Of a DNA stretch of 64,000 nucleotides, positions 1 through 64,000 are shown in pieces. This DNA comes from Alphaproteobacteria bacterium. GTDB taxonomy: Bacteria; Pseudomonadota; Alphaproteobacteria; Sphingomonadales; Kordiimonadaceae. The first letter of the stretch is position 1. The number at the start of each line of letters is the position of its first letter. A program made the translations under genes and the position numbers. The notes beneath the pieces were generated by a model, which saw only the letters and a list, made by a program, of their open reading frames with translations, was not told the origin of the DNA and ran no database searches. The stretch is taken from contig SBGU01000038.1 of NCBI GenBank assembly GCA_006226495.1, positions 1 to 64,000 of the forward strand, read 5' to 3'.

Positions 1-29
1 AACGGCGCCCGATCGGGCGCCGTTTTTGT
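1..29 (+). terminator. Rho-independent terminator of a gene left of the window
   Basis: A perfect 10-bp inverted repeat (AACGGCGCCC / GGGCGCCGTT with a GATC loop) is followed at once by a run of T on the plus strand. It probably ends a plus-strand gene lying off the left edge. It also lies just downstream of the minus-strand oxidase subunit gene that stops at 49 and may act in both directions. Confidence 0.8.
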
Positions 30-48
30 TCGGGTCTATGCTTCGGCC

Positions 49-162
49 TTAGGCAACAAACATAGCCAGGAGGGCCATAACCACCACAACGGCCACGGTG
101 CCACGCACCATATATTTGATAAAGCCTTCGTAGGTACGTTCCTGATCCTGAATTTCCATCAT
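49..162 (-). CDS. aa3-type cytochrome c oxidase subunit IV (short alphaproteobacterial form)
   Basis: A 37-residue protein made of a short polar N-terminus containing QDQERTYEGF followed by one hydrophobic helix (about residues 14-37). The DQERTYEGF block plus a single helix is typical of the bacterial aa3 oxidase subunit IV family (PF07835), a small helix packed on subunits I and III of the inner-membrane haem-copper oxidase. The start at 162 is preceded by AGGAG with a 7-nt spacer; a second ATG follows directly at 159. Reading upstream to 234 would add a non-homologous polar stretch and was rejected. The other oxidase genes are not in the window, so the subunit is encoded apart from the main cluster. 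The family call is strong; partnership with a particular oxidase is inferred. Confidence 0.8.
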   Translation of the reverse strand: MMEIQDQERTYEGFIKYMVRGTVAVVVVMALLAMFVA

Positions 163-272
163 CTTCCAGCTCCTGTCAGCCAGCCAAATTTCTGTATGGA
201 CCACGGATTTCAGCCCCGCCGGCCCCCTGTTCATGCCTGCTCTATACCTGATAGCGACAGCGCCGCCAAGCC

Positions 273-1253
273 TTAAAGGTCCAGACAGTCCTTCAAAAGC
301 GCGGGGTCGATATTGCCGCCGCTGACAATGCAGACACTGACCTTGTCGCGGCCGTCCACCTTGCCATGCAGCAAGGCTGCGGGCGATACAACGCCACCCG
401 GCTCGCCAACAATTTTCAGCTCACGCGCGATGAACCCGACAGTCGCCAGCGCTTCTGCGTCGGATACCGTGACGCCCGTCACCCCCAGATGCTGCAGCAC
501 GCCGAATGTCAGGTCACCCGGGCTCTGGGTCAAAAGCGCGTCACAGACCGACCGTGCGTCGGGGTCGATGCTCTGGCGCGTGCCGGTCTCGAGCGAACGT
601 TTCACGTCATCCATTGTGTCGGGTTCGACCGCATAACCGCTGATACCCGGGAAATGGTGGTAAAGCGCGGTAAAGAGGCCGGATGCCAGGCCGCCGCCAC
701 CGCAGTTGACCAGCACCTGATCGGGCGTCACGCCCAGCGCCTGCAGGTCCTCGGCAATCTCGAGGCCGGCGGTGCCTTGCCCCGCCATCACATATTCATT
801 GTTGAAGGGCGGCACCACCACGGCGCCGCTGTCGCCTGCGACCGAACGCGCCACAGCCTCCCGGTCTTCCTTGTAGCGGTCATAGATCACCACATTGGCG
901 CCATAACCCTTGGTGCGCGCGACCTTCAGGGCCGGTGCGTCGTGCGGCATGACAATGGTGGCCTTGATACCCAGCATGGTTGCTGCACAGGCAACACCTT
1001 GCGCATGGTTACCGCTTGAAAAGGCGACCACCCCCGCGGCCTTCTCGGTATCGGTCAGGCGCGACAGCCGGTTATAGGCACCGCGGAACTTGAACGATCC
1101 GGTGCGCTGCATGTTCTCGAGCTTGATAAAGACCCGGCCACCAACCCGTTCATTGAACGCAGGGCTTTCATAAAGCGGCGTGCGCACGGCAACACCTTTG
1201 ATCTGGCGGGCTGCGTCCAGGATATCGTCATATGAAATTGCGGGTTTGGTCAC
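273..1253 (-). CDS. Threonine/serine dehydratase, PLP fold type II
   Basis: A 326-residue pyridoxal-phosphate enzyme of the tryptophan-synthase-beta family, expected to deaminate threonine to 2-oxobutyrate or serine to pyruvate. The Schiff-base lysine is Lys55 in TGSFKFRGAY. The substrate loop SSGNHAQGVA lies near residue 85 and the phosphate-binding glycine run CGGGGL near 182. No C-terminal ACT domain follows, so it matches the short catabolic type rather than allosteric biosynthetic IlvA. I place the start at a GTG (1253) because GGAGGA lies 5 nt upstream. This start is two bases past the stop of the preceding membrane-protein gene, which suggests translational coupling. A serine racemase of the same fold cannot be excluded from sequence alone. 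Confidence 0.85.
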   Translation of the reverse strand: MTKPAISYDDILDAARQIKGVAVRTPLYESPAFNERVGGRVFIKLENMQRTGSFKFRGAYNRLSRLTDTEKAAGVVAFSSGNHAQGVACAATMLGIKATIVMPHDAPALKVARTKGYGANVVIYDRYKEDREAVARSVAGDSGAVVVPPFNNEYVMAGQGTAGLEIAEDLQALGVTPDQVLVNCGGGGLASGLFTALYHHFPGISGYAVEPDTMDDVKRSLETGTRQSIDPDARSVCDALLTQSPGDLTFGVLQHLGVTGVTVSDAEALATVGFIARELKIVGEPGGVVSPAALLHGKVDGRDKVSVCIVSGGNIDPALLKDCLDL

Positions 1254-1254
1254 A

Positions 1255-1539
1255 TCAGTCCTCCGTTGCCTTACGGCCCCTGAACCGCTGCCACCAGCGG
1301 CCGAGCCGAACTTCCATGTTGCGGCGGAACCGGCGAACGGCAGGGAAATCGTGCGACAGGATGATAAGTCCAAGCGGGATCATCCAGAAACCGAGCACAG
1401 GCAGAAACCCGAGCAAGCCACCAACCACCAGAAGGCTGCCAACAACGATCCGCCCGATACGCGAAGACGGTGTAACCTTCTTGACTTTTTCCCGGACCAT
1501 GTCGCTGCCGCCATTTTGTTCTGATGTGGTTTGAGCCAT
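1255..1539 (-). CDS. Small two-helix membrane protein, function unknown
   Basis: A 94-residue protein with a charged N-terminus, a hydrophobic core (about residues 28-62) that could form two helices around a Gly-Phe-Leu-Pro turn, and a strongly basic C-terminus rich in Arg and Trp. The hydrophobic core with G-F-L-P and the following LGLIILSHDFP stretch resemble the PGPGW-type small transmembrane proteins, a resemblance I hold only loosely. It lies directly upstream of the dehydratase gene; its TGA and the dehydratase GTG are two bases apart, so the pair is almost certainly co-transcribed. The positive-inside rule suggests both termini face the cytoplasm. No enzymatic motif is visible. Confidence 0.7.
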   Translation of the reverse strand: MAQTTSEQNGGSDMVREKVKKVTPSSRIGRIVVGSLLVVGGLLGFLPVLGFWMIPLGLIILSHDFPAVRRFRRNMEVRLGRWWQRFRGRKATED

Positions 1540-1571
1540 GTTTTCGCTCGCCTTGTCAATCCCGTTTGGCC

Positions 1572-1608
1572 GTTAAAAAGCAGAAAGGGAGGCCGAAGCC
1601 TCCCTTTC
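1572..1608 (-). terminator. Rho-independent terminator of the TonB-dependent receptor gene
   Basis: On the minus strand an 11-bp perfect stem (GAAAGGGAGGC / GCCTCCCTTTC, TTCG loop) is followed by CTTTTTAAC. It lies about 40 bases past the receptor stop codon at 1647. Confidence 0.85.
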
Positions 1609-1646
1609 CATCGTAAGCAGAAATACGGCAGCGCCGTGACAGTCGA

Positions 1647-3965
1647 TCAGTCGCCGAACGGGATCGAGAATTTGACCCCCATCGTGCGCGGGCGGCTGAT
1701 GCCGAAACCGTGCGCCGGGAACGGAAAGCCGCCTTCGCCCGTGCCATCAAAGTACGCCTTGTCGAACAGGTTTTCGACATAGGCGGTGACAGTCCAGCCA
1801 TCGGCATCTTCCCAGCCCAGGCGCGCACTGACATCTGTCCAGCCGGGGTTTGCCGCAATTTCGACATTGCCAAGCCCGCCATAGGTCTTGGTCTGGGTGC
1901 GGAATTCAACAGCGGCGTTGATTTCGCCCGCTTCCTTGACCGGTTTGTGGAAGGCCAGAACACCGGCCGCGGTCCATTTGGGCGAGCCGCCCAGGCGGTT
2001 GCCGTCGCTGTCTTCCTCGATGATATCAGCGCCGCTGATTTCGTTGTCGTTGAACGAGCCCGACAGGAACAGGTCGAAATACTGGCCCAGGATCGCCTGC
2101 ACGGTGGCTTCGACACCCCACGCATTCACCTTGCCGACGTTGGCAACCTTGGTGCCCGCATCGAAATAGTTCAATTGCAGGTCGGTATAGCGATAGTGAT
2201 AGACGCTGATGTCCGTGCGCAAACGGCGGTCGAACAGGTCACCCTTGGCACCGACCTCGTAGGACCAGACCTTTTCGGGGTCGAATACGTTTGGCGTTGC
2301 GCCCGGCAGGGCCACCAGGTCGTCATCGACACCACTTTCGTCGTCATCCGTGTTCAGGACAACGGCGAAGCTGCCGAAGCCGCCCGACTTGTAGCCCTTG
2401 GTCACGCTGCCATAGATCATCCAGTCGTCGTTCGGGCGATACCGGGCAATGAAGCGGGGCGTGAAATCGTCCCAGGTTTCACTGCCGTAAACATAACCGT
2501 CCGTCGTAAAGCCGAACATGAAGAAGGGACCGAGGTCATCGTCGACCGGCAGCACATTGATGCCGAAGTCTTTGGTATCGCGGGTGTAGCGCACACCAAC
2601 ACCAACCTCGAACTTGTCGGTCACGGCATAGTTGAGGTCCACATAGGCACCCCAGCCATGGTAATCGCCATCCACCGCGTTCATTTCATGGTGCCCGTCT
2701 TCCGGATAGTTGAAGTCCGGGTAGCCATAATAGGCATACATGTCGGCGCAGCTCATTTCATAGTAGGCGGCGCACAGGACGTCGGGGTCGGATGCGTTGT
2801 CAAACAGCGCGTTGATCTTTTCCTTGTAGTAGGAAACACCGCCATACCAGCTCAAGGGGCCGGTGCCTTGCGACACGAGACGCAATTCGGTCTCGAAATA
2901 GTCGCCGCTCTGTTCCTGGCCATAATCGTTGTAGCGGATCGGCATGCCGTCGAAATCTTCGGCATAGCTATAGTCGTGATCCTTGTAGCCCGTGAGCGAG
3001 GTCAGGGTGGCGAAGCCCAGGTCGACGTTGATTTCGGCGCTGATCGAATAGATCTTGCCACGGTCAAAGTTGCCAAGACCATGGTCCTGATCGATTTCGG
3101 AGATATCGCCCTTGGGGTTCGGACGACCGATAATGCCGCCGATGCTGTGCAGGAATTCAAGCGCGTCATCATCAATGGCACGGTAGATCGAACCACTTTG
3201 CTCACGGTCCTCGAATTCGCCAACGACGGTGGCATCCCAGTTTTCGCCACGCATGCCGGCACTGACGCGCAGGGCGTCCTTGTTGTGCCAGACATATTTT
3301 TCGCCGTCATAGCGGTTGAGGGCATAGCCGTCCTCTTCGCTGTGGTAACCGGCGACACGCAGGGCAAAATTCTCGGAAACCGGCAGGTTGACCGCCAGTT
3401 CGGTCTCGAGGATGCCGCGCTCACCAACACCGCCGTCAAAATGGCCGTTCAACTCGCCGAACTTAGGTTTGGCGGTATAGAGGCTGATGGCACCACCGAT
3501 GGCGTTCCGGCCGAACAGGAAGCCTTGCGGCCCGCGCAGCACTTCAGCGCGCTCCATATCGAACATGGAGGTCACCACCACGCCGTTCCGGCCCTGATAG
3601 AGGCCGTTCTTGAAGAAGCCGGCCGACGGGTCGCCACCAACACCGAAGTCGTTGGTCGAAATACCGCGGATGTTGATATAGTCGATGAAGCTGTCCTTGC
3701 TGTCGCCCGCGAAACCCGGGGCGAACTTCACAAGGTCCTTCACGTCATCAAGGTTTACGCGCTTGGTGAAGCTGGCATCGAAGGCCGTGATCGAGATCGG
3801 CACGTCCTGCACCGATTCCGCCCGTTTCTGCGCGGTTACCGTAATTTCCTCAAGCCCGCCGCTGGCTTCATCCGCCGCCGCAACAGAGCCTGCTGTGCCG
3901 AGCATGGCCAGAAGCGACGCGCCGGTCGCAAGCCAGGCCGCACGGGTCTGATACACAGATTTCAT
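1647..3965 (-). CDS. TonB-dependent outer-membrane receptor
   Basis: A 772-residue receptor. An N-terminal signal peptide (to about residue 31, ending near VAAADEA) is followed by a TonB-box-like segment (EEITVTAQKRAESVQDVPIS). The plug domain comes next, including the VLRGPQGFLFGRNAIGGAIS motif near residues 142-161, then a long beta-barrel ending in aromatic strands (KFSIPFGD). The ITVTAQKR...VPISI signature is characteristic of receptors common in Sphingomonadales and related oligotrophs. The ligand cannot be read from sequence; the neighbours do not form a siderophore or sugar cluster. The start at 3965 has GGGAGGA upstream, and a clear terminator follows. It is transcribed alone. Confidence 0.92.
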   Translation of the reverse strand: MKSVYQTRAAWLATGASLLAMLGTAGSVAAADEASGGLEEITVTAQKRAESVQDVPISITAFDASFTKRVNLDDVKDLVKFAPGFAGDSKDSFIDYINIRGISTNDFGVGGDPSAGFFKNGLYQGRNGVVVTSMFDMERAEVLRGPQGFLFGRNAIGGAISLYTAKPKFGELNGHFDGGVGERGILETELAVNLPVSENFALRVAGYHSEEDGYALNRYDGEKYVWHNKDALRVSAGMRGENWDATVVGEFEDREQSGSIYRAIDDDALEFLHSIGGIIGRPNPKGDISEIDQDHGLGNFDRGKIYSISAEINVDLGFATLTSLTGYKDHDYSYAEDFDGMPIRYNDYGQEQSGDYFETELRLVSQGTGPLSWYGGVSYYKEKINALFDNASDPDVLCAAYYEMSCADMYAYYGYPDFNYPEDGHHEMNAVDGDYHGWGAYVDLNYAVTDKFEVGVGVRYTRDTKDFGINVLPVDDDLGPFFMFGFTTDGYVYGSETWDDFTPRFIARYRPNDDWMIYGSVTKGYKSGGFGSFAVVLNTDDDESGVDDDLVALPGATPNVFDPEKVWSYEVGAKGDLFDRRLRTDISVYHYRYTDLQLNYFDAGTKVANVGKVNAWGVEATVQAILGQYFDLFLSGSFNDNEISGADIIEEDSDGNRLGGSPKWTAAGVLAFHKPVKEAGEINAAVEFRTQTKTYGGLGNVEIAANPGWTDVSARLGWEDADGWTVTAYVENLFDKAYFDGTGEGGFPFPAHGFGISRPRTMGVKFSIPFGD

Positions 3966-4088
3966 TTTCGTTCCTCCCTTTCAGGCAAACGCCCGAAGTT
4001 TGCAAATGAGCGACCGGCGCCTGCGCCTTTGCCGCCTCTCACACTTTCCGGGACGCCTTAACCGATACGCCGGCGTCCTCTTCCGTCA

Positions 4089-5729
4089 TCAGGATGGGTC
4101 CCGCCATCCTGTATCCCTGAGGGCCGACAGCATCGGCCCCAGATGTTGCTCAAACTTCCTCCACTTCCCAATGGATCTGGTGTGCGCCTTCTCTCGCACC
4201 TGGGCGGCACTGGCCGTGGTTACGGCCGTGTCCTGTGTGTGAAATTCCTCACAGGCCCGTTGCCACCCAAGACCCAGAAACTCGATAATTCTCCGTGCGT
4301 TAGCCGGTACATCTTCAACCACATCCTCATAATTTACCTCAAGGATACGGTCGCCCAGCATCTGTTTCCAGCGCTTGGTCAGCCGGGCATAACGCCCGTG
4401 GTGCCGCGCCATTTCCGCCTGATCGTAGGAATGGAAATAGGCATCGGCGAAAAGCTGCTTGTAGCTTGCGAAACAGGCATCCGCCGGGTCGCGCACCACA
4501 TGGATGATGCGGGCGTTCGGCAGCGCCGCGGCGATCAGCGGCAGATACAGGTAATTGACCGGCATCTTGTCGACAAACCGCGGCAGGTCACCGCGCATGG
4601 TGCGGCTGGTCTCAAGATACAGGCGGCCCAGGCGCTCCATATCAAGGCCCACAGCCGCTTCCGCCATTTCGGCGGTAATCAGGCCCAGGCTTGAAAGCCC
4701 GGTCATGCGTTTGATCGACTGGCCGAACTGCTGCAGTTCGCCTGCCGAATGCACATCGCTGTGCGCGGTAATGATGCGCTCAATAAGGGTCGTGCCCGTG
4801 CGCGGCTGGCCGACAATAAAAATGGGCGAAGGGTCGTCATGCCCCGTCGCCCGTTTCTGCCACCAGTCTTCGTCATAAACACGTTCGAGCGTGTCAAACA
4901 GCGCCTGTTCAGCCGCTTCGTCATAGGCCACGGCCTTGCGGCGGGCTTTGGCGCCTTTGTCATAAGCCACGAAGGCTTTGTCAAACTGTTTCAGGTCTTC
5001 CAGTTCCTTGCCGATGGCATACTGGAAGAAAGGCATATCACCATGGGCTTCCGGCAGTTTTGCCGCCAGCACCTGCATGGTTTTCACATGGCTGTCGTCA
5101 ACCGCGCCGCCAAGGCGCGACAGCATCCAGTGCGCCTGCCCGCTGTCGGGTTTGGCTGCCAGCACAGCATTCAGGGCTGTGCGGGCCTCGTCGAACCGCC
5201 CCAGGAAGGTCAGGCACTTGGCCCGGCCAAGCTGAAAATAGGCCGACCCCGATTTCTGGAACGCCTTGTCATACCACTGTAGCGCGGTTTTCTGGTCGCC
5301 CAGCAGGCTGTGCACGGTGCCCAGCACGTCCTGCACCAGCGGGTCGGCGGGTGCCAGCGCTTCAGCCTTGGCAAGCGCCGTATCCGCATTGCCATACTGG
5401 CCGGTGGTCACGAAGGCGCGCGCCAGTTGTGCCCAGCCGGCGGCATGGGCGGGGTCGATGCTGACCACATTCTTGAACGCGGTGCGCGCCGTGGACCAGT
5501 CGCCACTTTCAACACCGATCAGGCCCACAAGGAAATGGGCTTCCTTGGCCTTCGGGAAATGGCGCAGGACCAGATTGCAGCAGCCGCCGGCCTCACGGAA
5601 ATCACCCCGGTTCATGGCGCGGAAACCACGGCCCAGAAGCTGGGCTGCATCCGCCCCTGTCATGGGTCGTTGCTGTGTGCCGCCCTGGCCCGTTATGCTG
5701 CCGCTCATTGCCATGCTAGCCCAACGCAT
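4089..5729 (-). CDS. TPR-repeat sulfotransferase
   Basis: A 546-residue fusion. Residues about 30-290 are a run of tetratricopeptide-like helical pairs (for example AGWAQLARAFVTTGQYGNAD and AYFQLGRAKCLTFLGRFDEA). The C-terminal half is a PAPS-dependent sulfotransferase. Its 5'-phosphosulfate loop IVGQPRTGTTLIERI is near residue 303 and its 3'-phosphate motif HVVRDPADACFASY is near 410. Such TPR-sulfotransferases are frequent in alphaproteobacteria; the acceptor is unknown. The start overlaps the upstream oxidase gene by 14 nt, without a clear Shine-Dalgarno sequence. Starts at 5714, 5708 or 5663 are also possible, so the N-terminus is uncertain. The overlap suggests co-transcription with the polyamine oxidase gene, but a metabolic link is only speculation. 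Confidence 0.85.
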   Translation of the reverse strand: MRWASMAMSGSITGQGGTQQRPMTGADAAQLLGRGFRAMNRGDFREAGGCCNLVLRHFPKAKEAHFLVGLIGVESGDWSTARTAFKNVVSIDPAHAAGWAQLARAFVTTGQYGNADTALAKAEALAPADPLVQDVLGTVHSLLGDQKTALQWYDKAFQKSGSAYFQLGRAKCLTFLGRFDEARTALNAVLAAKPDSGQAHWMLSRLGGAVDDSHVKTMQVLAAKLPEAHGDMPFFQYAIGKELEDLKQFDKAFVAYDKGAKARRKAVAYDEAAEQALFDTLERVYDEDWWQKRATGHDDPSPIFIVGQPRTGTTLIERIITAHSDVHSAGELQQFGQSIKRMTGLSSLGLITAEMAEAAVGLDMERLGRLYLETSRTMRGDLPRFVDKMPVNYLYLPLIAAALPNARIIHVVRDPADACFASYKQLFADAYFHSYDQAEMARHHGRYARLTKRWKQMLGDRILEVNYEDVVEDVPANARRIIEFLGLGWQRACEEFHTQDTAVTTASAAQVREKAHTRSIGKWRKFEQHLGPMLSALRDTGWRDPS

Positions 5730-7029
5730 CCTTCAACCGGTAATAGGCCATACCAACCGCCAGCACCGGCTGCCGGAAAGTGCGGCCACCCGGGAACGGC
5801 GGATGCTTGACCCCTGCCATGATATCGAAACGCCGGCTGTCGCCACCGATTGCCTCGGCAATCAGGCGGGCGGACATATGGCTGGGCGCCACACCATGGC
5901 CTGAATAAGCCTGTGCATAATACACCCGGGGCGCGATCCGGCCAACCTGCGGGATACGGTTCAGGCCAATGCCCATATAACCGCCCCAGGCATGGCTGAT
6001 GGCCACATCCTGCAGTTCCGGGAAGACCTTCAGCATGTTCGGGCGCACGGCAGCGATGATATCGCGCGGGTGGCGGCCCGAATAGGTGGCCAGCCCACCG
6101 AACAGCAGGCGCCGGTCTTCGGACATCCGGAAATAATCCAGTGCCCAGCGCTGGTCGCACACCGCATAGCGCGCGGGCATGATCCGGTCGGCCAGTTCTT
6201 CATCCAGCGGTTCGGTCGCGATGATATAGCTGCCTGCAGGCAACACACGCGACGCCAGCTTGGGCACCAGTTCCCCAAGATAGGCATTGCCCGCCAGAAC
6301 CACATGTTTCGCGGTCACCCGGCAATAATCCATATCGACGACCGTATGGTCGTCGCCGACCTGCAGGTTGCTGACCCGGGCGTCTTCATAAATACGGGCA
6401 CCAAGCCTTTCGGCGGCACGGGCTTCGCCGCGCACAAGGTCCAGCACATGGGCATGGCCCCAGCCCATGTTCACGACACCGCCCATATAGCGGTCAGACC
6501 CAACAATGGATTTCACCTCGTCGGGACCCACCACCCGCTGTTCGTGCGGATAGCCGTGCGCGCGCATGGTGTCTGCCTTGGCGACCAGTTCATCCAGTTC
6601 GGACTGTTTCATGGCCGCATCGAAATAGCCCCATTTCAGGCCACAATCGATGTCATATTTCCTGATCCAGTCGGCGATGATGTCGACACATTCGACCCCC
6701 ATCCTGAACACTTCATCAGCATTTTCAGCACCGAAGGATTTTTCGATCTTGCCAAAATCGGCCATCGCCTGGCCGTACCCGCCGATGATCTGGCCGCCAT
6801 TGCGGCCCGACGCACCCCAGCCGATGCGGTTCTGTTCCACAAGGGCGACTTCAACACCCTGCTCCGCCAGATGCAGCGCGGTGGCGACGCCGGTGAAGCC
6901 GCCGCCCACGACACAGACATCGACCTTGATATTGCCCTCAAGACGGCGGAAATCCTGCGTGTCCTTGCAGGTCGCCGCATAATAGCTTTCGGGCATACGG
7001 TCAGTATGGATGGAATCGCGGATACGCAT
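5716..7029 (-). CDS. PuuB-like FAD-dependent amine oxidase, second copy
   Basis: A 437-residue flavoprotein of the DAO family. The dinucleotide-binding motif VDVCVVGGGFTGVATALHLAE is near residues 36-56, and the second FAD contact IGWGASGRNGGQIIGGYG follows near 68-85. The C-terminal AQAYSGHGVAPSHMSARLIAEAI block is near residues 370-395. The overall arrangement matches gamma-glutamylputrescine oxidase. A homologous gene lies at 8890-10179 on the other side of the control region, so this locus carries two PuuB-type enzymes. They have clearly diverged, suggesting different amine substrates (inference). It follows the GabD-type gene after an 88-nt gap holding a strong hairpin. The start at 7029 has a weak Shine-Dalgarno; the ATG at 6996 is an alternative that better matches the family N-terminus (SYYAAT). 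Confidence 0.88.
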   Translation of the reverse strand: MRIRDSIHTDRMPESYYAATCKDTQDFRRLEGNIKVDVCVVGGGFTGVATALHLAEQGVEVALVEQNRIGWGASGRNGGQIIGGYGQAMADFGKIEKSFGAENADEVFRMGVECVDIIADWIRKYDIDCGLKWGYFDAAMKQSELDELVAKADTMRAHGYPHEQRVVGPDEVKSIVGSDRYMGGVVNMGWGHAHVLDLVRGEARAAERLGARIYEDARVSNLQVGDDHTVVDMDYCRVTAKHVVLAGNAYLGELVPKLASRVLPAGSYIIATEPLDEELADRIMPARYAVCDQRWALDYFRMSEDRRLLFGGLATYSGRHPRDIIAAVRPNMLKVFPELQDVAISHAWGGYMGIGLNRIPQVGRIAPRVYYAQAYSGHGVAPSHMSARLIAEAIGGDSRRFDIMAGVKHPPFPGGRTFRQPVLAVGMAYYRLKDALG

Positions 7030-7059
7030 ATAACACCGGGTGTCTTTGTCTTTCGTGTT

Positions 7060-7112
7060 CGTTTCGCCTGCGAAACGGGCGCCTGCTATAAAGCGGAACA
7101 GGCGCCCGTTTC
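7060..7112 (-). other. Strong intercistronic hairpin with an overlapping alternative hairpin
   Basis: Six bases past the gabD-type stop codon the transcript can form a perfect 14-bp stem (GAAACGGGCGCCTG at 7112-7099 with its complement at 7085-7072, 13-nt loop). The 3' arm overlaps a second perfect palindrome, CGTTTCGC-AG-GCGAAACG on this strand (7077-7060), so the two stems exclude one another. No U-run follows either stem, so an ordinary terminator is not supported. mRNA stabilisation, processing or attenuation between gabD and the second puuB gene is possible. Confidence 0.6.
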
Positions 7113-7117
7113 AACCC

Positions 7118-8572
7118 TTAAAGGCCTGCCATCAGCAGGTATTTGATCTCGACATAATCCTCGATCCCGTATTTCGAGCCCTCGCGGCCAAGGCCGGACT
7201 GCTTGACACCGCCAAAGGGCGCCACTTCGGTCGAGAGGATGCCGGTATTAATGCCGACCATGCCATATTCCAGCGCCTCGGCCACACGCCACACGCGCGC
7301 CAGATTCTGGGCATAAAAATAGGACGCCAGGCCGAATTCGGTGTCGTTGGCCTGGGCCACAACATCGGCTTCGTCCTCAAATTTGAAGATGGGCGCCAGC
7401 GGGCCGAAGGTTTCCTCGCGCGCGACCTTCATGTCGCGGGTCACACCGCTCAGGATCGTCGGCTCGAAGAAACTGCCGCCCAGGCTGTGGCGTTTGCCGC
7501 CAGCCACCAGTTTGGCGCCTTTCGACAGGGCGTCGGCAACATGGTCTTCAACCTTTTCAATCGCTTCGGCATTGATCAGCGGGCCCTGGACCACACCGTC
7601 TTCGGCGCCGTTGCCCACTTTCATGGCTGCGACCTTGGCAGCCAGCTTTTCAACGAACGTGTCATAGACGCCGGCCTGAACATAAAGCCGGTTGGCACAG
7701 ACGCAGGTCTGGCCCGAGTTGCGATATTTGGATGCCATCGCACCTTCCACCGCTGCATCGATATCGGCATCGTCAAACACGATGAAGGGGGCATTGCCGC
7801 CCAGTTCCAGCGACACCTTCTTGATATCGTCCGAACACTGGCGCATCAGAATGCGGCCAACTTCGGTCGAGCCGGTGAAGGTAAGCTTGCGCACAATCTG
7901 GTTGGCGCACAGCTCACCACCGATGGCGCGGGCGTTCTTGCCAACCACGACGTTCAGCACCCCTTTCGGCAGGCCCGCGCGTTCGCCCAGTTCCGCGAGC
8001 GCGAGCGCCGACAGCGGTGTTTCGGCCGCAGGCTTCACCACCACGGTGCAGCCAACTGCAAGTGCGGGACCGACCTTGCGGGTGATCATGGCATTCGGGA
8101 AGTTCCAGGGCGTGATCGCGGCCACCACACCGATGGGCTGCTTGACTACGATGATGCGTTTGTCCGACTGATGTTGCGGGATAACGTCGCCATAAACGCG
8201 CTTGCCCTCTTCCGCAAACCACTCGATGAAGCTGGCGCCATAAGCGATTTCGCCGCGCGCTTCCGCCAGCGGCTTGCCCATTTCGGCGGTCAGGATCTGG
8301 GCCAGGTCCTCCTGGTGCGCCATCATCAGGTCGAACCAGCGCTTCAGGATAACGCTGCGTTCCTTCGCGGTCTTGGCGCGCCACGGACCCAGCGCCGCAT
8401 TGGCGGCGTCGATGGCGGCACGGGTTTCGTCCGCACCCTGGTCGGGCAAGGATACAATGGTTTCGCCGGTTGCCGGGTTCTTGACCTCGAAGGTCCCGCC
8501 GCTGTTCGCGCCGGCCCAAACACCATCAATAAAGGCCCTGTCCTTCAGAAGGGCGCCGTCTGCCAATTTCAT
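7118..8572 (-). CDS. gabD: NAD(P)-dependent succinate-semialdehyde dehydrogenase, GabD type
   Basis: A 484-residue aldehyde dehydrogenase. The general-base region LELGGNAPF has its glutamate near residue 255, and the catalytic cysteine lies in SGQTCVCANR near 289. The substrate and cofactor segments TPWNFP and FTGSTEVGR are intact. Length, the MKLADGALLKDRAFIDG-like start and the double-Cys motif are those of GabD-type succinate-semialdehyde dehydrogenases, the last step from GABA to succinate. I use the ATG at 8572, which has GGGGA six bases upstream; a GTG at 8584 is in frame but lacks its own ribosome site. It opens the leftward arm of the polyamine locus, transcribed from the divergent control region. 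Glutarate-semialdehyde activity is an alternative. Confidence 0.88.
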   Translation of the reverse strand: MKLADGALLKDRAFIDGVWAGANSGGTFEVKNPATGETIVSLPDQGADETRAAIDAANAALGPWRAKTAKERSVILKRWFDLMMAHQEDLAQILTAEMGKPLAEARGEIAYGASFIEWFAEEGKRVYGDVIPQHQSDKRIIVVKQPIGVVAAITPWNFPNAMITRKVGPALAVGCTVVVKPAAETPLSALALAELGERAGLPKGVLNVVVGKNARAIGGELCANQIVRKLTFTGSTEVGRILMRQCSDDIKKVSLELGGNAPFIVFDDADIDAAVEGAMASKYRNSGQTCVCANRLYVQAGVYDTFVEKLAAKVAAMKVGNGAEDGVVQGPLINAEAIEKVEDHVADALSKGAKLVAGGKRHSLGGSFFEPTILSGVTRDMKVAREETFGPLAPIFKFEDEADVVAQANDTEFGLASYFYAQNLARVWRVAEALEYGMVGINTGILSTEVAPFGGVKQSGLGREGSKYGIEDYVEIKYLLMAGL

Positions 8573-8667
8573 TATTTTCCCCACATAACATCGGGCCGGC
8601 CGGGCGTGGCCGATCCACCACTCCCAACCTTAGGCAAAAATGCCAGGAACAACAGCCCGTAGCTGTG

Positions 8668-8701
8668 CAATAATGTGATCACAATAACCACAAGCTGTCA
8701 A
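8668..8701 (-). promoter_or_regulatory. Leftward promoter with embedded operator palindrome
   Basis: On the minus strand a consensus -35 TTGACA (8701-8696) is followed after 12 nt by the perfect 10-bp palindrome TGTGATCACA (8683-8674) and then TTATTG. The palindrome covers the place where a -10 element should be, as expected for repression by occlusion. The stretch TGTGATCACATTATTG matches the rightward copy in 15 of 16 bases. It lies about 100 bp upstream of the gabD-type start. Confidence 0.65.
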
Positions 8702-8801
8702 CCAAGTGAGCAGAAAAAAACTTACGCGAAGAAAAGTGACAAAATCCCGCAGAAAGGCTGTAATAGCCAGCCGCACGCCAGCGAATTCGCATAGCGCCCT
8801 C

Positions 8802-8835
8802 TTGACCTTGACGCAAAAATGTGATCACTTTATTG
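8802..8835 (+). promoter_or_regulatory. Rightward promoter with embedded operator palindrome
   Basis: TTGACC (8802-8807) is followed after exactly 12 nt by TGTGATCACT (8820-8829) and TTATTG, mirroring the leftward element in order, spacing and sequence. An overlapping TTGACG (8808-8813) is an alternative -35. The element lies 55-90 bp upstream of the puuB start. A -10 hexamer close to consensus is not evident on either side, so the exact start of transcription is open. Confidence 0.65.
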
Positions 8836-8889
8836 GGAAATATGTCCTGCTGACGCGGGATTCGCACGACAAAGTCACATGGTGTCATC

Positions 8890-10179
8890 TTGAAGCAACA
8901 GATTGAACATACCGGCTCCTATTATGCCGCAAGTGCCCATGCGGCGCCGGCGCGCCCTGCCCTTGAAGGCAACATCAGCACCGACGTGTGTGTGGTTGGC
9001 GCCGGCTTTACCGGCATGGTCACGGCACTGACCCTGGCCGAGCTTGGCTACAAGGTGGTGATTCTCGAAACCGCGAAGGTCGGTTGGGGTGCATCCGGCC
9101 GCAACGGCGGCCAAATCATCAACGGCTTCAGCCGCGAAATCGGCTATATCGAAAAGACCGCCGGCAAGGACGGTGCCCGTGCGCTGGCCGCCCTCGCGCT
9201 CGAAGGCGGCAATGTCATCCGCGAGCTTTCGGCCAGATACAATATCCAGTGCGACCTGAAGCATGGTTCCGTGCTGGCTGCTTTCACGCCCAAACAACTG
9301 AAGGGCATGGAAGACACCATGAATACCTGGAAAGCCAGGGGCCGCGACGGCATCGAAATGCTGGACCGCACAGCGATCCGCAATCATGTGGGCACCGATG
9401 CCTATGCCGGCGGCTGGATCGACCATCATGGCGGTCATATCCATCCGCTGAATCTGGTGCTGGGCCAAGCCGCTGCCGCGGAAAGCCTCGGCGCCACCAT
9501 TTATGAACAGACCCGCGTGACCCGCGTGGATTATGATGCGGCCCAGCCGGTGGTCTACACCGAAGGCGGTTCCGTGACGGCACGCTTTGTCGTGCTGGCG
9601 GGCAACGCCTATCTGGGCAAGACCGTGCCGGCGCTTTACCCGAAGGTCATGCCGGCCACGACGCAGATCATTGTGACAGAGCCGCTGGATGACGCGGTTG
9701 CCCGCACCCTGTTGCCTACCGACAAATGTGTCGAGGACGCCAACTATGTGCTGGATTATTACCGGCTGACCGCAGACAAGCGCCTGCTGTTCGGTGGTGG
9801 CCTTGCCTACGACGGCAAGGACGTCGAGGACGTGCAGAAAGCGCTGCGCCCCAAGATGGAACATCTGTTCCCGATCCTGAAGGGCGTGAAGGTCGATTTT
9901 GGCTGGCAGGGCAACATTGCGCTGACATGGTCGCGCCTGCCGCATGTCGGACGGCTTGGCAAAAGCACATATTTCGCTCATGGTTACAGTGGCCATGGTG
10001 TGACCAGCACCCACATGATGGGCCGGTTGCTTGCCCATGCGCTGCATGGTGACGCAGGCACCTTCGATATTTTTGCCGGCATGCCGGCAATGAGCTTCCC
10101 GGGGGGGCAGCTCCTGAGCGTACCGCTGAGCCAGCTTGGTTGCTGGTGGTATTCGATGCGGGACAAACTGGGCATCTGA
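8890..10179 (+). CDS. puuB: Gamma-glutamylputrescine oxidase
   Basis: A 429-residue FAD enzyme oxidising gamma-glutamylputrescine to gamma-glutamyl-gamma-aminobutyraldehyde, ammonia and peroxide. Signatures in order: SYYAASA near the N-terminus, FAD-binding DVCVVGAGFTGMVTALTLAE near residue 32, GASGRNGGQIINGFSREI near 70, GGHIHPLNLVLGQA near 179, VEDANYVLDYYRLTADKRLLFGGG near 280-300, and AHGYSGHGVTSTHMMGRLLA near 365. These closely follow enterobacterial PuuB, including the IHPLNL and LDYYRLTA blocks. The start appears to be TTG at 8890; no ATG fits and no strong Shine-Dalgarno is visible, so initiation may be weak. It is the first gene of the rightward operon. Confidence 0.93.
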   Translation: MKQQIEHTGSYYAASAHAAPARPALEGNISTDVCVVGAGFTGMVTALTLAELGYKVVILETAKVGWGASGRNGGQIINGFSREIGYIEKTAGKDGARALAALALEGGNVIRELSARYNIQCDLKHGSVLAAFTPKQLKGMEDTMNTWKARGRDGIEMLDRTAIRNHVGTDAYAGGWIDHHGGHIHPLNLVLGQAAAAESLGATIYEQTRVTRVDYDAAQPVVYTEGGSVTARFVVLAGNAYLGKTVPALYPKVMPATTQIIVTEPLDDAVARTLLPTDKCVEDANYVLDYYRLTADKRLLFGGGLAYDGKDVEDVQKALRPKMEHLFPILKGVKVDFGWQGNIALTWSRLPHVGRLGKSTYFAHGYSGHGVTSTHMMGRLLAHALHGDAGTFDIFAGMPAMSFPGGQLLSVPLSQLGCWWYSMRDKLGI

Positions 10180-10229
10180 TTTGGGGGGCGAAGGCCTTCT
10201 TTGGGGCTCTTCGCGAAGAAAGATATTTT

Positions 10230-11138
10230 ATGGTTGCGTCCAGCACATCGTTCGGGATGAAAAAGGAAACCCTGTTCCAGCTATTCAAATACAGCGTTTA
10301 CTTTCTCATCTTCATCAACTGCATCTATTTCTTCTGGGAAGACTATAACGCGGCCGGTTTCACCTTCCGCGACGGCCTGACCCTTGAAGTGATCGGCGAC
10401 GCTTTCGCAACCGCGATCGATTCTCTCGCGTGGCTCACGCTCCTGATCCTGTTCGAGCTCGAGACCTATGTCATCCCGGACCACAAGCTGAAGGGCAAGC
10501 TGAAGTGGAGCTTCAGCGCGCTGGCCGCCATCTGCTATGTGTTCCTCCTGGTCGCCTTCAGCGGTTATTTCGACCGCATGATGATGACCTACGGTTTCCA
10601 TGCCGTGGTGGGCGATGCCTGCAGCTATGTGGGCCAGGTGCTGTCCTATGCCACAGATATCGACGAATATGCCGAACTGACCCTCGCAAGCTGTTCCAGC
10701 ATCCCCGCGGGCCAGCTTTATGTGAACCCGGATGTCAGCATCATTACGAGTCACGAAGCGCTCATCAGCATGCACCGCCTCTCGATGACCGATGTGGTGA
10801 ACTCAGCCGCCTGGCTGCTGGTTGTCGTGGTGTTGCAGGTGGATGTATTCCTCCAGTTGAAGGGCGAACTGACGCAGCGGCTGTACAAGATCAACGTGGT
10901 GATCAAGGGCATCACCTATATCACCCTGGCCGTCGCCTGCTTCTACTGGGCCTATCTGGGCGCGCTCATCGATTTCTGGGACGCGCTTCTGTGGCTGGTC
11001 GCCTTCATCTTCATCGAGCTGAACCTGTTCAAATGGCATGAACATGACCTCGAGATTGAAGAGGCAGAAGAAGAAGCCGCCCGCGCGCTGGTTGATGAAG
11101 CCGCGCGCGACGCCGAAACCGAGGAAGCAAAATCATGA
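10230..11138 (+). CDS. Unrecognised six-helix membrane protein inside the puu operon
   Basis: A 302-residue integral membrane protein I do not recognise. About six helices are seen: residues 17-37, 62-82, 95-114, 188-208, 221-243 and 249-268. A charged tail rich in Glu, Ala and Arg (270-302) follows. Three helices share one ungapped pattern, [DN]-[SA]-x-x-W-L-x5-[FLI]-[EQ]-[LV]-[EDN], at residues 64-78, 191-205 and 251-265. Each places acidic or amide residues within the membrane. The loop between helices 3 and 4 contains Cys131 and Cys155. The gene lies between puuB and puuD and overlaps puuD by 4 nt (ATGA), so it is translated with the pathway. A role in polyamine sensing, transport or membrane adaptation is a guess. 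The start could instead be at 10257. Confidence 0.75.
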   Translation: MVASSTSFGMKKETLFQLFKYSVYFLIFINCIYFFWEDYNAAGFTFRDGLTLEVIGDAFATAIDSLAWLTLLILFELETYVIPDHKLKGKLKWSFSALAAICYVFLLVAFSGYFDRMMMTYGFHAVVGDACSYVGQVLSYATDIDEYAELTLASCSSIPAGQLYVNPDVSIITSHEALISMHRLSMTDVVNSAAWLLVVVVLQVDVFLQLKGELTQRLYKINVVIKGITYITLAVACFYWAYLGALIDFWDALLWLVAFIFIELNLFKWHEHDLEIEEAEEEAARALVDEAARDAETEEAKS

Positions 11139-11887
11139 AGCCAGTCGTAGCCATCATATGCGACACAACAAAGGTCGGCCCGCACCTGGTGCACCAGGCC
11201 GGGGACAAATATATCCAGGCCCTGCGCCGTGTCGCCGACGTGACACCGATCCTGATCCCTGCACTGGATGAACCGCTGCCACCCGCGGAAATCCTGGCGC
11301 TGGTGGACGGCATTCTGGTCACAGGTGGCTACAGCAACGTGCAGCGCCACCATTATGGCGAAACACCGGCCCCCGCGACCGAACATGAAGACCCGCAGCG
11401 CGACAAGAACACCCTGCCCCTGATCCCCGCGATCCTGGCAGCCGGTGTGCCGATGCTGGGCATCTGCCGCGGCCTGCAGGAACTGAATGTGGCCATGGGC
11501 GGCACCCTGTATCCACGCCTGCATGAAATCGACGGCAAATTCGACCACCGGGAACACAAGGACGATCCGGTTGACGTGCAATATGGCCCGGCCCATGCGG
11601 TAACCGTGCGCGAAGGCGGACTTCTGGAAGCCATCACCGGCGACCAGGAATTCATGGTCAACACCGTGCATGGCCAGGGTATTCGCGACCTGGCTGCAGG
11701 CCTTGAAATCGAGGCCGTGGCCGACGACGATACCATCGAGGCGGTGTCCGTGAAGGACGCCAGGGCTTTTGCGCTGGCGGTGCAGTGGCACCCGGAATGG
11801 AAAGCCTGGGAAAACCCGCAATCGACCAAGATTTTCAAAGCGTTCGGCGATGCCGTCCGCGAAAACCAAAGGGCGAAACGCCCCTAA
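11135..11887 (+). CDS. puuD: Gamma-glutamyl-gamma-aminobutyrate hydrolase
   Basis: A 250-residue class I glutamine-amidotransferase-like hydrolase (peptidase C26) that releases GABA and glutamate from gamma-glutamyl-GABA. The nucleophile is Cys111 in LGICRGLQELN. The His-Glu of the triad lies in VQWHPEW near residue 217. An early ILVTGGYSNVQ loop (near 60) and MVNTVHGQGI (near 174) are the usual C26 landmarks. Its ATG overlaps the stop of the upstream membrane-protein gene. PuuA follows after about 45 nt. The order puuB-X-puuD-puuA differs from the E. coli arrangement. Confidence 0.93.
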   Translation: MKPVVAIICDTTKVGPHLVHQAGDKYIQALRRVADVTPILIPALDEPLPPAEILALVDGILVTGGYSNVQRHHYGETPAPATEHEDPQRDKNTLPLIPAILAAGVPMLGICRGLQELNVAMGGTLYPRLHEIDGKFDHREHKDDPVDVQYGPAHAVTVREGGLLEAITGDQEFMVNTVHGQGIRDLAAGLEIEAVADDDTIEAVSVKDARAFALAVQWHPEWKAWENPQSTKIFKAFGDAVRENQRAKRP

Positions 11888-11932
11888 ACACAAGAAGGAC
11901 AGTGCCCAGCAATGGGCCTGGATTGGTGATCC

Positions 11933-13294
11933 ATGTATGATGCAAAGCGCATCGAAGAGCTGGATAACTGGCTGAAGGCAAAAAACATCGATGATATCGA
12001 ATGCATGGTCGCAGACCTTGCCGGTATCGCGCGAGGCAAATCGATGCCGCGCGTGAAATTCATCGAAGGCCTCAAGACCCGGGGTCTCAGGATGCCGGAG
12101 ACGGTGTTCGGCATGACCATTCATGGGGACTATGCCATCAACGAATATCTGCAGGAAATCGACCGCGACGTCATCCTGATGCCGGACCTGGACACGGTTT
12201 GCACCACGCCCTGGCAGCCGGAACCAACCGCAGCAGTGATTTGCGACTCGGTTCTCGAATCGGGCGAACCGGTTCAGTTCGCGCCGCGCCAGATCCTGAA
12301 ACGTGTGCTCGACCTGTATGAAGCCGAAGGCTGGCAGCCGATTGTGGCGCCGGAGTTCGAATTCTACCTGATCGAACGCCAGGACAATGTGGAATCGAAC
12401 CCGATTTCGCCGATCGGTGCCTCCGGGCGCCGTGACGTTGGCTCGGCGCCTTATTCGATCGACAGCCTCGACGAATTTGCGCCCTATTTCGACGAAGTGT
12501 ACGATAGCTGCGAAGCCCAGAACATCAACGTCGATACGCTGATTCACGAAGCCGGCCCGGCCCAGTTCGAATTCAACGTGATCCACGGCCCGGCCATGAG
12601 CGTGGCCGACCAGTCGTTCCTGTTCAAGCGCATCATTCGCCAGGTGGCGATCCGGCACAATATGTTCGCGACCTTCCTTGCGAGCCCCTATCCGGAACAG
12701 TATGGCAGCGCCATGCATATCCACCAGTCGGTCTGCGACCTGAAGACCGGCGACAATATCTTCGCCACCGAAGACGGTGAAAACTCGGAACTGTTCCTGT
12801 CGCACATCGCCGGCCTGCAGAAATACCTGCATTTCGCCATGCCGATGATCGCGCCCTATCCGAACAGCTACCGCCGTTTCTCCACCGGCTTCTCGTCGCC
12901 CACCAACACCCATTGGGGCCGCGAAAACCGCTCCGTCGGTCTGCGGGTCCCGGGTGGCCCCAAAGGTGCCCGCCGCATCGAGAACCGTGTTGCCGGTTCG
13001 GACGTGAACCCCTATTTCGCCATCGCCACGTCGCTGGCGTGCGGGTACCTGGGCATGAAGGAAGGCCTGAAGGCATCGCCCGAATTCAAGGGCAACGCCT
13101 ATGAAGCCAACAGCCGTGCGCTGCCCAGCCACTTCCTGGACGGCGTGAACAAGATGCGCCGCTGCGAGCCGCTCATTGAAGTTCTGGGTGAAGGTTTCGT
13201 GCAGACCTACCTCGAGGTGAAGGAAAAGGAATATGAAAGCTATTCCGCCGTCCTGAACCCGTGGGAAAAACGCTACCTGATGCTGTCGGTCTAG
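11933..13294 (+). CDS. puuA: Gamma-glutamylputrescine synthetase (glutamine-synthetase family)
   Basis: A 453-residue ATP-dependent ligase joining glutamate to the amine of putrescine, the first step of the pathway. The glutamine-synthetase fold is shown by the metal-binding EFEFYLIE near residue 139, GPAQFEFNV near 206, SAMHIHQSV near 259, and the ATP/glutamate loop with RVPGGPKGARRIENRVAGSDVNPY near 337-361. Length, absence of the adenylylation loop, and the neighbours puuB, puuC and puuD point to a PuuA-type enzyme rather than nitrogen-assimilating GlnA. The start at 11933 has only a weak ribosome site. A 9-bp hairpin follows the stop codon. Confidence 0.9.
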   Translation: MYDAKRIEELDNWLKAKNIDDIECMVADLAGIARGKSMPRVKFIEGLKTRGLRMPETVFGMTIHGDYAINEYLQEIDRDVILMPDLDTVCTTPWQPEPTAAVICDSVLESGEPVQFAPRQILKRVLDLYEAEGWQPIVAPEFEFYLIERQDNVESNPISPIGASGRRDVGSAPYSIDSLDEFAPYFDEVYDSCEAQNINVDTLIHEAGPAQFEFNVIHGPAMSVADQSFLFKRIIRQVAIRHNMFATFLASPYPEQYGSAMHIHQSVCDLKTGDNIFATEDGENSELFLSHIAGLQKYLHFAMPMIAPYPNSYRRFSTGFSSPTNTHWGRENRSVGLRVPGGPKGARRIENRVAGSDVNPYFAIATSLACGYLGMKEGLKASPEFKGNAYEANSRALPSHFLDGVNKMRRCEPLIEVLGEGFVQTYLEVKEKEYESYSAVLNPWEKRYLMLSV

Positions 13295-13315
13295 AGACCG
13301 TCACACCAAGTCTTT

Positions 13316-13339
13316 GGCCCGGCGACGCCCCGCCGGGCC
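13316..13339 (+). other. Intercistronic hairpin between puuA and the aminotransferase gene
   Basis: A perfect 9-bp stem GGCCCGGCG / CGCCGGGCC with a 6-nt loop lies 22 bases after the puuA stop. No U-run follows. It is more likely to protect or process the message between cistrons than to end transcription. Confidence 0.5.
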
Positions 13340-13370
13340 CATGATCCTGTCACTTGAAAGGAAAGCCCCC

Positions 13371-14741
13371 ATGCTGTCCAATCGCACCCTGTCCTGGCAG
13401 GCCCAGGATGCCGCGCATCACCTGCATCCCTTCACCACGCACCCGGCGCTCAGAGGCCGGGGGGCGCGCATGATCACTGGCGCCAAAGGCGTGTACCTGA
13501 CCGATTCCGAAGGCAACAAGATCCTGGACGCCATGTCCGGCCTCTGGTGCGCGCAGGTCGGGTATGGCCACGAGGAACTGGTTGAAGCCGCAGCCGACGC
13601 CATGCGCACGCTGAGCTACTACAATCTGTTTTTCATGACCTCGCACCCCTATGCCACCGAAATGGCGGCCAAGGTTGCGGAAAAGACACCGGAAGGCATC
13701 TCGCAGGTCCTGTTCGCCTGTTCGGGCTCGGAAGCGGTCGACAGCGCCTACAAACTGATCAAATATTACTGGAACCTGAAGGGCCAGCCTGGGCGCAAGC
13801 AGTTCATCGCGCGCGAACGGGCCTATCATGGCTCCACCGTCGTTGGTGCGTCGCTGTCGGGCCTCACGGGCATGCATCCGCAGTTCGACCTGCCGCTTGA
13901 AGGCATCCACCATGTCGGCCCCACGCCGCACCATTACAAGTTCGGCGGCGATATGGACGAAGAAGCCTTCACCGACCTTTGTGTAAAGGCGGTCGAGGAC
14001 AAGATCCTCGAGCTCGGTCCCGAAAATGTTGCCGCCTTCGTTGGTGAACCGGTCATGGGTGCCGGTGGCATGATGCCGCCGCCCAAGGGTTACTGGCCGA
14101 AAATCGAGGCGGTGTGCCGCAAATATGGTGTGCTTTTGTGGGCCGATGAGGTCATCACCGGCTGGGGCCGCACCGGCGAATGGTTCGGCAGCCAATATTA
14201 TGGCATCACCCCCGATGTGATAACCATGGCCAAGGGCATGTCGTCAGGTTATGTGCCGCTGTCCGCCGTGGCGCTTGGCCATGATATCGCCGACGCCATC
14301 GCGAACGGCGACGAGGAAATGGCCCATGGTTTCACCTATTCCGGCCATCCGGTCGCCTGCGCCGTGGCGCTGAAGAATGTGGAAATCATGGAACGCGACG
14401 GCCTTGTGGGCGAACGCGCCATGCCGCGCCACCGCTATTTCCAGGAACGGCTGGCGAGCCTTGCCGACCATCCGCTGGTTGGCCAGGTCCGGTCCGTCGG
14501 CATGTTGGGCGGCCTTGAACTGGTGGCCGACAAAGAAACGAAGACCTTCTTCGACCCCGATATGGATGTCGGCTTCAAATGCCGTGAACATTGTTTCAAT
14601 ACCGGCCTGATCATGCGCGCGGTTGGCGACAGCATGATCCTGTGCCCGCCGCTTGTGATTACGAACGCGGAAATCGACGAACTGGTGGACAAGGCGCGCG
14701 GCGCGCTTGACCTGACCGCCAAACAGATCGGCCGCATGTAA
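13371..14741 (+). CDS. Class III aminotransferase, putrescine/GABA:pyruvate type
   Basis: A 456-residue PLP enzyme of the omega-aminotransferase class. The cofactor phosphate motif SGSEAVDSAYKLIKYYW is near residue 121, the aspartate contacting the pyridine nitrogen is in LLWADEVITGWGRTG near 259, and the Schiff-base lysine is in MAKGMSSGYVP near 287. The N-terminal LHPFTTHPAL stretch and length resemble SpuC-like putrescine:pyruvate and GABA:pyruvate transaminases. In this operon it could convert GABA to succinic semialdehyde (the PuuE role), feeding the GabD-type enzyme, or transaminate putrescine directly. Substrate is not resolved by sequence. The start at 13371 has AAGGAAAG upstream. It ends 10 nt before puuC. 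Confidence 0.85.
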   Translation: MLSNRTLSWQAQDAAHHLHPFTTHPALRGRGARMITGAKGVYLTDSEGNKILDAMSGLWCAQVGYGHEELVEAAADAMRTLSYYNLFFMTSHPYATEMAAKVAEKTPEGISQVLFACSGSEAVDSAYKLIKYYWNLKGQPGRKQFIARERAYHGSTVVGASLSGLTGMHPQFDLPLEGIHHVGPTPHHYKFGGDMDEEAFTDLCVKAVEDKILELGPENVAAFVGEPVMGAGGMMPPPKGYWPKIEAVCRKYGVLLWADEVITGWGRTGEWFGSQYYGITPDVITMAKGMSSGYVPLSAVALGHDIADAIANGDEEMAHGFTYSGHPVACAVALKNVEIMERDGLVGERAMPRHRYFQERLASLADHPLVGQVRSVGMLGGLELVADKETKTFFDPDMDVGFKCREHCFNTGLIMRAVGDSMILCPPLVITNAEIDELVDKARGALDLTAKQIGRM

Positions 14742-14751
14742 GGAGGACGCC

Positions 14752-16248
14752 ATGACCGGGAAAAATCTCGCCTACTGGCAGGACCAGCAGAAACGCGCCG
14801 GCGTGCGCACCAAAGCCTTCATTGGTGGCCAGTGGCAGGATGCCGCCTCTGGCGCCACGTTCGAGACCATCAACCCCGCCACCGGGCAACTGATCGCCAA
14901 CATCGCATCCTGCGATGCGGCGGATGTCGACCGCGCAGTCGCGGCTGCGCGCAAGGCGTTCCGGGATGGCCGCTGGGCCGACCTGCACCCGTCGAAGCGC
15001 GGCGAGATCATGGTCAACTGGAGCCGGCTGGTGGCCGCACATGCCGACGAACTGGCCGTACTTGAGGTCACCGACATGGGCAAACCCATTTCGGATGCGC
15101 TGGCGGTGGATATCCCTGCCGTCGTGCGGGCGCTGCGCTGGTACGGCGAAGCCTGCGACAAGCTGATGGACGAAATCGCCCCCACGGACCCGAAGGCGCT
15201 GGCGCTGGTAACACGCGAGCCGATTGGCGTGGTCGCCGCCGTCGTGCCCTGGAACTTCCCGCTTCTGATGGCGGCCTGGAAACTGGGCCCTGCCCTTGCC
15301 GCCGGCAACTCGATTGTGCTGAAGCCCGCTGAACAGTCGCCGCTGACGGCCCTTCGCCTGGCCGAACTGGCGGTGGAGGCCGGCATTCCGGAAGGTGTGT
15401 TCAACGTGGTGCCGGGTCTTGGCCACACCGCCGGCAAGGCCCTGGGCCTGCATATGGATGTGGACGGGCTTGCCTTCACCGGTTCGACCCAGGTTGGCAA
15501 ATATTTCATGGAATATTCCGGCCAGTCGAACCTGAAGCGCATCGCGCTGGAATGTGGCGGCAAAAGCCCGCACATCATCATGGATGATTGCCCGGACCTT
15601 GATGCCGCAGCACAAGCCGCCGCCGGCGCCATCTTCTTCAACCAGGGCGAGGTCTGCACCGCAGGGTCGCGCCTTCTGGTCGACCGCAAGATCAAGGATG
15701 CCTTCTTCGAGAAGCTTCTGGCCGCAGCCGCCAACTGGGTACCGGGCGATCCGCTGGACCCCAAAACCAACCTGGGCGCCATTGTCGACAAGGAACAATA
15801 TGCCCGCGTGCTGGGCTATATCGACCGCGCCAAAGCCGACGGGGCGACCCTTGCGGCAGGTGGTTCGGCCACCCGCATGGAAACCGGGGGTTATTTCATC
15901 AAACCGACAATCTATGACGGTGTAACCCCCGACATGACCATCGCACGGGAAGAGATTTTCGGCCCCGTTCTCGCGGTGCTGGAATTCGACGGCGAAGACC
16001 AAGCCATTGAAATTGCAAACAATACCATCTATGGCCTCGCCGGCGCTGTCTGGAGCCAGAATATCAGCCGCGCGCACCGGATGGCGCGCGCCATTCAGGC
16101 CGGTACGGTGTGGGTGAATTGCTGGGACCCGACAGGCGACATGAGCATCCCGTTCGGGGGTTATAAACAATCCGGTTTCGGGCGCGATAAATCGTTGCAC
16201 GCGATCGAAAAATACACAAATCTGAAGACAACCTGGGTGCAGCTGTAG
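14752..16248 (+). CDS. puuC: Gamma-glutamyl-gamma-aminobutyraldehyde dehydrogenase
   Basis: A 498-residue NAD(P)-dependent aldehyde dehydrogenase. It carries VPWNFPLLMAAWKLGPALAA near residue 165, FTGSTQVGKYFM near 242, the general base in LECGGKSPHI near 265, the catalytic cysteine in FNQGEVCTAGSR near 302, and a C-terminal PFGGYKQSGFGRD. This pattern is that of the PuuC/AldH subfamily, oxidising the aldehyde made by PuuB to gamma-glutamyl-GABA, the PuuD substrate. A very good ribosome site (AGGAGGACGCC) precedes the ATG. The operon therefore contains a full PuuABCD set in scrambled order. Confidence 0.92.
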   Translation: MTGKNLAYWQDQQKRAGVRTKAFIGGQWQDAASGATFETINPATGQLIANIASCDAADVDRAVAAARKAFRDGRWADLHPSKRGEIMVNWSRLVAAHADELAVLEVTDMGKPISDALAVDIPAVVRALRWYGEACDKLMDEIAPTDPKALALVTREPIGVVAAVVPWNFPLLMAAWKLGPALAAGNSIVLKPAEQSPLTALRLAELAVEAGIPEGVFNVVPGLGHTAGKALGLHMDVDGLAFTGSTQVGKYFMEYSGQSNLKRIALECGGKSPHIIMDDCPDLDAAAQAAAGAIFFNQGEVCTAGSRLLVDRKIKDAFFEKLLAAAANWVPGDPLDPKTNLGAIVDKEQYARVLGYIDRAKADGATLAAGGSATRMETGGYFIKPTIYDGVTPDMTIAREEIFGPVLAVLEFDGEDQAIEIANNTIYGLAGAVWSQNISRAHRMARAIQAGTVWVNCWDPTGDMSIPFGGYKQSGFGRDKSLHAIEKYTNLKTTWVQL

Positions 16249-16283
16249 ACTGCACCCTAATAATTTCAGGGGGGTTCTACAGT

Positions 16284-17687
16284 ATGGACGCAACCACGGT
16301 CGCCGATGCCGCGACAAACTTTGGCTTTTGGTCATTGGTACCGACCCTGTCGGTGCTGGTTCTTGCCGTCACCATCCACCGGCCCATCGAGGCCCTGTTG
16401 TTCGGTGCCGTGATCGGGCAGATCATCCTGGCCGTCGCGGGCGACATGACCGTGACGGACACGATTTTCGCCTATGCGGGTTCAACCCTGAACGCGCTTC
16501 GGGATGAAGACCTGGCCTGGGTAATCCTGGTGTGCGGCGCCATGGGGGCGCTTATTGGCCTTCTGGTGCGAACAGGGTCGGTAACCGTGTTCATGGATGT
16601 GGTGGCCAGGCGGGTCAAAAGCCGCGCAGGCGCGATTATGGCAACCTGGCTGATGGGCATCGCCGTGTTTGTCGACGACTATCTGAACGCCATTGCCGTG
16701 GGCTCGACCATGAAGCGCCTGACCGACCGTTACAAGGTCTCGCGCGAGATGCTGGCCTACCTGATCGATTCGACCGCCGCCCCCGTGAGTGTGATCATCC
16801 CCATCTCCACCTGGGCGGTGTTTTTCGCGAAACTGCTGGAAAGCGTTAACCTGGCCGCTCCCGGCGAAGGGTTCGCAGCCTATGTCGGCGGCATCCCCTA
16901 CATGCTGTATGCCTGGCTCGCAATCGTGATCGTGCCGGTCGTCGCCCTTGGCAAACTGCCGCTCATCGGCCCGATGAAGGCGGCCGAAGCCCGGGCGCAG
17001 GCCGGCCAGTGTGTGCCGCCGCGTTCCGGCAAACTGGCCGTGGACAAACACCCGATCGACGAAAAGCCGGGTGGCAAGCGCAGCGTCTGGATGTTCATCC
17101 TGCCGATTGCCGGCCTTGTGTTCTTCACGGTGCAGTTCGATCTCGATTTCCTGCCGGCGGTCTATACCGCCCTGTCGCTGACCATCGTCGCGGCACTGGT
17201 GTTCCGCTTCCTCGACCATCATGACGCTTTCGATACCGTGCTCGACGGCTTCCGCACCATGATCGAGCCGCTGGCGATCATTTTCTCGGCCTATGTGCTC
17301 AAGGAAATCAACGGCCAGTTGGGGCTGACCGAATATGTGCTCGATCTGGCGCTGCCCTACATGAACGCACACACCCTGCCCTTCATCATCTTCGCCATCA
17401 TGGGCCTGATAGCGTTTGGCACGGGGTCGAGCTGGGGCATGTTCGTGATCGCGCTGCCGGTGATTGCCGAACTGGCAATCCAGACCAACGCCAACATCCC
17501 GCTGGTGATCGGCGCCACCCTGTCTGCCAGCACGTTTGGCAGCCATGCCTGCCTCTATGCCGACGCGACAGTGCTGACATCACATAGCTGCGGATGTACG
17601 TCGCTTCAGCATGCGTTGACACAGTTGCCTTATGCCGTGATAACCGCCATTCTGTCCCTGTTGGGATTCTGGCTGTTGGCGGCTTAG
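16284..17687 (+). CDS. NhaC-type sodium:proton or amine carrier
   Basis: A 467-residue polytopic membrane protein with roughly eleven helices. The VFVDDYLNAIAVGSTMKRLTD segment (near residue 130) with paired acidic residues and the DSTAAPVSVIIPISTWAVFF segment (near 168) are typical of the NhaC/YfgD-like antiporter family. A second region with GTGSSWGMFVIALPV (near 378) and GSHACLYADATVLTSHSCGC (near 415) repeats the pattern, as expected for an inverted-repeat carrier. In E. coli the puu locus uses the APC-type PuuP instead. Here this protein occupies the transporter slot, so it may import putrescine, or exchange ions during amine uptake (inference). Confidence 0.85.
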   Translation: MDATTVADAATNFGFWSLVPTLSVLVLAVTIHRPIEALLFGAVIGQIILAVAGDMTVTDTIFAYAGSTLNALRDEDLAWVILVCGAMGALIGLLVRTGSVTVFMDVVARRVKSRAGAIMATWLMGIAVFVDDYLNAIAVGSTMKRLTDRYKVSREMLAYLIDSTAAPVSVIIPISTWAVFFAKLLESVNLAAPGEGFAAYVGGIPYMLYAWLAIVIVPVVALGKLPLIGPMKAAEARAQAGQCVPPRSGKLAVDKHPIDEKPGGKRSVWMFILPIAGLVFFTVQFDLDFLPAVYTALSLTIVAALVFRFLDHHDAFDTVLDGFRTMIEPLAIIFSAYVLKEINGQLGLTEYVLDLALPYMNAHTLPFIIFAIMGLIAFGTGSSWGMFVIALPVIAELAIQTNANIPLVIGATLSASTFGSHACLYADATVLTSHSCGCTSLQHALTQLPYAVITAILSLLGFWLLAA

Positions 17688-17694
17688 GGAAAGC

Positions 17695-18459
17695 GTGGCG
17701 ACTTTGAAGGGTAAATCCGGTATCAACCTGGACAAACTTGTTCAGGAACAAGGCGAAACCGCGCAGGAATGGGTCTATCGGGCCCTCCGCTTCGCCGTCA
17801 TGTCCGGCCAGGTGCAACCCGGCCGGGCACTGACCATCCGTGGCATTGCCGATATGCTGGGCGTCAGCGCCATGCCGGTCCGGGAGGCGCTCAGGCGCCT
17901 TACCTCGGAAGGGGCGCTTGAGCTGAAGTCCAACCGCCGCATCATGGTACCGGACCTGAGCCCGGCACGGCTTGCGGAACTGCTCGAACTCCGCATCGTG
18001 CTTGAAGTCCATGCCGCCGAACGGGCGCTCCCTTATATCAACGATACCACCCTCTCTGAGCTGCACCGCCTGAATGACGAACAGAACAAGGCTTTCGAGG
18101 CCCTGGACGCCGAAGGCAGCATCCTGGGCAACCAGGCGTTCCACCGGGCGCTCTATACCGCGCACCCGCACCCGGTGTCCCTGCCGATGATCGAACGGGT
18201 CTGGCTGCAGCTTGGGCCCCTGCACCGGCTGGCACTTGCCAACCTTGAAAAACATTATGTCACCGACCGGCATGTCGAAATCATGCGCGCAATCGAAACC
18301 CGCAATCCGTTCGGGTTGAAGGCGGCCATCGAATCCGATATCCGGGACGGCGCGGGTTACATGACCCAGACCGAGCTTCTGGACCGCTACAGCCGCGCCG
18401 AAGCCGGCAACCTGGCCGTACCGGGCAAGGACTTCGTGCGCACGCTGTCGAAGCGCTGA
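17695..18459 (+). CDS. GntR-family transcriptional regulator, FadR/FCD subgroup
   Basis: A 254-residue regulator. The winged-helix domain (about residues 22-88) contains LTIRGIADMLGVSAMPVREALRRLTSEGALEL, the typical GntR recognition helix. The FCD effector domain (about 92-225) contains FHRALYTAH and a histidine in RHVEIMRAI, probable metal-binding positions. The start is a GTG 8 nt after the carrier gene, preceded by GGGAAAG. It is the last gene of the operon. The two TGTGATCAC palindromes in the divergent control region are its most likely targets, with a polyamine or GABA-like ligand (inference). E. coli uses a Cro-type PuuR for this role, so regulation has been replaced. Confidence 0.88.
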   Translation: MATLKGKSGINLDKLVQEQGETAQEWVYRALRFAVMSGQVQPGRALTIRGIADMLGVSAMPVREALRRLTSEGALELKSNRRIMVPDLSPARLAELLELRIVLEVHAAERALPYINDTTLSELHRLNDEQNKAFEALDAEGSILGNQAFHRALYTAHPHPVSLPMIERVWLQLGPLHRLALANLEKHYVTDRHVEIMRAIETRNPFGLKAAIESDIRDGAGYMTQTELLDRYSRAEAGNLAVPGKDFVRTLSKR

Positions 18460-18480
18460 AGGCGCGCTATTCCAAGCGTC

Positions 18481-19143
18481 CTATTCCACCGGGAAATCGA
18501 AATAGGTATCGGGGTATGGCTCATCCGCCAGGGTGAAGTGCCACCATTCGGCTTCATAGGGCTTGAAACCGTGTTTCAGCATCACCGCGCGCAACAGTTG
18601 CCGGTTGGCGATGGCGGTGGCGCTGAGGCCCGGCGCATCCACATTCGAGACGGGGCAGAAAAAGTCCCACGGGCTGCCCATATCGAGCGCGACACCATCC
18701 TTCAGGATGGTCAGGTCGACAGTCGACCCCCGGCTGTGACCGGATTTTTCAGCGATATAGCCTTCGGGCACCAGCCGGTCTTTCGTGAGGGTTGGATAGT
18801 AGGTTTCCTTGCGCGCCGTATCGTTTGTATCCGCGCACCAGCGCATGAAATCGTCCACCGCGCGCTGCGGGCGATAGGCATCGTAAATCTTCAGGGTCAT
18901 GCCGGCCTTCGCCAGGTCTGCTGCCACGGCCTTCAGAGCCATGGCTGCGGGCAGGCTCAGGAACGCCTTGTTGGCATGATAGCCGTCGACTGGCCGGCCC
19001 ATGAAATTTTCGTGCCCCGCATAACGGGCTTCGATGGTGGCATCGGGAATGAAGGCCGCCAGATCGACAAAACCCTTCGGCGATTCGGCCACCATGCTTC
19101 CAGAAATTGCCATCAATACCCCCACAAGTCCGTGCCGTATCAT
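18481..19143 (-). CDS. Exported D-alanyl-D-alanine dipeptidase, VanX/DdpX family
   Basis: A 220-residue zinc peptidase with an N-terminal signal peptide (about residues 1-19). The M15D signature is complete: YDAYRP with Arg91, SGHSRGSTVD supplying His136 and Asp143, and EAEWWHF supplying the catalytic glutamate near 199 and zinc ligand His202. The enzyme cleaves D-Ala-D-Ala, either to recycle cell-wall peptides or as a nutrient; no vanHA-type resistance genes are nearby, so resistance is unlikely. The ATG at 19143 has GGGAGG upstream. It lies downstream of an envelope protein gene on the same strand and converges on the puu regulator gene. Confidence 0.87.
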   Translation of the reverse strand: MIRHGLVGVLMAISGSMVAESPKGFVDLAAFIPDATIEARYAGHENFMGRPVDGYHANKAFLSLPAAMALKAVAADLAKAGMTLKIYDAYRPQRAVDDFMRWCADTNDTARKETYYPTLTKDRLVPEGYIAEKSGHSRGSTVDLTILKDGVALDMGSPWDFFCPVSNVDAPGLSATAIANRQLLRAVMLKHGFKPYEAEWWHFTLADEPYPDTYFDFPVE

Positions 19144-19169
19144 GCCTCGCGCCTCCCGCTCGAGAGCCA

Positions 19170-20024
19170 TTAAAACAGCCAGGCGACACCAAGGAAAGTG
19201 GAAAGCTGGGCGCGGTTGCCCTCTTCCCCGCGCACGATGGGGCTGTGGGCCGCGCCGCCCTGCAGGTCCGACAGGCGAAGACTGCCCTTCAAGAGCCAGC
19301 GTTTGCCCAGCCGCTGTTCAAGCGACAGTTCGCTGTATATTTCATAGATTCCAGCGCCGGGCTGGTACACAGGGAATGGCTCCTCGCCGTCATCGACACC
19401 AAAATAGGCACGAATATAGTCTGCCGAGCCCCAGGACGCCCCCAGGATGGGGGTCAGCCGCAGCTTGGAATTCAATTCGAACGTATAGCCGCCCTCGATC
19501 TCGACCGTGACCCCATGGTGCAACTTGCTGGCGCCCACATAGACCTCGCCGGTCAGGAACAGCTTGTAAAGCGCGGTGCCCGCGAACAGCCCTATCTCCA
19601 GCGCATCATCGACATCGGCAATGCCGGACAGGTTGGCAGGCGTGAAATCGTTGCGGCGCCCCATGGTCCAGCGGCCAATGACACCGGCGCGCAACAGCCG
19701 GTGGTCATAAAGCTTGATGCCCAGCTTGTTATTCTCAAGGAATACGGTATCGCGGTAGGCAACCTTCAGGTCGAGCGCAGGCTGGATGCGGTAGTCGTCG
19801 GCGCCGACAAAATCCGGCAATACGGAAAAGCCGAAGCCCAGCCGGCCGCTCCAGTTGTCGCGCTTGCGGTCTTCTTCGATTTCCCTGGATTCGATATAAA
19901 CCGGTTTGCCTTCGAATGCGCCGCCCAGCTCCTGCGCCTGCGCGCGCCCGGGTGTGGCCAGAAAGGCGGCAAGGACAGCACCCACCTGGGCCATCAACCG
20001 AACCACACCAGCGCCTGCGACCAT
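19170..20024 (-). CDS. Outer-membrane MipA/OmpV-family protein
   Basis: A 284-residue exported protein. A signal peptide (about residues 1-31, ending near GRAQAQ) is followed by a beta-barrel with alternating aromatic strands. Landmarks are LGFGFSVLPDFVGADDYRI near residue 64 and a C-terminal ending in phenylalanine (FLGVAWLF), needed for outer-membrane assembly. E. coli MipA scaffolds murein synthesis and degradation. The neighbouring cell-wall dipeptidase fits this, but many family members have unknown roles. The ATG at 20024 with AGGGG upstream is preferred over an in-frame TTG at 20063 that would overlap the upstream gene. Confidence 0.82.
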   Translation of the reverse strand: MVAGAGVVRLMAQVGAVLAAFLATPGRAQAQELGGAFEGKPVYIESREIEEDRKRDNWSGRLGFGFSVLPDFVGADDYRIQPALDLKVAYRDTVFLENNKLGIKLYDHRLLRAGVIGRWTMGRRNDFTPANLSGIADVDDALEIGLFAGTALYKLFLTGEVYVGASKLHHGVTVEIEGGYTFELNSKLRLTPILGASWGSADYIRAYFGVDDGEEPFPVYQPGAGIYEIYSELSLEQRLGKRWLLKGSLRLSDLQGGAAHSPIVRGEEGNRAQLSTFLGVAWLF

Positions 20025-20034
20025 CAATGCGCCC

Positions 20035-21027
20035 CTATTGCCGCGGGGCAAGCTGATAGACAACCTCGTAACCCAGATGGTCCGACAGCGGCCGGTTGTC
20101 GACCCGTTCGTCGAAATTGCGGGCGATCTGCACCGGCTTCAGGCCATAATGGTCGCAGCCCAGGAAAAACTGCTTGTCGTTGGTATTATAAAGCACGGTG
20201 GTGACATCCGTGCCGTCAGCAATGGCGCAGTTGCCCGACCCCACGCAGGCTTCGCCGCTGTCGGTCAGGTCCAGTTGCTTGCGGAAATAGCTGTAGCGTG
20301 CCTTGCCGCGGGTATTGAAGTCGCCCGCCAGAATCATCGGATTGCCGGTCGCCACCTTGTCGAGGAACCATTTCAGGGTATCTGTCTGGCGTTCATGCAT
20401 CAACAGGGTGGTGCGCTTGGGCGCCTTGGCCGAATGGCTGGAATTGAAATGGCTGGTGATCACATCCAGGGGCCGGTCCAGGTTCGGCACGGTGACGCGC
20501 GCAAGCAATATCGCCTTGTTCGACAGGCAATCAAGGCCCGCGCATGCATCGGAATCGAAGGTTTTGTATGTGGCATCGACAATCGGATAGTCGCTCAGCA
20601 CATAAAGGCCGCTGCCGGTGAATTTCTGCGGGTCGTCAAACGCGGCATAGGCCTTGCGGGTCTGCATGGCCCAATGCACCTTGCCGGCGGTCGAGGTATC
20701 GCGTCGCCCGGGGCCTTTCAGTACATACGGGTAGCCCGTGGTATCTGCGATCACAGCAGCGTCGCTCGTGAAAGCTTCCTGCAACACCACAATCTGCGGC
20801 TGGGTGCCGGCAGCGCGCCGTTCGCGCAGGATTTCGGCAATGCGTTCAAACAGCGGTTTGGTGCCGGTTTTCAGGGGCGCCGGCAGGCCGTTGATATTGT
20901 AGGTAAGCACCCTGAGGGTCGACCCGGTCGTGACGGCGGCCACAGGCGGCGGCGCGGCGTCAGCGGCACAGGCCGCACGCGCAACGACGGCCAGGCCCAG
21001 GGCCAGCACGGCTTTCGTCAACTTCAT
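20035..21027 (-). CDS. Exported endonuclease/exonuclease/phosphatase-fold phosphodiesterase, sphingomyelinase-like
   Basis: A 330-residue protein with a signal peptide (about residues 1-22). The catalytic pattern of the family is present in order: LTYNINGLP (Asn near 43), VVLQEAF (metal-binding Glu), HFNSSH, LAGDFNTRG (Asp/Asn) and LSDHLGY (final Asp-His pair). The overall layout is that of neutral sphingomyelinase-like phosphodiesterases acting on phospholipid head groups, though a nuclease cannot be ruled out. Four cysteines (in the SDACAGLDC and GEACVGSGNC stretches) suggest disulfides outside the cytoplasm. The ATG at 21027 has GGGGAAG upstream. Confidence 0.82.
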   Translation of the reverse strand: MKLTKAVLALGLAVVARAACAADAAPPPVAAVTTGSTLRVLTYNINGLPAPLKTGTKPLFERIAEILRERRAAGTQPQIVVLQEAFTSDAAVIADTTGYPYVLKGPGRRDTSTAGKVHWAMQTRKAYAAFDDPQKFTGSGLYVLSDYPIVDATYKTFDSDACAGLDCLSNKAILLARVTVPNLDRPLDVITSHFNSSHSAKAPKRTTLLMHERQTDTLKWFLDKVATGNPMILAGDFNTRGKARYSYFRKQLDLTDSGEACVGSGNCAIADGTDVTTVLYNTNDKQFFLGCDHYGLKPVQIARNFDERVDNRPLSDHLGYEVVYQLAPRQ

Positions 21028-21148
21028 TGTCTTCCCCACGTTTTTTCTCATTTCGGGCGACTATATCGCACGAGAATAAGAAATCATTGTGACTGGAAGC
21101 TTAACCAGTCAACAGAAACCATGGAGAAGTATGAAAATCGAAGAAAGT

Positions 21149-21224
21149 TGGTGATCCCTACGGGACTCGAACCCGTGTTTTCGCCGTGAAAGGGCGACGT
21201 CCTAGACCGCTAGACGAAGGGACC
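21149..21224 (-). tRNA. tRNA-Glu (UUC), copy 2 of a tandem pair
   Basis: A 76-nt cloverleaf including an encoded CCA. The acceptor stem GGTCCCT pairs with AGGGATC, the anticodon loop is CTTTCAC (anticodon TTC), and the T-arm is GGGTTCGAGTCCC. The gene is identical in sequence to the one 29 bp upstream at 21254-21329. Confidence 0.95.
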
Positions 21225-21253
21225 ATCCGGATGTCGGATAGCGCTTCAGAAGA

Positions 21254-21329
21254 TGGTGATCCCTACGGGACTCGAACCCGTGTTTTCGCCGTGAAAGGGC
21301 GACGTCCTAGACCGCTAGACGAAGGGACC
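21254..21329 (-). tRNA. tRNA-Glu (UUC), copy 1 of a tandem pair
   Basis: A 76-nt tRNA identical to the downstream copy, with anticodon TTC and encoded CCA. It is the promoter-proximal member of the pair; a good sigma-70 promoter lies 30-58 bp upstream. Confidence 0.95.
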
Positions 21330-21358
21330 GTATCACTATCTCCGTTGCGACGGGGGCC

Positions 21359-21387
21359 TAGATACCGGTCGGCCCGGCCCCGGTCAA
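21359..21387 (-). promoter_or_regulatory. Promoter of the tandem tRNA-Glu genes
   Basis: On the minus strand TTGACC (21387-21382), a 17-nt spacer of only G, C and A residues, then TATCTA (21364-21359). A GC-rich discriminator follows, as usual for stable-RNA promoters under stringent control. Confidence 0.7.
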
Positions 21388-21405
21388 CATCTTTTTGCAT
21401 TTTTC

Positions 21406-23217
21406 TTACGGTGCCCCGACAAGGGCCACATCCTCGAGGGTCATTTCCACTTTTGGCGTGCCGCTCCAGGTATCTTTCTTGAGCTTTCCGGCGATATGGA
21501 AGCGCCTGCCCTGCCCGGTGAGCAACAGTTGCCCCAGCACCTCGTCCGCCTGCCGGAAGGCCATGGCCTTGATGGATTTTCCGTCTTTCGACTTGAAGAT
21601 GGCACGCAGGTGATTCTGCCCCACCCGGTCGGCCTTTATGAGGTCGACATCGGGGATGACAAAATGCGGGCTGGCATTGCCGGGACCAAACGGCCCGACC
21701 TGTTCGATCTGGTCGATCAGTTCCACGGTCGCGCCCGAAAGGCTGATGACACCGTCGATCTTCAGGGCCCGGCTCTCGCGCGCCCTGGCGACCGATGTAC
21801 GCAGATAATCGCGCAGGAAGGCGAACAGGTCATCCAGCCGGTCCGGTGCCGCGCTCAGGCCCGCCGCCATGGCATGGCCGCCGCCCTTGATCAGGAGGCC
21901 CTGACTCGTCGCTTCGATGACGGCGGCACCCAGGTCGACGCCACTGATCGACCGGCCGGAGCCCTTGGCTTCACCGTCATCGATGGCGACAACAAGGCTG
22001 GGCAGGCCGTAGCGGTCCTTGAGGCGGCTGGCTACAATACCGATCACGCCCGCATGCCAGCCTTCGCCGGCGGCGATCACCATGGTATCGGGTTCACCAC
22101 CCAAACCGATGCCGGCTTCCACCTGTTCGATGGCGGCCTGCAGCACCTCGGCCTCGATGGCCTGGCGTTCCTGGTTATACCGGTCCAGCCGCTCGGCGAT
22201 CATACGGGCTTCATTGTCGCTGTCGGTGGTCAGGATACGTGCGCCAAGGTCGCTTTCACCAACCCGGCCGCCCGCGTTCAGGCGCGGCCCGATGATAAAA
22301 CCGGCATGATAGGTGCCCGGCGCCTCGGCCACGCGCCCGACATCCGCCAGCGCGTTGATGCCGGCATTGCGCCGCTGGGCCATGACCTTCAACCCTTGCG
22401 TCACCAGCGCCCGGTTGACCCCCGTAAGCGGCACCACATCGCAGATGGTGCCAAGCGCCACAATATCCAGAAGGCTCATCAGGTCCGGCGCACGCCGGCC
22501 CGCATAAAAGCCGGCATTCCGAAGGTCGCGGTTGATGGCCACTGCCAGCAGGAACGCGACACCAACCGCCGCCAGTTGCCCTTGCCCGCTGTCATCATCC
22601 AGCCGGTTGGGGTTGATGATGGCGGCCGCGTCCGGCAGGCGCGCTTCGGCCTTGTGGTGATCGACCACAATGACCTCGAGCCCCGCCGCCACAGCTTCGC
22701 GGAGCGGGTCGAACGACAGGGTGCCGCAGTCAACCGTGATCACCAGATCGACACCCGCGCGGCGGAGCCCCAATAGCGCCGGCGCGTTGGGGCCATAACC
22801 TTCGCGCATGCGGTCAGGGATATAGATGCGCACCCTGGCGCCCAGGGCGGTCAGGAAGCGGTACAGCACGGCGCTTGAGGTGGCACCATCCACGTCATAA
22901 TCGCCAAAGATGGCGATTTCCTCGCCCGCCTGTATCGCCCGCACGATGCGGGCCGCACCCTTGTCCATATCCAGGAAACAGGACGGATCGGGCAGGCTTT
23001 CCTTCAGGGAGGGGGTGAAAAAGCTCTCTGCATCGTCAAGCCCGATACCGCGGGCATTGATCAGTTGCCCCACCACCAGCGGCACGTCCAGTTGGTTGGC
23101 AATGGCTTCGGCGATGCGGGGCACAAACGGGCGCAACTGCCAGACCTGCCCCAAAGCAGAACGGCGGACCCCCAACAGGGGCTCCGCCGCTTGTGTTATC
23201 TCGTCTGCCGCCTGCAA
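21406..23217 (-). CDS. recJ: Single-stranded-DNA-specific 5'-3' exonuclease RecJ
   Basis: A 603-residue DHH-superfamily nuclease. Motif I is IFGDYDVDGATSSAVLY near residue 103, motif II TVDCGTL near 160, motif III VVDHHKAEARLP (the DHH) near 182, and the DHHA1 GGHAMAAG motif is near 446. An OB-like C-terminal region completes the RecJ layout. It processes 5' ends in recombination and mismatch repair. The likely start is TTG at 23217, 10 nt after glpX, with AAGG upstream; no early ATG exists, so initiation may be weak. It is the last gene of the run alaC-hom-glpX-recJ and ends about 75 bp before the tRNA-Glu promoter. Confidence 0.93.
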   Translation of the reverse strand: MQAADEITQAAEPLLGVRRSALGQVWQLRPFVPRIAEAIANQLDVPLVVGQLINARGIGLDDAESFFTPSLKESLPDPSCFLDMDKGAARIVRAIQAGEEIAIFGDYDVDGATSSAVLYRFLTALGARVRIYIPDRMREGYGPNAPALLGLRRAGVDLVITVDCGTLSFDPLREAVAAGLEVIVVDHHKAEARLPDAAAIINPNRLDDDSGQGQLAAVGVAFLLAVAINRDLRNAGFYAGRRAPDLMSLLDIVALGTICDVVPLTGVNRALVTQGLKVMAQRRNAGINALADVGRVAEAPGTYHAGFIIGPRLNAGGRVGESDLGARILTTDSDNEARMIAERLDRYNQERQAIEAEVLQAAIEQVEAGIGLGGEPDTMVIAAGEGWHAGVIGIVASRLKDRYGLPSLVVAIDDGEAKGSGRSISGVDLGAAVIEATSQGLLIKGGGHAMAAGLSAAPDRLDDLFAFLRDYLRTSVARARESRALKIDGVISLSGATVELIDQIEQVGPFGPGNASPHFVIPDVDLIKADRVGQNHLRAIFKSKDGKSIKAMAFRQADEVLGQLLLTGQGRRFHIAGKLKKDTWSGTPKVEMTLEDVALVGAP

Positions 23218-23227
23218 AGGGGCGACC

Positions 23228-24184
23228 TTATTTGGGGCCGTGGACGGCTTTTACCCGGCGCACGGTCTTGCTTTCGGAACGCATGACCAGGGTTTCGGTG
23301 GTGTAACCGGCTGCGGTCTTGTGAACGCCTTCCAGAAGGTCGCCGTCGGTCACGCCGGTGGCCGAGAAGATCACATTGCCCGATGCCAGTTCGGTCATCG
23401 AATATTTGCGGCCCAGGTCCTCGATGCCCCACTTGCGGGCGCGGGCGCGTTCGTCGTCGTTGCGGAACAACAGCCGGCCCTGCATCTGGCCACCGATGCA
23501 GCGCAGCGCCGCGGCTGCCAGCACACCTTCCGGTGCGCCGCCCGAGCCCATATAGATATCGATGCAGGTGGCGGGATCGGTGGTTGCAATCACGCCGGCC
23601 ACGTCGCCGTCGCCGATCAGCTTGATGCCGCAACCCAGTTCACGAAGTTCCTTGATCAGTTGCGCATGGCGCGGGCGGTCCAGCACACAGACCATCATGT
23701 CGCCCACGGCCTTGCCCTTGGCATCCGCCACGGCCTGCACGTTTTCAGCGACCGTGTTGTCCAGATCGACAATGCCGTCCGGCAGGCCGCCGCCAACAGC
23801 GATCTTGTCCATATAAACGTCAGGCGCGTTCAGAAGGCCGCCGGCTTCGGAAATTGCCAATACCGCCAACGAGTTGGGCATGGCTTTCGCACAGATGGTG
23901 GTGCCTTCGAGGGGGTCGAGCGCGATATCGAGCTTGGGCCCGCCGGTGCCGACCTTTTCGCCGATATACAGCATCGGCGCTTCGTCGCGTTCGCCTTCGC
24001 CGATCACGATGGTGCCATCGATCGGAAGCTCATTCAGCGCGGCGCGCATGGCTTCCACGGCGGCGGCATCGGCGGCTTTTTCATCGCCACGCCCTGTCAG
24101 CGTGCTGGCGGCAATTGCCGCGGCCTCGGTGACACGTACCATTTCAAGGACCAGAAGCCGGGTCAGATCCTTCTGTGACGACAT
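23228..24184 (-). CDS. glpX: Class II fructose-1,6-bisphosphatase
   Basis: A 318-residue GlpX-type phosphatase of gluconeogenesis or the Calvin-like sugar phosphate cycle. Recognisable blocks are AAIAASTLTGRGDEKAAD near residue 20, VIGEGERDEAPMLYIGE near 55, the metal-binding DPLEGTTICAK near 87, and GSGGAPEGVLAAAALRCIGG near 192. Such genes sit between hom and recJ in many alphaproteobacteria. The ATG has GAGGGAG upstream. No class I fructose-1,6-bisphosphatase occurs in the window. Confidence 0.93.
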   Translation of the reverse strand: MSSQKDLTRLLVLEMVRVTEAAAIAASTLTGRGDEKAADAAAVEAMRAALNELPIDGTIVIGEGERDEAPMLYIGEKVGTGGPKLDIALDPLEGTTICAKAMPNSLAVLAISEAGGLLNAPDVYMDKIAVGGGLPDGIVDLDNTVAENVQAVADAKGKAVGDMMVCVLDRPRHAQLIKELRELGCGIKLIGDGDVAGVIATTDPATCIDIYMGSGGAPEGVLAAAALRCIGGQMQGRLLFRNDDERARARKWGIEDLGRKYSMTELASGNVIFSATGVTDGDLLEGVHKTAAGYTTETLVMRSESKTVRRVKAVHGPK

Positions 24185-24198
24185 AAGCGAGCTCCCTC

Positions 24199-25521
24199 TC
24201 AGAATGCCTCAATTCTTAGCATGGTTGGGGTCTCTAGCACACATTCCAATTTAGTAAAACGATTGAGTGTCGAGGAAATTGCCGCTTCGACCGTTTCGTG
24301 GGTCGTGAGCACGATATAGACGCCGCCATCTGCCGCACGGCCGCGCTGCAGCATGCTTTCGATGGAAACCTGTTCCTTGGCCAAGGCCGCCGTAATGTCG
24401 GCCATCACACCCGGACGGTCGTTCACGCGCAGGCGGATATAATAGGTGCCCCGGTGTTTTTCGACCGGAACCGGCACATAAGGCGCCAGGGATTCGGGCG
24501 CGATACCGAAGGCAAAACCACCGGCACCACAGCGCGCCACATCGACAATGTCGGCCACCACGGCAGAGGCGGTCGGCCCCTGCCCGGCGCCAGCGCCCAC
24601 ATAAACGGTCTGGCCGACAAAATCGCCCTCGACCACCACGGCGTTGGTGGCGTTCATCACATTCGCAAGCGCCGCGCCCGCCGGCACCATGGCCGGGTGA
24701 ACGCGGGTTTCGATGCCTTCATCAGTGCGCTGCACCACACCCAGAAGCTTGATACGGTAACCAAGTTCCTTGGCATATTCGATGTCGACCGGCGCGATGT
24801 TGCGGATGCCTTCGGTCGGCAGGCTGGCGATGTTCGGCTCTTTGCCAAAGGCAAGCGCAGCCAGGATCGCGGTCTTGTGCGCGGTGTCGATGCCGTCGAT
24901 ATCGAAGGTCGGGTCGGCTTCGGCATAACCAAGGCGCTGCGCATCCGCCAGCACGTCGGCGAACGCGAGGCCTTCGCGCTCCATGCGGGTCAGGATATAG
25001 TTGCAGGTACCGTTCAGGATGCCGCGCACCACCTTGATTTCGTTGGCGGCCAGGCCTTCGCCCAGTGCCTTGATAATGGGGATACCACCGGCCACCGCCG
25101 CTTCGAAACGCAGCGCGGCACCGCTGCCCACCGCCGCAGTCGCCAGCGCCTTGCCGTGGGTCGCGATCAGCGCCTTGTTGGCGGTGACGAAAGCCTTGCC
25201 CTTTTCGATGGCGGCTTTTGCAAGCGCAAGTGCGGGGCCGTCGGAGCCCCCCACCAGTTCGACGATCAGGTTGATTTCAGGATCGGACGCCATGTCGACC
25301 GGATTGTCGTACCAGTCGTAGCCCGCAAGGTCGATACCACGGTCGCGGCTGCGGTCGCGGGCCGAAACCGCCTTGATGCGCACCGGCATGCCGGCCCGGG
25401 CCGCGATCAGGTCGGCGTGCCCGGTCAGAATTTTCACCACGCCGGCACCCACGGTGCCAAGGCCAGCAATACCCAATACCAATTCGCGCTTGGAAGGCTC
25501 TTCCATACTCTGAAACTCCAT
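24199..25521 (-). CDS. hom: Homoserine dehydrogenase
   Basis: A 440-residue enzyme reducing aspartate semialdehyde to homoserine for threonine and methionine synthesis. The NAD(P) motif GIAGLGTVGAGVVK is near residue 17. The catalytic core includes GILNGTCNYILTRM near 175 and AEADPTFDIDGIDTAHK near 207. A C-terminal ACT domain (about 355-430, starting YYIRLRVNDRPGVMADIT) would give threonine feedback. The ATG at 25521 overlaps the TGA of the aminotransferase gene by one base, with GGAC upstream; a second ATG at 25506 is possible. Confidence 0.93.
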   Translation of the reverse strand: MEFQSMEEPSKRELVLGIAGLGTVGAGVVKILTGHADLIAARAGMPVRIKAVSARDRSRDRGIDLAGYDWYDNPVDMASDPEINLIVELVGGSDGPALALAKAAIEKGKAFVTANKALIATHGKALATAAVGSGAALRFEAAVAGGIPIIKALGEGLAANEIKVVRGILNGTCNYILTRMEREGLAFADVLADAQRLGYAEADPTFDIDGIDTAHKTAILAALAFGKEPNIASLPTEGIRNIAPVDIEYAKELGYRIKLLGVVQRTDEGIETRVHPAMVPAGAALANVMNATNAVVVEGDFVGQTVYVGAGAGQGPTASAVVADIVDVARCGAGGFAFGIAPESLAPYVPVPVEKHRGTYYIRLRVNDRPGVMADITAALAKEQVSIESMLQRGRAADGGVYIVLTTHETVEAAISSTLNRFTKLECVLETPTMLRIEAF

Positions 25522-26741
25522 CAGTCCTTGTTTGCCGCGCGCCATTCGGCCAGGATTTCATCCTTGCGCGCCATGAATTTCTTGATATTGCGCAGCGCCT
25601 GCCGGATGCGGTGTTCGTTTTCCACCAGCGCGATACGCACATACCCTTCGCCATATTCACCGAATCCGACACCCGGCGATACCGCTACCTTGGCATGGGT
25701 CAGCAACAGTTTTGCGAATTCCATCGAGCCGATCTCGCGGAAGGCTTCCGGCAGCGGTGCCCAGGCGAACATGGTCGCCTTCGGGCTCGGGACCGGCCAG
25801 CCAGCCGCGGCCAGACCCTCGATCAGTACATCGCGGCGCACCTTATAGATGCGGCGATGTTCCTCGACACAGTCCTGCGGGCCATTCAGGGCGGCGGTCG
25901 CAGCCACCTGCACCGGCGTGAAGGCGCCATAGTCCAGGTAGCTTTTCACCCGGGTCAGTGCGCCAATCAGATGCTTGTTGCCCACGGCAAAACCCACACG
26001 CCAGCCGGCCATCGAATAGGTTTTCGACATGGAGGTGAATTCGACCGCAATTTCCCGCGCTTCCGGGATTTCGAGGATCGACGGCGGCGGATTGTCGTCG
26101 AAATAGATTTCGGCATACGCGAGGTCCGACAATATCCAGATACCGCGCTTGCGGCAGAAATCCACCACTTCGCGGTAGAAATCCAGGTCCACCACCTCGG
26201 CGGTCGGGTTCGACGGATAGTTCAGGATCACGGCGGACGGGCTGGGCACCGAATGTTGCACGGCCTTCGCAAGTTCCTTCATGAAATCGTGCCCGGGCGC
26301 CATCGGCATATGGCGGATGGAAGCGCCCGCAATCATGAAACCATAGGGGTGAATCGGGTAACTGGGGTTCGGCGACAGAATCACATCACCCGGCGCCGTA
26401 ATCGCCTGCGCAAGGTTGGCGAGGCCTTCCTTCGAACCCAGCGTGACAACGGCTTCGGTTTCGGGGTCGATATCCACATGGAAACGGCGCTTGTAATAGG
26501 CGGCCAGGGCTTTCCTAAGCCCCGGAATGCCCTTCGACATGCTATAGCCGTGCGCGCGCGGATTGTCGGACGATTCCTTAAGCTTATCAATGATATGCTG
26601 CGGGGTCGGCAGGTCCGGGTTACCCATGCCCAGGTCGATGATATCCTCGCCACGCGCTCGTGCCGCCGCTTTCATCTGGTTTACTTCGGCAAACAGATAA
26701 GGCGGCAGGCGACGTATACGATAGAAGGCGGGATTGCTCAT
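25521..26741 (-). CDS. Class I/II aminotransferase, AlaC / LL-DAP type
   Basis: A 406-residue PLP enzyme. LGMGNPDLPTP near residue 37, LNYPSNPTAEV near 173, the aspartate in LSDLAYAEIYF near 204, and the lysine of FTSMSKTYSMAGWRVGF near 239 are intact. The N-terminal FYRIRRLPPYLFAEVNQMK is characteristic of the glutamate-pyruvate AlaC branch found before hom in alphaproteobacteria. It may make alanine, or serve aspartate-family amino-acid synthesis alongside Hom. It is the first gene of the alaC-hom-glpX-recJ run. Confidence 0.88.
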   Translation of the reverse strand: MSNPAFYRIRRLPPYLFAEVNQMKAAARARGEDIIDLGMGNPDLPTPQHIIDKLKESSDNPRAHGYSMSKGIPGLRKALAAYYKRRFHVDIDPETEAVVTLGSKEGLANLAQAITAPGDVILSPNPSYPIHPYGFMIAGASIRHMPMAPGHDFMKELAKAVQHSVPSPSAVILNYPSNPTAEVVDLDFYREVVDFCRKRGIWILSDLAYAEIYFDDNPPPSILEIPEAREIAVEFTSMSKTYSMAGWRVGFAVGNKHLIGALTRVKSYLDYGAFTPVQVAATAALNGPQDCVEEHRRIYKVRRDVLIEGLAAAGWPVPSPKATMFAWAPLPEAFREIGSMEFAKLLLTHAKVAVSPGVGFGEYGEGYVRIALVENEHRIRQALRNIKKFMARKDEILAEWRAANKD

Positions 26742-26938
26742 GATCAGGCATCATCCAATAGGTTAAAAACAAAAGGCGCGGCAACAGCCGCGACGGAACG
26801 CATAGCACTAAGGGATAATCCGGCCAAGCGCAATCATTGGAATGATTTCAGTCGCAAAAATGAAATTCTGTTGCGCACGTCTGACGGCGCATCATGCAGT
26901 TTGTGAAAGGGGTGGCCGTTGGAAACCACGCCTTCCGA

Positions 26939-27439
26939 TCAGGGCTGGCGCAGGTCCTGAAGGCTGATTTCCGCCTGGCGCAGCGAAAGATCCACCGCCT
27001 GGCGGAAGCTGGCAGAAGACTGGTGTTTCAGGCTGATACGGGCGCGTTCGACCGACACCCGCGCCAGTTCACGCGCTTTTTCACCGACTGCGGCATGGAA
27101 ATCGCTCTCGGCAAAGGAAACGGCAATCGACTGGGCGGCAGCTTCGGCGCTGGCGGCAATACGGGCCCGCACTTCAGGCGAGCTCAAGGCCTTCAGTTCC
27201 ATTTCCACCGTGGTACCGGGTTTGCTGCTGTAGGGACAATCGCCGGACACGGGCACAACCACCGCAACCTCGACAGGCGCCGGTTCCGCCAAGGCGGCGG
27301 GTTCGGCGGCAATGCTGGCCTCGCCCAGGTCCTGCATCATCGAACCCATGCCATCAAGGCTGAAGGGATCGTCGGCAAAAGCCGAACTGAAGCCGGTGAC
27401 GGCCAATGCGGTGGCAAGCAATTTCAGGCTGGCGGCCAT
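26939..27439 (-). CDS. Exported protein of unknown function
   Basis: A 166-residue protein. A signal peptide (about residues 1-22, FSSAFA-DD) is followed by a short Met/Gly segment, an Ala/Pro/Val-rich linker, and a helical C-terminal half (about 80-166) with heptad-like Ala and charged residues. One cysteine (DCPY, near 69) lies in the mature part. I do not recognise a family. It has its own upstream gap of 154 bp to the next exported coiled-coil gene on the same strand. The two proteins may share a location, but no functional tie is shown. Confidence 0.65.
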   Translation of the reverse strand: MAASLKLLATALAVTGFSSAFADDPFSLDGMGSMMQDLGEASIAAEPAALAEPAPVEVAVVVPVSGDCPYSSKPGTTVEMELKALSSPEVRARIAASAEAAAQSIAVSFAESDFHAAVGEKARELARVSVERARISLKHQSSASFRQAVDLSLRQAEISLQDLRQP

Positions 27440-27593
27440 GACAGTTCCCCATGTCAGGTGCGGTTGACTTAAAATGCTATAATATTACACAATATGCAAC
27501 AGCCGAGTTGCCGCCCGGCTTCACAACAGTGTGACGGCGGCGCGGGCTTTCGCCCTGCCCCGCCGCCGGTGATGATTTCAGGCGTGCGTGCCG

Positions 27594-28430
27594 CTAGCGG
27601 CCATCACTCTCGGGCGCCTTGGCTTCCGCTTCCCGGGCCTTGCGTTCCTCGATCTTGCGTTCAAGGTCGGCACGGGCACGGGCCAGGTCTTCTTCGGCGC
27701 GCTTCAGGGCCTCAAGGCGCTGTTCGTCCATGCCTTCAAGCTGCCGGCGGGCGTCCTTCAGGCCACGGATGCGCAGTTCGGTCAGGTCGCCGTCGCCATT
27801 GACCTCGATATCGATATCAGCAAGCGCTTCGGCGATTTCGGCGCGGGCCTGTGCCAGCTCGCGGTTCAGTTCGAACCGGAAACCCTTGATTTCACCTTCC
27901 TGAATCCTGAGTTCCGTCAGGGCGTCCTTCAGGTCCTCGCCGTCGATATCGCCCGAGAAATGGAAACTGCCATGCGGCATGCCGCCAAACGCCATGACAC
28001 TGGGCACGGCCTCAAGGGCGGCGATGGCGTCCGTGAGGCCCTTCTGGGCCAGTTCGAAGGCCGCGCGGTCATCCTTGCTGCGGCTTTTCTTCAGGCGCTC
28101 GGACACCTGGTCCAGCGCGGCACGGGCCTGTTCAAGCGCGCGATCCCGTTCGGCACGCGCCGCATCCATGCGGGCGATATTGGCCGGCACATGGCCGTTG
28201 CTGATGATGATCTTGCCGTCTTTTTCAACAAACACATTGTCGTCGTCCGAACTGACAACAACCACCTTCTTGTGCCGCAGCTTTGGTGCCGCCGGTGTCT
28301 CAGGGGCCGCCGGTGCGGCCGTTTCATCGTCCGCCGCCGCCCAGGCATAGGCGCCGGTGCCTGCAAGTCCCAGGGAAAGTCCCGCCGCCAGCACCAAGGG
28401 GCGGGCAACACCACCATAAAGCCGTTTCAT
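27594..28430 (-). CDS. Exported coiled-coil protein of unknown function
   Basis: A 278-residue protein with a signal peptide or N-terminal anchor (about residues 1-33), an Ala/Pro linker, and a KKVVVVSSDDDNVFVEKDGKI-like beta segment near 55. Long coiled coils dominate (about 85-125 and 190-275, rich in Ala, Glu, Arg and Leu). No enzymatic motif is visible. AAAGGAT lies upstream of the ATG at 28430. The coiled coils suggest oligomerisation or envelope scaffolding; the family is not recognised. Confidence 0.65.
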   Translation of the reverse strand: MKRLYGGVARPLVLAAGLSLGLAGTGAYAWAAADDETAAPAAPETPAAPKLRHKKVVVVSSDDDNVFVEKDGKIIISNGHVPANIARMDAARAERDRALEQARAALDQVSERLKKSRSKDDRAAFELAQKGLTDAIAALEAVPSVMAFGGMPHGSFHFSGDIDGEDLKDALTELRIQEGEIKGFRFELNRELAQARAEIAEALADIDIEVNGDGDLTELRIRGLKDARRQLEGMDEQRLEALKRAEEDLARARADLERKIEERKAREAEAKAPESDGR

Positions 28431-28623
28431 CGCGTTATCCTTTGTCCCGATTTCTCGCATCATCAGTCTATCCTTTTGCTGTCGCTGCCGCAGGCCACAG
28501 GGGCTGCGCGCATTTCACGTTTTTGTGAGGATAGCGTGCGCGCGACGCCACGACAAACAAAGCCTGTCGCGGCAAACGGTGTAAAAAGCGCGGTAAAGTG
28601 CAGGAAAAGCGGGAAATTTGGCC

Positions 28624-29028
28624 CTATTCGACCGGCAACAGCAGCGCGGCGACCTTGCGGCCTTCCATCAGAAGCACATTATAGGTGCGGGCCGCAGCGC
28701 CTGTGTCCATGATATCGAACCCGATGCCGGCGCCTTCCAGATACTGGCGCATGGCGGCGGGCAGAAGCTGCATGCGCGCGCCTGTTCCCACAAGCAGAAT
28801 GTCCGGCCGTTTTGTTGCATCTGCAACACGTTCGAAGCTTTGGGCCGACAGTTCGGCAACCGTTTTTGCCGTGACCGGATAGAAGCCCTCGCCGTTCACG
28901 AGGGTGGCGCCTTCGACCCGGCGCCCCATCAGGCGGAACCCGCCATCACCATAGGCTTCGACCAGCAGAAGCTCTTCGCTGGTCTGCTGTTCGATGGTGA
29001 TTCCGCCTGACTGGATTTTTTGTGCCAT
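28624..29028 (-). CDS. Mth938-like (DUF498) protein, bacterial homologue of NDUFAF3
   Basis: A 134-residue soluble protein of the Mth938/AMMECR-neighbour fold. VNGEGFYPV near residue 44, DILLVGTGARMQLLP near 77 and GIGFDIMDTGAAARTYNVLLMEGRKVAALLLPV at the end identify the family. The mitochondrial homologue NDUFAF3 helps assemble respiratory complex I. Linkage with secDF is a recurrent alphaproteobacterial arrangement, and the gene starts only 10 nt after secF. A role in membrane-protein or complex I assembly is inferred. The coding sequence contains a perfect 16-bp palindrome (28813-28828) shared with two other places in the window. Confidence 0.85.
   Translation of the reverse strand: MAQKIQSGGITIEQQTSEELLLVEAYGDGGFRLMGRRVEGATLVNGEGFYPVTAKTVAELSAQSFERVADATKRPDILLVGTGARMQLLPAAMRQYLEGAGIGFDIMDTGAAARTYNVLLMEGRKVAALLLPVE
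28813..28828. repeat. TGTTGCA-N2-TGCAACA palindrome, copy 1 (inside the Mth938-like gene)
   Basis: Sequence TGTTGCATCTGCAACA, identical over 17 bases (with one preceding T) to the intergenic copy at 62641-62657. It falls in codons for Val-Ala-Asp-Ala-Thr read on the minus strand. Confidence 0.6.
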
Positions 29029-29038
29029 GGTCGGGCCG

Positions 29039-30013
29039 TTACATCATGTCAAGCGGCGACGGGCGCGACTTGTCAACCGTGGGGTCCTTTTCCTCTTCCT
29101 GGATCATGGCCTCGCGGCGCACGTTCAGAAGCGGCAGCATGGGCGACGCGATGAAGATCGAGCTGTAGGTACCGATCACGATGCCCCAGGTCATGGCGGC
29201 GGTGAAACCGCGGATCACCTCGCCCCCGAACACCAGAAGCGAAATCAGCGCCAACAGGGTTGTGAAGGAGGTCATGGTCGTGCGGCTGAGGGTCTGGTTC
29301 AGCGAGAAATTGATCAGCTCATCCAGCGGCATCTTGCGGAACTTGCGGATATTTTCGCGGATACGGTCATAGACAACCACGGTATCGTTGAGGCTGTAGC
29401 CCACGATGGTCAGAAGGGCCGCAATGATCGACAGGTTGAATTCAAGCTGGGTAACCACGAAAAAGCCGATGGTCAGCAACACGTCGTGCGCCAGCGCAAT
29501 CACGGCGCCCAGGCCGAACTGCCATTCGAAGCGGAACCAGATATAGACCAGCACCATCAAGACCGCGACCGAGATCGCGATGGTGCCATCCTGCTTCAGT
29601 TCGCCAGACACCACGGGGCCGACGATGTTTTCCTGGCGGAAGGTCACGCCCGGAATGGCAACCTGCAGGGCGTCGCGCACCTTCACCATGGCTGCGGTCT
29701 GGGCATCCTCGTCGCCTGGCTGACGTTCGATACGAATGAGCGCCTCGGACGAACGGCCATATTCCTTGATCGACACATCGCCAAGGCCAAGGCTGGATAC
29801 AGCCGACCGCACATCCGCGAGCGGCACATCGGCATGTTCTTCCATGCCGATTTCAATGGTGATGCCACCCTTGAAGTCGATGCCATAGTTGAGGCCCTTG
29901 ACGGCAAAACCGACCATGGAGGCGATAATCAACAGCACCGAGAAGCCCATCGCGATGAACCGCGGGCGCATGAAGTTGATATTGGTGTTTTCTGGAACCA
30001 TACGAAGCAACAT
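29039..30013 (-). CDS. secF: Protein translocase subunit SecF
   Basis: A 324-residue inner-membrane protein with six predicted helices. The start of the protein is MLLRMVPENTNINFMRPRF. The first helix is followed by a periplasmic domain (GLNYGIDFKGGITIEI near residue 45). The RND-type core includes VGYSLNDTVVVYDRIREN near 218 and a conserved TLSRTTMTSFTTLLAL near 257. With SecD it uses the proton gradient to complete protein export through SecYEG. Strong ribosome site GGGGAGGGACC. It follows secD after 12 nt. Confidence 0.96.
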   Translation of the reverse strand: MLLRMVPENTNINFMRPRFIAMGFSVLLIIASMVGFAVKGLNYGIDFKGGITIEIGMEEHADVPLADVRSAVSSLGLGDVSIKEYGRSSEALIRIERQPGDEDAQTAAMVKVRDALQVAIPGVTFRQENIVGPVVSGELKQDGTIAISVAVLMVLVYIWFRFEWQFGLGAVIALAHDVLLTIGFFVVTQLEFNLSIIAALLTIVGYSLNDTVVVYDRIRENIRKFRKMPLDELINFSLNQTLSRTTMTSFTTLLALISLLVFGGEVIRGFTAAMTWGIVIGTYSSIFIASPMLPLLNVRREAMIQEEEKDPTVDKSRPSPLDMM

Positions 30014-30025
30014 CGGTCCCTCCCC

Positions 30026-31627
30026 TTAGATCGGCAGCTTGGCCGGACGCGCGCGCGTCAGCCAGGTGGAAAGAATGAAACGGGTCAGAAGAACAGCGGT
30101 GAAGACCGAGGTCAAAATCCCGATACCAAGCGTTACGGCAAAGCCCTGCACGGGGCCGGAGCCCAGCATGTAAAGGATCGCCGCCGCGATGAAGGTGGTA
30201 ATGTTGGCGTCAATGATGGTCGAAAACGCCTGGCTATAACCCTGCGCCATGGCGTCGAACGGCTTGCGCCCCGCCGATTGTTCCTCGCGGATACGCTCGA
30301 ACACCAGCACGTTGGCATCAACCGCCATACCGATGGTCAGGACCACACCGGCGATACCCGGCAGGGTCAAGGTCGCCTGGAACAGGCTCAAGGCCCCCAT
30401 GATCAGCACCACGTTGGTGATAAGCGCGAAGTTCGCGGCCAGGCCGAAGCGACCGTAGGTCAGGAACATGTACAGCACCACCAGCCCGAAGCCGATCAGC
30501 GAGGCTTCCTTGCCGGCTTCGATGGCGTCGGCACCCAGGTCCGGGCCCACGGTCCGCTGTTCCATCACGGTCAGCTTCACCGGCAGCGCGCCGGCTTTCA
30601 GAAGGGTCGCCAGTTCCTGCGCCTGCGCAGTGGTCCCGATATTGGTGATCTGGCCGGAGCCGCCCAGGATCGCGGTCTGGATGCGCGGGGCGCTGATCAC
30701 CGTATTGTCGAGGATGATAGCAAACGGGCGACCGATATTGTCGCGTGTATGGTTCGCGAACCGTTTGGACCCCGACGTATTGAAGGAGAAGGAAACCGCC
30801 GGCTCGCCGAACTGGTCGAACGAGGCCTTGGCATCCGTGAGGTCATCACCCGACACGATCACACGGTTGCGAACCGCGATACGACCACCTTCCTTCGAGT
30901 CAAGGATCGTGACACCGGGGCCGGCACGGCCGCGCATCAGGTCTTCCTGGCTGACGGTGGTCACCACATCCTGGAAGGTGAGCTTGGCGGTCTTGCCGAC
31001 GATATCGATAATCTGCTGCGGGTCGTCCGCGCCCGGCACCTCGAGGATGATCCGGTCAGAGCCCTGCGGCTGAATGGTGATTTCCTTGGTGCCTTCCGGG
31101 TCGACACGCTTGCGCATGACCTCAATCGCGCGGGCGATGGCGTCACGCTTCTGGACTTCAATGCCCTGGTCGGTCAGGGTCAGGCGGAAATCGAGACCAT
31201 CGCGGGTCATTTCCACTTCCGTGACACCACCCCCCATCAGGCCGCCGGCGGTTGCGCCGGGTTGCGTGAGCGGCAGCAGCTTTTCGCGGGCGAGGTCAAC
31301 CATGTCCTCGCGGCTGACGGTGAACACCACCGAATGGCCGTCCTGGCGGATATTCTTGAAATTCAGGCCGCTTTCGTTGCGGCGGATATCCGCCACTTGG
31401 TCGGCCAGATTGTCGAGACGGGCCTTGACCACGTCTTCGGTTTCCGCGCCCCACAACAGGTGCACACCGCCCTGAAGGTCAAGCCCGAGGCTGAGGCTCT
31501 TCGAAGGCAGGAAATCGGGCAGGCTGTTGCGCTGCTCTTCTGACAGGAAATTGGGCAAGGCGGTCAGTATCCCGAACAGGATCACGCCAAATATCATCAC
31601 CACTTTCCAGCGCGGAAAGATCAACAT
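30026..31627 (-). CDS. secD: Protein translocase subunit SecD
   Basis: A 533-residue partner of SecF. An N-terminal helix is followed by SLGLDLQGGVHLLWG near residue 47, a large periplasmic domain with VTEVEMTRDGLDFRLTLTD near 136, and five C-terminal helices. These include VVLTIGMAVDANVLVFERIREE near 425, whose acidic residue belongs to the proton path. Length and order are standard. Spacing to yajC upstream is about 57 nt and to secF 12 nt, giving a yajC-secD-secF-Mth938 operon. Confidence 0.96.
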   Translation of the reverse strand: MLIFPRWKVVMIFGVILFGILTALPNFLSEEQRNSLPDFLPSKSLSLGLDLQGGVHLLWGAETEDVVKARLDNLADQVADIRRNESGLNFKNIRQDGHSVVFTVSREDMVDLAREKLLPLTQPGATAGGLMGGGVTEVEMTRDGLDFRLTLTDQGIEVQKRDAIARAIEVMRKRVDPEGTKEITIQPQGSDRIILEVPGADDPQQIIDIVGKTAKLTFQDVVTTVSQEDLMRGRAGPGVTILDSKEGGRIAVRNRVIVSGDDLTDAKASFDQFGEPAVSFSFNTSGSKRFANHTRDNIGRPFAIILDNTVISAPRIQTAILGGSGQITNIGTTAQAQELATLLKAGALPVKLTVMEQRTVGPDLGADAIEAGKEASLIGFGLVVLYMFLTYGRFGLAANFALITNVVLIMGALSLFQATLTLPGIAGVVLTIGMAVDANVLVFERIREEQSAGRKPFDAMAQGYSQAFSTIIDANITTFIAAAILYMLGSGPVQGFAVTLGIGILTSVFTAVLLTRFILSTWLTRARPAKLPI

Positions 31628-31684
31628 GTTTGGTCCCCTTAACGAAAAGGCGCCCGGTCCGCATCTGCGCCCGGGCGTTCTTGC

Positions 31685-32023
31685 TTATTTTTCTTCGGTC
31701 TTGGCCGGTTCGCCTTTGCTGCGAACGTCAGACAGGGTGCTTTTCACCACACGGACACGGACACCGTCTGCGAGATCAACTTCGACTTCATTGTCGTCCT
31801 TCACCTTCGCGACCTTGCCGATCAGGCCACCGGCGGTCACAACCGTGTCGCCGCGGCGCACGTTGTTCACCATTTCACGGTGTTCTTTCATCTTCTTGTT
31901 CTGCGGGCGCAGCACCAGGAACCAGAACAGAAGAATGATCGGCACGAACATGATCAGGCCATCAAGCATGCCGGGTTGCTGTGCAGCGCCTGCCGCCTGT
32001 GCCAGGATGGGTGTCGAAAACAT
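31685..32023 (-). CDS. yajC: Preprotein translocase subunit YajC
   Basis: A 112-residue single-helix protein. A short periplasmic start rich in Ala/Gln leads to the helix at about residues 20-40 (LIMFVPIILLFWFLVLRPQ). The cytoplasmic domain begins NKKMKEHREMVNNVRRGDTVVTAGGLIGKV, diagnostic of YajC. It associates with SecDF. I start it at the ATG 32023 (AGAGAGG upstream), since the reading frame further upstream has no homology. First gene of the sec operon. Confidence 0.94.
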   Translation of the reverse strand: MFSTPILAQAAGAAQQPGMLDGLIMFVPIILLFWFLVLRPQNKKMKEHREMVNNVRRGDTVVTAGGLIGKVAKVKDDNEVEVDLADGVRVRVVKSTLSDVRSKGEPAKTEEK

Positions 32024-32186
32024 TGGATCAAGAACCTCTCTTATACGGGACGCACCGGGCGCCCCCGTTTTTCCATCGGCGGGACTATAGCCGCATTGCC
32101 CCCAAATGCAACAGCGAGCCTCGCAAAACGGCCTGCCCCGTGTTATGCCGTTCACCCTAGATGGTACCAATGGAAAAGGGTTGCAA

Positions 32187-33050
32187 GTGTCAGACACCGA
32201 GCAGAAGCTGATTATGGCCGTCAACCGGCTGGCCGACGCGCTGGAGCGCCGTGGCGGCCGCAAAACCCCGCTTTCGTTCGAGGACGGCAGGAACGCTTTT
32301 GTTTACGAGGCCGAAGAAGACCAGATGCGGGCGGTCGCCCATGTCTCGGCCCCCGATCTTGCGCTTCTGAAAGGGATCGACCGCTCCAAAGCCACGTTGC
32401 ATGAGAATACGCGGCGCTTTGCCGCAGGGCTTTCGGCCAACAATGCGCTTCTGTGGGGTGCGCGCGGCATGGGCAAAAGCACGCTCATCAAGGCCGTGCA
32501 TGCCGCCGTGGCCGCCGAATTTGGCGAAAAAGCCCCGGCGCTGATTGAAATCCACCGGGAAGACATCGCCGCCCTGCCCGGCCTGTTGGCCAAATTGCGC
32601 CCGCTTGAGCGCCTGTTCATCGTCTATTGCGACGACCTGAGCTTCAACAACCCGGACACCGACTTCAAAGCCTTGAAATCAGTGCTGGAAGGCGGGCTTG
32701 AGGGCCGGCCCGACAATGTGATTTTTTATGCCACCTCGAACCGCCGCCACCTGTTGCCGCGCGCGATGATGGACCAGGAAAGCGCCATCGGCATCCACCC
32801 GAATGAATCGATGGACGAAACCATTGCGCTGTCTGACCGGTTTGGCCTGTGGCTTGGCTTTCACCCCTGCGACCAGGCCGAATATCTGGATATGATCCGG
32901 GGCTATATGGCCAGCTTTGGCATGGACGGCGGCGACTGGCAGGTGGACGCATTGGAATGGTCGAAAACCCGGGGCAACCGCTCGGGCCGCACGGCCTGGC
33001 AGTTTGTGGTCGACCTTGCCGGCCGCCAGGGCAAACGGGTCGGTTTCTAG
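32187..33050 (+). CDS. DUF815-family AAA+ ATPase
   Basis: A 287-residue P-loop ATPase. Walker A is LLWGARGMGKSTLIKAV near residue 93. Walker B is LFIVYCDDLSF near 145, and sensor-1-like YATSNRRHLLP follows near 187. The upstream HENTRRFAAGLSANNALLWG segment and the C-terminal GNRSGRTAWQFVVDL are characteristic of DUF815 proteins, which are widespread in alphaproteobacteria but uncharacterised to my knowledge. A GTG start with AAGGG six bases upstream is chosen; the open frame extends to 32106 without a better site. The gene is divergent from yajC and convergent with the nlpD-like gene. Confidence 0.85.
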   Translation: MSDTEQKLIMAVNRLADALERRGGRKTPLSFEDGRNAFVYEAEEDQMRAVAHVSAPDLALLKGIDRSKATLHENTRRFAAGLSANNALLWGARGMGKSTLIKAVHAAVAAEFGEKAPALIEIHREDIAALPGLLAKLRPLERLFIVYCDDLSFNNPDTDFKALKSVLEGGLEGRPDNVIFYATSNRRHLLPRAMMDQESAIGIHPNESMDETIALSDRFGLWLGFHPCDQAEYLDMIRGYMASFGMDGGDWQVDALEWSKTRGNRSGRTAWQFVVDLAGRQGKRVGF

Positions 33051-33062
33051 GAAAATGTGTCG

Positions 33063-34124
33063 TCAGCCGGCGCTGGCGGTCGAAGGCCCGAGGTAATTGA
33101 GCGGGTCAAGCACCTGCCGCCCCTTGCGAATTTCGAAATGCAACTGCGGGGTTGCGACACCGCCCGTGGAGCCCACACGCGCAATGATATCGCCCTTGTT
33201 CACCTGTTCACCGGGGCGCACCAGCAGGCGCTCATTATGGGCATAGGCCGTCATCCAGCCACCAGCATGGCGGATCAGCAGCAGGTTGCCATAGCCTTCG
33301 AGCGCATTGGACGCATAGACCACAACACCGGATTCGGCAGCGCGCACCGGCGTGCCCTCTGCCGCGATGATATTGATGCCGTCATTATGCAGCCCGCCAT
33401 TCTTGGGACCAAAGCGCGAGGCCAGTTTGCCTTGCACCGGCCAGTGGAACCCGGTGCCGCTGCGCGGTGGCGGGCTGAGTGCAGGTGTGCCCGGGCGCGG
33501 CGCACTGGTGCCGGCGGTCGACGCCCGGCTGCCCACAGGGGCGGACGTGACCGCAGCGCCCCCCGGCAACACCAGCTTCTGGCCGATGCTCAGGGTATAG
33601 GGCGGGCGGATATTGTTGGCTTCCATCAGTTCCGACACAGTCACACCATACTGGCGCGAGATGGCGTAGCTGGTTTCGCCCTTCCTGACCACATGCACAT
33701 TGTTGGCCGGCAACACGATGCTTTGCCCGACCGCCAGCGCATAGGGCGCGCGCAAATTGTTGGCAGCAATCAGGTCGCGAACCGGCACACCGTTGGCGCG
33801 GGAAATGGCATAAAGTGTATCGCCCTTGCGCACGGTAACGGTGCTGGCAGACCGCGACACCGTGGGGGCGTCGGTGCTGGTGGCATAACTGCGGCCCGGC
33901 ACGGTGGGTTTTTCACGCGGGAACGGCACGGGGTTCGGCGCATTGCGAACCTTGTAAACGGGCTGGATATCGGCGGGCGCGACATATCCGCTCCCGCAGG
34001 CGGCCAGAAATGGCAGCAACAGCAGGCCGGAAAGGGCGGCCCTGAATGCCGCAAACTTGTGTCCTCCACCCGTCATGGCAACACGATAGCCAGTTGACGA
34101 ATATCGGGCAACATCGGCCTGCAT
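33063..34124 (-). CDS. NlpD-like lipoprotein with two LysM domains and a degenerate LytM/M23 domain
   Basis: A 353-residue protein. The lipobox LPFLAAC places the lipidated Cys at 43 (or 27 if translation starts at the ATG 34076). LysM domains lie at about 96-139 and 143-187, with a Pro/Ser/Thr linker to about 225. The M23 fold spans about 236-343. Catalytic residues are lost: the zinc motif HxxxD reads NDGIN (247-251), and the HxH motif reads Gln-Leu-His (327-329). E. coli NlpD shows the same kind of loss, and it activates AmiC at the septum rather than cutting murein. The ATG overlaps the surE stop by one base. Role in division-amidase control is inferred. Confidence 0.88.
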   Translation of the reverse strand: MQADVARYSSTGYRVAMTGGGHKFAAFRAALSGLLLLPFLAACGSGYVAPADIQPVYKVRNAPNPVPFPREKPTVPGRSYATSTDAPTVSRSASTVTVRKGDTLYAISRANGVPVRDLIAANNLRAPYALAVGQSIVLPANNVHVVRKGETSYAISRQYGVTVSELMEANNIRPPYTLSIGQKLVLPGGAAVTSAPVGSRASTAGTSAPRPGTPALSPPPRSGTGFHWPVQGKLASRFGPKNGGLHNDGINIIAAEGTPVRAAESGVVVYASNALEGYGNLLLIRHAGGWMTAYAHNERLLVRPGEQVNKGDIIARVGSTGGVATPQLHFEIRKGRQVLDPLNYLGPSTASAG

Positions 34125-34912
34125 CAGTCCCTGAAGCTACGCTCGATTTTCCCGGCAAGCGCCTTGCGGGTTTCGTGGTGGGTGAGGTCGAGATGCAGGG
34201 GCGTGACCGAAATCCACTTCTCGCGCACGGATTTCAGGTCCTGCTGGTGGCCGGGCACACCGACTTCGCGGCCAAGGCCGAACCAGTAATATTTGAAGCC
34301 CCGGGGGTCGACCCGTTCTTCGATATTGTTGCCGACCATCTGGCGGCGGCCCTGTTCGGTGACACGCACACCCTTGATTTCCTCAGCCGGGAAGGCCGGG
34401 AAATTCACGTTCATCAGCACATCTTCGGGCCAGCCGGCCTCGATCAGGCTGCTGATGACCTCGGGCGCGAAACGTTCGGCTGTGCCCCACTGCACCGGCA
34501 TGTCGGGCCGGATGCACTGGCTGAAGGCAATGGAGGGAACCCCCGCGAGCGTACCTTCCATGGCCACTGACACGGTGCCCGAATAGGTAACATCTTCTGC
34601 CAGATTGCCACCCCGGTTGACCCCGGACAGGATCAGGGTCGGCAGATTGTCGGCCATGATCTTGTTGACCGCCATCATGATACAGTCGGTCGGGGTGCCG
34701 GACACGGCCCAGCGCTTGGGCGCCAGTTCGCGGATACGCAAGGGGCGGGTCAGGGTCAGCGAATGGCCGGCGCCGGACTGTTCTTCCTCGGGTGCGACCA
34801 CCCAGACATCGTCCGAAAACTGGCGCGCCACACGTTCAAGGATTTCAAGCCCGGGCGCGCGGATGCCGTCATCGTTCGAAACCAGGATGCGCGTGGTCGA
34901 GATCGCCGCCAT
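34124..34912 (-). CDS. surE: 5'/3'-nucleotidase SurE
   Basis: A 262-residue phosphatase of nucleoside monophosphates, known from stationary-phase survival loci. The metal site ILVSNDDGIRAPG is near residue 9, the loop DVWVVAPEEEQSGAGHSLTLTRPLR near 35-59, and GTPTDC near 72 and LSGVNRGGNLAEDVTYSGTVSVAMEG near 94-119 are all intact. The ATG begins one base after the serS TGA and its own TGA overlaps the nlpD-like ATG, so three genes are translationally coupled. The serS-surE-nlpD order is reminiscent of the surE-pcm-nlpD clusters of other proteobacteria. Confidence 0.95.
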   Translation of the reverse strand: MAAISTTRILVSNDDGIRAPGLEILERVARQFSDDVWVVAPEEEQSGAGHSLTLTRPLRIRELAPKRWAVSGTPTDCIMMAVNKIMADNLPTLILSGVNRGGNLAEDVTYSGTVSVAMEGTLAGVPSIAFSQCIRPDMPVQWGTAERFAPEVISSLIEAGWPEDVLMNVNFPAFPAEEIKGVRVTEQGRRQMVGNNIEERVDPRGFKYYWFGLGREVGVPGHQQDLKSVREKWISVTPLHLDLTHHETRKALAGKIERSFRD

Positions 34913-34913
34913 A

Positions 34914-36191
34914 TCAGGCGCCGATCACGTCAAGGCCACCCATATAGGGCTTCAACACATCCGGCACGCGGATGGAGCCGTCAACCTGCTGGTAGTTTTC
35001 GAGAACTGCAATCAGGGTACGGCCGACCGCGAGGCCGGAACCATTCAAGGTGTGCACAAAGCGTGTGGCCTTGTCGCCCTTGGCGCGGCAGCGCATTTTC
35101 ATGCGGCGGGCCTGGAAATCGCCACAGGTGGAACAGCTAGAAATCTCGCGGTATTTGCCCTGCCCCGGCAGCCAGACCTCAAGGTCGTAGGTGCGGCGCG
35201 AACCAAAACCGATGTCGCCCGCGCACAGTTTCAGCACCCGGTACGGCAGCTCAAGGCGTTTCAGCACTTCTTCGGCGCAGGCGGTCATGCGCTCCAGTTC
35301 GTCGTCCGACTGTTCGGGTGTGGTGACGGAAACCATCTCCACCTTCTCGAACTGGTGCTGACGGATCATGCCGCGTGTATCGCGGCCTGCGGCACCGGCT
35401 TCGGCGCGGAAACACTGGCTGTGGGCGGTGAAGCGGAACGGCAGTTGTTCTTCCTCGAGGATTTCACCCGAATGCATGTTGGTCAGCGTCACCTCGGATG
35501 TCGGGATCAGCCAATGGTCGGACGTGGTGCGGAACGCATCATCGCCGAACTTCGGCAACTGGCCCGTGCCCAGAAGTGCCGTATCGCGCACCATGGCGGG
35601 AGTCAGCACCTCGGTATAACCATGTTCGCGGGTGTGCAGGTCCAGCATGAACTGGCCCAAGGCGCGTTCAAGGCGCGCGAGCCCGCCCTTCAGGATCACG
35701 AAGCGCGAACCGGACATTTTGGCCGCGCGTTCAAAATCCATCAGGCCCATGGCTTCGCCCAGGTCGAAATGTTCCTTCGGCTCGAAGTCGAACGCACGCG
35801 GCGTGCCCCAGGTGCGAACCTCGAGATTGTCGTCTTCGCTGGTGCCATCGGGCACATCGTCATAAATGGCGTTCGGCAGACCCATGAGGATCATGTTCAG
35901 GTCTTCGCCCGCGACGCGGCCTTCTTCCTCAAGCTGGTTCAGCCGGTCCTTCAGGCCCGCGATCTCGTCCATCAGTGCCTGGGCCTCGGCTTCGTTGCCC
36001 TGGCCCTTGGCGCGGCCGATCAGCTTCGAGGCTTCGTTGCGGCGGGCCTGCGATGTTTGCGCTTCGGTGATCAGCGCCCGGTGCTTTTCATCAAGCGCCA
36101 GGATCTCGGCCGACCGGGCTTCCTCGCCGCGGCGCGCAAGGGCGCGGTCGAAAGCTTCGGGGTTTTCGCGGATCTGTTTCAGGTCAAACAT
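34914..36191 (-). CDS. serS: Seryl-tRNA synthetase
   Basis: A 425-residue class II synthetase. The N-terminal antiparallel coiled coil (about residues 28-105) binds the long variable arm of tRNA-Ser. Motif 2 ([26 protein letters not shown]) is near residues 264-289 and motif 3 ([20 protein letters not shown]) near 381-400. Motif 1 includes [15 protein letters not shown] near 152. Length is normal. tatC lies 25 nt upstream and surE one base downstream. Confidence 0.96.
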
Positions 36192-36216
36192 CGTCTGTCT
36201 CTAAGGTTCGGGGATT

Positions 36217-37062
36217 TCAGGAATTTTCTTCAGTTTCGTCTTCCCGGGCGCGCCGGCGTTCGGTCGCGGCGATCAGAAGGATCGAGATTTCATACAGAAG
36301 CAGCATGGGGATGCCAAGGGCGATCTGGCTGATGGGATCAGGCGGGGTCAGGAATGCCGCCACCAGGAAGGTGGCCACAATCATGTAGCGCCGCTTGTCC
36401 CGAAGTGTCGCCGCCGACACGATGCCGGCCCGGCCCATCAGGGTCAGGGCAACCGGCATCAGGAACGCCAGGCCAAAACCGAAGATCATCTGCATGACAA
36501 GCGACAGATATTCGCTGACCTTGGCCTCGGCCGCGATCTCGATCGCGCCATTGCCGCCGGTTTGCTCGAAGCTCAGGAGGAACTGCCAGGCCACCGGGAT
36601 CACGACATAGTATGCCAGCGCCGCGCCCATGGCGAACAGGATCGGGGTCGCCACCAAAAACGGCAGGAAGGCATGGCGTTCGTTGCGGTACAGCCCCGGC
36701 GCCACAAATTTCCAGATTTGCACGGCCAGCAGCGGGAAGGTCACGATGAAAGCGGCATACAAGGCCACCTTCAGGTTCACGAAAAAACCTTCGGTCAGCG
36801 CCGTATAGATCATGCGCCGGGAATGGCCGTCAGCGGTTGCCTTCAAATAGGGTTGCGCCAGGATATTGAAGATATGGTCGGCAAAATAGAGGCCGACACC
36901 AAAGGCGATGATCAGGCCGATCAGCACCTTGATCAGGCGCGCGCGCAGTTCGATCAGGTGATCGAGAAGCGGGGCGCGGCTGGCCTCAACCTCGTCGTCT
37001 TCATCAATGATATCGGGTTTGGCCGGCAGGCCACCGCCCTTGATCTCGTCTGGGGTCATCAT
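36217..37062 (-). CDS. tatC: Twin-arginine translocase subunit TatC
   Basis: A 281-residue protein with six helices. LLDHLIELRARLIKVLIG near residue 32 is the classical cytoplasmic start, with a conserved glutamate for signal-peptide binding. FVAPGLYRNERHAFLPF near 122 and FGLAFLMPVALTLM near 194 are further TatC blocks. The last helices are followed by LTPPDPISQIALGIPMLLLYEISI. Its ATG overlaps the tatB stop by 4 nt. Together with tatA and tatB this forms a complete Tat export operon. Confidence 0.96.
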   Translation of the reverse strand: MMTPDEIKGGGLPAKPDIIDEDDEVEASRAPLLDHLIELRARLIKVLIGLIIAFGVGLYFADHIFNILAQPYLKATADGHSRRMIYTALTEGFFVNLKVALYAAFIVTFPLLAVQIWKFVAPGLYRNERHAFLPFLVATPILFAMGAALAYYVVIPVAWQFLLSFEQTGGNGAIEIAAEAKVSEYLSLVMQMIFGFGLAFLMPVALTLMGRAGIVSAATLRDKRRYMIVATFLVAAFLTPPDPISQIALGIPMLLLYEISILLIAATERRRAREDETEENS

Positions 37063-37445
37063 GCCGGGCCGCCTTCCTTGCCGCCTTCCGGGGCGTCCGG
37101 CGCCGGCGTGGCCGCGGGTTCAGGCGCCGGTTCAGGCGTTGTGGCCGGTTTTTCGTCGACCTTTTCCTCACGGTCCCGGTTGGCCATGATATGGCGGGTC
37201 ACTTCTTCGGGGCTCATGCCCGGGCGCAGGCCTTCCTTCTTGCGAAGGTCGGAGAACGGGTCCAGTTCCTGTTCGGCTTCGGCGGCCAGGGTTTCGACAC
37301 CGGCCTTGAATTCCGACGCCATTTCCCGAACCTTGCGCACGATGCCACCCACCGTGCGCAGAAGCCGCGGCAGGTCCTTCGGACCGACAACCACAAGCGC
37401 CAGCACGCCGACAACCAGCAGTTCCATTCCACCGATATCAAACAT
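37059..37445 (-). CDS. tatB: Twin-arginine translocase subunit TatB
   Basis: A 128-residue protein. The start MFDIGGMELLVVGVLALVVV forms a short membrane helix, followed by the hinge VGPKDLPRLLRTVGGIVRK and an amphipathic helix. A charged region and a Pro/Ala/Glu-rich tail (about residues 90-128) follow. The Glu in the helix and the GPKDLP hinge mark TatB rather than TatA. A start at 37478 would add residues before the membrane helix and is rejected. tatA is about 90 bp upstream. Confidence 0.94.
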   Translation of the reverse strand: MFDIGGMELLVVGVLALVVVGPKDLPRLLRTVGGIVRKVREMASEFKAGVETLAAEAEQELDPFSDLRKKEGLRPGMSPEEVTRHIMANRDREEKVDEKPATTPEPAPEPAATPAPDAPEGGKEGGPA

Positions 37446-37534
37446 GGATGACCGGGCTCCCTGCCCTGCACTCAACAACCGGGATGGTCAGGCACCATGG
37501 CGGCAATTTTGCCCCACGGCGCCCGATGACAGGC

Positions 37535-37774
37535 TCAGGCCTTGTCTTTTTCGCGTGTTTCCGACGAGACGGTTTCGCCTTCGATGGTGCGCTTGTCTTC
37601 AACCGGCTTGGGGTCTTTCGCTTCGGCCACGTCGTCCGAGCCTTCCTTGAGGCCCTTGCGGAAGCTGGTGATGCCCTTGCCCAGGTCGCCCATGAAGCCG
37701 GAAATCTTGCCACGACCGAACAGCAGCAGAACCAGAAGCGCGATGATGACAATCTGCCAAATACCAGGTGACAT
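37535..37774 (-). CDS. tatA: Twin-arginine translocase subunit TatA
   Basis: A 79-residue pore-forming subunit. A short helix (residues 5-20, IWQIVIIALLVLLLFG) leads to the RGKISGFMGDLGKGITSFRKG hinge and amphipathic helix, then an acidic tail. The FGRGKI hinge is diagnostic of TatA. It lies between scpB and tatB; AGGAGAA lies upstream of the ATG. Confidence 0.95.
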   Translation of the reverse strand: MSPGIWQIVIIALLVLLLFGRGKISGFMGDLGKGITSFRKGLKEGSDDVAEAKDPKPVEDKRTIEGETVSSETREKDKA

Positions 37775-37855
37775 ATTCTTCTCCTATGCGCGGCAAGCCC
37801 ATCCGGCCCCCGCAAAATTCGCAACACCATATCGCCCCGACGGGCGCACAACAAG

Positions 37856-38557
37856 TCAGGGTTCGGCCCTGTCGTCGCTTTCCTGCATATTTTTTCGTGC
37901 ATCCAACCCGCCGCGTTCCGACTGGGCGATCGCATCTTCGAGATCGATCTGGGCATCGGCTTCATCCAGCCCTTCGCCCGGCGACGGCATGCCGCCCAGT
38001 TTGTCGAGCGCGACATCAACACTGTCCAGAAGCCCGGCGGCCTTCAGTTCGGCCACGCCCGGCAGGTCCTTGATGGATTCGATGCCAAAATGCACCAGGA
38101 ATTCCTCCGTGGTGCCGTAGGTTACGGGTCGGCCCGGCGAGCGCCTGCGGCCCATCATGCGCACCCAGCCGGCTTCCATCAGCACGTCGATGGTGCCCTT
38201 CGATATGCTGACACCGCGGATCTCCTCGATCTCGGCGCGGGTGACCGGCTGGTGATAGGCGATGATGGCCATGGTTTCGACCGCCGCGCGCGACAGCTTG
38301 CGCGGCTCGTCCACCTCACGCCTGAGCAGGAACGCAAGGTCAGCCGCCGTGCGGAACATGAATTTGCCGGCAACCGAAACGAGGTTCACACCAGCGCCGG
38401 CATAATGTGCGGTCAGCGCTTCGATATGCACCGCGACCTCGACACCGTCAGGCAGGCGTTCGGCGATTTCGTCCGCCGACAACGGGTGTTCGCTCGCGAA
38501 CAGGGTCGCTTCGACCATGCGGCGGTGTTCAATCATGCGTTCCGGGTTGTCTGTCAT
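37856..38557 (-). CDS. scpB: Segregation and condensation protein B
   Basis: A 233-residue winged-helix protein of the bacterial SMC-condensin complex. MVEATLFASEHPLSADEIAERLP near residue 15 begins the first domain, and KLSRAAVETMAIIAYHQPVTRAEIEEIRGVS near 88 is the second and most conserved part. It dimerises on the kleisin ScpA. The C-terminal acidic extension (about 190-233) is longer than the conserved core. It starts 13 nt after scpA. Confidence 0.94.
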   Translation of the reverse strand: MTDNPERMIEHRRMVEATLFASEHPLSADEIAERLPDGVEVAVHIEALTAHYAGAGVNLVSVAGKFMFRTAADLAFLLRREVDEPRKLSRAAVETMAIIAYHQPVTRAEIEEIRGVSISKGTIDVLMEAGWVRMMGRRRSPGRPVTYGTTEEFLVHFGIESIKDLPGVAELKAAGLLDSVDVALDKLGGMPSPGEGLDEADAQIDLEDAIAQSERGGLDARKNMQESDDRAEP

Positions 38558-38570
38558 GTCTTCTGTTCAC

Positions 38571-39365
38571 TCAGTCCTTGGCCGGCGCATCGTCGCGCAT
38601 GCGCTGCTTCAGGTATATGGGGCCGAAGGTTTCCATCTGCCGAAGTTCGGCCTGCCCCTGGCGCGCGAGCTCGAGGCTGGCGGCAAACATGCTCGCAAGC
38701 GCAGAGCGGCGCAGGCGCTCGTCCTTCAAATTGCCGGGCAGGAACGTCGACAGCCGTGCCCAGGTGAATGTGGTGCCGATCAGCCCGGAAAGCCGGTCGA
38801 TGGCGTCTTCAAGCGCATAGACCGGGCGGCGTTCGATGCGGATTTCCGTGATCGTGTGGCGTTCGCAATTGTCGGCATAGGCCTTCAGGAGCTCATAGAG
38901 CGTCAGGTCATAGGCGCCGTTTTTCAGAAGCTTCAGGCCTTCGGGTTGCCCGCGCGAAAACACGTCCCGGCCCATGCGGTCGCGCGCCATCAGTCGGGCC
39001 CCGGCCTCGCGCATGGCTTCCAGCCGCTGCAGCCTGAGTTGCAGGCGAAAAGCCAGTTCTTCGGCGGACGGTTCTTCACCGTCGTCGTCCTTCGGCAGCA
39101 AGAGGCGTGATTTCAGGTAGGCCAGCCAGGCCGCCATGACCAGATAGTCGGCCGCCAGTTCCAGCTTCAGCTTCTTGGCGGCGGCGACAAATTCAAGGAA
39201 CTGTTCAACCAGTTCCAGGATGGAAATCTGGGTCAGGTCCACCTTCTGGGCCCGGGCGAGCACAAGAAGCACGTCCAAAGGCCCCTCGAACCCGTCCATA
39301 TGCAGGACAAGCTGGTCCGGGTCTCCGGCTGCCGCTGGGGCTTTTATGTCTTCTTCGAATTCCAT
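38571..39365 (-). CDS. scpA: Segregation and condensation protein A (kleisin)
   Basis: A 264-residue kleisin bridging the heads of the SMC dimer. The N-terminal helical region contains LHMDGFEGPLDVLLVLARAQKVDLTQISILELVEQ near residues 26-60, the family signature. The C-terminal winged helix includes VYALEDAIDRLSGLIG. It is followed by scpB and preceded, six bases away, by the S2P-like gene. These are chromosome-segregation genes in the same transcription unit as cell-wall and export genes. Confidence 0.95.
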   Translation of the reverse strand: MEFEEDIKAPAAAGDPDQLVLHMDGFEGPLDVLLVLARAQKVDLTQISILELVEQFLEFVAAAKKLKLELAADYLVMAAWLAYLKSRLLLPKDDDGEEPSAEELAFRLQLRLQRLEAMREAGARLMARDRMGRDVFSRGQPEGLKLLKNGAYDLTLYELLKAYADNCERHTITEIRIERRPVYALEDAIDRLSGLIGTTFTWARLSTFLPGNLKDERLRRSALASMFAASLELARQGQAELRQMETFGPIYLKQRMRDDAPAKD

Positions 39366-39371
39366 GGCCTT

Positions 39372-40022
39372 CTAGATTGGCGTGCCGAACAGGCCCAAAA
39401 CCAGTTGGGTCAGCTTGAAGATCGGCACCCAGAGAATATTGCGCGCAAACATGATAATGGCCAGCAGAATAAGGAAGGAATAGGGTTCGATGGCCCGGAA
39501 GCTTTGCGAAAACTCGTAGGGCAGCATCTGTTCCAGAAGCTTGCCGCCATCCAGCGGCGGGATCGGCAACAGGTTGATGACAATGAACATGCAATTGATG
39601 GCAACCCCATAATAGAGGTTGGCCGTCAACCAGTCCCTGGCCGGCAAGTCCATGCCACTCGCCACGCTGACGAGTGCCGAGAACAGGATTGCCAGGACCA
39701 GATTGGTGACGGGGCCAACAATCGCCATCAGGGCCAGGTCGCGCCGCATGTGGCGGAAAAAGGCCGACTGGTACACGAGCGGCTTCGCAAAGCCGAACAG
39801 CAGCGGGAAACCGGCGATCAGGCTAAGGGCCGGCAAAACCCCGGTATAGATGGGATGCGCATGCACGAGCGGATTGAGCGACAGGCGGCCCGATGTTGCC
39901 TGGGTCACATCCCCCAGCTTGTAGGCCATGAAAGCGCGACCCGCTTCCCTAAGCGTAACGGCAAGCAGGAACGGCAGCGCCATCACGCTCAAGAGCAGAA
40001 TCCGGTCGGCGATCATTTCCAT
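39372..40022 (-). CDS. Site-2-protease (M50) family membrane protein with a destroyed HExxH site
   Basis: A 216-residue membrane protein with about five helices. The second motif of the family, LLPIPPLDGGKLL (residues 151-163), is intact, as is the SGRLSLNPLVH stretch. The active-site helix that should read HExxH is LREAGRAFMAYKLGD: residues 25-29 are Arg-Glu-Ala-Gly-Arg, so both zinc-binding histidines are gone. This is not a frameshift, as the helix and the downstream AYKLGD remain in register. The protein is probably a pseudoprotease. AAGGAT lies upstream of the ATG. It sits between nagZ (24 nt) and scpA (6 nt). Confidence 0.85.
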   Translation of the reverse strand: MEMIADRILLLSVMALPFLLAVTLREAGRAFMAYKLGDVTQATSGRLSLNPLVHAHPIYTGVLPALSLIAGFPLLFGFAKPLVYQSAFFRHMRRDLALMAIVGPVTNLVLAILFSALVSVASGMDLPARDWLTANLYYGVAINCMFIVINLLPIPPLDGGKLLEQMLPYEFSQSFRAIEPYSFLILLAIIMFARNILWVPIFKLTQLVLGLFGTPI

Positions 40023-40046
40023 CGGGTAATCCTTACTGTTTCGGCC

Positions 40047-41054
40047 CTAGAATTTGGCCATCAGGTCATCGTACCGGGCACGGATATCGGCGCGGTCCGC
40101 CATGGGCACCTTGTCGGCCTGGGATATAAGGGACGCGATACGTTTCTCAAGCGGCGGCGCGGCCGCCGGACTGGCGGCTGCGATAGCCTGCATTTCATCC
40201 ATGTTGCCGTTGCAATGCAACACGAGATCGCACCCGGCTTCGAAGGCACCGCGCGTGCGGTCGCCAAAATCACCGGTCAGCGCTTTCATCGACAGGTCGT
40301 CCGACATCAGAAGCCCGGAAAAGCCCAGGGTCATGCGGATCACACGCCCGATCACCAGCCGCGACAGGGTCGCGCACTGCACCGGGTCGACATCACTGTA
40401 GACAATATGGGCGGTCATGCCGAAGGGCGCGTCCTTCAGGGCCTTGAAGGGCACGAAGTCGGTCTTCTGCATGTCGGCCATCGGGGTGTCGATGGTCGGC
40501 AGGGCCAAATGGCTGTCGATGGTGGCGCGGCCATGGCCCGGCAGGTGCTTGATGACCGGCAGCACGCCACCGTCCATCAGGGCATCCACGGCAATGCGCC
40601 CAAGCGCCGCCACAAGGTCCGGATCGCGGGAGAAGGACCGGTCGCCGACAATCGGGTCGGCCTCGTCGCGCATCACATCCAGAACCGGCAGGCAGTCGAC
40701 ATTGATGCCAAGGCGCCTGAGATCGTCCGCGATCATGCGGCAGTTCAACCTGAGCGCACTTGCCGCCAATGTCGGGTCCTTGACCGCCATGTCGCCAAAC
40801 ACCGCCATGGGCGGGTAGGTGCGCCAGTTGGGCGGCCCCAGGCGCTGGACCCGGCCACCTTCCTGGTCGACCAGGATCGGCACCTTGGCGCGGCCCACAG
40901 CTTCTTTCATCTCGCGCACCAGGGCACGCACCTGGTCGGGGTCGGCCACATTGCGCTTGAACAGGATGAAACCGGCAGGTTTGACCCGGCTGAAGAAGGC
41001 GCGTTCCTTGGCCGTAAGGCTGTGGCCCGAGCAGCCGAAGATAACAGGGATCAT
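40047..41054 (-). CDS. nagZ: Beta-N-acetylhexosaminidase, family 3
   Basis: A 335-residue cytoplasmic glycosidase removing GlcNAc from recycled muropeptides. VDQEGGRVQRL near residue 62, KHLPGHGRATIDSHLALP near 167 (with the acid/base His), and the nucleophile region GFSGLLMSDDLSMKAL near 242 are the GH3 NagZ signatures. The product 1,6-anhydroMurNAc-peptide is the signal for ampC-type regulation in other bacteria; no ampR/ampC is present here. It lies 10 nt after the SPOR-domain gene. Confidence 0.93.
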   Translation of the reverse strand: MIPVIFGCSGHSLTAKERAFFSRVKPAGFILFKRNVADPDQVRALVREMKEAVGRAKVPILVDQEGGRVQRLGPPNWRTYPPMAVFGDMAVKDPTLAASALRLNCRMIADDLRRLGINVDCLPVLDVMRDEADPIVGDRSFSRDPDLVAALGRIAVDALMDGGVLPVIKHLPGHGRATIDSHLALPTIDTPMADMQKTDFVPFKALKDAPFGMTAHIVYSDVDPVQCATLSRLVIGRVIRMTLGFSGLLMSDDLSMKALTGDFGDRTRGAFEAGCDLVLHCNGNMDEMQAIAAASPAAAPPLEKRIASLISQADKVPMADRADIRARYDDLMAKF

Positions 41055-41064
41055 GGGGGCGCCT

Positions 41065-41841
41065 TTACGGGTTCACGACAATGCAGGCCTGCTGCCGGGC
41101 CCTGAGGCCAAGGCAGGCCGCATCGGCTGCAGCCCTGTTTTCAAACGGGCCGACACGCAGACGGTACAGGGTCCGGTCGCCGGAACGCACGGCTTCGTAG
41201 CTCGGGCTCAGGCCGGTCACCAGTTCCGGGTATTTGCCCCGGATCGTGCGCCAGGCCTTGGCCGCGCCGTCTTCGGAGCCATAAGCCCCAAGCTGCGCGC
41301 GGTAGCCGGAATCCGTGGTGGTGGTCGCAGGCGCAGCTTCGGTTTTCACCTCGGCCTTTTTGGGTTCGGGCTTCGCAGGCTCGGGCTTGGGTTCAGGCAC
41401 GGGAACGGTTTCCATCTTGGGCTGCTCGACATCGGTGTCGGCAACGTCGGTGGCCACGTCCTCTTCCTCGGGCAAGCTCTCAAGCGGCTCTTCCGGCTGG
41501 TCGCCAAGCTGCACGCTTTCGCGCACGGCGCCGCCATCGGCCTGTTCGAACACCTGTTTGTCCTGGTGCGGCACTTCCATGCCGCCGGGTTCGTCCGGGC
41601 GTTCGCGGTACGGGCCTTCGGCTGCCGTAATATGGCGCGCGGGGCCGTCGTCACCACCTTTATAGAGGGACAGCATGACAGCAACAAAAAGCACGACGAC
41701 GGTCAGGCACAGGGCACCCCCGATCACCAGTTTTTTCCTGCCGTCGAAAAAGCCTTCGGCTTCCTCTTCTTCCGGTACCGGCTGCAGCCAGGGTGGCGTG
41801 TCCTTGTCCGGCAGCGGGCCCTTGTCCCTCTCGTCGCTCAT
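41065..41841 (-). CDS. SPOR-domain membrane protein
   Basis: A 258-residue bitopic protein. A cytoplasmic N-terminus (about residues 1-36) leads to one helix (about 38-58). A long acidic, Pro/Glu/Lys-rich periplasmic linker (about 60-175) follows, then a C-terminal SPOR domain (about 178-258, YRAQLGAYGSEDGAAKAW ... RLRVGPFENRAAADAAC). SPOR domains bind denuded septal peptidoglycan. Position between argS and nagZ is common in alphaproteobacteria. Its ATG overlaps the argS stop by one base. Confidence 0.9.
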   Translation of the reverse strand: MSDERDKGPLPDKDTPPWLQPVPEEEEAEGFFDGRKKLVIGGALCLTVVVLFVAVMLSLYKGGDDGPARHITAAEGPYRERPDEPGGMEVPHQDKQVFEQADGGAVRESVQLGDQPEEPLESLPEEEDVATDVADTDVEQPKMETVPVPEPKPEPAKPEPKKAEVKTEAAPATTTTDSGYRAQLGAYGSEDGAAKAWRTIRGKYPELVTGLSPSYEAVRSGDRTLYRLRVGPFENRAAADAACLGLRARQQACIVVNP

Positions 41842-43592
41842 CAGCGCATTTCCTCCACGGGTTTCACGCCCAGGACCGCAAGGCCGCTTGCGATAACCGT
41901 CGCCACGGCGCGGATCAGCGCCAGGCGGGCCCGGGTCATTTCCTCGTCACCTTCGATGACAAACCTGAGCGAGGTATCCTCGTTCCCCTTGTTCCAGAAG
42001 GTATGAAACTCGGACGCAAGATCATAGAGGAAAAATGCGATCCGGTGCGGCTCGTGCGCTTCGGCGGCCTGCTCGACAAGGCGCGGCCAGGCCGCACACT
42101 GGCGAATGATCGCCAGGTCGCTGTCGCTGGACAGTTTGCCAAGGTCGGCACCCGCAAGGCCCGCGTCCGAAAGATCGAGGCCCGGGAAGGCTTCGCCGGC
42201 TTTCCTGAGAACCGAGAATACCCGCGCATGGGCATACTGGACATAAAAGACCGGGTTGTCCTTGGACTGTTCCATCACCTTGTTGAAATCGAAGTCGATG
42301 GGTGCGTCGTTCTTGCGGGTCAGCATGATGAAGCGGGTCACGTCCTTGCCCACTTCCTCGACCACCTCGCGCAGGGTGACAAAGGTCCCTGCCCGTTTGG
42401 ACATCTTGACCGGCTCGCCATCGCGGAACAGGCGCACAAGCTGGCAAATTTTCACATCCAGCGACCCGTCCTCGGACAGTGCTTTCACCGCCGACTGCAT
42501 GCGCTTGATATAACCGCTGTGATCGGCGCCCCAGACGTCGATCATCTCCTTGTAGCCCCGGCTGTATTTGTCGAGGTGATAGGCGATATCGGCGGCAAAA
42601 TAGGTATATTCGCCGCTGGATTTCTGCAGCGGGCGGTCAACATCATCGCCAAAATCGGTGGCCCGGAACAGGGTCTGTTCGCGCGGTTCCCAATCGTCCG
42701 GGGTTTTGCCCTTCGGGGGCTCCAGCACGCCTTCATAGATATGGCCGCGTTCACGCAGCACCGCCACCGCCTCGGGGATACGGCCCGACTGGTGCAGGCT
42801 GCGTTCCGAGAAGAACACATCGTGGGTGACACCAAGGGCGGCCAGGTCCTCGCGGATCATGTCCATCATGGCGTCGGAGGCATCAACCTTGAACAGGTCC
42901 AGCCATTCGCTCTCAGGTGCGTCCAGAAACCTGTCGCCGTACTTGTCCTTCAGCATCTGGCCTGCGGGCACCAGATAGTCGCCGGGATACAGGCCGGCCG
43001 GAATTTCGCCGATGTCGCGGCCAAAGGCTTCCTGGTACCGCAGGTGGGCCGAACGGGCGAGCGTATCGATCTGGCTGCCGGCGTCGTTGATATAATATTC
43101 CTTGCAGACCTGGTGGCCGGCTTTCTGCAAGAGGTTCGCCAGCGCATCGCCGAACACCGCGCCGCGCACATGGCCCACATGCATCGGGCCCGTGGGGTTT
43201 GCGGATACATATTCCACATTCACCGGCACGCCGGCACCCAGGGTGCTGTCGCCGTATGCCGTGCCGGCATCCAGAATGGTTTTAACCTGGCCCTGCCAGA
43301 AGCCGGGGGCGATGGCGAGGTTGATGAAACCGGGCCCGGCGATATCGACCTTCTTGACCTCAGCCAGCGCCTCGAGCTTGCCGGCCAGCAGGGTCGCAAT
43401 CTCGCGCGGGTTCTTGCCGGCCTGTTTCGCCAGCACCAGGGCGGCGTTGATGGCAATGTCGCCGTGGGATGCGTCGCGCGGCGGCTCGACCGCAATATTG
43501 CGGGTGTCCAGTCCTTCGGGAAGCTGTCCGGCGTTGGCAAGGTCGTTCAGGGCCGCGTCGACCGCAGCCCGGAAGTGGGTGAAAACATTCAT
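41841..43592 (-). CDS. argS: Arginyl-tRNA synthetase
   Basis: A 583-residue class I synthetase. The N-terminal Add-1 domain is followed by the HIGH motif as [21 protein letters not shown] near residue 130, and the anticodon-binding DALR domain ends with GVKPVEEMR. The KMSK-like motif is visible as [17 protein letters not shown] near 393. Upstream, its ATG overlaps the dgt stop by 4 nt; downstream it overlaps the SPOR gene by one. Confidence 0.96.
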
Positions 43593-44800
43593 AGCGATAC
43601 TCGGTTCAAATCAAACAGTTTGGCATGCTCGCGGAAGGCAAACCGGTCGGTCATGCCGGCAATGAAGTCGGCGACCACCCGGGCGGTTTCAGGCGAATTG
43701 GCTTCGCCCGCCCGCTCGTTCCATTCCGTCGGCAGGCATTCAGGTTCGCTGATATACAGGTTGAACAGGTCCAAGACCACCCTTTTTGCCTTGCTGGCCA
43801 TGCGGTTCACCAGATAGTGGCGATACATGCGTTCGAACAGGAAACCTTTCAGTTCCTTGACCGCATCGGCCATGTCCTTGCCGAAGGCGACGGTGGGGCC
43901 GCCGGCGTTGCGGATATCGTCCGGGCATTGGGGCGCCAGGGCCGCCAGGCGTTTGCCGCTTTCGACCATCAGGTCGGCAACCATGCGGTTGATCAGGCGG
44001 CGCACCAGTTCATGGATCATCACATCCTTGGGCGCCCCCGGATAGGTCCATTTCACTTCGTCGATCAATTGCGCGACGATGGGGATACGTTTCAGTTCCT
44101 CAAGCTCAAAGAGGCCGGCGCGCAGGCCGTCGTCCAGATCGTGGCTCGAATAGGCGATATCGTCGGCGAGCGCCGCGATCTGCGCTTCGGCCGACGGCCA
44201 GGTGTGCAGCATCAGGTCATCTTCCGGCAGATAGTCGCGGAAGCCGAACGGCAGGCTTTCGGGCGGATTCTTGTGGTCGATGGGTGCATCCACCAGGGGG
44301 CCATTGTGTTTGGCCAGGCCTTCCAGGGTTTCCCAGGTCAGGTTCAGGCCCTGGAAGGATGCATAACGGTGTTCAAGCCGGGTCAGAAGCCGAAGCGCCT
44401 GCGCATTATGGTCGAAACCGTCGAAGTCCTTCATGCAGCTATTGATGACATTTTCGCCGATATGGCCGAAGGGCGGGTGGCCAAGGTCGTGCGCCAGCGC
44501 CAGCGCCTCGCCCAGGTCCTCGTTCAGATGCATGGACCGGCACACCGAGCGCGCGATCTGCGCCACTTCAAGCGAATGGGTCAGGCGCGTGCGGAAATGG
44601 TCGCCTTCGTGATAGACGAACACCTGGGTCTTGTGCTTCAGGCGACGAAAGCTGGAGGAATGGATGACCCGGTCGCGGTCGCGCTGGTAACAACTGCGAT
44701 TCGCGGTTTCCGGTTCCTTGAACACACGGCCACGGCTTTCCGAAGGTTTGCAGGCATAAGGCGCAAGAATGTCTTCGTAGCGCGGCAGCGGATCGGTCAT
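43589..44800 (-). CDS. dgt: dGTP triphosphohydrolase-like HD protein
   Basis: A 403-residue metal-dependent phosphohydrolase. The HD motif is complete: [12 protein letters not shown] near residue 69 and [19 protein letters not shown] near 101, with a third site in [17 protein letters not shown] near 195. The N-terminal [12 protein letters not shown] block fits the Dgt type 2 subfamily. It hydrolyses dNTPs and helps control pool sizes. The ATG at 44800 has GGGGGAAAAAC upstream; a longer reading to 44932 adds an unrelated Cys-rich stretch. First gene of the 13-gene minus-strand block. Confidence 0.92.
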
Positions 44801-44954
44801 GTTTTTCCCCCAAGGAATGCGAATGGGTCGGGCAGGCAGCGCCTGTTTGTGCGGTTTTGGGCACATTATCGCTGCCCCCCGGCAAGAGCAACTTTTTATA
44901 CCCCTTGAAAGTGGTACAAAAGGCAAGCCCAAAATCTTAACAAATCGTTACCAA

Positions 44955-44960
44955 TATACT
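44955..44960 (+). promoter_or_regulatory. Possible -10 element of the PAS-protein gene
   Basis: TATACT lies in an AT-rich stretch 35 bp upstream of the ATG at 44996. No good -35 hexamer is seen at the usual distance, so the assignment is tentative. Confidence 0.35.
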
Positions 44961-44995
44961 TGAGCGTTAATGAATTATTAACTATTCTGGCACGC

Positions 44996-45508
44996 ATGAT
45001 CCAAGACGCGCTGCAGATCGGCGACGACCGCCCCGCGCTCCAGGCTCCGTTTCAGGAGCAAATCCTGGACCACTGGCATCAAATCCGCAAAGGCCGGCAT
45101 TTCCCGGACAAACGCGACTTCCGGCCCCAGAAATTTCCGAAATTCCTGCCGCAGCTCGCCATCGTTTCGGTAGCGGAAGGATCTGCCTACGAAGACCGGC
45201 TGACCGGCACCACGGTCAGCGAGGTGCTCAGGCTGGGCAGCGGTGCCCGCCGCCTTGTCGCCCCGGCTGACCTGCAGGTGCGGGAAACGGTCGCGCTGAT
45301 CCTGGACACGGCATCCCGCGCCGACCGACCCATGTATTTCAGGGGTATCTTCACACCGGCGCGCGATGCCGCCATCGACTTTACCGTCCTTGTGCTGCCC
45401 TTCTCGCACAATGGCGACGCCGATGTGCTGGATACCCTGTTGCTGGCCTTCGATTTCGGGCGGTCGCCCTTCATTGCGTCCTTCGCCCCGCAACCGCGCA
45501 CGGCATGA
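44996..45508 (+). CDS. PAS_5-family protein
   Basis: A 170-residue soluble protein with the layout of the alphaproteobacterial PAS_5 family (PF07310): DHWHQIRKGRHFPDKRDFRP near residue 25, LPQLAIVSVAEG near 52, YEDRLTGTTVSEVLRL near 65, and a C-terminal FTVLVLPFSHNGDADVLDTLLLAFDF strand. No output domain is attached. In other alphaproteobacteria such proteins bind small ligands or regulate division and motility, but no function can be read here. I use the ATG at 44996; a TTG at 44960 is in frame, and neither has a good Shine-Dalgarno sequence. Confidence 0.75.
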   Translation: MIQDALQIGDDRPALQAPFQEQILDHWHQIRKGRHFPDKRDFRPQKFPKFLPQLAIVSVAEGSAYEDRLTGTTVSEVLRLGSGARRLVAPADLQVRETVALILDTASRADRPMYFRGIFTPARDAAIDFTVLVLPFSHNGDADVLDTLLLAFDFGRSPFIASFAPQPRTA

Positions 45509-45614
45509 TAATCGTGGCCGCCTGATTGACGTTCGCGCCCGCGCCCCTTACATAAGGGGCACGGAAGGCCCGCTGGCACCACTGTCGGCACATGGGCCAG
45601 AGAACGAGGACCAC

Positions 45615-45956
45615 ATGACCGAAAAAGCAGCCCCCATCGGCCTGAGCGAAAAAGCCGCAAAACGTGTTGCGGCCCTGATCGCGCAACAGGGCAACCCCAA
45701 CCTGAAGCTTCGGCTTTCGGTATCGGGTGGCGGCTGCAGCGGCTTCCAGTATGGCTTTGATTTCGACGAGAAGCAGACGGACGACGATATTGTCGTCACC
45801 CGCGACGGTGTGACCATGCTGGTCGACAATATGTCGCTGCTGTATCTCATCGGCTCGGAAGTCGATTTTGTCGAAGACCTGGTGGGTGCATCCTTCCAGG
45901 TCAAGAACCCGAACGCTTCGTCCTCCTGCGGCTGCGGGTCGTCCTTCGCCATCTGA
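45615..45956 (+). CDS. erpA: Iron-sulfur cluster insertion protein ErpA
   Basis: A 113-residue A-type carrier. The three conserved cysteines are in SGGGCSGFQYGFDFDE (near residue 40) and the C-terminal SSSCGCGSSF (near 105). The LSEKAAKRVAALIAQQGNP start and the Gly-Cys-Gly ending fit ErpA/HesB proteins that pass clusters to apo-enzymes. The upstream reading frame is non-homologous and starts elsewhere. It lies 30 nt before xth on the same strand. Confidence 0.93.
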   Translation: MTEKAAPIGLSEKAAKRVAALIAQQGNPNLKLRLSVSGGGCSGFQYGFDFDEKQTDDDIVVTRDGVTMLVDNMSLLYLIGSEVDFVEDLVGASFQVKNPNASSSCGCGSSFAI

Positions 45957-45986
45957 TCCACCCCAAATCCAAGGGAACGCGCTTCG

Positions 45987-46772
45987 ATGAAAATCGCCAC
46001 CTTCAACATCAATGGCGTGAAGGCGCGCCTGCCCCGGCTTCTGGAATGGCTGGATGAATTCCAGCCCGATGTCGCCTGCCTGCAGGAGATCAAGAGCGTG
46101 GACGAAAACTTCCCGCGCCTTGAAATCGAAGCTGCCGGCTGGAAGGTGGAAACCCACGGCCAGAAAAGCTTCAACGGCGTTGCGCTGATTTCGAAACACG
46201 AGATCGCCGATATCCGCCGCGGTCTGCCCGCCCTCGATGGCAGCGAGGAGACCGAAGACGAACAGGCGCGCTATATCGAAGCCACCATCAAAGGTGTGCG
46301 TATCGCGTCCATTTACCTGCCGAACGGCAACCCGCAACCGGGGCCGAAGTTCGATTATAAACTGGCCTGGATGGACCGGCTGATCAAACAGGCCGAACGG
46401 CTGCTGGCAACCGAAATGCCGGTGGTGCTGGCCGGCGACTATAATGTGATCCCCGAGGACGTGGACTGCTACAGCCCCTCAGCCTGGGTGGATGACGCCC
46501 TGTTCCAGCCCGAGAGCCGTGCGAAGCTCAGGACCCTCACCTACCTCGGTTACCTGGACGCCATTCGCCAGATCAAACCGGCCGGGCCCGCCTTCACCTT
46601 CTGGGACTATCAGGCCGGCGCGTGGCAGAAGGACAATGGCATCCGCATCGACCACCTGATGCTGTCGCCGCAGGCCGCCGACCTGCTGAAAGACGCACAG
46701 GTCGACCGCAAACCGCGCGGCAAGGAAAAAGCCAGCGACCACACGCCTGTGTGGGTCGAGCTGGATATCTAG
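45987..46772 (+). CDS. xth: Exodeoxyribonuclease III
   Basis: A 261-residue AP endonuclease and 3'-phosphatase of base-excision repair. The EEP catalytic residues are in order: ATFNINGVKARLPRL near residue 3, CLQEIKSVD near 34, the tyrosine region RIASIYLPNGN near 106, VLAGDYNVIPEDVD near 145, WDYQAGAWQKDNGIRIDHLML near 204-224, and SDHTPVWVEL at the end. Length is normal for ExoA/Xth. Directly downstream of erpA and convergent with panD. Confidence 0.94.
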   Translation: MKIATFNINGVKARLPRLLEWLDEFQPDVACLQEIKSVDENFPRLEIEAAGWKVETHGQKSFNGVALISKHEIADIRRGLPALDGSEETEDEQARYIEATIKGVRIASIYLPNGNPQPGPKFDYKLAWMDRLIKQAERLLATEMPVVLAGDYNVIPEDVDCYSPSAWVDDALFQPESRAKLRTLTYLGYLDAIRQIKPAGPAFTFWDYQAGAWQKDNGIRIDHLMLSPQAADLLKDAQVDRKPRGKEKASDHTPVWVELDI

Positions 46773-46796
46773 GAAAAGCGGTTTCAGGGCGCCTGA

Positions 46797-47258
46797 TCAG
46801 GCGTCGACAGTTTCGTACAGCTCGTTCTGGCGGCTTGCACCCGGCTTGCCCAGGTCTTCAAGGCCTGGCGTGATATATTCATCGATGCTGGCAATGCGGT
46901 TGGCACCGTCCACATGCACGGCGCGGGAAATACGGCCCGGCAACAGGTTTGCCGGCACACTTTCATACCCCATGATGATGGCAAGGTCGCCCTTCGAGAA
47001 CTGGTGCGCGGCGGCGCCGTTCAGGCAAATGACGCCCGAGCCTTCGTCGCCTTCGATGATATAGGTGGTGATGCGTTCGCCGTTTGTGATGTTGACCACG
47101 TCAACCGCCGTGTAGGGCAAGAGGCCCGCCGCGCGCAACAGCACGGGGTCCACGGTGATGGAGCCGACATAATTGAGCTCGGCGCCGGTTACCGTGACAC
47201 GGTGCAATTTGCCATACATGAACTGGCGCAAGGCGCCGTCGAGCACTGGTTTAACCAT
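46797..47258 (-). CDS. panD: Aspartate 1-decarboxylase
   Basis: A 153-residue pyruvoyl enzyme making beta-alanine for pantothenate. Self-cleavage occurs between Gly and Ser in ELNYVGSITVD (near residue 32), which creates the pyruvoyl group. GKLHRVTVTGAELNYVGS, YTAVDVVNITNGERITTYII and GVICLNGAAAHQFSKGD follow the family closely. The ATG at 47258 (AAGAAGG upstream) gives 13 residues more than the usual start at the Met before YGKLHRV; both are possible. The C-terminus is about 20 residues longer than E. coli PanD. Confidence 0.92.
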   Translation of the reverse strand: MVKPVLDGALRQFMYGKLHRVTVTGAELNYVGSITVDPVLLRAAGLLPYTAVDVVNITNGERITTYIIEGDEGSGVICLNGAAAHQFSKGDLAIIMGYESVPANLLPGRISRAVHVDGANRIASIDEYITPGLEDLGKPGASRQNELYETVDA

Positions 47259-47334
47259 CGACCTTCTTCCCCGAAACTGACAATGCCATGGGGATATGGC
47301 CCGGCAGGCGCATGGCGTCAAGCCCCTGCCCCGG

Positions 47335-47931
47335 TCAGGGGCGGCGTACCAGTTGTGTGCGGCCGATCATCGACCAGTTTTTACCGCCATCCAGCGATTG
47401 TTCGAACGTGAATTCGACCACACTTTCGCTGATGATCTTCCATTCGTGGCGCTGCAGTTCGGCGCCGTCGCGGCCCGGGGCGTGGCCCACCAAACGCATG
47501 CCATCTTCATATTTGCGGCCCCGCAGGTTGGTGATCATGCCGCCCATATCGTCCACCCACACCTGGCGCCAGTTGCGGGCCTTGCTGTCGTAGCTGCTGA
47601 TCAGGATGGCAGCAAACCCGTCACGCGCCGTCAGTGCGCGATAATAGTCGCCCCAGCGCGCGAAAGAGATGGCCATCAGGGATGCACAGCCGCCCAGCGC
47701 GGGTTTCTGCACCGCGCTGCCCGCCAGTTGCCAGCGGCCCGCGACCATGACCTTCATGTCCCAGGTGCCGTTCAGGAAATCGAATTCATGATGGTCGGCC
47801 TGCGCGCAGCTTGGGCTGACATAGGGTGTGTCCCCCAATATGGCACCGGGTGTCGGGTCGGCATCCTGCGCCGTGGCGGCAGGCGAAAGCATCAGCGCCA
47901 GCACAGGCGCCAGCAATTTTACTCTGGTCAT
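47335..47931 (-). CDS. Exported DUF1579-like protein
   Basis: A 198-residue protein with a signal peptide (about residues 1-21, ending ATAQ). The FDFLNGTWDMKVMVAGRW block near 49, FAAILISSYDSKARNWRQVWVDDMGG near 105, and a C-terminal FTFEQSLDGGKNWSMIGRTQLVR strand suggest the lipocalin-like beta-barrel of the DUF1579 and related families. Ligand and role are unknown. It is followed on the same strand by panD after about 75 bp. Confidence 0.7.
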   Translation of the reverse strand: MTRVKLLAPVLALMLSPAATAQDADPTPGAILGDTPYVSPSCAQADHHEFDFLNGTWDMKVMVAGRWQLAGSAVQKPALGGCASLMAISFARWGDYYRALTARDGFAAILISSYDSKARNWRQVWVDDMGGMITNLRGRKYEDGMRLVGHAPGRDGAELQRHEWKIISESVVEFTFEQSLDGGKNWSMIGRTQLVRRP

Positions 47932-47974
47932 ACACGTCCCCTTTCGTGGCGTTCAGTAAGCCACGGATGGGTGA

Positions 47975-48008
47975 AAAAGGAAAGCCGGGTCATGCCTGAC
48001 CCGGCTTT
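47975..48008 (-). terminator. Rho-independent terminator of the membrane protein gene at 48042-48878
   Basis: On the minus strand a perfect 12-bp stem (AAAGCCGGGTCA / TGACCCGGCTTT, four-base loop) is followed by CCTTTTTC. It is 33 bases past the stop codon. Confidence 0.85.
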
Positions 48009-48041
48009 CGTGCCATTGATGTTGGTGTCGCCTGCGGATGC

Positions 48042-48878
48042 CTAACTGAAGGTTTCTTCTTCATTCGGCTCATCCACGCAGACCCGGTAACGCAGGCCGT
48101 GCGCCGCCGCAATCGCAAGCGAGACATAGAAATAAAGCGGATAGGTGATTGCCAGCATCAGGCCCATCGACCCCGTAAGGCCCGCCAGCGTGGTCGGGAT
48201 CAGGATCACGGCATACAGGAGCACCAGCACGATGGCAAAATCCACCGTGTGCGGATGCTCGAGCCCTTCCTTGCCTGTGCCGACCGCCGTTTCGGTCAGG
48301 TTGGCGGAGAAGATCGAATAGACAATGCAGGAAACCACGGTGACAATGATGTTGCTGGCAATGCCCGCGCGGGTGGAAGCCGCGATATCCGGGTTGGCGC
48401 CGGCCTGCATCTGTTCACCAAAGCTGGGCGCCAGTCCGACGGCATGCAGGACATAGACCACCACCAGCGACACCAGACCAAGCAGAATGGTGATCAGCAC
48501 CAGCTTGATCATGTTGACGCCGGCCGCACCCCAGGCCTTGCCAAAAGGCCGCATGGCCGCTGCGGACGGCCCGAAGGCACCAGCCCTGACCCAATAGTTG
48601 AAAACAAAGGCAAAGGCCCACAACAGCGCCACCATCATGATGATGATGAACAGCGCCAGGGCGCCCATATTGCCAAAATCACCCCGCTGCAGTTCGCCCG
48701 CAAGGTCATCGAAGGCGGTTGGGCTAACAAGCCCCGCCAGCATCATGACCATCATGACGGCAACCGAGGCCACGAAACCGGCAATCAGAACACCGGCGGC
48801 CTTGAGAAGTTGCAGCGGTTGGGTAATCGGCAGCTTGAGCGCCTCGACCGTGACGGCGAGGATTGGAAATTTTTTCAT
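48042..48878 (-). CDS. Polytopic membrane protein of unknown function
   Basis: A 278-residue protein with about six helices (near residues 25-50, 72-95, 122-146, 175-197, 212-232, 238-262). The N-terminal ILAVTVEALKLPITQPLQLLKAAG is amphipathic. The segment RAGAFGPSAAAMRPFGKAW near 102 and the acidic C-terminus are its only recognisable hydrophilic parts. I see no transporter or enzyme motif. The family is unknown to me. The striking feature is upstream: its Shine-Dalgarno sequence is locked in a 10-bp hairpin (48885-48908), so translation may be controlled. Confidence 0.7.
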   Translation of the reverse strand: MKKFPILAVTVEALKLPITQPLQLLKAAGVLIAGFVASVAVMMVMMLAGLVSPTAFDDLAGELQRGDFGNMGALALFIIIMMVALLWAFAFVFNYWVRAGAFGPSAAAMRPFGKAWGAAGVNMIKLVLITILLGLVSLVVVYVLHAVGLAPSFGEQMQAGANPDIAASTRAGIASNIIVTVVSCIVYSIFSANLTETAVGTGKEGLEHPHTVDFAIVLVLLYAVILIPTTLAGLTGSMGLMLAITYPLYFYVSLAIAAAHGLRYRVCVDEPNEEETFS

Positions 48879-48884
48879 GAATGT

Positions 48885-48908
48885 CCCCCTGATAACAGTA
48901 TCAGGGGG
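48885..48908 (-). promoter_or_regulatory. Hairpin occluding the ribosome binding site of the membrane protein gene
   Basis: In the transcript CCCCCTGATA-CTGT-TATCAGGGGG forms a perfect 10-bp stem. The Shine-Dalgarno sequence AGGGGG is the 3' end of that stem, with the ideal 6-nt spacer (ACATTC) to the ATG. There is no U-run, so it is not a terminator of ilvD. Possible temperature, ligand or RNA-based control. Confidence 0.65.
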
Positions 48909-48961
48909 AGCCTAGCCTAAAAGTGTCGCGGCGCAAATGCTGTAAGTTGCACCCGCCCGTG

Positions 48962-50800
48962 TCAAAGCTGGCGCACAGCCCCCTTGCTGGCCGACGTTGC
49001 CATGGCGGCATAGGCCTTCAGCGCCTTCGACACCTTGCGCGTGCGCACCTCGACCGGTTTCCAGGCGGCATCGCCTTTGGCGTCCATTGCGGCGCGGCGC
49101 GCGGCCAGTATCTCGTCGGACACCAGCACATTGATGGTGCGGTTGGGGATGTCGATTTCGATGGTGTCGCCCTCTTCCACCAGGCCGATGGCGCCGCCTT
49201 CCGCCGCCTCGGGGCTGACGTGCCCGATCGACAGGCCGGACGTACCGCCCGAGAAACGCCCATCGGTCAACAGCGCGCAAGCTTTGCCAAGGCCCATGGA
49301 TTTCAGGTAGCTGGTCGGATACAGCATTTCCTGCATGCCGGGGCCGCCGCGCGGGCCTTCATAGCGGATCACGACCACGTCGCCTTCCTCGACCTTGCCG
49401 GCAAGAATGGCTTCAACCGACGAATCCTGGCTTTCGAAAATGCGCGCCCGGCCCGAGAATTTGAGGATGCTGTCATCCACCCCCGCGGTTTTCACGATGC
49501 AGCCATCCAGCGCAATATTGCCGAACAGAACGGCAAGGCCGCCATCCTGGCTGTAGGCATGTTCCTTGGCGCGGATACAGCCGCCAATACGGTCCATATC
49601 CAGCGTCTCAAAGCGCTTGGACTGGCTGAAGGCCACCTGGGTCGGCACACGGCCCGGCGCGGCCTTGAAGAAATGATGCAGTTCAGCGTCGGCGCTGTTG
49701 ATCACATCGAACCGGTCGATGGCATCGCCCATGGTGGGTGAATGCACAGTCGGGCAGTCGCGGTTAATGAGGCCGGCGCGGTCCAGTTCACCCAGGATGC
49801 CATACACACCGCCCGCGCGGTGCACGTCCTGGATATGGTATTTCTGCGTCGACGGCGCCACCTTGCACAGGTTCGGAACCCGGCGCGACATGCGGTCGAT
49901 GTCTTCCATGGTGAAATCCACCTCGCCTTCCTGTGCCGCAGCCAACAGGTGCAGCACCGTGTTGGTGGAACCGCCCATGGCGATATCGAGCGCGATGGCG
50001 TTTTCAAACGCCTTGAAGCTCGCCACATTACGCGGCAGCACACTTTCATCGCCGTTGCCATAGTAGCGGCGGCACAGGTCCACCACCAGGCGCGCGGCGC
50101 TCAGGAACAGTTCCTTGCGGTCAGAATGGGTCGCGAGGGTCGTGCCGTTGCCGGGCAGGCTGAGGCCCAGCGCTTCCGTCAGGCAGTTCATGCTGTTGGC
50201 GGTGAACATGCCGCTGCAGGAACCGCAGGTCGGGCAGGCCGAGCGTTCGATCACCGCCACCTGTTCGTCCGACACCTGCGGGTTGGCGGCATCCACCATG
50301 GCGTCGACCAGATCGAGCTTGCGGTGCTCACCGCCATAATCGGCCTCACCCGCTTCCATCGGCCCGCCCGAAACAAACACCACGGGGATGTTGAGCCTGA
50401 GGGACGCCATCAGCATGCCGGGCGTGATCTTGTCGCAGTTCGAAATGCAGACGATGGCATCCGCGCAATGGGCATTGACCATATATTCAACGCTGTCGGC
50501 GATGATCTCGCGGCTCGGCAGGCTATAGAGCATGCCGTCATGGCCCATGGCGATGCCGTCATCGACCGCGATGGTATTGAATTCCTTGGCGACACCGCCC
50601 GCGGCCTCGATCTCGCGCGCCACCATCTGACCCAGGTCCTTCAGGTGCACATGGCCCGGCACGAACTGGGTGAAACTGTTGGCGATGGCGACAATCGGCT
50701 TCTTGAAATCGTCGTCTTTCATGCCGGTCGCGCGCCAAAGGGCACGGGCGCCCGCCATGTTGCGGCCGTGGGTGGAGGTGCGGGAACGATAATGCGGCAT
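48962..50800 (-). CDS. ilvD: Dihydroxy-acid dehydratase
   Basis: A 612-residue enzyme of valine, isoleucine and pantothenate synthesis. It starts [20 protein letters not shown]. The Fe-S cysteines are in [10 protein letters not shown] (near residue 121) and [18 protein letters not shown] (near 190). The [24 protein letters not shown] block near 520-543 contains the conserved serine region. Length and motifs are those of the E. coli-type [4Fe-4S] enzyme. The start at 50800 has GAGGACTGAC upstream; longer readings lack homology. Divergent from the agmatinase-type gene across a 182-bp gap. Confidence 0.96.
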
Positions 50801-50982
50801 GATGTCAGTCCTCGGATGCATAAGCTTTACATGGGGCGGACAATACTGGTGCAGGCCGCACATGTCGATAAGAAACGAAAAGCCTGAAGACCTTTTTTTG
50901 TATTTTTATTGCGCCCATTTGAATTGCACGGGCGCAGGTGCCGCCGTATGAATGGGTCAATCAAATTCCAAGGAGCCAGACC

Positions 50983-51894
50983 ATGTCCGAAGGCATGATG
51001 GAGCCCTACGCGGGCCTGATCAGCTTTTTCCGCCAACCGGTTGCCGAAACCGCAGAAGGCCTTGATATCGCCGTGATGGGTGTACCGTTCGACCTGGCGG
51101 TCACCGGCCGCAGCGGTGCGCGTTTCGGTCCGCGCGGCGTGCGCGAAATGTCGCTGACCATGGCTGAATTCCCCTGGGGCGTCTGGCCGTGGGACTTCCA
51201 TTTCCGCGACCGCTGGAACGTGGCCGACCTTGGTGACGTGACCGGCTTCACCGCCTATTCCGACCGTATGATGCCGCTTGTGGAAGCCGCCGCAGACGCG
51301 GTTCTGGCGCACGGGTCATCCCTGCTGGCCATCGGCGGCGACCATTCGATCAGCTATCCGCTCCTTCGGGCCCATGCCCGCAAGCACGGCCCGCTGGCGC
51401 TGATCCATTTCGATGCCCATTCCGACACCTGGACCGACGAAAACCTGAACCATGGCACCATGTTCTACCATGCCATCAAGGAAGGGATCATCGTGCCCGA
51501 AAACTCGATCCAGCTTGGCATGCGCACCCCGAACCCGGACACGCACGGCATGCTGGTGCTGGACGGCAACGAATGCCTGCGCACACCGGCGGACGAGATG
51601 GCAAAACGCATCCGCGCGCGTGTCGGCGACCGCCCGGCCTACCTGACCTTCGATATCGACTTCCTGGACCCGAGTGTTGCACCTGCAACAGGTACACCGG
51701 TGGTGGGCGGCCCGAACGCGGCCTACGCGCGCGATGTGCTGCGCGCCCTTGCCGGCATGAATATTGTGGGGGGCGACCAGGTGGAAGTGGCCCCGCACTA
51801 TGAAGGGGCAGCCCAGATCACTGCGCTGGCCGGCGCCACCATTGCCGCCGACATCCTGTATCTGATCGGCCTTGGCCGCGACAGGCAGGAATAG
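50983..51894 (+). CDS. speB: Agmatinase-family ureohydrolase
   Basis: A 303-residue binuclear-manganese hydrolase. Metal ligands are in IGGDHSISYP (His near residue 122), HFDAHSDTW (near 143) and TFDIDFLDPS (near 224). GMRTPNPDTHG (near 182) is the substrate-specificity loop, nearer to agmatinase/guanidinobutyrase than to arginase. Agmatinase would yield putrescine, the substrate of the puu operon at 8.9-18.5 kb; guanidinobutyrase would yield GABA, also an intermediate there. AAGGAG lies 7 nt before the ATG. A run of AT-ending codons coincides with the shared palindrome at 51675-51690. Confidence 0.88.
   Translation: MSEGMMEPYAGLISFFRQPVAETAEGLDIAVMGVPFDLAVTGRSGARFGPRGVREMSLTMAEFPWGVWPWDFHFRDRWNVADLGDVTGFTAYSDRMMPLVEAAADAVLAHGSSLLAIGGDHSISYPLLRAHARKHGPLALIHFDAHSDTWTDENLNHGTMFYHAIKEGIIVPENSIQLGMRTPNPDTHGMLVLDGNECLRTPADEMAKRIRARVGDRPAYLTFDIDFLDPSVAPATGTPVVGGPNAAYARDVLRALAGMNIVGGDQVEVAPHYEGAAQITALAGATIAADILYLIGLGRDRQE
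51675..51690. repeat. TGTTGCA-N2-TGCAACA palindrome, copy 2 (inside speB)
   Basis: Sequence TGTTGCACCTGCAACA. It encodes part of Ser-Val-Ala-Pro-Ala-Thr-Gly through GTT GCA CCT GCA ACA GGT ACA, a run of AT-ending codons unlike the GC-ending codons around it. Confidence 0.6.
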
Positions 51895-51900
51895 CTGACG

Positions 51901-51925
51901 CCGGGGCGCCCTGCCCCGGTTTTCC
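51901..51925 (+). terminator. Rho-independent terminator of speB
   Basis: A 7-bp stem CCGGGGC / GCCCCGG with a GCCCT loop, followed by TTTTCC, seven bases after the speB stop codon. Confidence 0.75.
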
Positions 51926-51941
51926 TTACGGCCGGTTTTGC

Positions 51942-52700
51942 TTATGGATTGAAACCAAAGTCCCTGGCCAGGCTGCCATCGGCTTTCATGGCGGCGATGC
52001 GGGCATTGAGAAATTCGACCAGGGTACGCGCATCTTCCGTCGGCCAGCAGACAAACTGTTCACTGAGGGTCAGGAGCGCAAAACCCGGATCGGCATGATA
52101 GCCCTGCCGGCCTTCCGTCTTCATGAAACGCTCGACATCATAGCTGTAGCCCAGCACCGCCCCGGCACGACCGCTGTCCAGAAGGTCGAAAGCTTCACCA
52201 AGGGACGAGGTATAGAGAACACGCTGCGCCTTCGGCAGCGACTGCTGCGCGAGCGAGCTTTGCTGCGTGCCATAGTCCGATGCCAGCGTCATTTTCTGGA
52301 GCGCGTCGCGGTTGCCCGGCGCCGGTTTCGCACGCTGGCTGTAGGCCCGCATGTAAAGATGATTGAAGGGCCGGGAACCAACGAAGTCCTGATAGCTTTT
52401 GCCATGCGCCTGATAATAGCGCTCGTCATTGCTGACCATATAAAGGCAGTCGATGGTCTTGCCAAAAAAGTCGCGGGTCGCGCGTTTGACCGGCAGATAA
52501 TGCAACCGGACCGGCACCGGTGCCTGTTCGGTCAGGCGGCCATAAAGCGCGCGGTACGGGCCTTCTTCGTCTGGCGCGAACACACCGGGGATATAAAGGC
52601 CACCGACATGCAGCATGCCATCATCGCCCGCCATGGCCTCAGCCATACCGCTTGATGATACCAGTCCGAAAATATAAAGGCCCCCAATCAGCCCACGCAT
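51942..52700 (-). CDS. Periplasmic solute-binding-like protein
   Basis: A 252-residue exported protein with a signal peptide (about residues 1-24). It has the general look of family 3 solute-binding proteins: LHYLPVKRATRDFF near 66, TLASDYGTQQSSLA near 143, LGEAFDLLDSGRAGAVLGYSYDVERFM near 167-193, and a C-terminal LNARIAAMKADGSLARDFGF, the usual end of this fold. No permease or ATPase genes are adjacent, so it may be an orphan receptor or sensor. Ligand unknown. It converges on speB. Confidence 0.75.
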   Translation of the reverse strand: MRGLIGGLYIFGLVSSSGMAEAMAGDDGMLHVGGLYIPGVFAPDEEGPYRALYGRLTEQAPVPVRLHYLPVKRATRDFFGKTIDCLYMVSNDERYYQAHGKSYQDFVGSRPFNHLYMRAYSQRAKPAPGNRDALQKMTLASDYGTQQSSLAQQSLPKAQRVLYTSSLGEAFDLLDSGRAGAVLGYSYDVERFMKTEGRQGYHADPGFALLTLSEQFVCWPTEDARTLVEFLNARIAAMKADGSLARDFGFNP

Positions 52701-52780
52701 TGCGTTCCACCCCTCGTTTCAACGCAAGGCGCGTACAATAACGGCGAAGCCCGCGCATTTCCAGCGGTATTATGCCTGCA

Positions 52781-53392
52781 TCAGACAGCAAGCGCTGCAG
52801 CCGCCGCCAGCTTGTGCCGCGCCTGCCAGGGTGCGCCGGCCGCGCGGCCCATGGTCTTCAGCACGGGGGCGATGTCGTCGATACCCGATGCCGCAGCGGC
52901 GGCGGCAAACACCGTGTCCCTGTCGTACCAGCACACGGTCCAGCCCCGTGCTTTTGCGGCATGCGCCAGCGCCATGCGGTACATGACGGAATCCGCCATG
53001 GTTTGTGCCCGGTTGTCGCGGATACGCGCCTCGATACCATCAGGAAGTTCGGGGCATGCCCGGATCGCGATATGGCTGACAGGCACCGGCACATCCGCCT
53101 GAACGGCATCGAGAATGCGCACAGCACCCGCGCCCGCCGCCTTTTCAACCCGTTCAATAAGCGCGATGGCGTCCGGCAGCGAAATCGGCTTGGCCCACGG
53201 GCTGTCCAGATAGCGGCCAACCGCCCAGGCGCCCTGGTGATGGTAAGGATGGGTCGGCGTGCCGGGGTCGGTAAGATCCACACGCCGCCGGTCCAGAAGC
53301 GCACCGCGGCGCCGCACGGTCACCAGCTCCGCCGAATTGCCATGTTCCGCAACACCGACAATGGCGCTGTCGCCTTCCGCTGTAACCATCAT
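52781..53392 (-). CDS. Conserved-looking cytoplasmic protein of unknown function
   Basis: A 203-residue soluble protein without signal peptide or membrane helix. It begins MMVTAEGDSAIVGVAEHG and has RRRGALLDRRRVDLTDPGTPTHPYHHQGAWAVGRYL near 26-61, and a helical Ala-rich second half. No family is recognised. The start is set at 53392, since further upstream the frame crosses the valS terminator. GGGGG seven bases before the ATG would serve as ribosome site, but it lies in the 3' arm of that terminator. Confidence 0.65.
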   Translation of the reverse strand: MMVTAEGDSAIVGVAEHGNSAELVTVRRRGALLDRRRVDLTDPGTPTHPYHHQGAWAVGRYLDSPWAKPISLPDAIALIERVEKAAGAGAVRILDAVQADVPVPVSHIAIRACPELPDGIEARIRDNRAQTMADSVMYRMALAHAAKARGWTVCWYDRDTVFAAAAAASGIDDIAPVLKTMGRAAGAPWQARHKLAAAAALAV

Positions 53393-53431
53393 GAAAATAC
53401 CCCCGGACCGGTTTTCCCGGCCCGAGGGTAT
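53393..53431 (-). terminator. valS terminator whose 3' arm carries the next gene's ribosome site
   Basis: In the valS transcript ATACCCTCGGGCCGG and CCGGTCCGGGGGTAT form a 15-bp stem with two G-U pairs and a GAAAA loop, followed by TTTTC. It starts 35 bases after the valS stop. The run GGGGG in the 3' arm is also the only ribosome-site candidate for the gene starting at 53392. Confidence 0.75.
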
Positions 53432-53465
53432 CATCAACACATTTACAACGCCATCGGCGCCGGGC

Positions 53466-56108
53466 TTACCCCAACCGCTTCAGGGCCGCTTTGGTTTTCT
53501 CTAACTGGGCCTCAAGGTCCGCGAGTTGTTCGCGGGCTTCGGCGACCACATGTTCGGGCGCCTTGGCGACAAAACCCTGGTTGTTCAGGCGACCGGACAA
53601 GGAACCAACTTCCTTCTGCAGCTTGTCGGCATTTTTCTCGAGCCGGGCTTTTTCGGCGTCCAGGTCCATGAGGTCCGCAAGCGGCAGGTACACCGTGGCT
53701 TCGTCGACCACCAGTTGGGCCGCGCCCTTGGTGTCCGCCTTGTCAGTTGCCTTCGCGACCTCGAGCCGGGCCATGCGGCACAGCATGTCCTGGAAGGCAT
53801 TGAGGCGCGCCTTGGTCTCGTCCGACGCGCCGACCACAAGGGCGGTGGCCTTCGCGGAGGCCGGCACGTTCATTTCGGCGCGGGTCGAGCGTACCTCGGT
53901 GATGAACTTGATCGCCCAGTTGACTTCGGCGCCCGCGGCGGCGTCCACATCCGTCACGCGCGGCCATGCGGCATGGATCAGGTCGTAGGCGCGGTTGTCG
54001 CGGGTGGCGTGCCACAGCTCTTCGGTGATGAAGGGCATGAAGGGGTGCAACAGCACCAGGATCTGGTCCAGCACCCAGCCGGCAACGGCGCGGGTTTCGG
54101 CCTTCTGGGTCTTGTCCTCGCCCCAGAAAATCGGCTTGATCAGTTCCACATACCAGTCGCAGAAGGTGCCCCAGGCGAAATGATAGATGGCATCGGCGCT
54201 GTCGTTGAAGCGGAAGGCTTCAAGGGCGGCCGTGACCGCCTGCGCGGTTTTGGCCACTTCACCGATGATCCATTTGTTCACAGCCAGCGTGGCAGCCGGT
54301 GCCTCAACTGTATCCGAACCCTGGATGCCGTTCATTTCGCAGAAGCGCGCAGCGTTCCAGAGCTTGGTGCCGAAGTTCCGATACCCTTCAACCCGCTTTT
54401 CAGCAAGCTTGATGTCCCGCCCCTGCGCTTCCATGGCGATGAGCGTGAAACGCAGCGCGTCGGCCCCGTATTTTTCGATGAACTCCAGGGGGTCGATCAC
54501 ATTACCCTTGGATTTGGACATCTTGGCGCCGAACTGGTCGCGCACCAGCGCATGGATATAGACATTCCTGAAGGGAACATCGCCCATGAAATGCATGCCG
54601 GACATCATCATGCGGGCAACCCAGAAAAAGATGATGTCGAAACCGGTGATCAGGGTCGCGTTCGGGTAATATTTGGCCAGTTCCGGCGTCTCATGCGGCC
54701 AGCCCATGGTGCTGTAGGGCCACATGGCGGACGAGAACCAGGTGTCCAGAACGTCCGGGTCGCGCACGAGCGCAACATCTTCGCCGAACTTGGCGCGGGC
54801 TGCGGCGACGGCATCTGCTTCGGTTTCTTCCACGAACACGGTGCCATCGGGCGCATACCATGCCGGAATGCGGTGGCCCCACCACAACTGGCGCGACACG
54901 CACCAGGGCTGGATGTTGCGCATCCATTCGAAATAGGTCTTTTCCCAGTTCTTGGGGATGAAGTTGGTGCGCCCGGTCTCCACCGCTTCGATGGCCGGTT
55001 TGGCCATGGTGGCCGCATCCACATACCATTGTTCCGTGAGCCACGGTTCGATGACCACACCACCCCGGTCGCCGTAAGGCACCATATGCCGGTGCGGCAC
55101 GACCTTCACCAGGAAACCGGCGGCGTCCATATCGGCCACAATGGCCTTGCGCGCGGCAAAACGGTCCATGCCGCGGTATTTTTCCGGGGCATTTTCATTG
55201 ATGGCAGCGTCGCGGTCGAAGATGTTGATCATCTCGAGATAGTGGCGCTTGCCGATCTCGAAGTCGTTGAAATCGTGCGCGGGTGTGACCTTCAGGGCAC
55301 CGGTGCCCTGTTCGGGGTCGGCATGCATGTCCCCCACAATCGGGATCAGGCGGCCCACCAGCGGCAGGCGAACCTGTTTGCCGATCAGGTGCTTGTAACG
55401 CTCGTCTTCCGGGTTCACGGCAACGGCGGTATCGCCCAGCATGGTTTCAGGCCGCGTGGTGGCGATTTCGATGAACACGCCATCTTCGCCGTCAACCGGA
55501 TAGTTGAAATGCCAGAAATTGCCGTCGACTTCCTTCTGCTCGACCTCGAGGTCGGAGATGGCGGTCTTCAGCTTGGGGTCCCAGTTCACCAGGCGCTGGT
55601 CTTTATACAGCAGGCCATCGCGGTACAGCGCCACAAATTTCTTCAGGACCGCAGCCGAGCGTTCCTCGTCCATGGTGAAGGCTTCGCGGCTCCAGTCGCA
55701 GCTCGCGCCCAGGCGGCGAAGCTGGCGGGTGATGGTGCCGCCGCTTTCTTCCTTCCACTGCCAAACGCGCTCCAGGAACGCCTCGCGGCCCATTTCCTGG
55801 CGGGTCGGGCCGCCGGCGGCATCAAGCTGGCGTTCGACCACCATCTGGGTCGCGATACCGGCATGGTCGGTGCCGGGCTGCCACAGCACGTCCTTGCCGC
55901 GCAGGCGTTCGAAACGCACAAGGCAATCCTGCAGGCTGTTATCCAGCGCATGGCCCATGTGCAGGCTGCCGGTCACATTGGGGGGCGGCATGACAATGAC
56001 ATAGGGCTCGGCATCCGGCCGCTTGCCACAGGCAAACGCGCCCGTGCCTTCCCAATGTTCATACCATTTGGCTTCGATGTCCCCCGGGGTGTAGGTCTTT
56101 TCCAGCAT
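53466..56108 (-). CDS. valS: Valyl-tRNA synthetase
   Basis: An 880-residue class I synthetase. HIGH appears as [21 protein letters not shown] near residue 42, and KMSKS as [18 protein letters not shown] near 525. The editing domain lies between ([15 protein letters not shown] near 216). The C-terminal coiled coil (about 815-880) starts [17 protein letters not shown] and is characteristic of ValRS. In this window it is separated from popZ only by the retropepsin-like gene on the opposite strand. Confidence 0.96.
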
Positions 56109-56288
56109 TCTTCGATCCGTCTTTCACGCGATACCTGTTCGAAATGAGCGCCGCACAATGCACAAAAACCGGCAGGAACGGAAGCCCTGAAAGCGCCAAA
56201 AGGCAATATTCCTGCCGCGCGCACGCGCCCTGCCCCCTGCATGAAGGGCAAGCCGCGAACACATTCGCGTGCATAAACTTAGGTTCCT

Positions 56289-56318
56289 TTGCACAGCGAA
56301 CCCAATCGGGGTTATACT
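56289..56318 (+). promoter_or_regulatory. Sigma-70 promoter of the retropepsin-like gene, giving a near-leaderless transcript
   Basis: TTGCAC (56289-56294), an 18-nt spacer and TATACT (56313-56318). Transcription should begin near 56325, about three bases before the ATG at 56328. No Shine-Dalgarno sequence precedes that ATG. Confidence 0.65.
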
Positions 56319-56327
56319 ATAGCTCTT

Positions 56328-57425
56328 ATGAAGACCAAACGAACTTTGGGAAGGGTTCTGTCGCGTGCAATGGTCTTGGCAGCTATGGCATGGGGGATGC
56401 CGGCATTAGCTGACCAGAAAGTCGTGCAAACGCAGCCTACCTTGATCCCCCAACGCAACGTCGCGCCAGAACCGGTCGTGACCCTGCCGGTCGTGCTCGA
56501 ACATAACCGCGCTGTCACCACCCTCAGCGTCGGCGGCAAGCCGCTCAGCCTGTTGCTGGACACTGGCGCATCCAAAACCCTGCTGCTGAATTCGGAAGGC
56601 CTGGGCAATGCGGTCACCGACGGCGCCGCGCCGGTGAATATCCATTTTCCGGCCTTCGATCAGGTTGCCACCGGCCTGCAGGTCGGCGCCATCGATTTCC
56701 GGTCCGGTGACTTTACCTACACCAGCGAAAACACCCTGCTGTTGCCGGACAATGCGGCGCTGGTGCAGCGACTGGCCACCAAGATGGACGGCATCCTGGG
56801 CCGCGACTTTTTCAGCGCCTTTGTGGTGGCGGTATCGCCGGGCGACGGCACCGTGCGCCTGTATCCCGCCGGCACGGACATGAGCCAGCTTTACGACACC
56901 TCCTATGCCATCACCATGAAGAATGGCAGCCCCTATCTGGTGCACCGTTCGCGCATGCCGTGGGAAGACTGGTCCACCACCAAAACCTTCCTCCTGGACA
57001 CCGGATACCCGGGCGGCCTGGCGCTTTGGGACGATGATCATTTTGTGCGGGCCACCAACAAGGATGAAGCCGCAGCCCTGAAGGCCGCGCACAAGGGCAT
57101 CCTGTATTTCGGTCGCATGCAGTTTGGCCAGTTGGTGTTCCGGAACCTGCCTGTGTTCGTGGGGGCCAACAGCCCGACCCAGTTGGAAGAACGCCATGGC
57201 ATCATCGGTGCCACCATGCTGGCGCCTTTTGACTATGCCGTCGACCTGTCTTCGGGCCGCCTGTGGCTGAGCCCGAACATGGCCGGCCTTTATACCGGTT
57301 TCAAATTCCTGAATTCCGAGGTCTATACCCCGGGCGACGAGGATTTTGTGCTGAAAGATTTCCACCCGCCCACCGCAACCGCGCCGGTGACCACCATTTA
57401 CGGCAGCGAAGGTCGTATCCAGTAA
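56328..57425 (+). CDS. Exported retropepsin-like aspartic protease
   Basis: A 365-residue protein with a signal peptide (about residues 1-29, ending PALA). Two Asp-Thr-Gly motifs are seen: SLLLDTGASKTLLL near residue 79 and TFLLDTGYPGGLAL near 223. Each is followed by a hydrophobic-Gly strand (DGILGRDFF near 150; HGIIGATML near 295). Two such half-domains in one chain would make a pseudodimeric protease like eukaryotic pepsins, from retropepsin-type units. Substrate unknown. The longer start at 56289 falls inside the promoter and is rejected. Its terminator follows immediately. Confidence 0.82.
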   Translation: MKTKRTLGRVLSRAMVLAAMAWGMPALADQKVVQTQPTLIPQRNVAPEPVVTLPVVLEHNRAVTTLSVGGKPLSLLLDTGASKTLLLNSEGLGNAVTDGAAPVNIHFPAFDQVATGLQVGAIDFRSGDFTYTSENTLLLPDNAALVQRLATKMDGILGRDFFSAFVVAVSPGDGTVRLYPAGTDMSQLYDTSYAITMKNGSPYLVHRSRMPWEDWSTTKTFLLDTGYPGGLALWDDDHFVRATNKDEAAALKAAHKGILYFGRMQFGQLVFRNLPVFVGANSPTQLEERHGIIGATMLAPFDYAVDLSSGRLWLSPNMAGLYTGFKFLNSEVYTPGDEDFVLKDFHPPTATAPVTTIYGSEGRIQ

Positions 57426-57426
57426 C

Positions 57427-57453
57427 AAAAAGCCGGCGAACTGCCGGCTTTTT
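57427..57453. terminator. Bidirectional terminator between the aspartic-protease gene and popZ
   Basis: AAAAAGCCGGC and GCCGGCTTTTT form a perfect 11-bp stem with a five-base loop, giving a U-run on either strand. It serves two convergent genes that stop at 57425 and 57492. Confidence 0.9.
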
Positions 57454-57491
57454 CCTATTCAATTCAAAAGCTTGCCTTGCTTGCCCTGGCC

Positions 57492-58070
57492 TTATTTCCG
57501 CCGGGCGATGCGTGCAACCTCGCGCTCGACCGCATCGGTCACGATCTGCGGCAGGTGTTCATCCAGCCAGCCCTGCAGCATGGGCTTCAGCATCGCGCGC
57601 ACGAGGCCCTCGAGCGTATTGTCGGCCCCGGCATAACCGGCGACCATAAGCTGGGTCAGGTGGGCGAAGCTTTCGGCGGCGCGGGTTTCAACGGGCGGCG
57701 ATACAATCGCATCCACATCGCTTGCGCTCGCGAATTCGGTCAGCTCGAAGACATCGTCTTCTTCTTCCGCCTCATACACCGGTTCCGGCTCATACACGGG
57801 CTCGGGCTCGGGTTCATAAACCGGTTCGGGCTCGGGAATGGGTTCGGGCTCGGGGTCCGGCTCGTAAACGGGTTCGGGTTCCGGGATCGGTTCCTCGAAC
57901 AGCGGCTCGGGCTCTGGCTCGGGGTCAGGACGGGGCGGCTCCGGGAAGTCCTCTTCCGGAGATTCATCATCCTCTAGCGGTTCTTCGTCCGACTCGTCAG
58001 AAATGATCCGGCGTATAGACGCCAGAATTTCTTCCATGGTCGGTTCGTCTTCGGATGCGTTATCGCTCAT
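57492..58070 (-). CDS. popZ: PopZ-like polar organising protein (DUF2497)
   Basis: A 192-residue protein in three parts. Residues 11-25 (MEEILASIRRIISDE) are the conserved N-terminal helix that recruits clients such as ParB. Residues about 28-106 are a disordered Pro/Glu/Asp region with repeated PEPEPVYEP-like units. The C-terminal helices (about 133-192, SFAHLTQLMVAGYAGADNTLEGLVRAMLKPMLQGWLDEHLPQIV) drive oligomerisation. In Caulobacter PopZ forms a polar condensate that anchors the chromosome. The acidic linker is highly repetitive in DNA as well. Neighbours valS and tolC match the usual alphaproteobacterial linkage. The start at 58070 has a weak ribosome site. Confidence 0.88.
   Translation of the reverse strand: MSDNASEDEPTMEEILASIRRIISDESDEEPLEDDESPEEDFPEPPRPDPEPEPEPLFEEPIPEPEPVYEPDPEPEPIPEPEPVYEPEPEPVYEPEPVYEAEEEDDVFELTEFASASDVDAIVSPPVETRAAESFAHLTQLMVAGYAGADNTLEGLVRAMLKPMLQGWLDEHLPQIVTDAVEREVARIARRK
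57779..57925 (-). repeat. Pro-Glu-Pro codon repeats in popZ
   Basis: The stretch encodes an array of PEPEP, PVYEP and PEPIPEP units, with imperfect 6-18 bp direct repeats (GGCTCGGG/CATAAACGGG-like on the plus strand). It is low-complexity coding DNA and prone to change in length between strains. Confidence 0.75.
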
Positions 58071-58205
58071 AGACCAGCCAGATTTTGAACTCCCTTCCAA
58101 ACAGGTACCTGCTTGGGACTCGGCTGTCAATAATTCTTAAGACATCAAAGGCGGTTAACACGCATCAAGGCTTTTGGCCGTTGCCGGTACGACACCCCTG
58201 CCCCG

Positions 58206-58238
58206 GCCATGAAAAAAGGGGGCAAACCGCCCCCTTGA
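58206..58238 (-). terminator. Rho-independent terminator of tolC
   Basis: On the minus strand AAGGGGGC / GCCCCCTT with a GGTTT loop, followed by TTTTC, about 25 bases past the tolC stop. Confidence 0.85.
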
Positions 58239-58262
58239 TCATAATTGTTTGTGTAAACAAGC

Positions 58263-59684
58263 TTAGTCGACGTCGGTATCCCAGCCGATGAACTTGTTCT
58301 TGACCTTGTCATAGTATGCCTCTTCGTCATACTGCTCGACATTCAGGCCAAGGTCCTGGGCGGTCAGGCGACCGGTGGCGGACACGAGGCTGTAGGCGGC
58401 CACGAACTCGTCGCGCTGTGCACGAACCAGCGATACGCGGCTGTTCAGCAGTTCCTGTTCGGCGTTCAGCACGTCAAGCGTGGTGCGCGAACCGACCGCA
58501 GCTTCCTGGCGAACACCTTCAAGGGCGATTTCGTTGGCACGCACGGCAGCTTCGGTCGACGCGATCTGGCCGACGGCCGCGCGGTAGTTATCCCAGGCCA
58601 CGAACACGTTTTCCTGCGCCACACGTTCGGCCTGGCGAATGTTCATCAGGGCCTGGCTGCGAAGCTGCTTGGCACGGCGGATGGTCGAATAGCGCTGGCC
58701 ACCGGCATAGATCGGCACGGAAAGCTGGACACCGACCGATTTGGTGGTGCCAATCGACGAACCATCGATCAGTTCACCTGCAGTGCTGTCGAACGAACTG
58801 CCAGATGTCTCGCGACGGGTCCAAGATGCCTGAGCACCGAGGCTCGGCGACAGGGCACCTTCAGCCTGGTACACATTGTATTGAGCCGCTTTCTCATTGT
58901 AGCGCGCCGAAATCACACCGGGGCTTTGTTCCATCGCCACTTCGATCGCGGAATCGAGGCTTTCCGGCAGGGCCGGCTTGGTACCCGGGGTCTCCAGGGT
59001 TGCCGGGGCACGACCGATCACACGGCGGTACTGGGCACGGCTCGAGGCCAGAGTTGCCTCTGCCGACAAAAGCGACGACTTGGCGCTTTCGAGGCGGGCT
59101 TCCGACTGAGCCACGTCCGTGCGGGTGATTTCACCAACACGGAACCGGTCGCGGCTGGCCTGCAACTGGCGCTCAAGCACCTGAACGTTATTCTGGTTCA
59201 GTTTCACGACGGCTTCGTCGCGCACCACATTCATGTAGGCCGACACACCGTCCAGAAGAACCGACTGTTCGACGGACTGCAGTTGCGCGCGGCCTGCCAT
59301 AACCGACTGGGTAGCACTTTTCACCGCATTACGGTCCTGGAAACCACGGAACAGGTTCACCGACGCCGTTACGTCGTAACTGTCGACCTTCGGGCGGGTT
59401 TCATCGATCCTGGTAATCGGCTCGTTGGCGTCGTTAACCGTGTCGGCGGTGGTTTTGTTCCGCGATTCAGAGTGCCCTATGGTACCGCTCAGGTTCGGCA
59501 GGAAGCCGGACTTGGCGGACGACACGCCTTCGTCAACCGCCCTGAGCGCAGCGCGCTGGGCCATCAGTTGCGGGTTGCTTTCATAAGCCGCGGCCAGCGC
59601 TTCTTCGAGCGTCTCGGCGGATACGGCATAACTTCCGGACAGCACTGCCGAAATGGCCAGCAGTGAGATGATCCCCTTTTTCAT
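58263..59684 (-). CDS. tolC: TolC-family outer-membrane efflux and secretion channel
   Basis: A 473-residue protein with a signal peptide (about residues 1-23, ending VSA). Two OEP repeats follow. Long periplasmic helices are evident from heptads such as ALRAVDEGVSSAKSGFLPNL near 46 and QASRDRFRVGEITRTDVAQSEARLESAKSS near 173. The second repeat has QLSVPIYAGGQRYSTIRRAKQL near 320 and EAAVGSRTTLDVLNAEQELLNSRVSLV near 395. The trimer forms the exit duct of drug efflux and type I secretion. GGAGACTATA lies before the ATG. pcm lies upstream on the same strand. Confidence 0.95.
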   Translation of the reverse strand: MKKGIISLLAISAVLSGSYAVSAETLEEALAAAYESNPQLMAQRAALRAVDEGVSSAKSGFLPNLSGTIGHSESRNKTTADTVNDANEPITRIDETRPKVDSYDVTASVNLFRGFQDRNAVKSATQSVMAGRAQLQSVEQSVLLDGVSAYMNVVRDEAVVKLNQNNVQVLERQLQASRDRFRVGEITRTDVAQSEARLESAKSSLLSAEATLASSRAQYRRVIGRAPATLETPGTKPALPESLDSAIEVAMEQSPGVISARYNEKAAQYNVYQAEGALSPSLGAQASWTRRETSGSSFDSTAGELIDGSSIGTTKSVGVQLSVPIYAGGQRYSTIRRAKQLRSQALMNIRQAERVAQENVFVAWDNYRAAVGQIASTEAAVRANEIALEGVRQEAAVGSRTTLDVLNAEQELLNSRVSLVRAQRDEFVAAYSLVSATGRLTAQDLGLNVEQYDEEAYYDKVKNKFIGWDTDVD

Positions 59685-59829
59685 TATAGTCTCCTTGTTT
59701 CCTCGCTGTTTGTTTTATACGGCATCGGGCCACCTAGCCTTCTGCCTTTCGGGGGTGGTTGTTTTTTTACCACCGTTCGGGTTGCAACACCAACGGTTCC
59801 CTTTTCGAGGAACCCACAAAACTCAAATC

Positions 59830-60483
59830 CTAAAACACAAAGCCCTGCGGCTTGAGGAAGCCCGGCAGCGGCTGCACGTTCGCGTCGAACAGGTCGCGTT
59901 CGGCCACAATGCCGTCCTTCACCGTCACTATATGGCCGCGACCGATGCCAGCTTCAACCCTGACACAGACAAGTCGGCCACCTTCGCGCAATTGTTTGAT
60001 CAGCGCCGCCGGCACTTCTTCAACCGCCCCTTCAAGGAAAATCACATCGAACGGGCCCTGTTTGGCCACGCCCTTGGCCAGTTCGCCATGGATGACCGCC
60101 ACATTCATGATCTCGAGCGCGGCGAGTTTTTTCTCGGCCAGCTTGGCCAGTTCCTCGTCTTCCTCGAGCGCCACCACGGCGTCGGCCAGACCCGCCAGCA
60201 CGGCGGCGGAATAACCGGTCACACAACCGACATCCAGCACCACATCCTTCGGACCCGGGTTCGCTTCCTTCAGCAGGCGGGCGAAGGTTACCGGTTCCAT
60301 CAGGAAACGGCCGGCCACCACTTCGAGGTCTTCATCCACATAGGCGATGGCGCGTTTGGCCTTGGGCACAAACTGTTCGCGCGGCACGGCACGGATGGCG
60401 CCGATAATACGCTCGTCATTCACCTCGCTCGGGCGAAGCTGGCAATCGATCATATGGCTGCGGGCAATGGCTGATTCGCTCAC
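59830..60483 (-). CDS. pcm: Protein-L-isoaspartate O-methyltransferase family protein
   Basis: A 217-residue SAM-dependent methyltransferase. The N-terminal ARSHMIDCQLRPSEVNDERIIGAIRAVPREQFVP segment (about residues 8-41) is the alphaproteobacterial PCMT signature. Motif I is VLDVGCVTGYSAAVLAGL near 81, with Cys-Val where typical PCMT has Thr-Gly-Ser. FLEGAVEEVPAALIKQLREGGRLVCV near 128-153 is the later core. It repairs isoaspartyl residues or, in the divergent members, methylates unknown substrates. The start is GTG. Linked to tolC as in many alphaproteobacteria. Confidence 0.88.
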   Translation of the reverse strand: MSESAIARSHMIDCQLRPSEVNDERIIGAIRAVPREQFVPKAKRAIAYVDEDLEVVAGRFLMEPVTFARLLKEANPGPKDVVLDVGCVTGYSAAVLAGLADAVVALEEDEELAKLAEKKLAALEIMNVAVIHGELAKGVAKQGPFDVIFLEGAVEEVPAALIKQLREGGRLVCVRVEAGIGRGHIVTVKDGIVAERDLFDANVQPLPGFLKPQGFVF

Positions 60484-60713
60484 GGCTCTCGGTCCTTATT
60501 CTAAACGGCAGTTACAATTCAGTATGACTTTGCCGCTTTATACTGACAGCGGCCAGAAGAAACAACGCGTTTTCTGGCCACAGACACAGCTTTTCCGACG
60601 CGCCATAGCATGATTGCACACCCGCAGAAGCCCCACTGCGGTCATCAGCCCCGATTTTGCGACAAATCGAAGCAGCGCCGTGCCGGCCCGCGGCGCGGCG
60701 CCGAAAAACCGGC

Positions 60714-60742
60714 TTGACCCAATGGGGCGCCCTGACTATACG
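60714..60742 (+). promoter_or_regulatory. Promoter of tRNA-Cys
   Basis: TTGACC (60714-60719), a 17-nt spacer and TATACG (60737-60742), placing the start of transcription about 12 bases before the tRNA. Confidence 0.75.
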
Positions 60743-60760
60743 TTCACCACCACTCAGTGA

Positions 60761-60834
60761 GGCGCGATGGCGGAGTGGTTACGCACCGGATTGCAAATCC
60801 GTGAAGACCGGTTCGATTCCGGTTCGCGCCTCCA
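60761..60834 (+). tRNA. tRNA-Cys (GCA)
   Basis: A 74-nt cloverleaf with encoded CCA. The acceptor stem GGCGCGA pairs with TCGCGCC, the anticodon loop is ATTGCAA (anticodon GCA), and the T-arm is CGGTTCGATTCCG. The sulfotransferase gene begins 88 bases downstream. Confidence 0.95.
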
Positions 60835-60922
60835 TCACTTCCCCCGCACATCGGTATTATCCAGACCGCAACATGGGGCACACCGGCCAGTCGGGCCGGC
60901 GCAAGGTGGGGGTTCGGCGCAC

Positions 60923-61576
60923 ATGCCTGTTGTTTCCGAAAAATACGGCCTTGCCTATTATCCTGTGCCCAAGATTGCTTCGAGCTCGCTGAAGCATGCC
61001 TTCTATTTTCTGGAGCATGGCGACTGGTACCGGAAACAGGGCCAGCCGGACGGGACGCTTGGCAATATCCATGAGCTCAGCTTCGGCGACCCGCATTTTT
61101 CTGCCGAAACGCTCGCGCGTCATGCCCATCTTGAAAGCATTGTGGTGATCCGCGACCCTATCAAGCGGCTGTTGTCGGCCTATGCCAACCGGGTGCTGTA
61201 TCATGGCGACCTGAATGCCTGGCGCGCCCGCAAGGACGGCATCAGCTTCCGCCACGGCCCGCGCCCGGACCTCGCCACCTTCATCGCGCACCTTGAGGAC
61301 TATCAGCGGGAATCGGCGGCAATTCGGCACCATACTGTGCCGGTGCGCGCCTTTCTGGGGCCTGACCTGTCGCGTTACAGCCATGTGTTCCGGATCGAGG
61401 AGATGGACAGCCTCATGGCCCTGTTGCGCAACCGCACAGGACAGACCCTGGCGTTGCCCCACGAACAGGCCGGCGGCCCCAAGATCAGCCCGGATGTGCT
61501 GAGCGCCGCCCAGCATGAAAAGCTGCGCACCTTTTATGCCAGGGACTATGAGCTGATGCAGGATCTTTACGCTTGA
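60923..61576 (+). CDS. PAPS-dependent sulfotransferase (carbohydrate sulfotransferase-like)
   Basis: A 217-residue single-domain enzyme. The 5'-phosphosulfate segment YPVPKIASSSLKHAF lies near residues 12-26 and the 3'-phosphate segment IVVIRDPIKRLLSAYANRV near 73-91, as in the Sulfotransfer_2 family. No signal peptide or membrane helix is seen, unlike eukaryotic Golgi members. The acceptor is unknown; lipid or surface polysaccharide sulfation is usual for bacterial homologues. An ATG at 60923 follows AAGGTGGGGG at a rather long distance. The frame runs back through tRNA-Cys but starts there are implausible. Confidence 0.8.
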   Translation: MPVVSEKYGLAYYPVPKIASSSLKHAFYFLEHGDWYRKQGQPDGTLGNIHELSFGDPHFSAETLARHAHLESIVVIRDPIKRLLSAYANRVLYHGDLNAWRARKDGISFRHGPRPDLATFIAHLEDYQRESAAIRHHTVPVRAFLGPDLSRYSHVFRIEEMDSLMALLRNRTGQTLALPHEQAGGPKISPDVLSAAQHEKLRTFYARDYELMQDLYA

Positions 61577-61580
61577 GGGC

Positions 61581-62525
61581 CTAATGCACCCGGTCGGCCA
61601 CCAGGCCGTAAAGCTGGCGCAGCCCGGCAAGCTGCGCTTCAAGCGGGGCATCGATGGCATCGAACTGGTGTACACCATGATAGGTGATCATGGCCGCCCT
61701 GCCCTCCAGGCTTTCGTTCATCGATATCAGGAGAGCCGTCAGCTCGCGCTGCAAGGTTTCGTCCATGCCGCCACCGACCAGGACCAGCGAGCGGATCACC
61801 GGTTCGCTGGTGAAAAACACCTGCAGCCGGTCGCGGATGCCGGGCGGAACCTCGGCGGCGTCGGTCCAGTTCATGTCGCTGATCGCACCCGCATCCACGA
61901 TGCCGCGTGCCACCAGGGACGCGATATTGATCTCGTGGGTCGCAAACACATAACCAACCTTGCCGGCGGGTGGCCTGGCCCCGCGGTCAGCAAGTTCGAC
62001 CAGTTCAAGCCCGTGCCGGCGCAGGTAAGCGAGGGGTACCAGGAAACCGCTTGTGGACCCCGGGTCCTCGAACGCCAGCACCCGCCCCTTCAGGTCATCG
62101 AAACTTTCAATGCCCGCGCCCCGGCGCGAAATCATCAGCGCGGCATATTCCGGCACGCCCTTTTTCCATTCGCGCAGAATCACGCGCGCGCCGCCCACCT
62201 GTTCAAGTGCCATGGCGGCCAGCGGGGTTTCGGACACCATATCCACGCGCCCGGCCTTCAGAAGCGCCACCATCTCGTCGACCGTGGGCACGACGATTTC
62301 GCGGAAAGCCATCTTGTCACCGCCCTTCAGGTTGGCGGCGAGATAGTGCGACATGGCCTGCAGGTCATGCCTTGTGCGGTCTTCGATCGGGCTGATGCGG
62401 CCAATGACAAAGTCGGTGGACCCGTCGCCCGCGAAGGCAGACGCACCGCCCCACCGGCCAAAGATGGCCGTGAGCAGAATCAGGGCTGTGACAAGTGCGT
62501 GCCGGGTAGGTTGCACGATCTTCAT
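61581..62525 (-). CDS. PhnD-like periplasmic phosphate/phosphonate-binding-type protein
   Basis: A 314-residue exported protein, signal peptide about residues 1-32. The type 2 periplasmic-binding fold of the PhnD group is shown by TDFVIGRISPIEDRTRHDLQAMSHYLAANL near 36, VDMVSETPLAAMALEQVGGARVI near 93-115, the FDDLKGRVLAFEDPGSTSGFLVP segment near 140-162, and ARGIVDAGAISDMNW near 210. No phn or other ABC transporter genes are adjacent, so it may be an orphan binding protein or a sensor input. AAGG immediately precedes the ATG at 62525, too close to be ideal; the start is uncertain. Confidence 0.8.
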   Translation of the reverse strand: MKIVQPTRHALVTALILLTAIFGRWGGASAFAGDGSTDFVIGRISPIEDRTRHDLQAMSHYLAANLKGGDKMAFREIVVPTVDEMVALLKAGRVDMVSETPLAAMALEQVGGARVILREWKKGVPEYAALMISRRGAGIESFDDLKGRVLAFEDPGSTSGFLVPLAYLRRHGLELVELADRGARPPAGKVGYVFATHEINIASLVARGIVDAGAISDMNWTDAAEVPPGIRDRLQVFFTSEPVIRSLVLVGGGMDETLQRELTALLISMNESLEGRAAMITYHGVHQFDAIDAPLEAQLAGLRQLYGLVADRVH

Positions 62526-62641
62526 CCTTGTATCGTCGCGTGTCGTCCGCACATGGCCGGGCATCGGGCCCCACCGTGGCGGCACTGTTTTTCTTGTTGC
62601 GCAGCATAGCGTCGTAAAGTTAGCAAACAGTCAACGTATAT

Positions 62642-62657
62642 TGTTGCATCTGCAACA
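62642..62657. repeat. TGTTGCA-N2-TGCAACA palindrome, copy 3 (intergenic)
   Basis: Sequence TGTTGCATCTGCAACA in the 342-bp gap between the divergent phnD-like gene and tRNA-Asn, 117 bp upstream of the phnD-like start. Its position would suit an operator; its 17-bp identity with the copy inside the Mth938-like gene is unexpected. Confidence 0.6.
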
Positions 62658-62805
62658 GGCCCACGCCCCCGGAATTCCGGCCTTTCTTTCGCTATCACAG
62701 CATTTGCAGACGCCCCGCCGGCGCCGCCGGCACGGCCAAAACCCGCAGAAATGCTGGCGTTCCTGCCTTTTTTGCGGGCACCGTCAGAAAAATGTAAATT
62801 AGGGC

Positions 62806-62833
62806 TTGGCACGCCGATTTTTTTGGGTATAAA
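62806..62833 (+). promoter_or_regulatory. Promoter of tRNA-Asn
   Basis: TTGGCA (62806-62811), a 16-nt spacer and TATAAA (62828-62833), about 34 bases before the tRNA. The rest of the 342-bp gap (62526-62867) holds the palindrome at 62642 and no credible gene. Confidence 0.7.
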
Positions 62834-62867
62834 GGCCCCACTTGCGGCGATGGTCGCGGGTTACTGA

Positions 62868-62943
62868 TCCCCAGTAGCTCAGTTGGTAGAGCAAGCGGCT
62901 GTTAACCGCTCGGTCGCTGGTTCGAGTCCGGCCTGGGGAGCCA
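62868..62943 (+). tRNA. tRNA-Asn (GUU)
   Basis: A 76-nt cloverleaf with encoded CCA. The acceptor stem TCCCCAG pairs with CTGGGGA, the anticodon loop is CTGTTAA (anticodon GTT), and the T-arm is CTGGTTCGAGTCCGG. Confidence 0.95.
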
Positions 62944-63027
62944 ATCTTAAACGGCTGGGACACAATGTCCCGGCCGTTTTGCTTTTCAGCCCCCTGCAGA
63001 CCGGGCAGTCCCCCGCCTGCGCCTGCG

Positions 63028-63486
63028 CTAAACGGCCTGGGCGCGTGTGCCGTCGCGCGGGACCTTGATCCAGGTTTCCGATTTTTCAACAAAACCCGAG
63101 CCGAGGATTTCGCGCACCATCTTGCCCTGCAGGTCGGCATGGCGCTTGAGCGCGATGCGGACGATATAGTCGAATCGTCCCTGCACCATGTCATATTCAA
63201 TGACAGCGGGCAGGCTTTCGAGCAGCGCCTCGAACTGGTGCAGCGCCCGCTCGCTCTGTTCAATCAGGGAAATGCCGATGAAGGCCTCCACATCGAAACC
63301 GAGCGCCCGCAGGTTCACCTTCTGGCTCACTGGGTCGAACACCCCGCGTTCGCGCAACTGCTGCAGGCGCCGGACCACGGTGGCCGGATGCACATCGAAT
63401 TCCCGGGCAAGCGCGGCTGCCGACAGGCGGCTGTTGCGCGCCAGCCGCAGCAGGATATTTTCGTTCAGCGCGTCATGCTCGGCCAT
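63028..63486 (-). CDS. Lrp/AsnC-family transcriptional regulator
   Basis: A 152-residue regulator. The N-terminal helix-turn-helix (about residues 6-55, NSRLSAAALAREFDVHPATVVRRLQQL) is followed by the ligand-binding RAM domain (about 65-145, AFIGISLIEQSERALHQFEALLESLPAVIEYDMVQGRFDYIVRI). Lrp proteins form octamers and respond to amino acids. No metabolic gene is directly adjacent, so the target is unknown. GGGAGGGACC lies before the ATG. It faces tRNA-Asn convergently. Confidence 0.9.
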   Translation of the reverse strand: MAEHDALNENILLRLARNSRLSAAALAREFDVHPATVVRRLQQLRERGVFDPVSQKVNLRALGFDVEAFIGISLIEQSERALHQFEALLESLPAVIEYDMVQGRFDYIVRIALKRHADLQGKMVREILGSGFVEKSETWIKVPRDGTRAQAV

Positions 63487-63859
63487 TGGGTCCCTCCCCG
63501 GGCTGTCGGCAGAATGGGCGCGCGGCAGCGCCCGCGCCCGACACTCCTACTCTGCCCCCCGCATGCGCGCCAGCGAATTATGACAGGAACCGCCCGCCGC
63601 CATGCCATCCGGCAGGGGCGTGCCCCCACCTCAGGTTGTCAGGCAGGCGCGGGGGTAGCCTGACCCAGCGGAATGCTGTACCCTCGGTTTAGCATCACCA
63701 ACTATCACCGCGGTGCAACAGCCTATGGCCAAATTGGGGGAAGGCCATGATTTTAACCCGGTTTTCTCTTGCTTTCGCCGCAATTGCCCCCTAACCCGTG
63801 GTACGAATAACCTGCCCGTGGTTGCAGGTCAGAACAACAGACAAACCAGAGGAAACGAA
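63487..63859. other. Intergenic region between the Lrp-family gene and the outer-membrane protein gene
   Basis: These 373 bases separate divergent genes. The left third is GC-rich with no clear signal. Nearer the right end lies a 15-codon frame with a strong ribosome site (63747-63794), and CCTGC-N8-GCAGG can form a small hairpin close to the start of the outer-membrane protein gene. I see no further gene. Confidence 0.5.
63747..63794 (+). CDS. Possible 15-codon leader peptide
   Basis: ATG at 63747 is preceded by GGGGGAAGGCC, a better ribosome site than many real genes here. The 15 residues MILTRFSLAFAAIAP look like a truncated signal sequence. The stop is 65 bases before the ATG of an outer-membrane protein gene. 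It may be a regulatory leader, a remnant, or chance. Confidence 0.3.
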   Translation: MILTRFSLAFAAIAP

Positions 63860-64000
63860 ATGCGCACCCTTCTTTTGCCGGCCCTTCTCCTGGGCACTTC
63901 CATGACTGCCTTTGCCGCAGACGAAGATTATTACTATGGCGGCTTTGAACTGGGTCTCAGCCAGGCGCTCAGCAACGACTATGAAGCCCCGACTTCGGGT
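63860..64000 (+). CDS. Outer-membrane protein, N-terminal part (runs off the window)
   Basis: The first 47 codons of a gene. A signal peptide (about residues 1-20, ending TAFAA) is followed by DEDYYYGGFELGLSQALSN, the aromatic-rich first strand typical of small outer-membrane beta-barrels or porins. AGAGGAAACGAA precedes the ATG. The gene continues beyond position 64000, so family and length cannot be given. Confidence 0.65.
   Translation, partial: MRTLLLPALLLGTSMTAFAADEDYYYGGFELGLSQALSNDYEAPTSG

Follow-up and report, generated by a model that had tools for sequence, protein, structure and literature searches.

A palindrome overlapping two divergent promoters is a predicted operator of a GntR/FCD polyamine regulon

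Introduction

Marine bacteria use polyamines as a source of nitrogen. In the 64-kb window studied here (the whole stretch of DNA analysed), genes for polyamine use are arranged in two divergent arms, and two similar palindromes, each preceded by a TTGAC box, lie between the first genes of these arms. This raises the question of whether the palindromes are operators and, if so, of which protein. The last gene of one of the arms codes for a GntR/FCD regulator, the simplest candidate.

Results

Genes of the divergent cluster

The minus arm begins with gabD; it also has an FAD oxidoreductase gene and those of a TPR-sulfotransferase and a TonB receptor. At the head of the plus arm is a puuB-like oxidoreductase gene, followed by that of an unknown protein, by puuD-, puuA-, aminotransferase- and puuC-like genes, and by the genes for an Na+/H+-antiporter-family transporter and the GntR/FCD regulator (Table 1). 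The puu names stand for best matches below the NCBIfam cut-offs or for the position in the cluster; gabD was above the cut-off. Inspection showed that an ATG at 8572 is a possible alternative start for gabD, and that the puuB-like gene at 8890 has a TTG start, as it does in loci L046, L047, L048 and L102. The protein encoded at 10173-11138 had no match in Pfam and NCBIfam searches. It was 38-66% identical in 14 relatives, in puu operons with and without the GntR gene alike; its model was helical and confident (pLDDT 85.5), and showed no fold match in the PDB at E ≤ 0.001. The TPR-sulfotransferase and TonB-dependent receptor genes accompanied the gabD arm in eight of 12 GntR-type loci and in eight of 12 loci without the ortholog. 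This pair is a possible outer-membrane uptake partner of the polyamine pathway.

Table 1. Features of the divergent polyamine cluster and of its control region (positions in the window)
Feature	Position	Strand	Basis
TPR-sulfotransferase and TonB-dependent receptor	1647-5729	-	downstream on gabD arm
puuB-like FAD-dependent oxidoreductase	5716..7029	-	below NCBIfam cut-offs; present in relatives
gabD, succinate-semialdehyde dehydrogenase, first minus-arm gene	7118..8584	-	NCBIfam NF008415, above cut-off
Likely -10 hexamer CACATT, gabD arm, 18-base spacer, overlaps operator	8672..8677	-	assigned by conserved spacing and the T at position +11
Predicted operator TGTGATCACA, perfect palindrome, gabD arm	8674..8683	.	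sequence and conservation
-35 element TTGACA, gabD-arm promoter	8696..8701	-	sequence; conserved TTGAC spacing in relatives
-35 element TTGACC, puu-arm promoter	8802..8807	+	sequence; conserved spacing
Predicted operator TGTGATCACT, puu arm	8820..8829	.	sequence and conservation
Likely -10 hexamer CACTTT, puu arm, overlaps operator	8826..8831	+	inferred from fixed spacing
puuB-like FAD oxidoreductase, first plus-arm gene	8890..10179	+	below NCBIfam cut-offs; relatives
Unknown helical protein of operon	10173..11138	+	open frame from 10140; no Pfam/NCBIfam match
puuD-like gamma-glutamyl-GABA hydrolase	11135..11887	+	best match NF008471, below cut-off
Glutamine-synthetase-like, possibly gamma-glutamylputrescine synthetase (puuA-like)	11933..13294	+	below GlnA and GGputSyn cut-offs
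Class III aminotransferase	13314..14741	+	Pfam/NCBIfam profile matches
puuC-like aldehyde dehydrogenase	14752..16248	+	best match NF007352, below cut-off
Na+/H+ antiporter-family (NhaC/ArcD-like) transporter	16284..17687	+	profile matches
GntR/FCD regulator, proposed repressor, last puu-operon gene	17695..18459	+	Pfam GntR and FCD; operator co-occurrence

The GntR/FCD protein

The regulator, of 254 aa, has an N-terminal GntR winged helix (PF00392, 58.5 bits, residues 25-85) and a C-terminal, all-helical FCD domain (PF07729, 59.7 bits). All four of its Pfam matches were of GntR/FCD or winged-helix type; neither HTH_3 nor cupin was among them, which sets it apart from PuuR and PauR (XRE-cupin), nor was an aminotransferase domain, which sets it apart from MocR/GabR. 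Its model (mean pLDDT 78) matched FCD structures (McbR, TM 0.74/0.88). The nearest PDB structure, both by sequence and by model, was E. coli McbR/YncC (4p9f), with VanR-type and other GntR/FCD structures next. In most FCD members the metal ligands of the pocket are an Asp and three His. Alignment showed residues N146, H150, H193 and D215, whose columns we take to be the FCD metal-site positions, to be kept in most of 53 homologs; with the columns so assigned, this set differs from the usual ligands. Recognition-helix residues were also considered as a mark of site-bearing homologs and rejected, Met60 being common in both groups.

Since gntR is the last gene of the puu operon, it is probably autoregulated. 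In four of the five f8 clusters, a site is directly followed by gntR. In loci L053, L055, L056 and L057 a second GntR homolog (38-41% identical to the window protein) shares the cluster with the ortholog, and both have the same palindrome nearby; they may be paralogs sharing an operator.

Two palindrome-promoter modules

Read base by base, the module on the minus strand (8701-8668) is TTGACA-N12-TGTGATCACA-TTATTG, and that on the plus strand (8802-8835) is TTGACC-N12-TGTGATCACT-TTATTG. The final 16 bases of the two modules are identical at 15 positions, while their N12 spacers agree at only one of 12. An earlier note, made from the sequence of the window, had described two operator-promoter modules with the same order and spacing, 15/16 alike, and this reading was confirmed; of the extent that it gave, 8667-8835, the end is right and the start is one base off, at 8668. 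When the bases of 8585-8889 were shuffled singly 20,000 times, no divergent TTGAC pair with a 15/16 match at that spacing arose, in a test framed after the pattern had been seen.

The exact 10-mer TGTGATCACA, whose half-sites abut with zero bases between them, occurs once in the window, and three copies with one mismatch are found at 8820, 20455 and 20746. Four matches were thus observed against 1.5 expected, and five of 100 shuffles reached four, so that the bare count was rejected as a signal. With the count in the window near chance, the signal rests on pairing and spacing, and conservation had to decide. The observation in the earlier note that there is no other perfect promoter-associated copy holds for the window but not for the genome, which has five further exact copies.

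The sequence TTATTG was rejected as a -10 box: it lies 22 bases after TTGACN, which is too far, and it is not conserved in relatives. The fitting -10 is likely CACATT in one arm and CACTTT in the other; with a spacer of 18 bases, it lies partly within the palindrome and partly just beyond it. No sigma-70 promoter was found when 8400-9000 was scanned for the consensus, and the -10 is therefore weak. The palindrome had been proposed to cover the -10; it does overlap the likely -10 given by the fixed spacing, but TTATTG, six of the 16 shared bases, showed no conservation among the 28 arms compared below.

Conservation in clusters with the GntR ortholog

GntR orthologs (≥60% identity) were detected in 13 of the 246 genomes of the order, the genome of the window included. 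The gene was present in nine loci of named genomes, among them those of Kordiimonas marina (86%), K. gwangyangensis (83%), Pseudokordiimonas caeni (73%) and K. sediminis (65%); others of the nine were from MAGs labelled Kordiimonadaceae, Emcibacteraceae or Alphaproteobacteria. These relatives identify the source of the window as a Kordiimonas-like alphaproteobacterium. The control regions of 14 GntR-type puu clusters were compared: the 13 in which the GntR gene was seen plus that of genome G093, whose contig stops within the antiporter gene or directly behind it, at the place expected for gntR, and which was scored as GntR-type in this comparison and as GntR-negative in the table for the order. 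A lack of conservation of the palindromes in relatives retaining the operon had been named beforehand as evidence against the proposal; the pair (≤1 mismatch) was present in the divergent region of all 14, although several relatives are closely related and the counts are not independent. At least one copy was exact in 13 clusters, and two were in five. When the 1,024 palindromic 10-mers were compared, TGTGATCACA was paired in 14/14 regions, and the next best in 1/14.

TTGAC was kept in 27 of the 28 arms, at -18 relative to the palindrome in 23 and at -17 in four, and was absent from one. A column comparison of the 14 clusters showed a T at +11 in 27 arms. Beyond TTGAC, the palindrome with its A/T flanks and this T, the intergenic sequence was nearly unconserved. 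A 9-base core was identical in 28/28 arms, partly due to the selection rule of ≥9/10 bases. The conserved block is a predicted -35 box followed, at 17-18 bases, by a weak -10 (CACAWT or CACTTT), formed by the palindrome's right half together with the bases that follow. The distance from site to site was 145-147 in seven clusters, 156 in one, 120 in one and 106-109 in five. The term 'puu arm' is loose in L053-L057, where the gene behind an arm may be gntR or that of the FAD oxidoreductase.

Clusters without the GntR ortholog

Of the 29 genomes of the family, 22 had a PuuD relative, and nine of these 22 have a GntR-type cluster. Of the 13 remaining puu loci without the ortholog (12 plus L096), the comparison used the eight whose divergent region was similarly built and could be read; L188 and L193, where the contig ends in the cluster, and L194, L195 and L197, which have a different arrangement, were left aside. 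No GntR gene was seen in the stretches of these eight clusters; two of the genomes (G046 and G052) have a homolog of 35-38% identity elsewhere and count as GntR-bearing in the tables for the order and for spdH. The palindrome pair was found in none of the eight (0/8), and a single copy in two. In six of them, TTGNA-N13 was retained ahead of the operon on the puu strand, followed by a palindrome that was perfect in one (G070) and degraded in five (for example TATGGTCACC, TGTGGTCATT and TGTGATGAGT). The single-locus shuffle rates were 0.036-0.083 for these five, and ranged from 0.001 to 0.083 over all six. The degraded palindromes are at most suggestive of relics of lost operators.

A search for PuuR in the 12 puu clusters without the ortholog gave no match. 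The better of two matches in the genome of the window was a PuuR-like XRE-cupin regulator 31% identical to E. coli PuuR, encoded beside an aminotransferase-like gene on another contig (L184 1474-2022; G000:C41:71558), and a PuuR ortholog was rejected as the local regulator.

The site and the GntR family across the order and class

Exact flanked sites (WWWTGTGATCACAWWW) were present in 29 of the 246 genomes of the order, the backward control pattern in only two, and members of the GntR family (E ≤ 1e-25) in 28. Both were found in 25 genomes, GntR only in three, the site only in four, and neither in 214 (Fisher p = 7e-27, uncorrected for kinship); at most the first ten candidates per genome were scored for GntR, which makes its absence softer. 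The GntR-only genomes were G076, which has one-mismatch sites, and G010 and G062, which have a distant homolog (34-37%) and no site. Those with the site only were G032, G055 and G101, with one exact flanked site each, and G093, where the contig ends. In G070, with one perfect palindrome in the puu region, GntR was not detected.

The search was extended to loci with distant homologs (33-41%) in the order, using the fetched stretch of about 1.5 kb either side of gntR. A site with ≥9/10 core bases was found in 15 of 17, two of the 17 being second copies in genomes that also bear the ortholog; in L029 and L038 no site matching the 10 core bases was found. In the class outside this order, 11 of 24 homolog loci had a site and 13 had none. 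Many homologs of only 33-51% identity have the palindrome close to their GntR gene, and at many distant-homolog loci the neighbours include genes resembling puuA, puuC or spdH or those of an aminotransferase or an FAD oxidoreductase.

Further sites

Eight places in the genome of the window match the flanked pattern at ≤1 mismatch, the two of the divergent region among them, and one matches the backward control. A site lies about 25 bases upstream of a spermidine dehydrogenase gene (PDB SpdH 7d9i, E 4e-149), with a weaker second copy 100 bases further upstream, likewise in G064. Others lie about 30 bases upstream of a second puuA-like glutamine synthetase gene (below cut-offs), upstream of an Amidohydro_3 gene (also in G049, G064 and G079), upstream of a GNAT acetyltransferase gene and inside an S9 peptidase gene; some sites are within coding DNA (C20:16112, C50:66001). 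An exact palindrome was also observed inside the second puuA-like gene (L004 3999-4014), 695 bases from its promoter copy. The palindrome stands at the start of the Amidohydro_3 enzyme gene (L002 3849-5618; L070, L073, L087) in four genomes, in three of which this gene adjoins that of a DgcA-like racemase.

A variant site, AAATTTGATCACAAAA, with the conserved flank was found about 410-430 bases upstream of an ornithine/arginine-decarboxylase-like gene (L006 3189-3204, L077 3465-3480). The two decarboxylase-like proteins, from the genome of the window and from G064 (both Kordiimonas genomes), are 82% alike. From this variant site, polyamine synthesis may belong to the regulon. In G079 a site lies upstream of an agmatinase gene (above the NCBIfam cut-off), and also of its 82% homolog in G093; in both genomes a dihydroxy-acid-dehydratase-like gene is divergent on the other side of the site. 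G064 has a site upstream of a potF-like gene (below cut-off). Other sites are beside genes without a clear polyamine link, such as the IspA/MFS genes in G049. The survey of the own genus gives at-least counts, the sites of five of its 19 genomes being covered in part or left aside.

For spdH, one locus was compared in each of 30 of the 38 matching genomes, the second spdH-like gene of the genome of the window (on C42) being left out. Of the 21 genomes that have the GntR family, 12 had a site within 400 bases upstream, against none of the nine without it (p = 0.004); the other nine of the 21 GntR-bearing genomes had no site at the spdH locus. The palindromes had been thought to control the divergent locus. 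The pair is indeed there, but the site is not confined to it and marks further polyamine genes; the copies at other places in the genome point to an entire polyamine regulon, with a protein of a type unlike that of E. coli.

Discussion

The reading that we favour, at a probability of roughly 0.85, is that the two palindromes are operators of the cluster-encoded GntR/FCD protein and belong to an autoregulated polyamine regulon. The pair is conserved where the ortholog is present and missing where it is absent, the site and the GntR family co-occur across the order, and sites precede polyamine genes. A single repressor acting on both arms, most simply the GntR/FCD protein, had been put forward from the sequence of the window, and genome comparison (14/14 against 0/8, plus the co-occurrence) speaks for such a repressor. 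We infer that GntR binds the sites, that it represses rather than activates, and what its ligand might be.

Bound at each palindrome, a dimer of the GntR/FCD protein would lie over the -10 region of a TTGAC promoter and over part of its spacer, which would close that promoter to RNA polymerase. The gabD arm and the puuB...gntR arm would be shut together, and the repressor would limit its own synthesis. Binding of a polyamine or of a gamma-glutamyl/GABA intermediate to the FCD domain would make the dimer leave. Both arms would then be expressed, as would the unlinked genes with a site (spermidine dehydrogenase, the second puuA-like gene) and, in some relatives, agmatinase and the potF-like gene. 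Judging from the genes controlled, putrescine, spermidine, or an intermediate of gamma-glutamyl or GABA type, are natural candidates for the ligand.

FCD regulators can also activate, and GntR might bind these sites mainly as an activator, or as a looping repressor that needs both sites. The presence of two sites 106-156 bp apart in 14/14 clusters, 145-147 in seven of them, would suit this, but the overlap with the -10 fits a steric block, and single sites lie upstream of the agmatinase and amidohydrolase genes. The spacings (120, 156, 106-109) vary without one helical phase, and fixed-phase looping was rejected on these grounds. Activation or looping appears unlikely. It is also quite unlikely that the palindromes are operators of another factor (CRP/FNR-type, Lrp-type or a PuuR-like XRE-cupin protein) with the neighbouring GntR a bystander. 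The half-sites TGTGA and TCACA do look like those of CRP, the 31% PuuR-like protein at C41:71558 has HTH_3 and Cupin_2 domains, and GntR went undetected in four genomes with an exact flanked site, in one of them (G093) since the contig ends. However, the CRP-type operator is TGTGA-N6-TCACA, with half-sites six bases apart, and was rejected on spacing, those of TGTGATCACA having none between them. Further, the presence of the site follows the GntR family over the 246 genomes, in an analysis covering this family as the sole factor; the site is found close to homologous gntR genes outside this family and this order, and the pair is absent from relatives that keep the cluster without the ortholog.

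The symmetry might, finally, be incidental and the palindrome simply part of a conserved promoter with an unusual -10. Since the TTGAC spacing (17-18 bases upstream) and the nearly invariant T at +11 are fixed, part of the block is probably promoter. Yet the 9-base core shared by the 28 arms is far longer than a -10 needs, and six clusters without the ortholog keep TTGNA-N13 with the palindrome degraded in five; a promoter without an operator is thus very improbable.

The operator reading would make this a new regulon under a regulator of a known kind, well supported by comparison. A wider proposal is held more tentatively, at slightly under even odds: that in Kordiimonadales-type and some other Alphaproteobacteria the main regulator of polyamine genes is an undescribed GntR/FCD repressor family whose operator is TGTGATCACA. 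This family would coordinate uptake with catabolism (puu, spdH, agmatinase, potF), and perhaps also with synthesis (the ornithine-decarboxylase-like gene with its variant site), with the operator fused to the -10, paralogs sharing the operator, and operators decaying to relics in the same promoter after loss. The case offers a testable operator, regulator and regulon that group unlinked enzymes, including an amidohydrolase, and the clusters with and without the regulator form a natural experiment.

Comparison with known systems

No GntR/FCD polyamine regulator appeared among the matches listed from the open-access literature; of twelve papers there that contain the literal site, judged by title, one is bacterial and has it in a primer. 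PuuR of E. coli and PauR of Pseudomonas aeruginosa are XRE-cupin repressors of gamma-glutamylation polyamine genes (PMC7901475). Like the proposed GntR, they are local repressors of such genes, and PauR shares with the window system a palindromic site, a regulon of several sites and a site before its own gene. They differ in being XRE-cupin proteins, whereas the window regulator is GntR/FCD; the suggestion that the regulatory solution here is unlike that of E. coli is borne out by the family to which PuuR belongs. GabR/GabR2 of Comamonadaceae (MocR subfamily), with predicted regulons that include puuA, puuD or speB (PMC5320631), share a GntR-type DNA-binding domain with the window regulator, but have a MocR aminotransferase-like domain instead of FCD and belong to another lineage. 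EpuRII (SCO5656) of Streptomyces coelicolor controls the gamma-glutamylpolyamine synthetase gene glnA3 (PMC9397018) and in this resembles the proposed GntR.

McbR/YncC is the best fold match to the window regulator, but at about 25% identity. Together with VanR, TM0439 and HypR it is a GntR/FCD repressor, as proposed for the window protein, acting in other pathways. The operator sequences of these four differ from that of the window; a catabolic repressor with a palindromic operator is the usual FCD pattern. If true, the system proposed here would be another solution for the same pathway beside the XRE-cupin and MocR regulators, and its regulator a candidate polyamine sensor.
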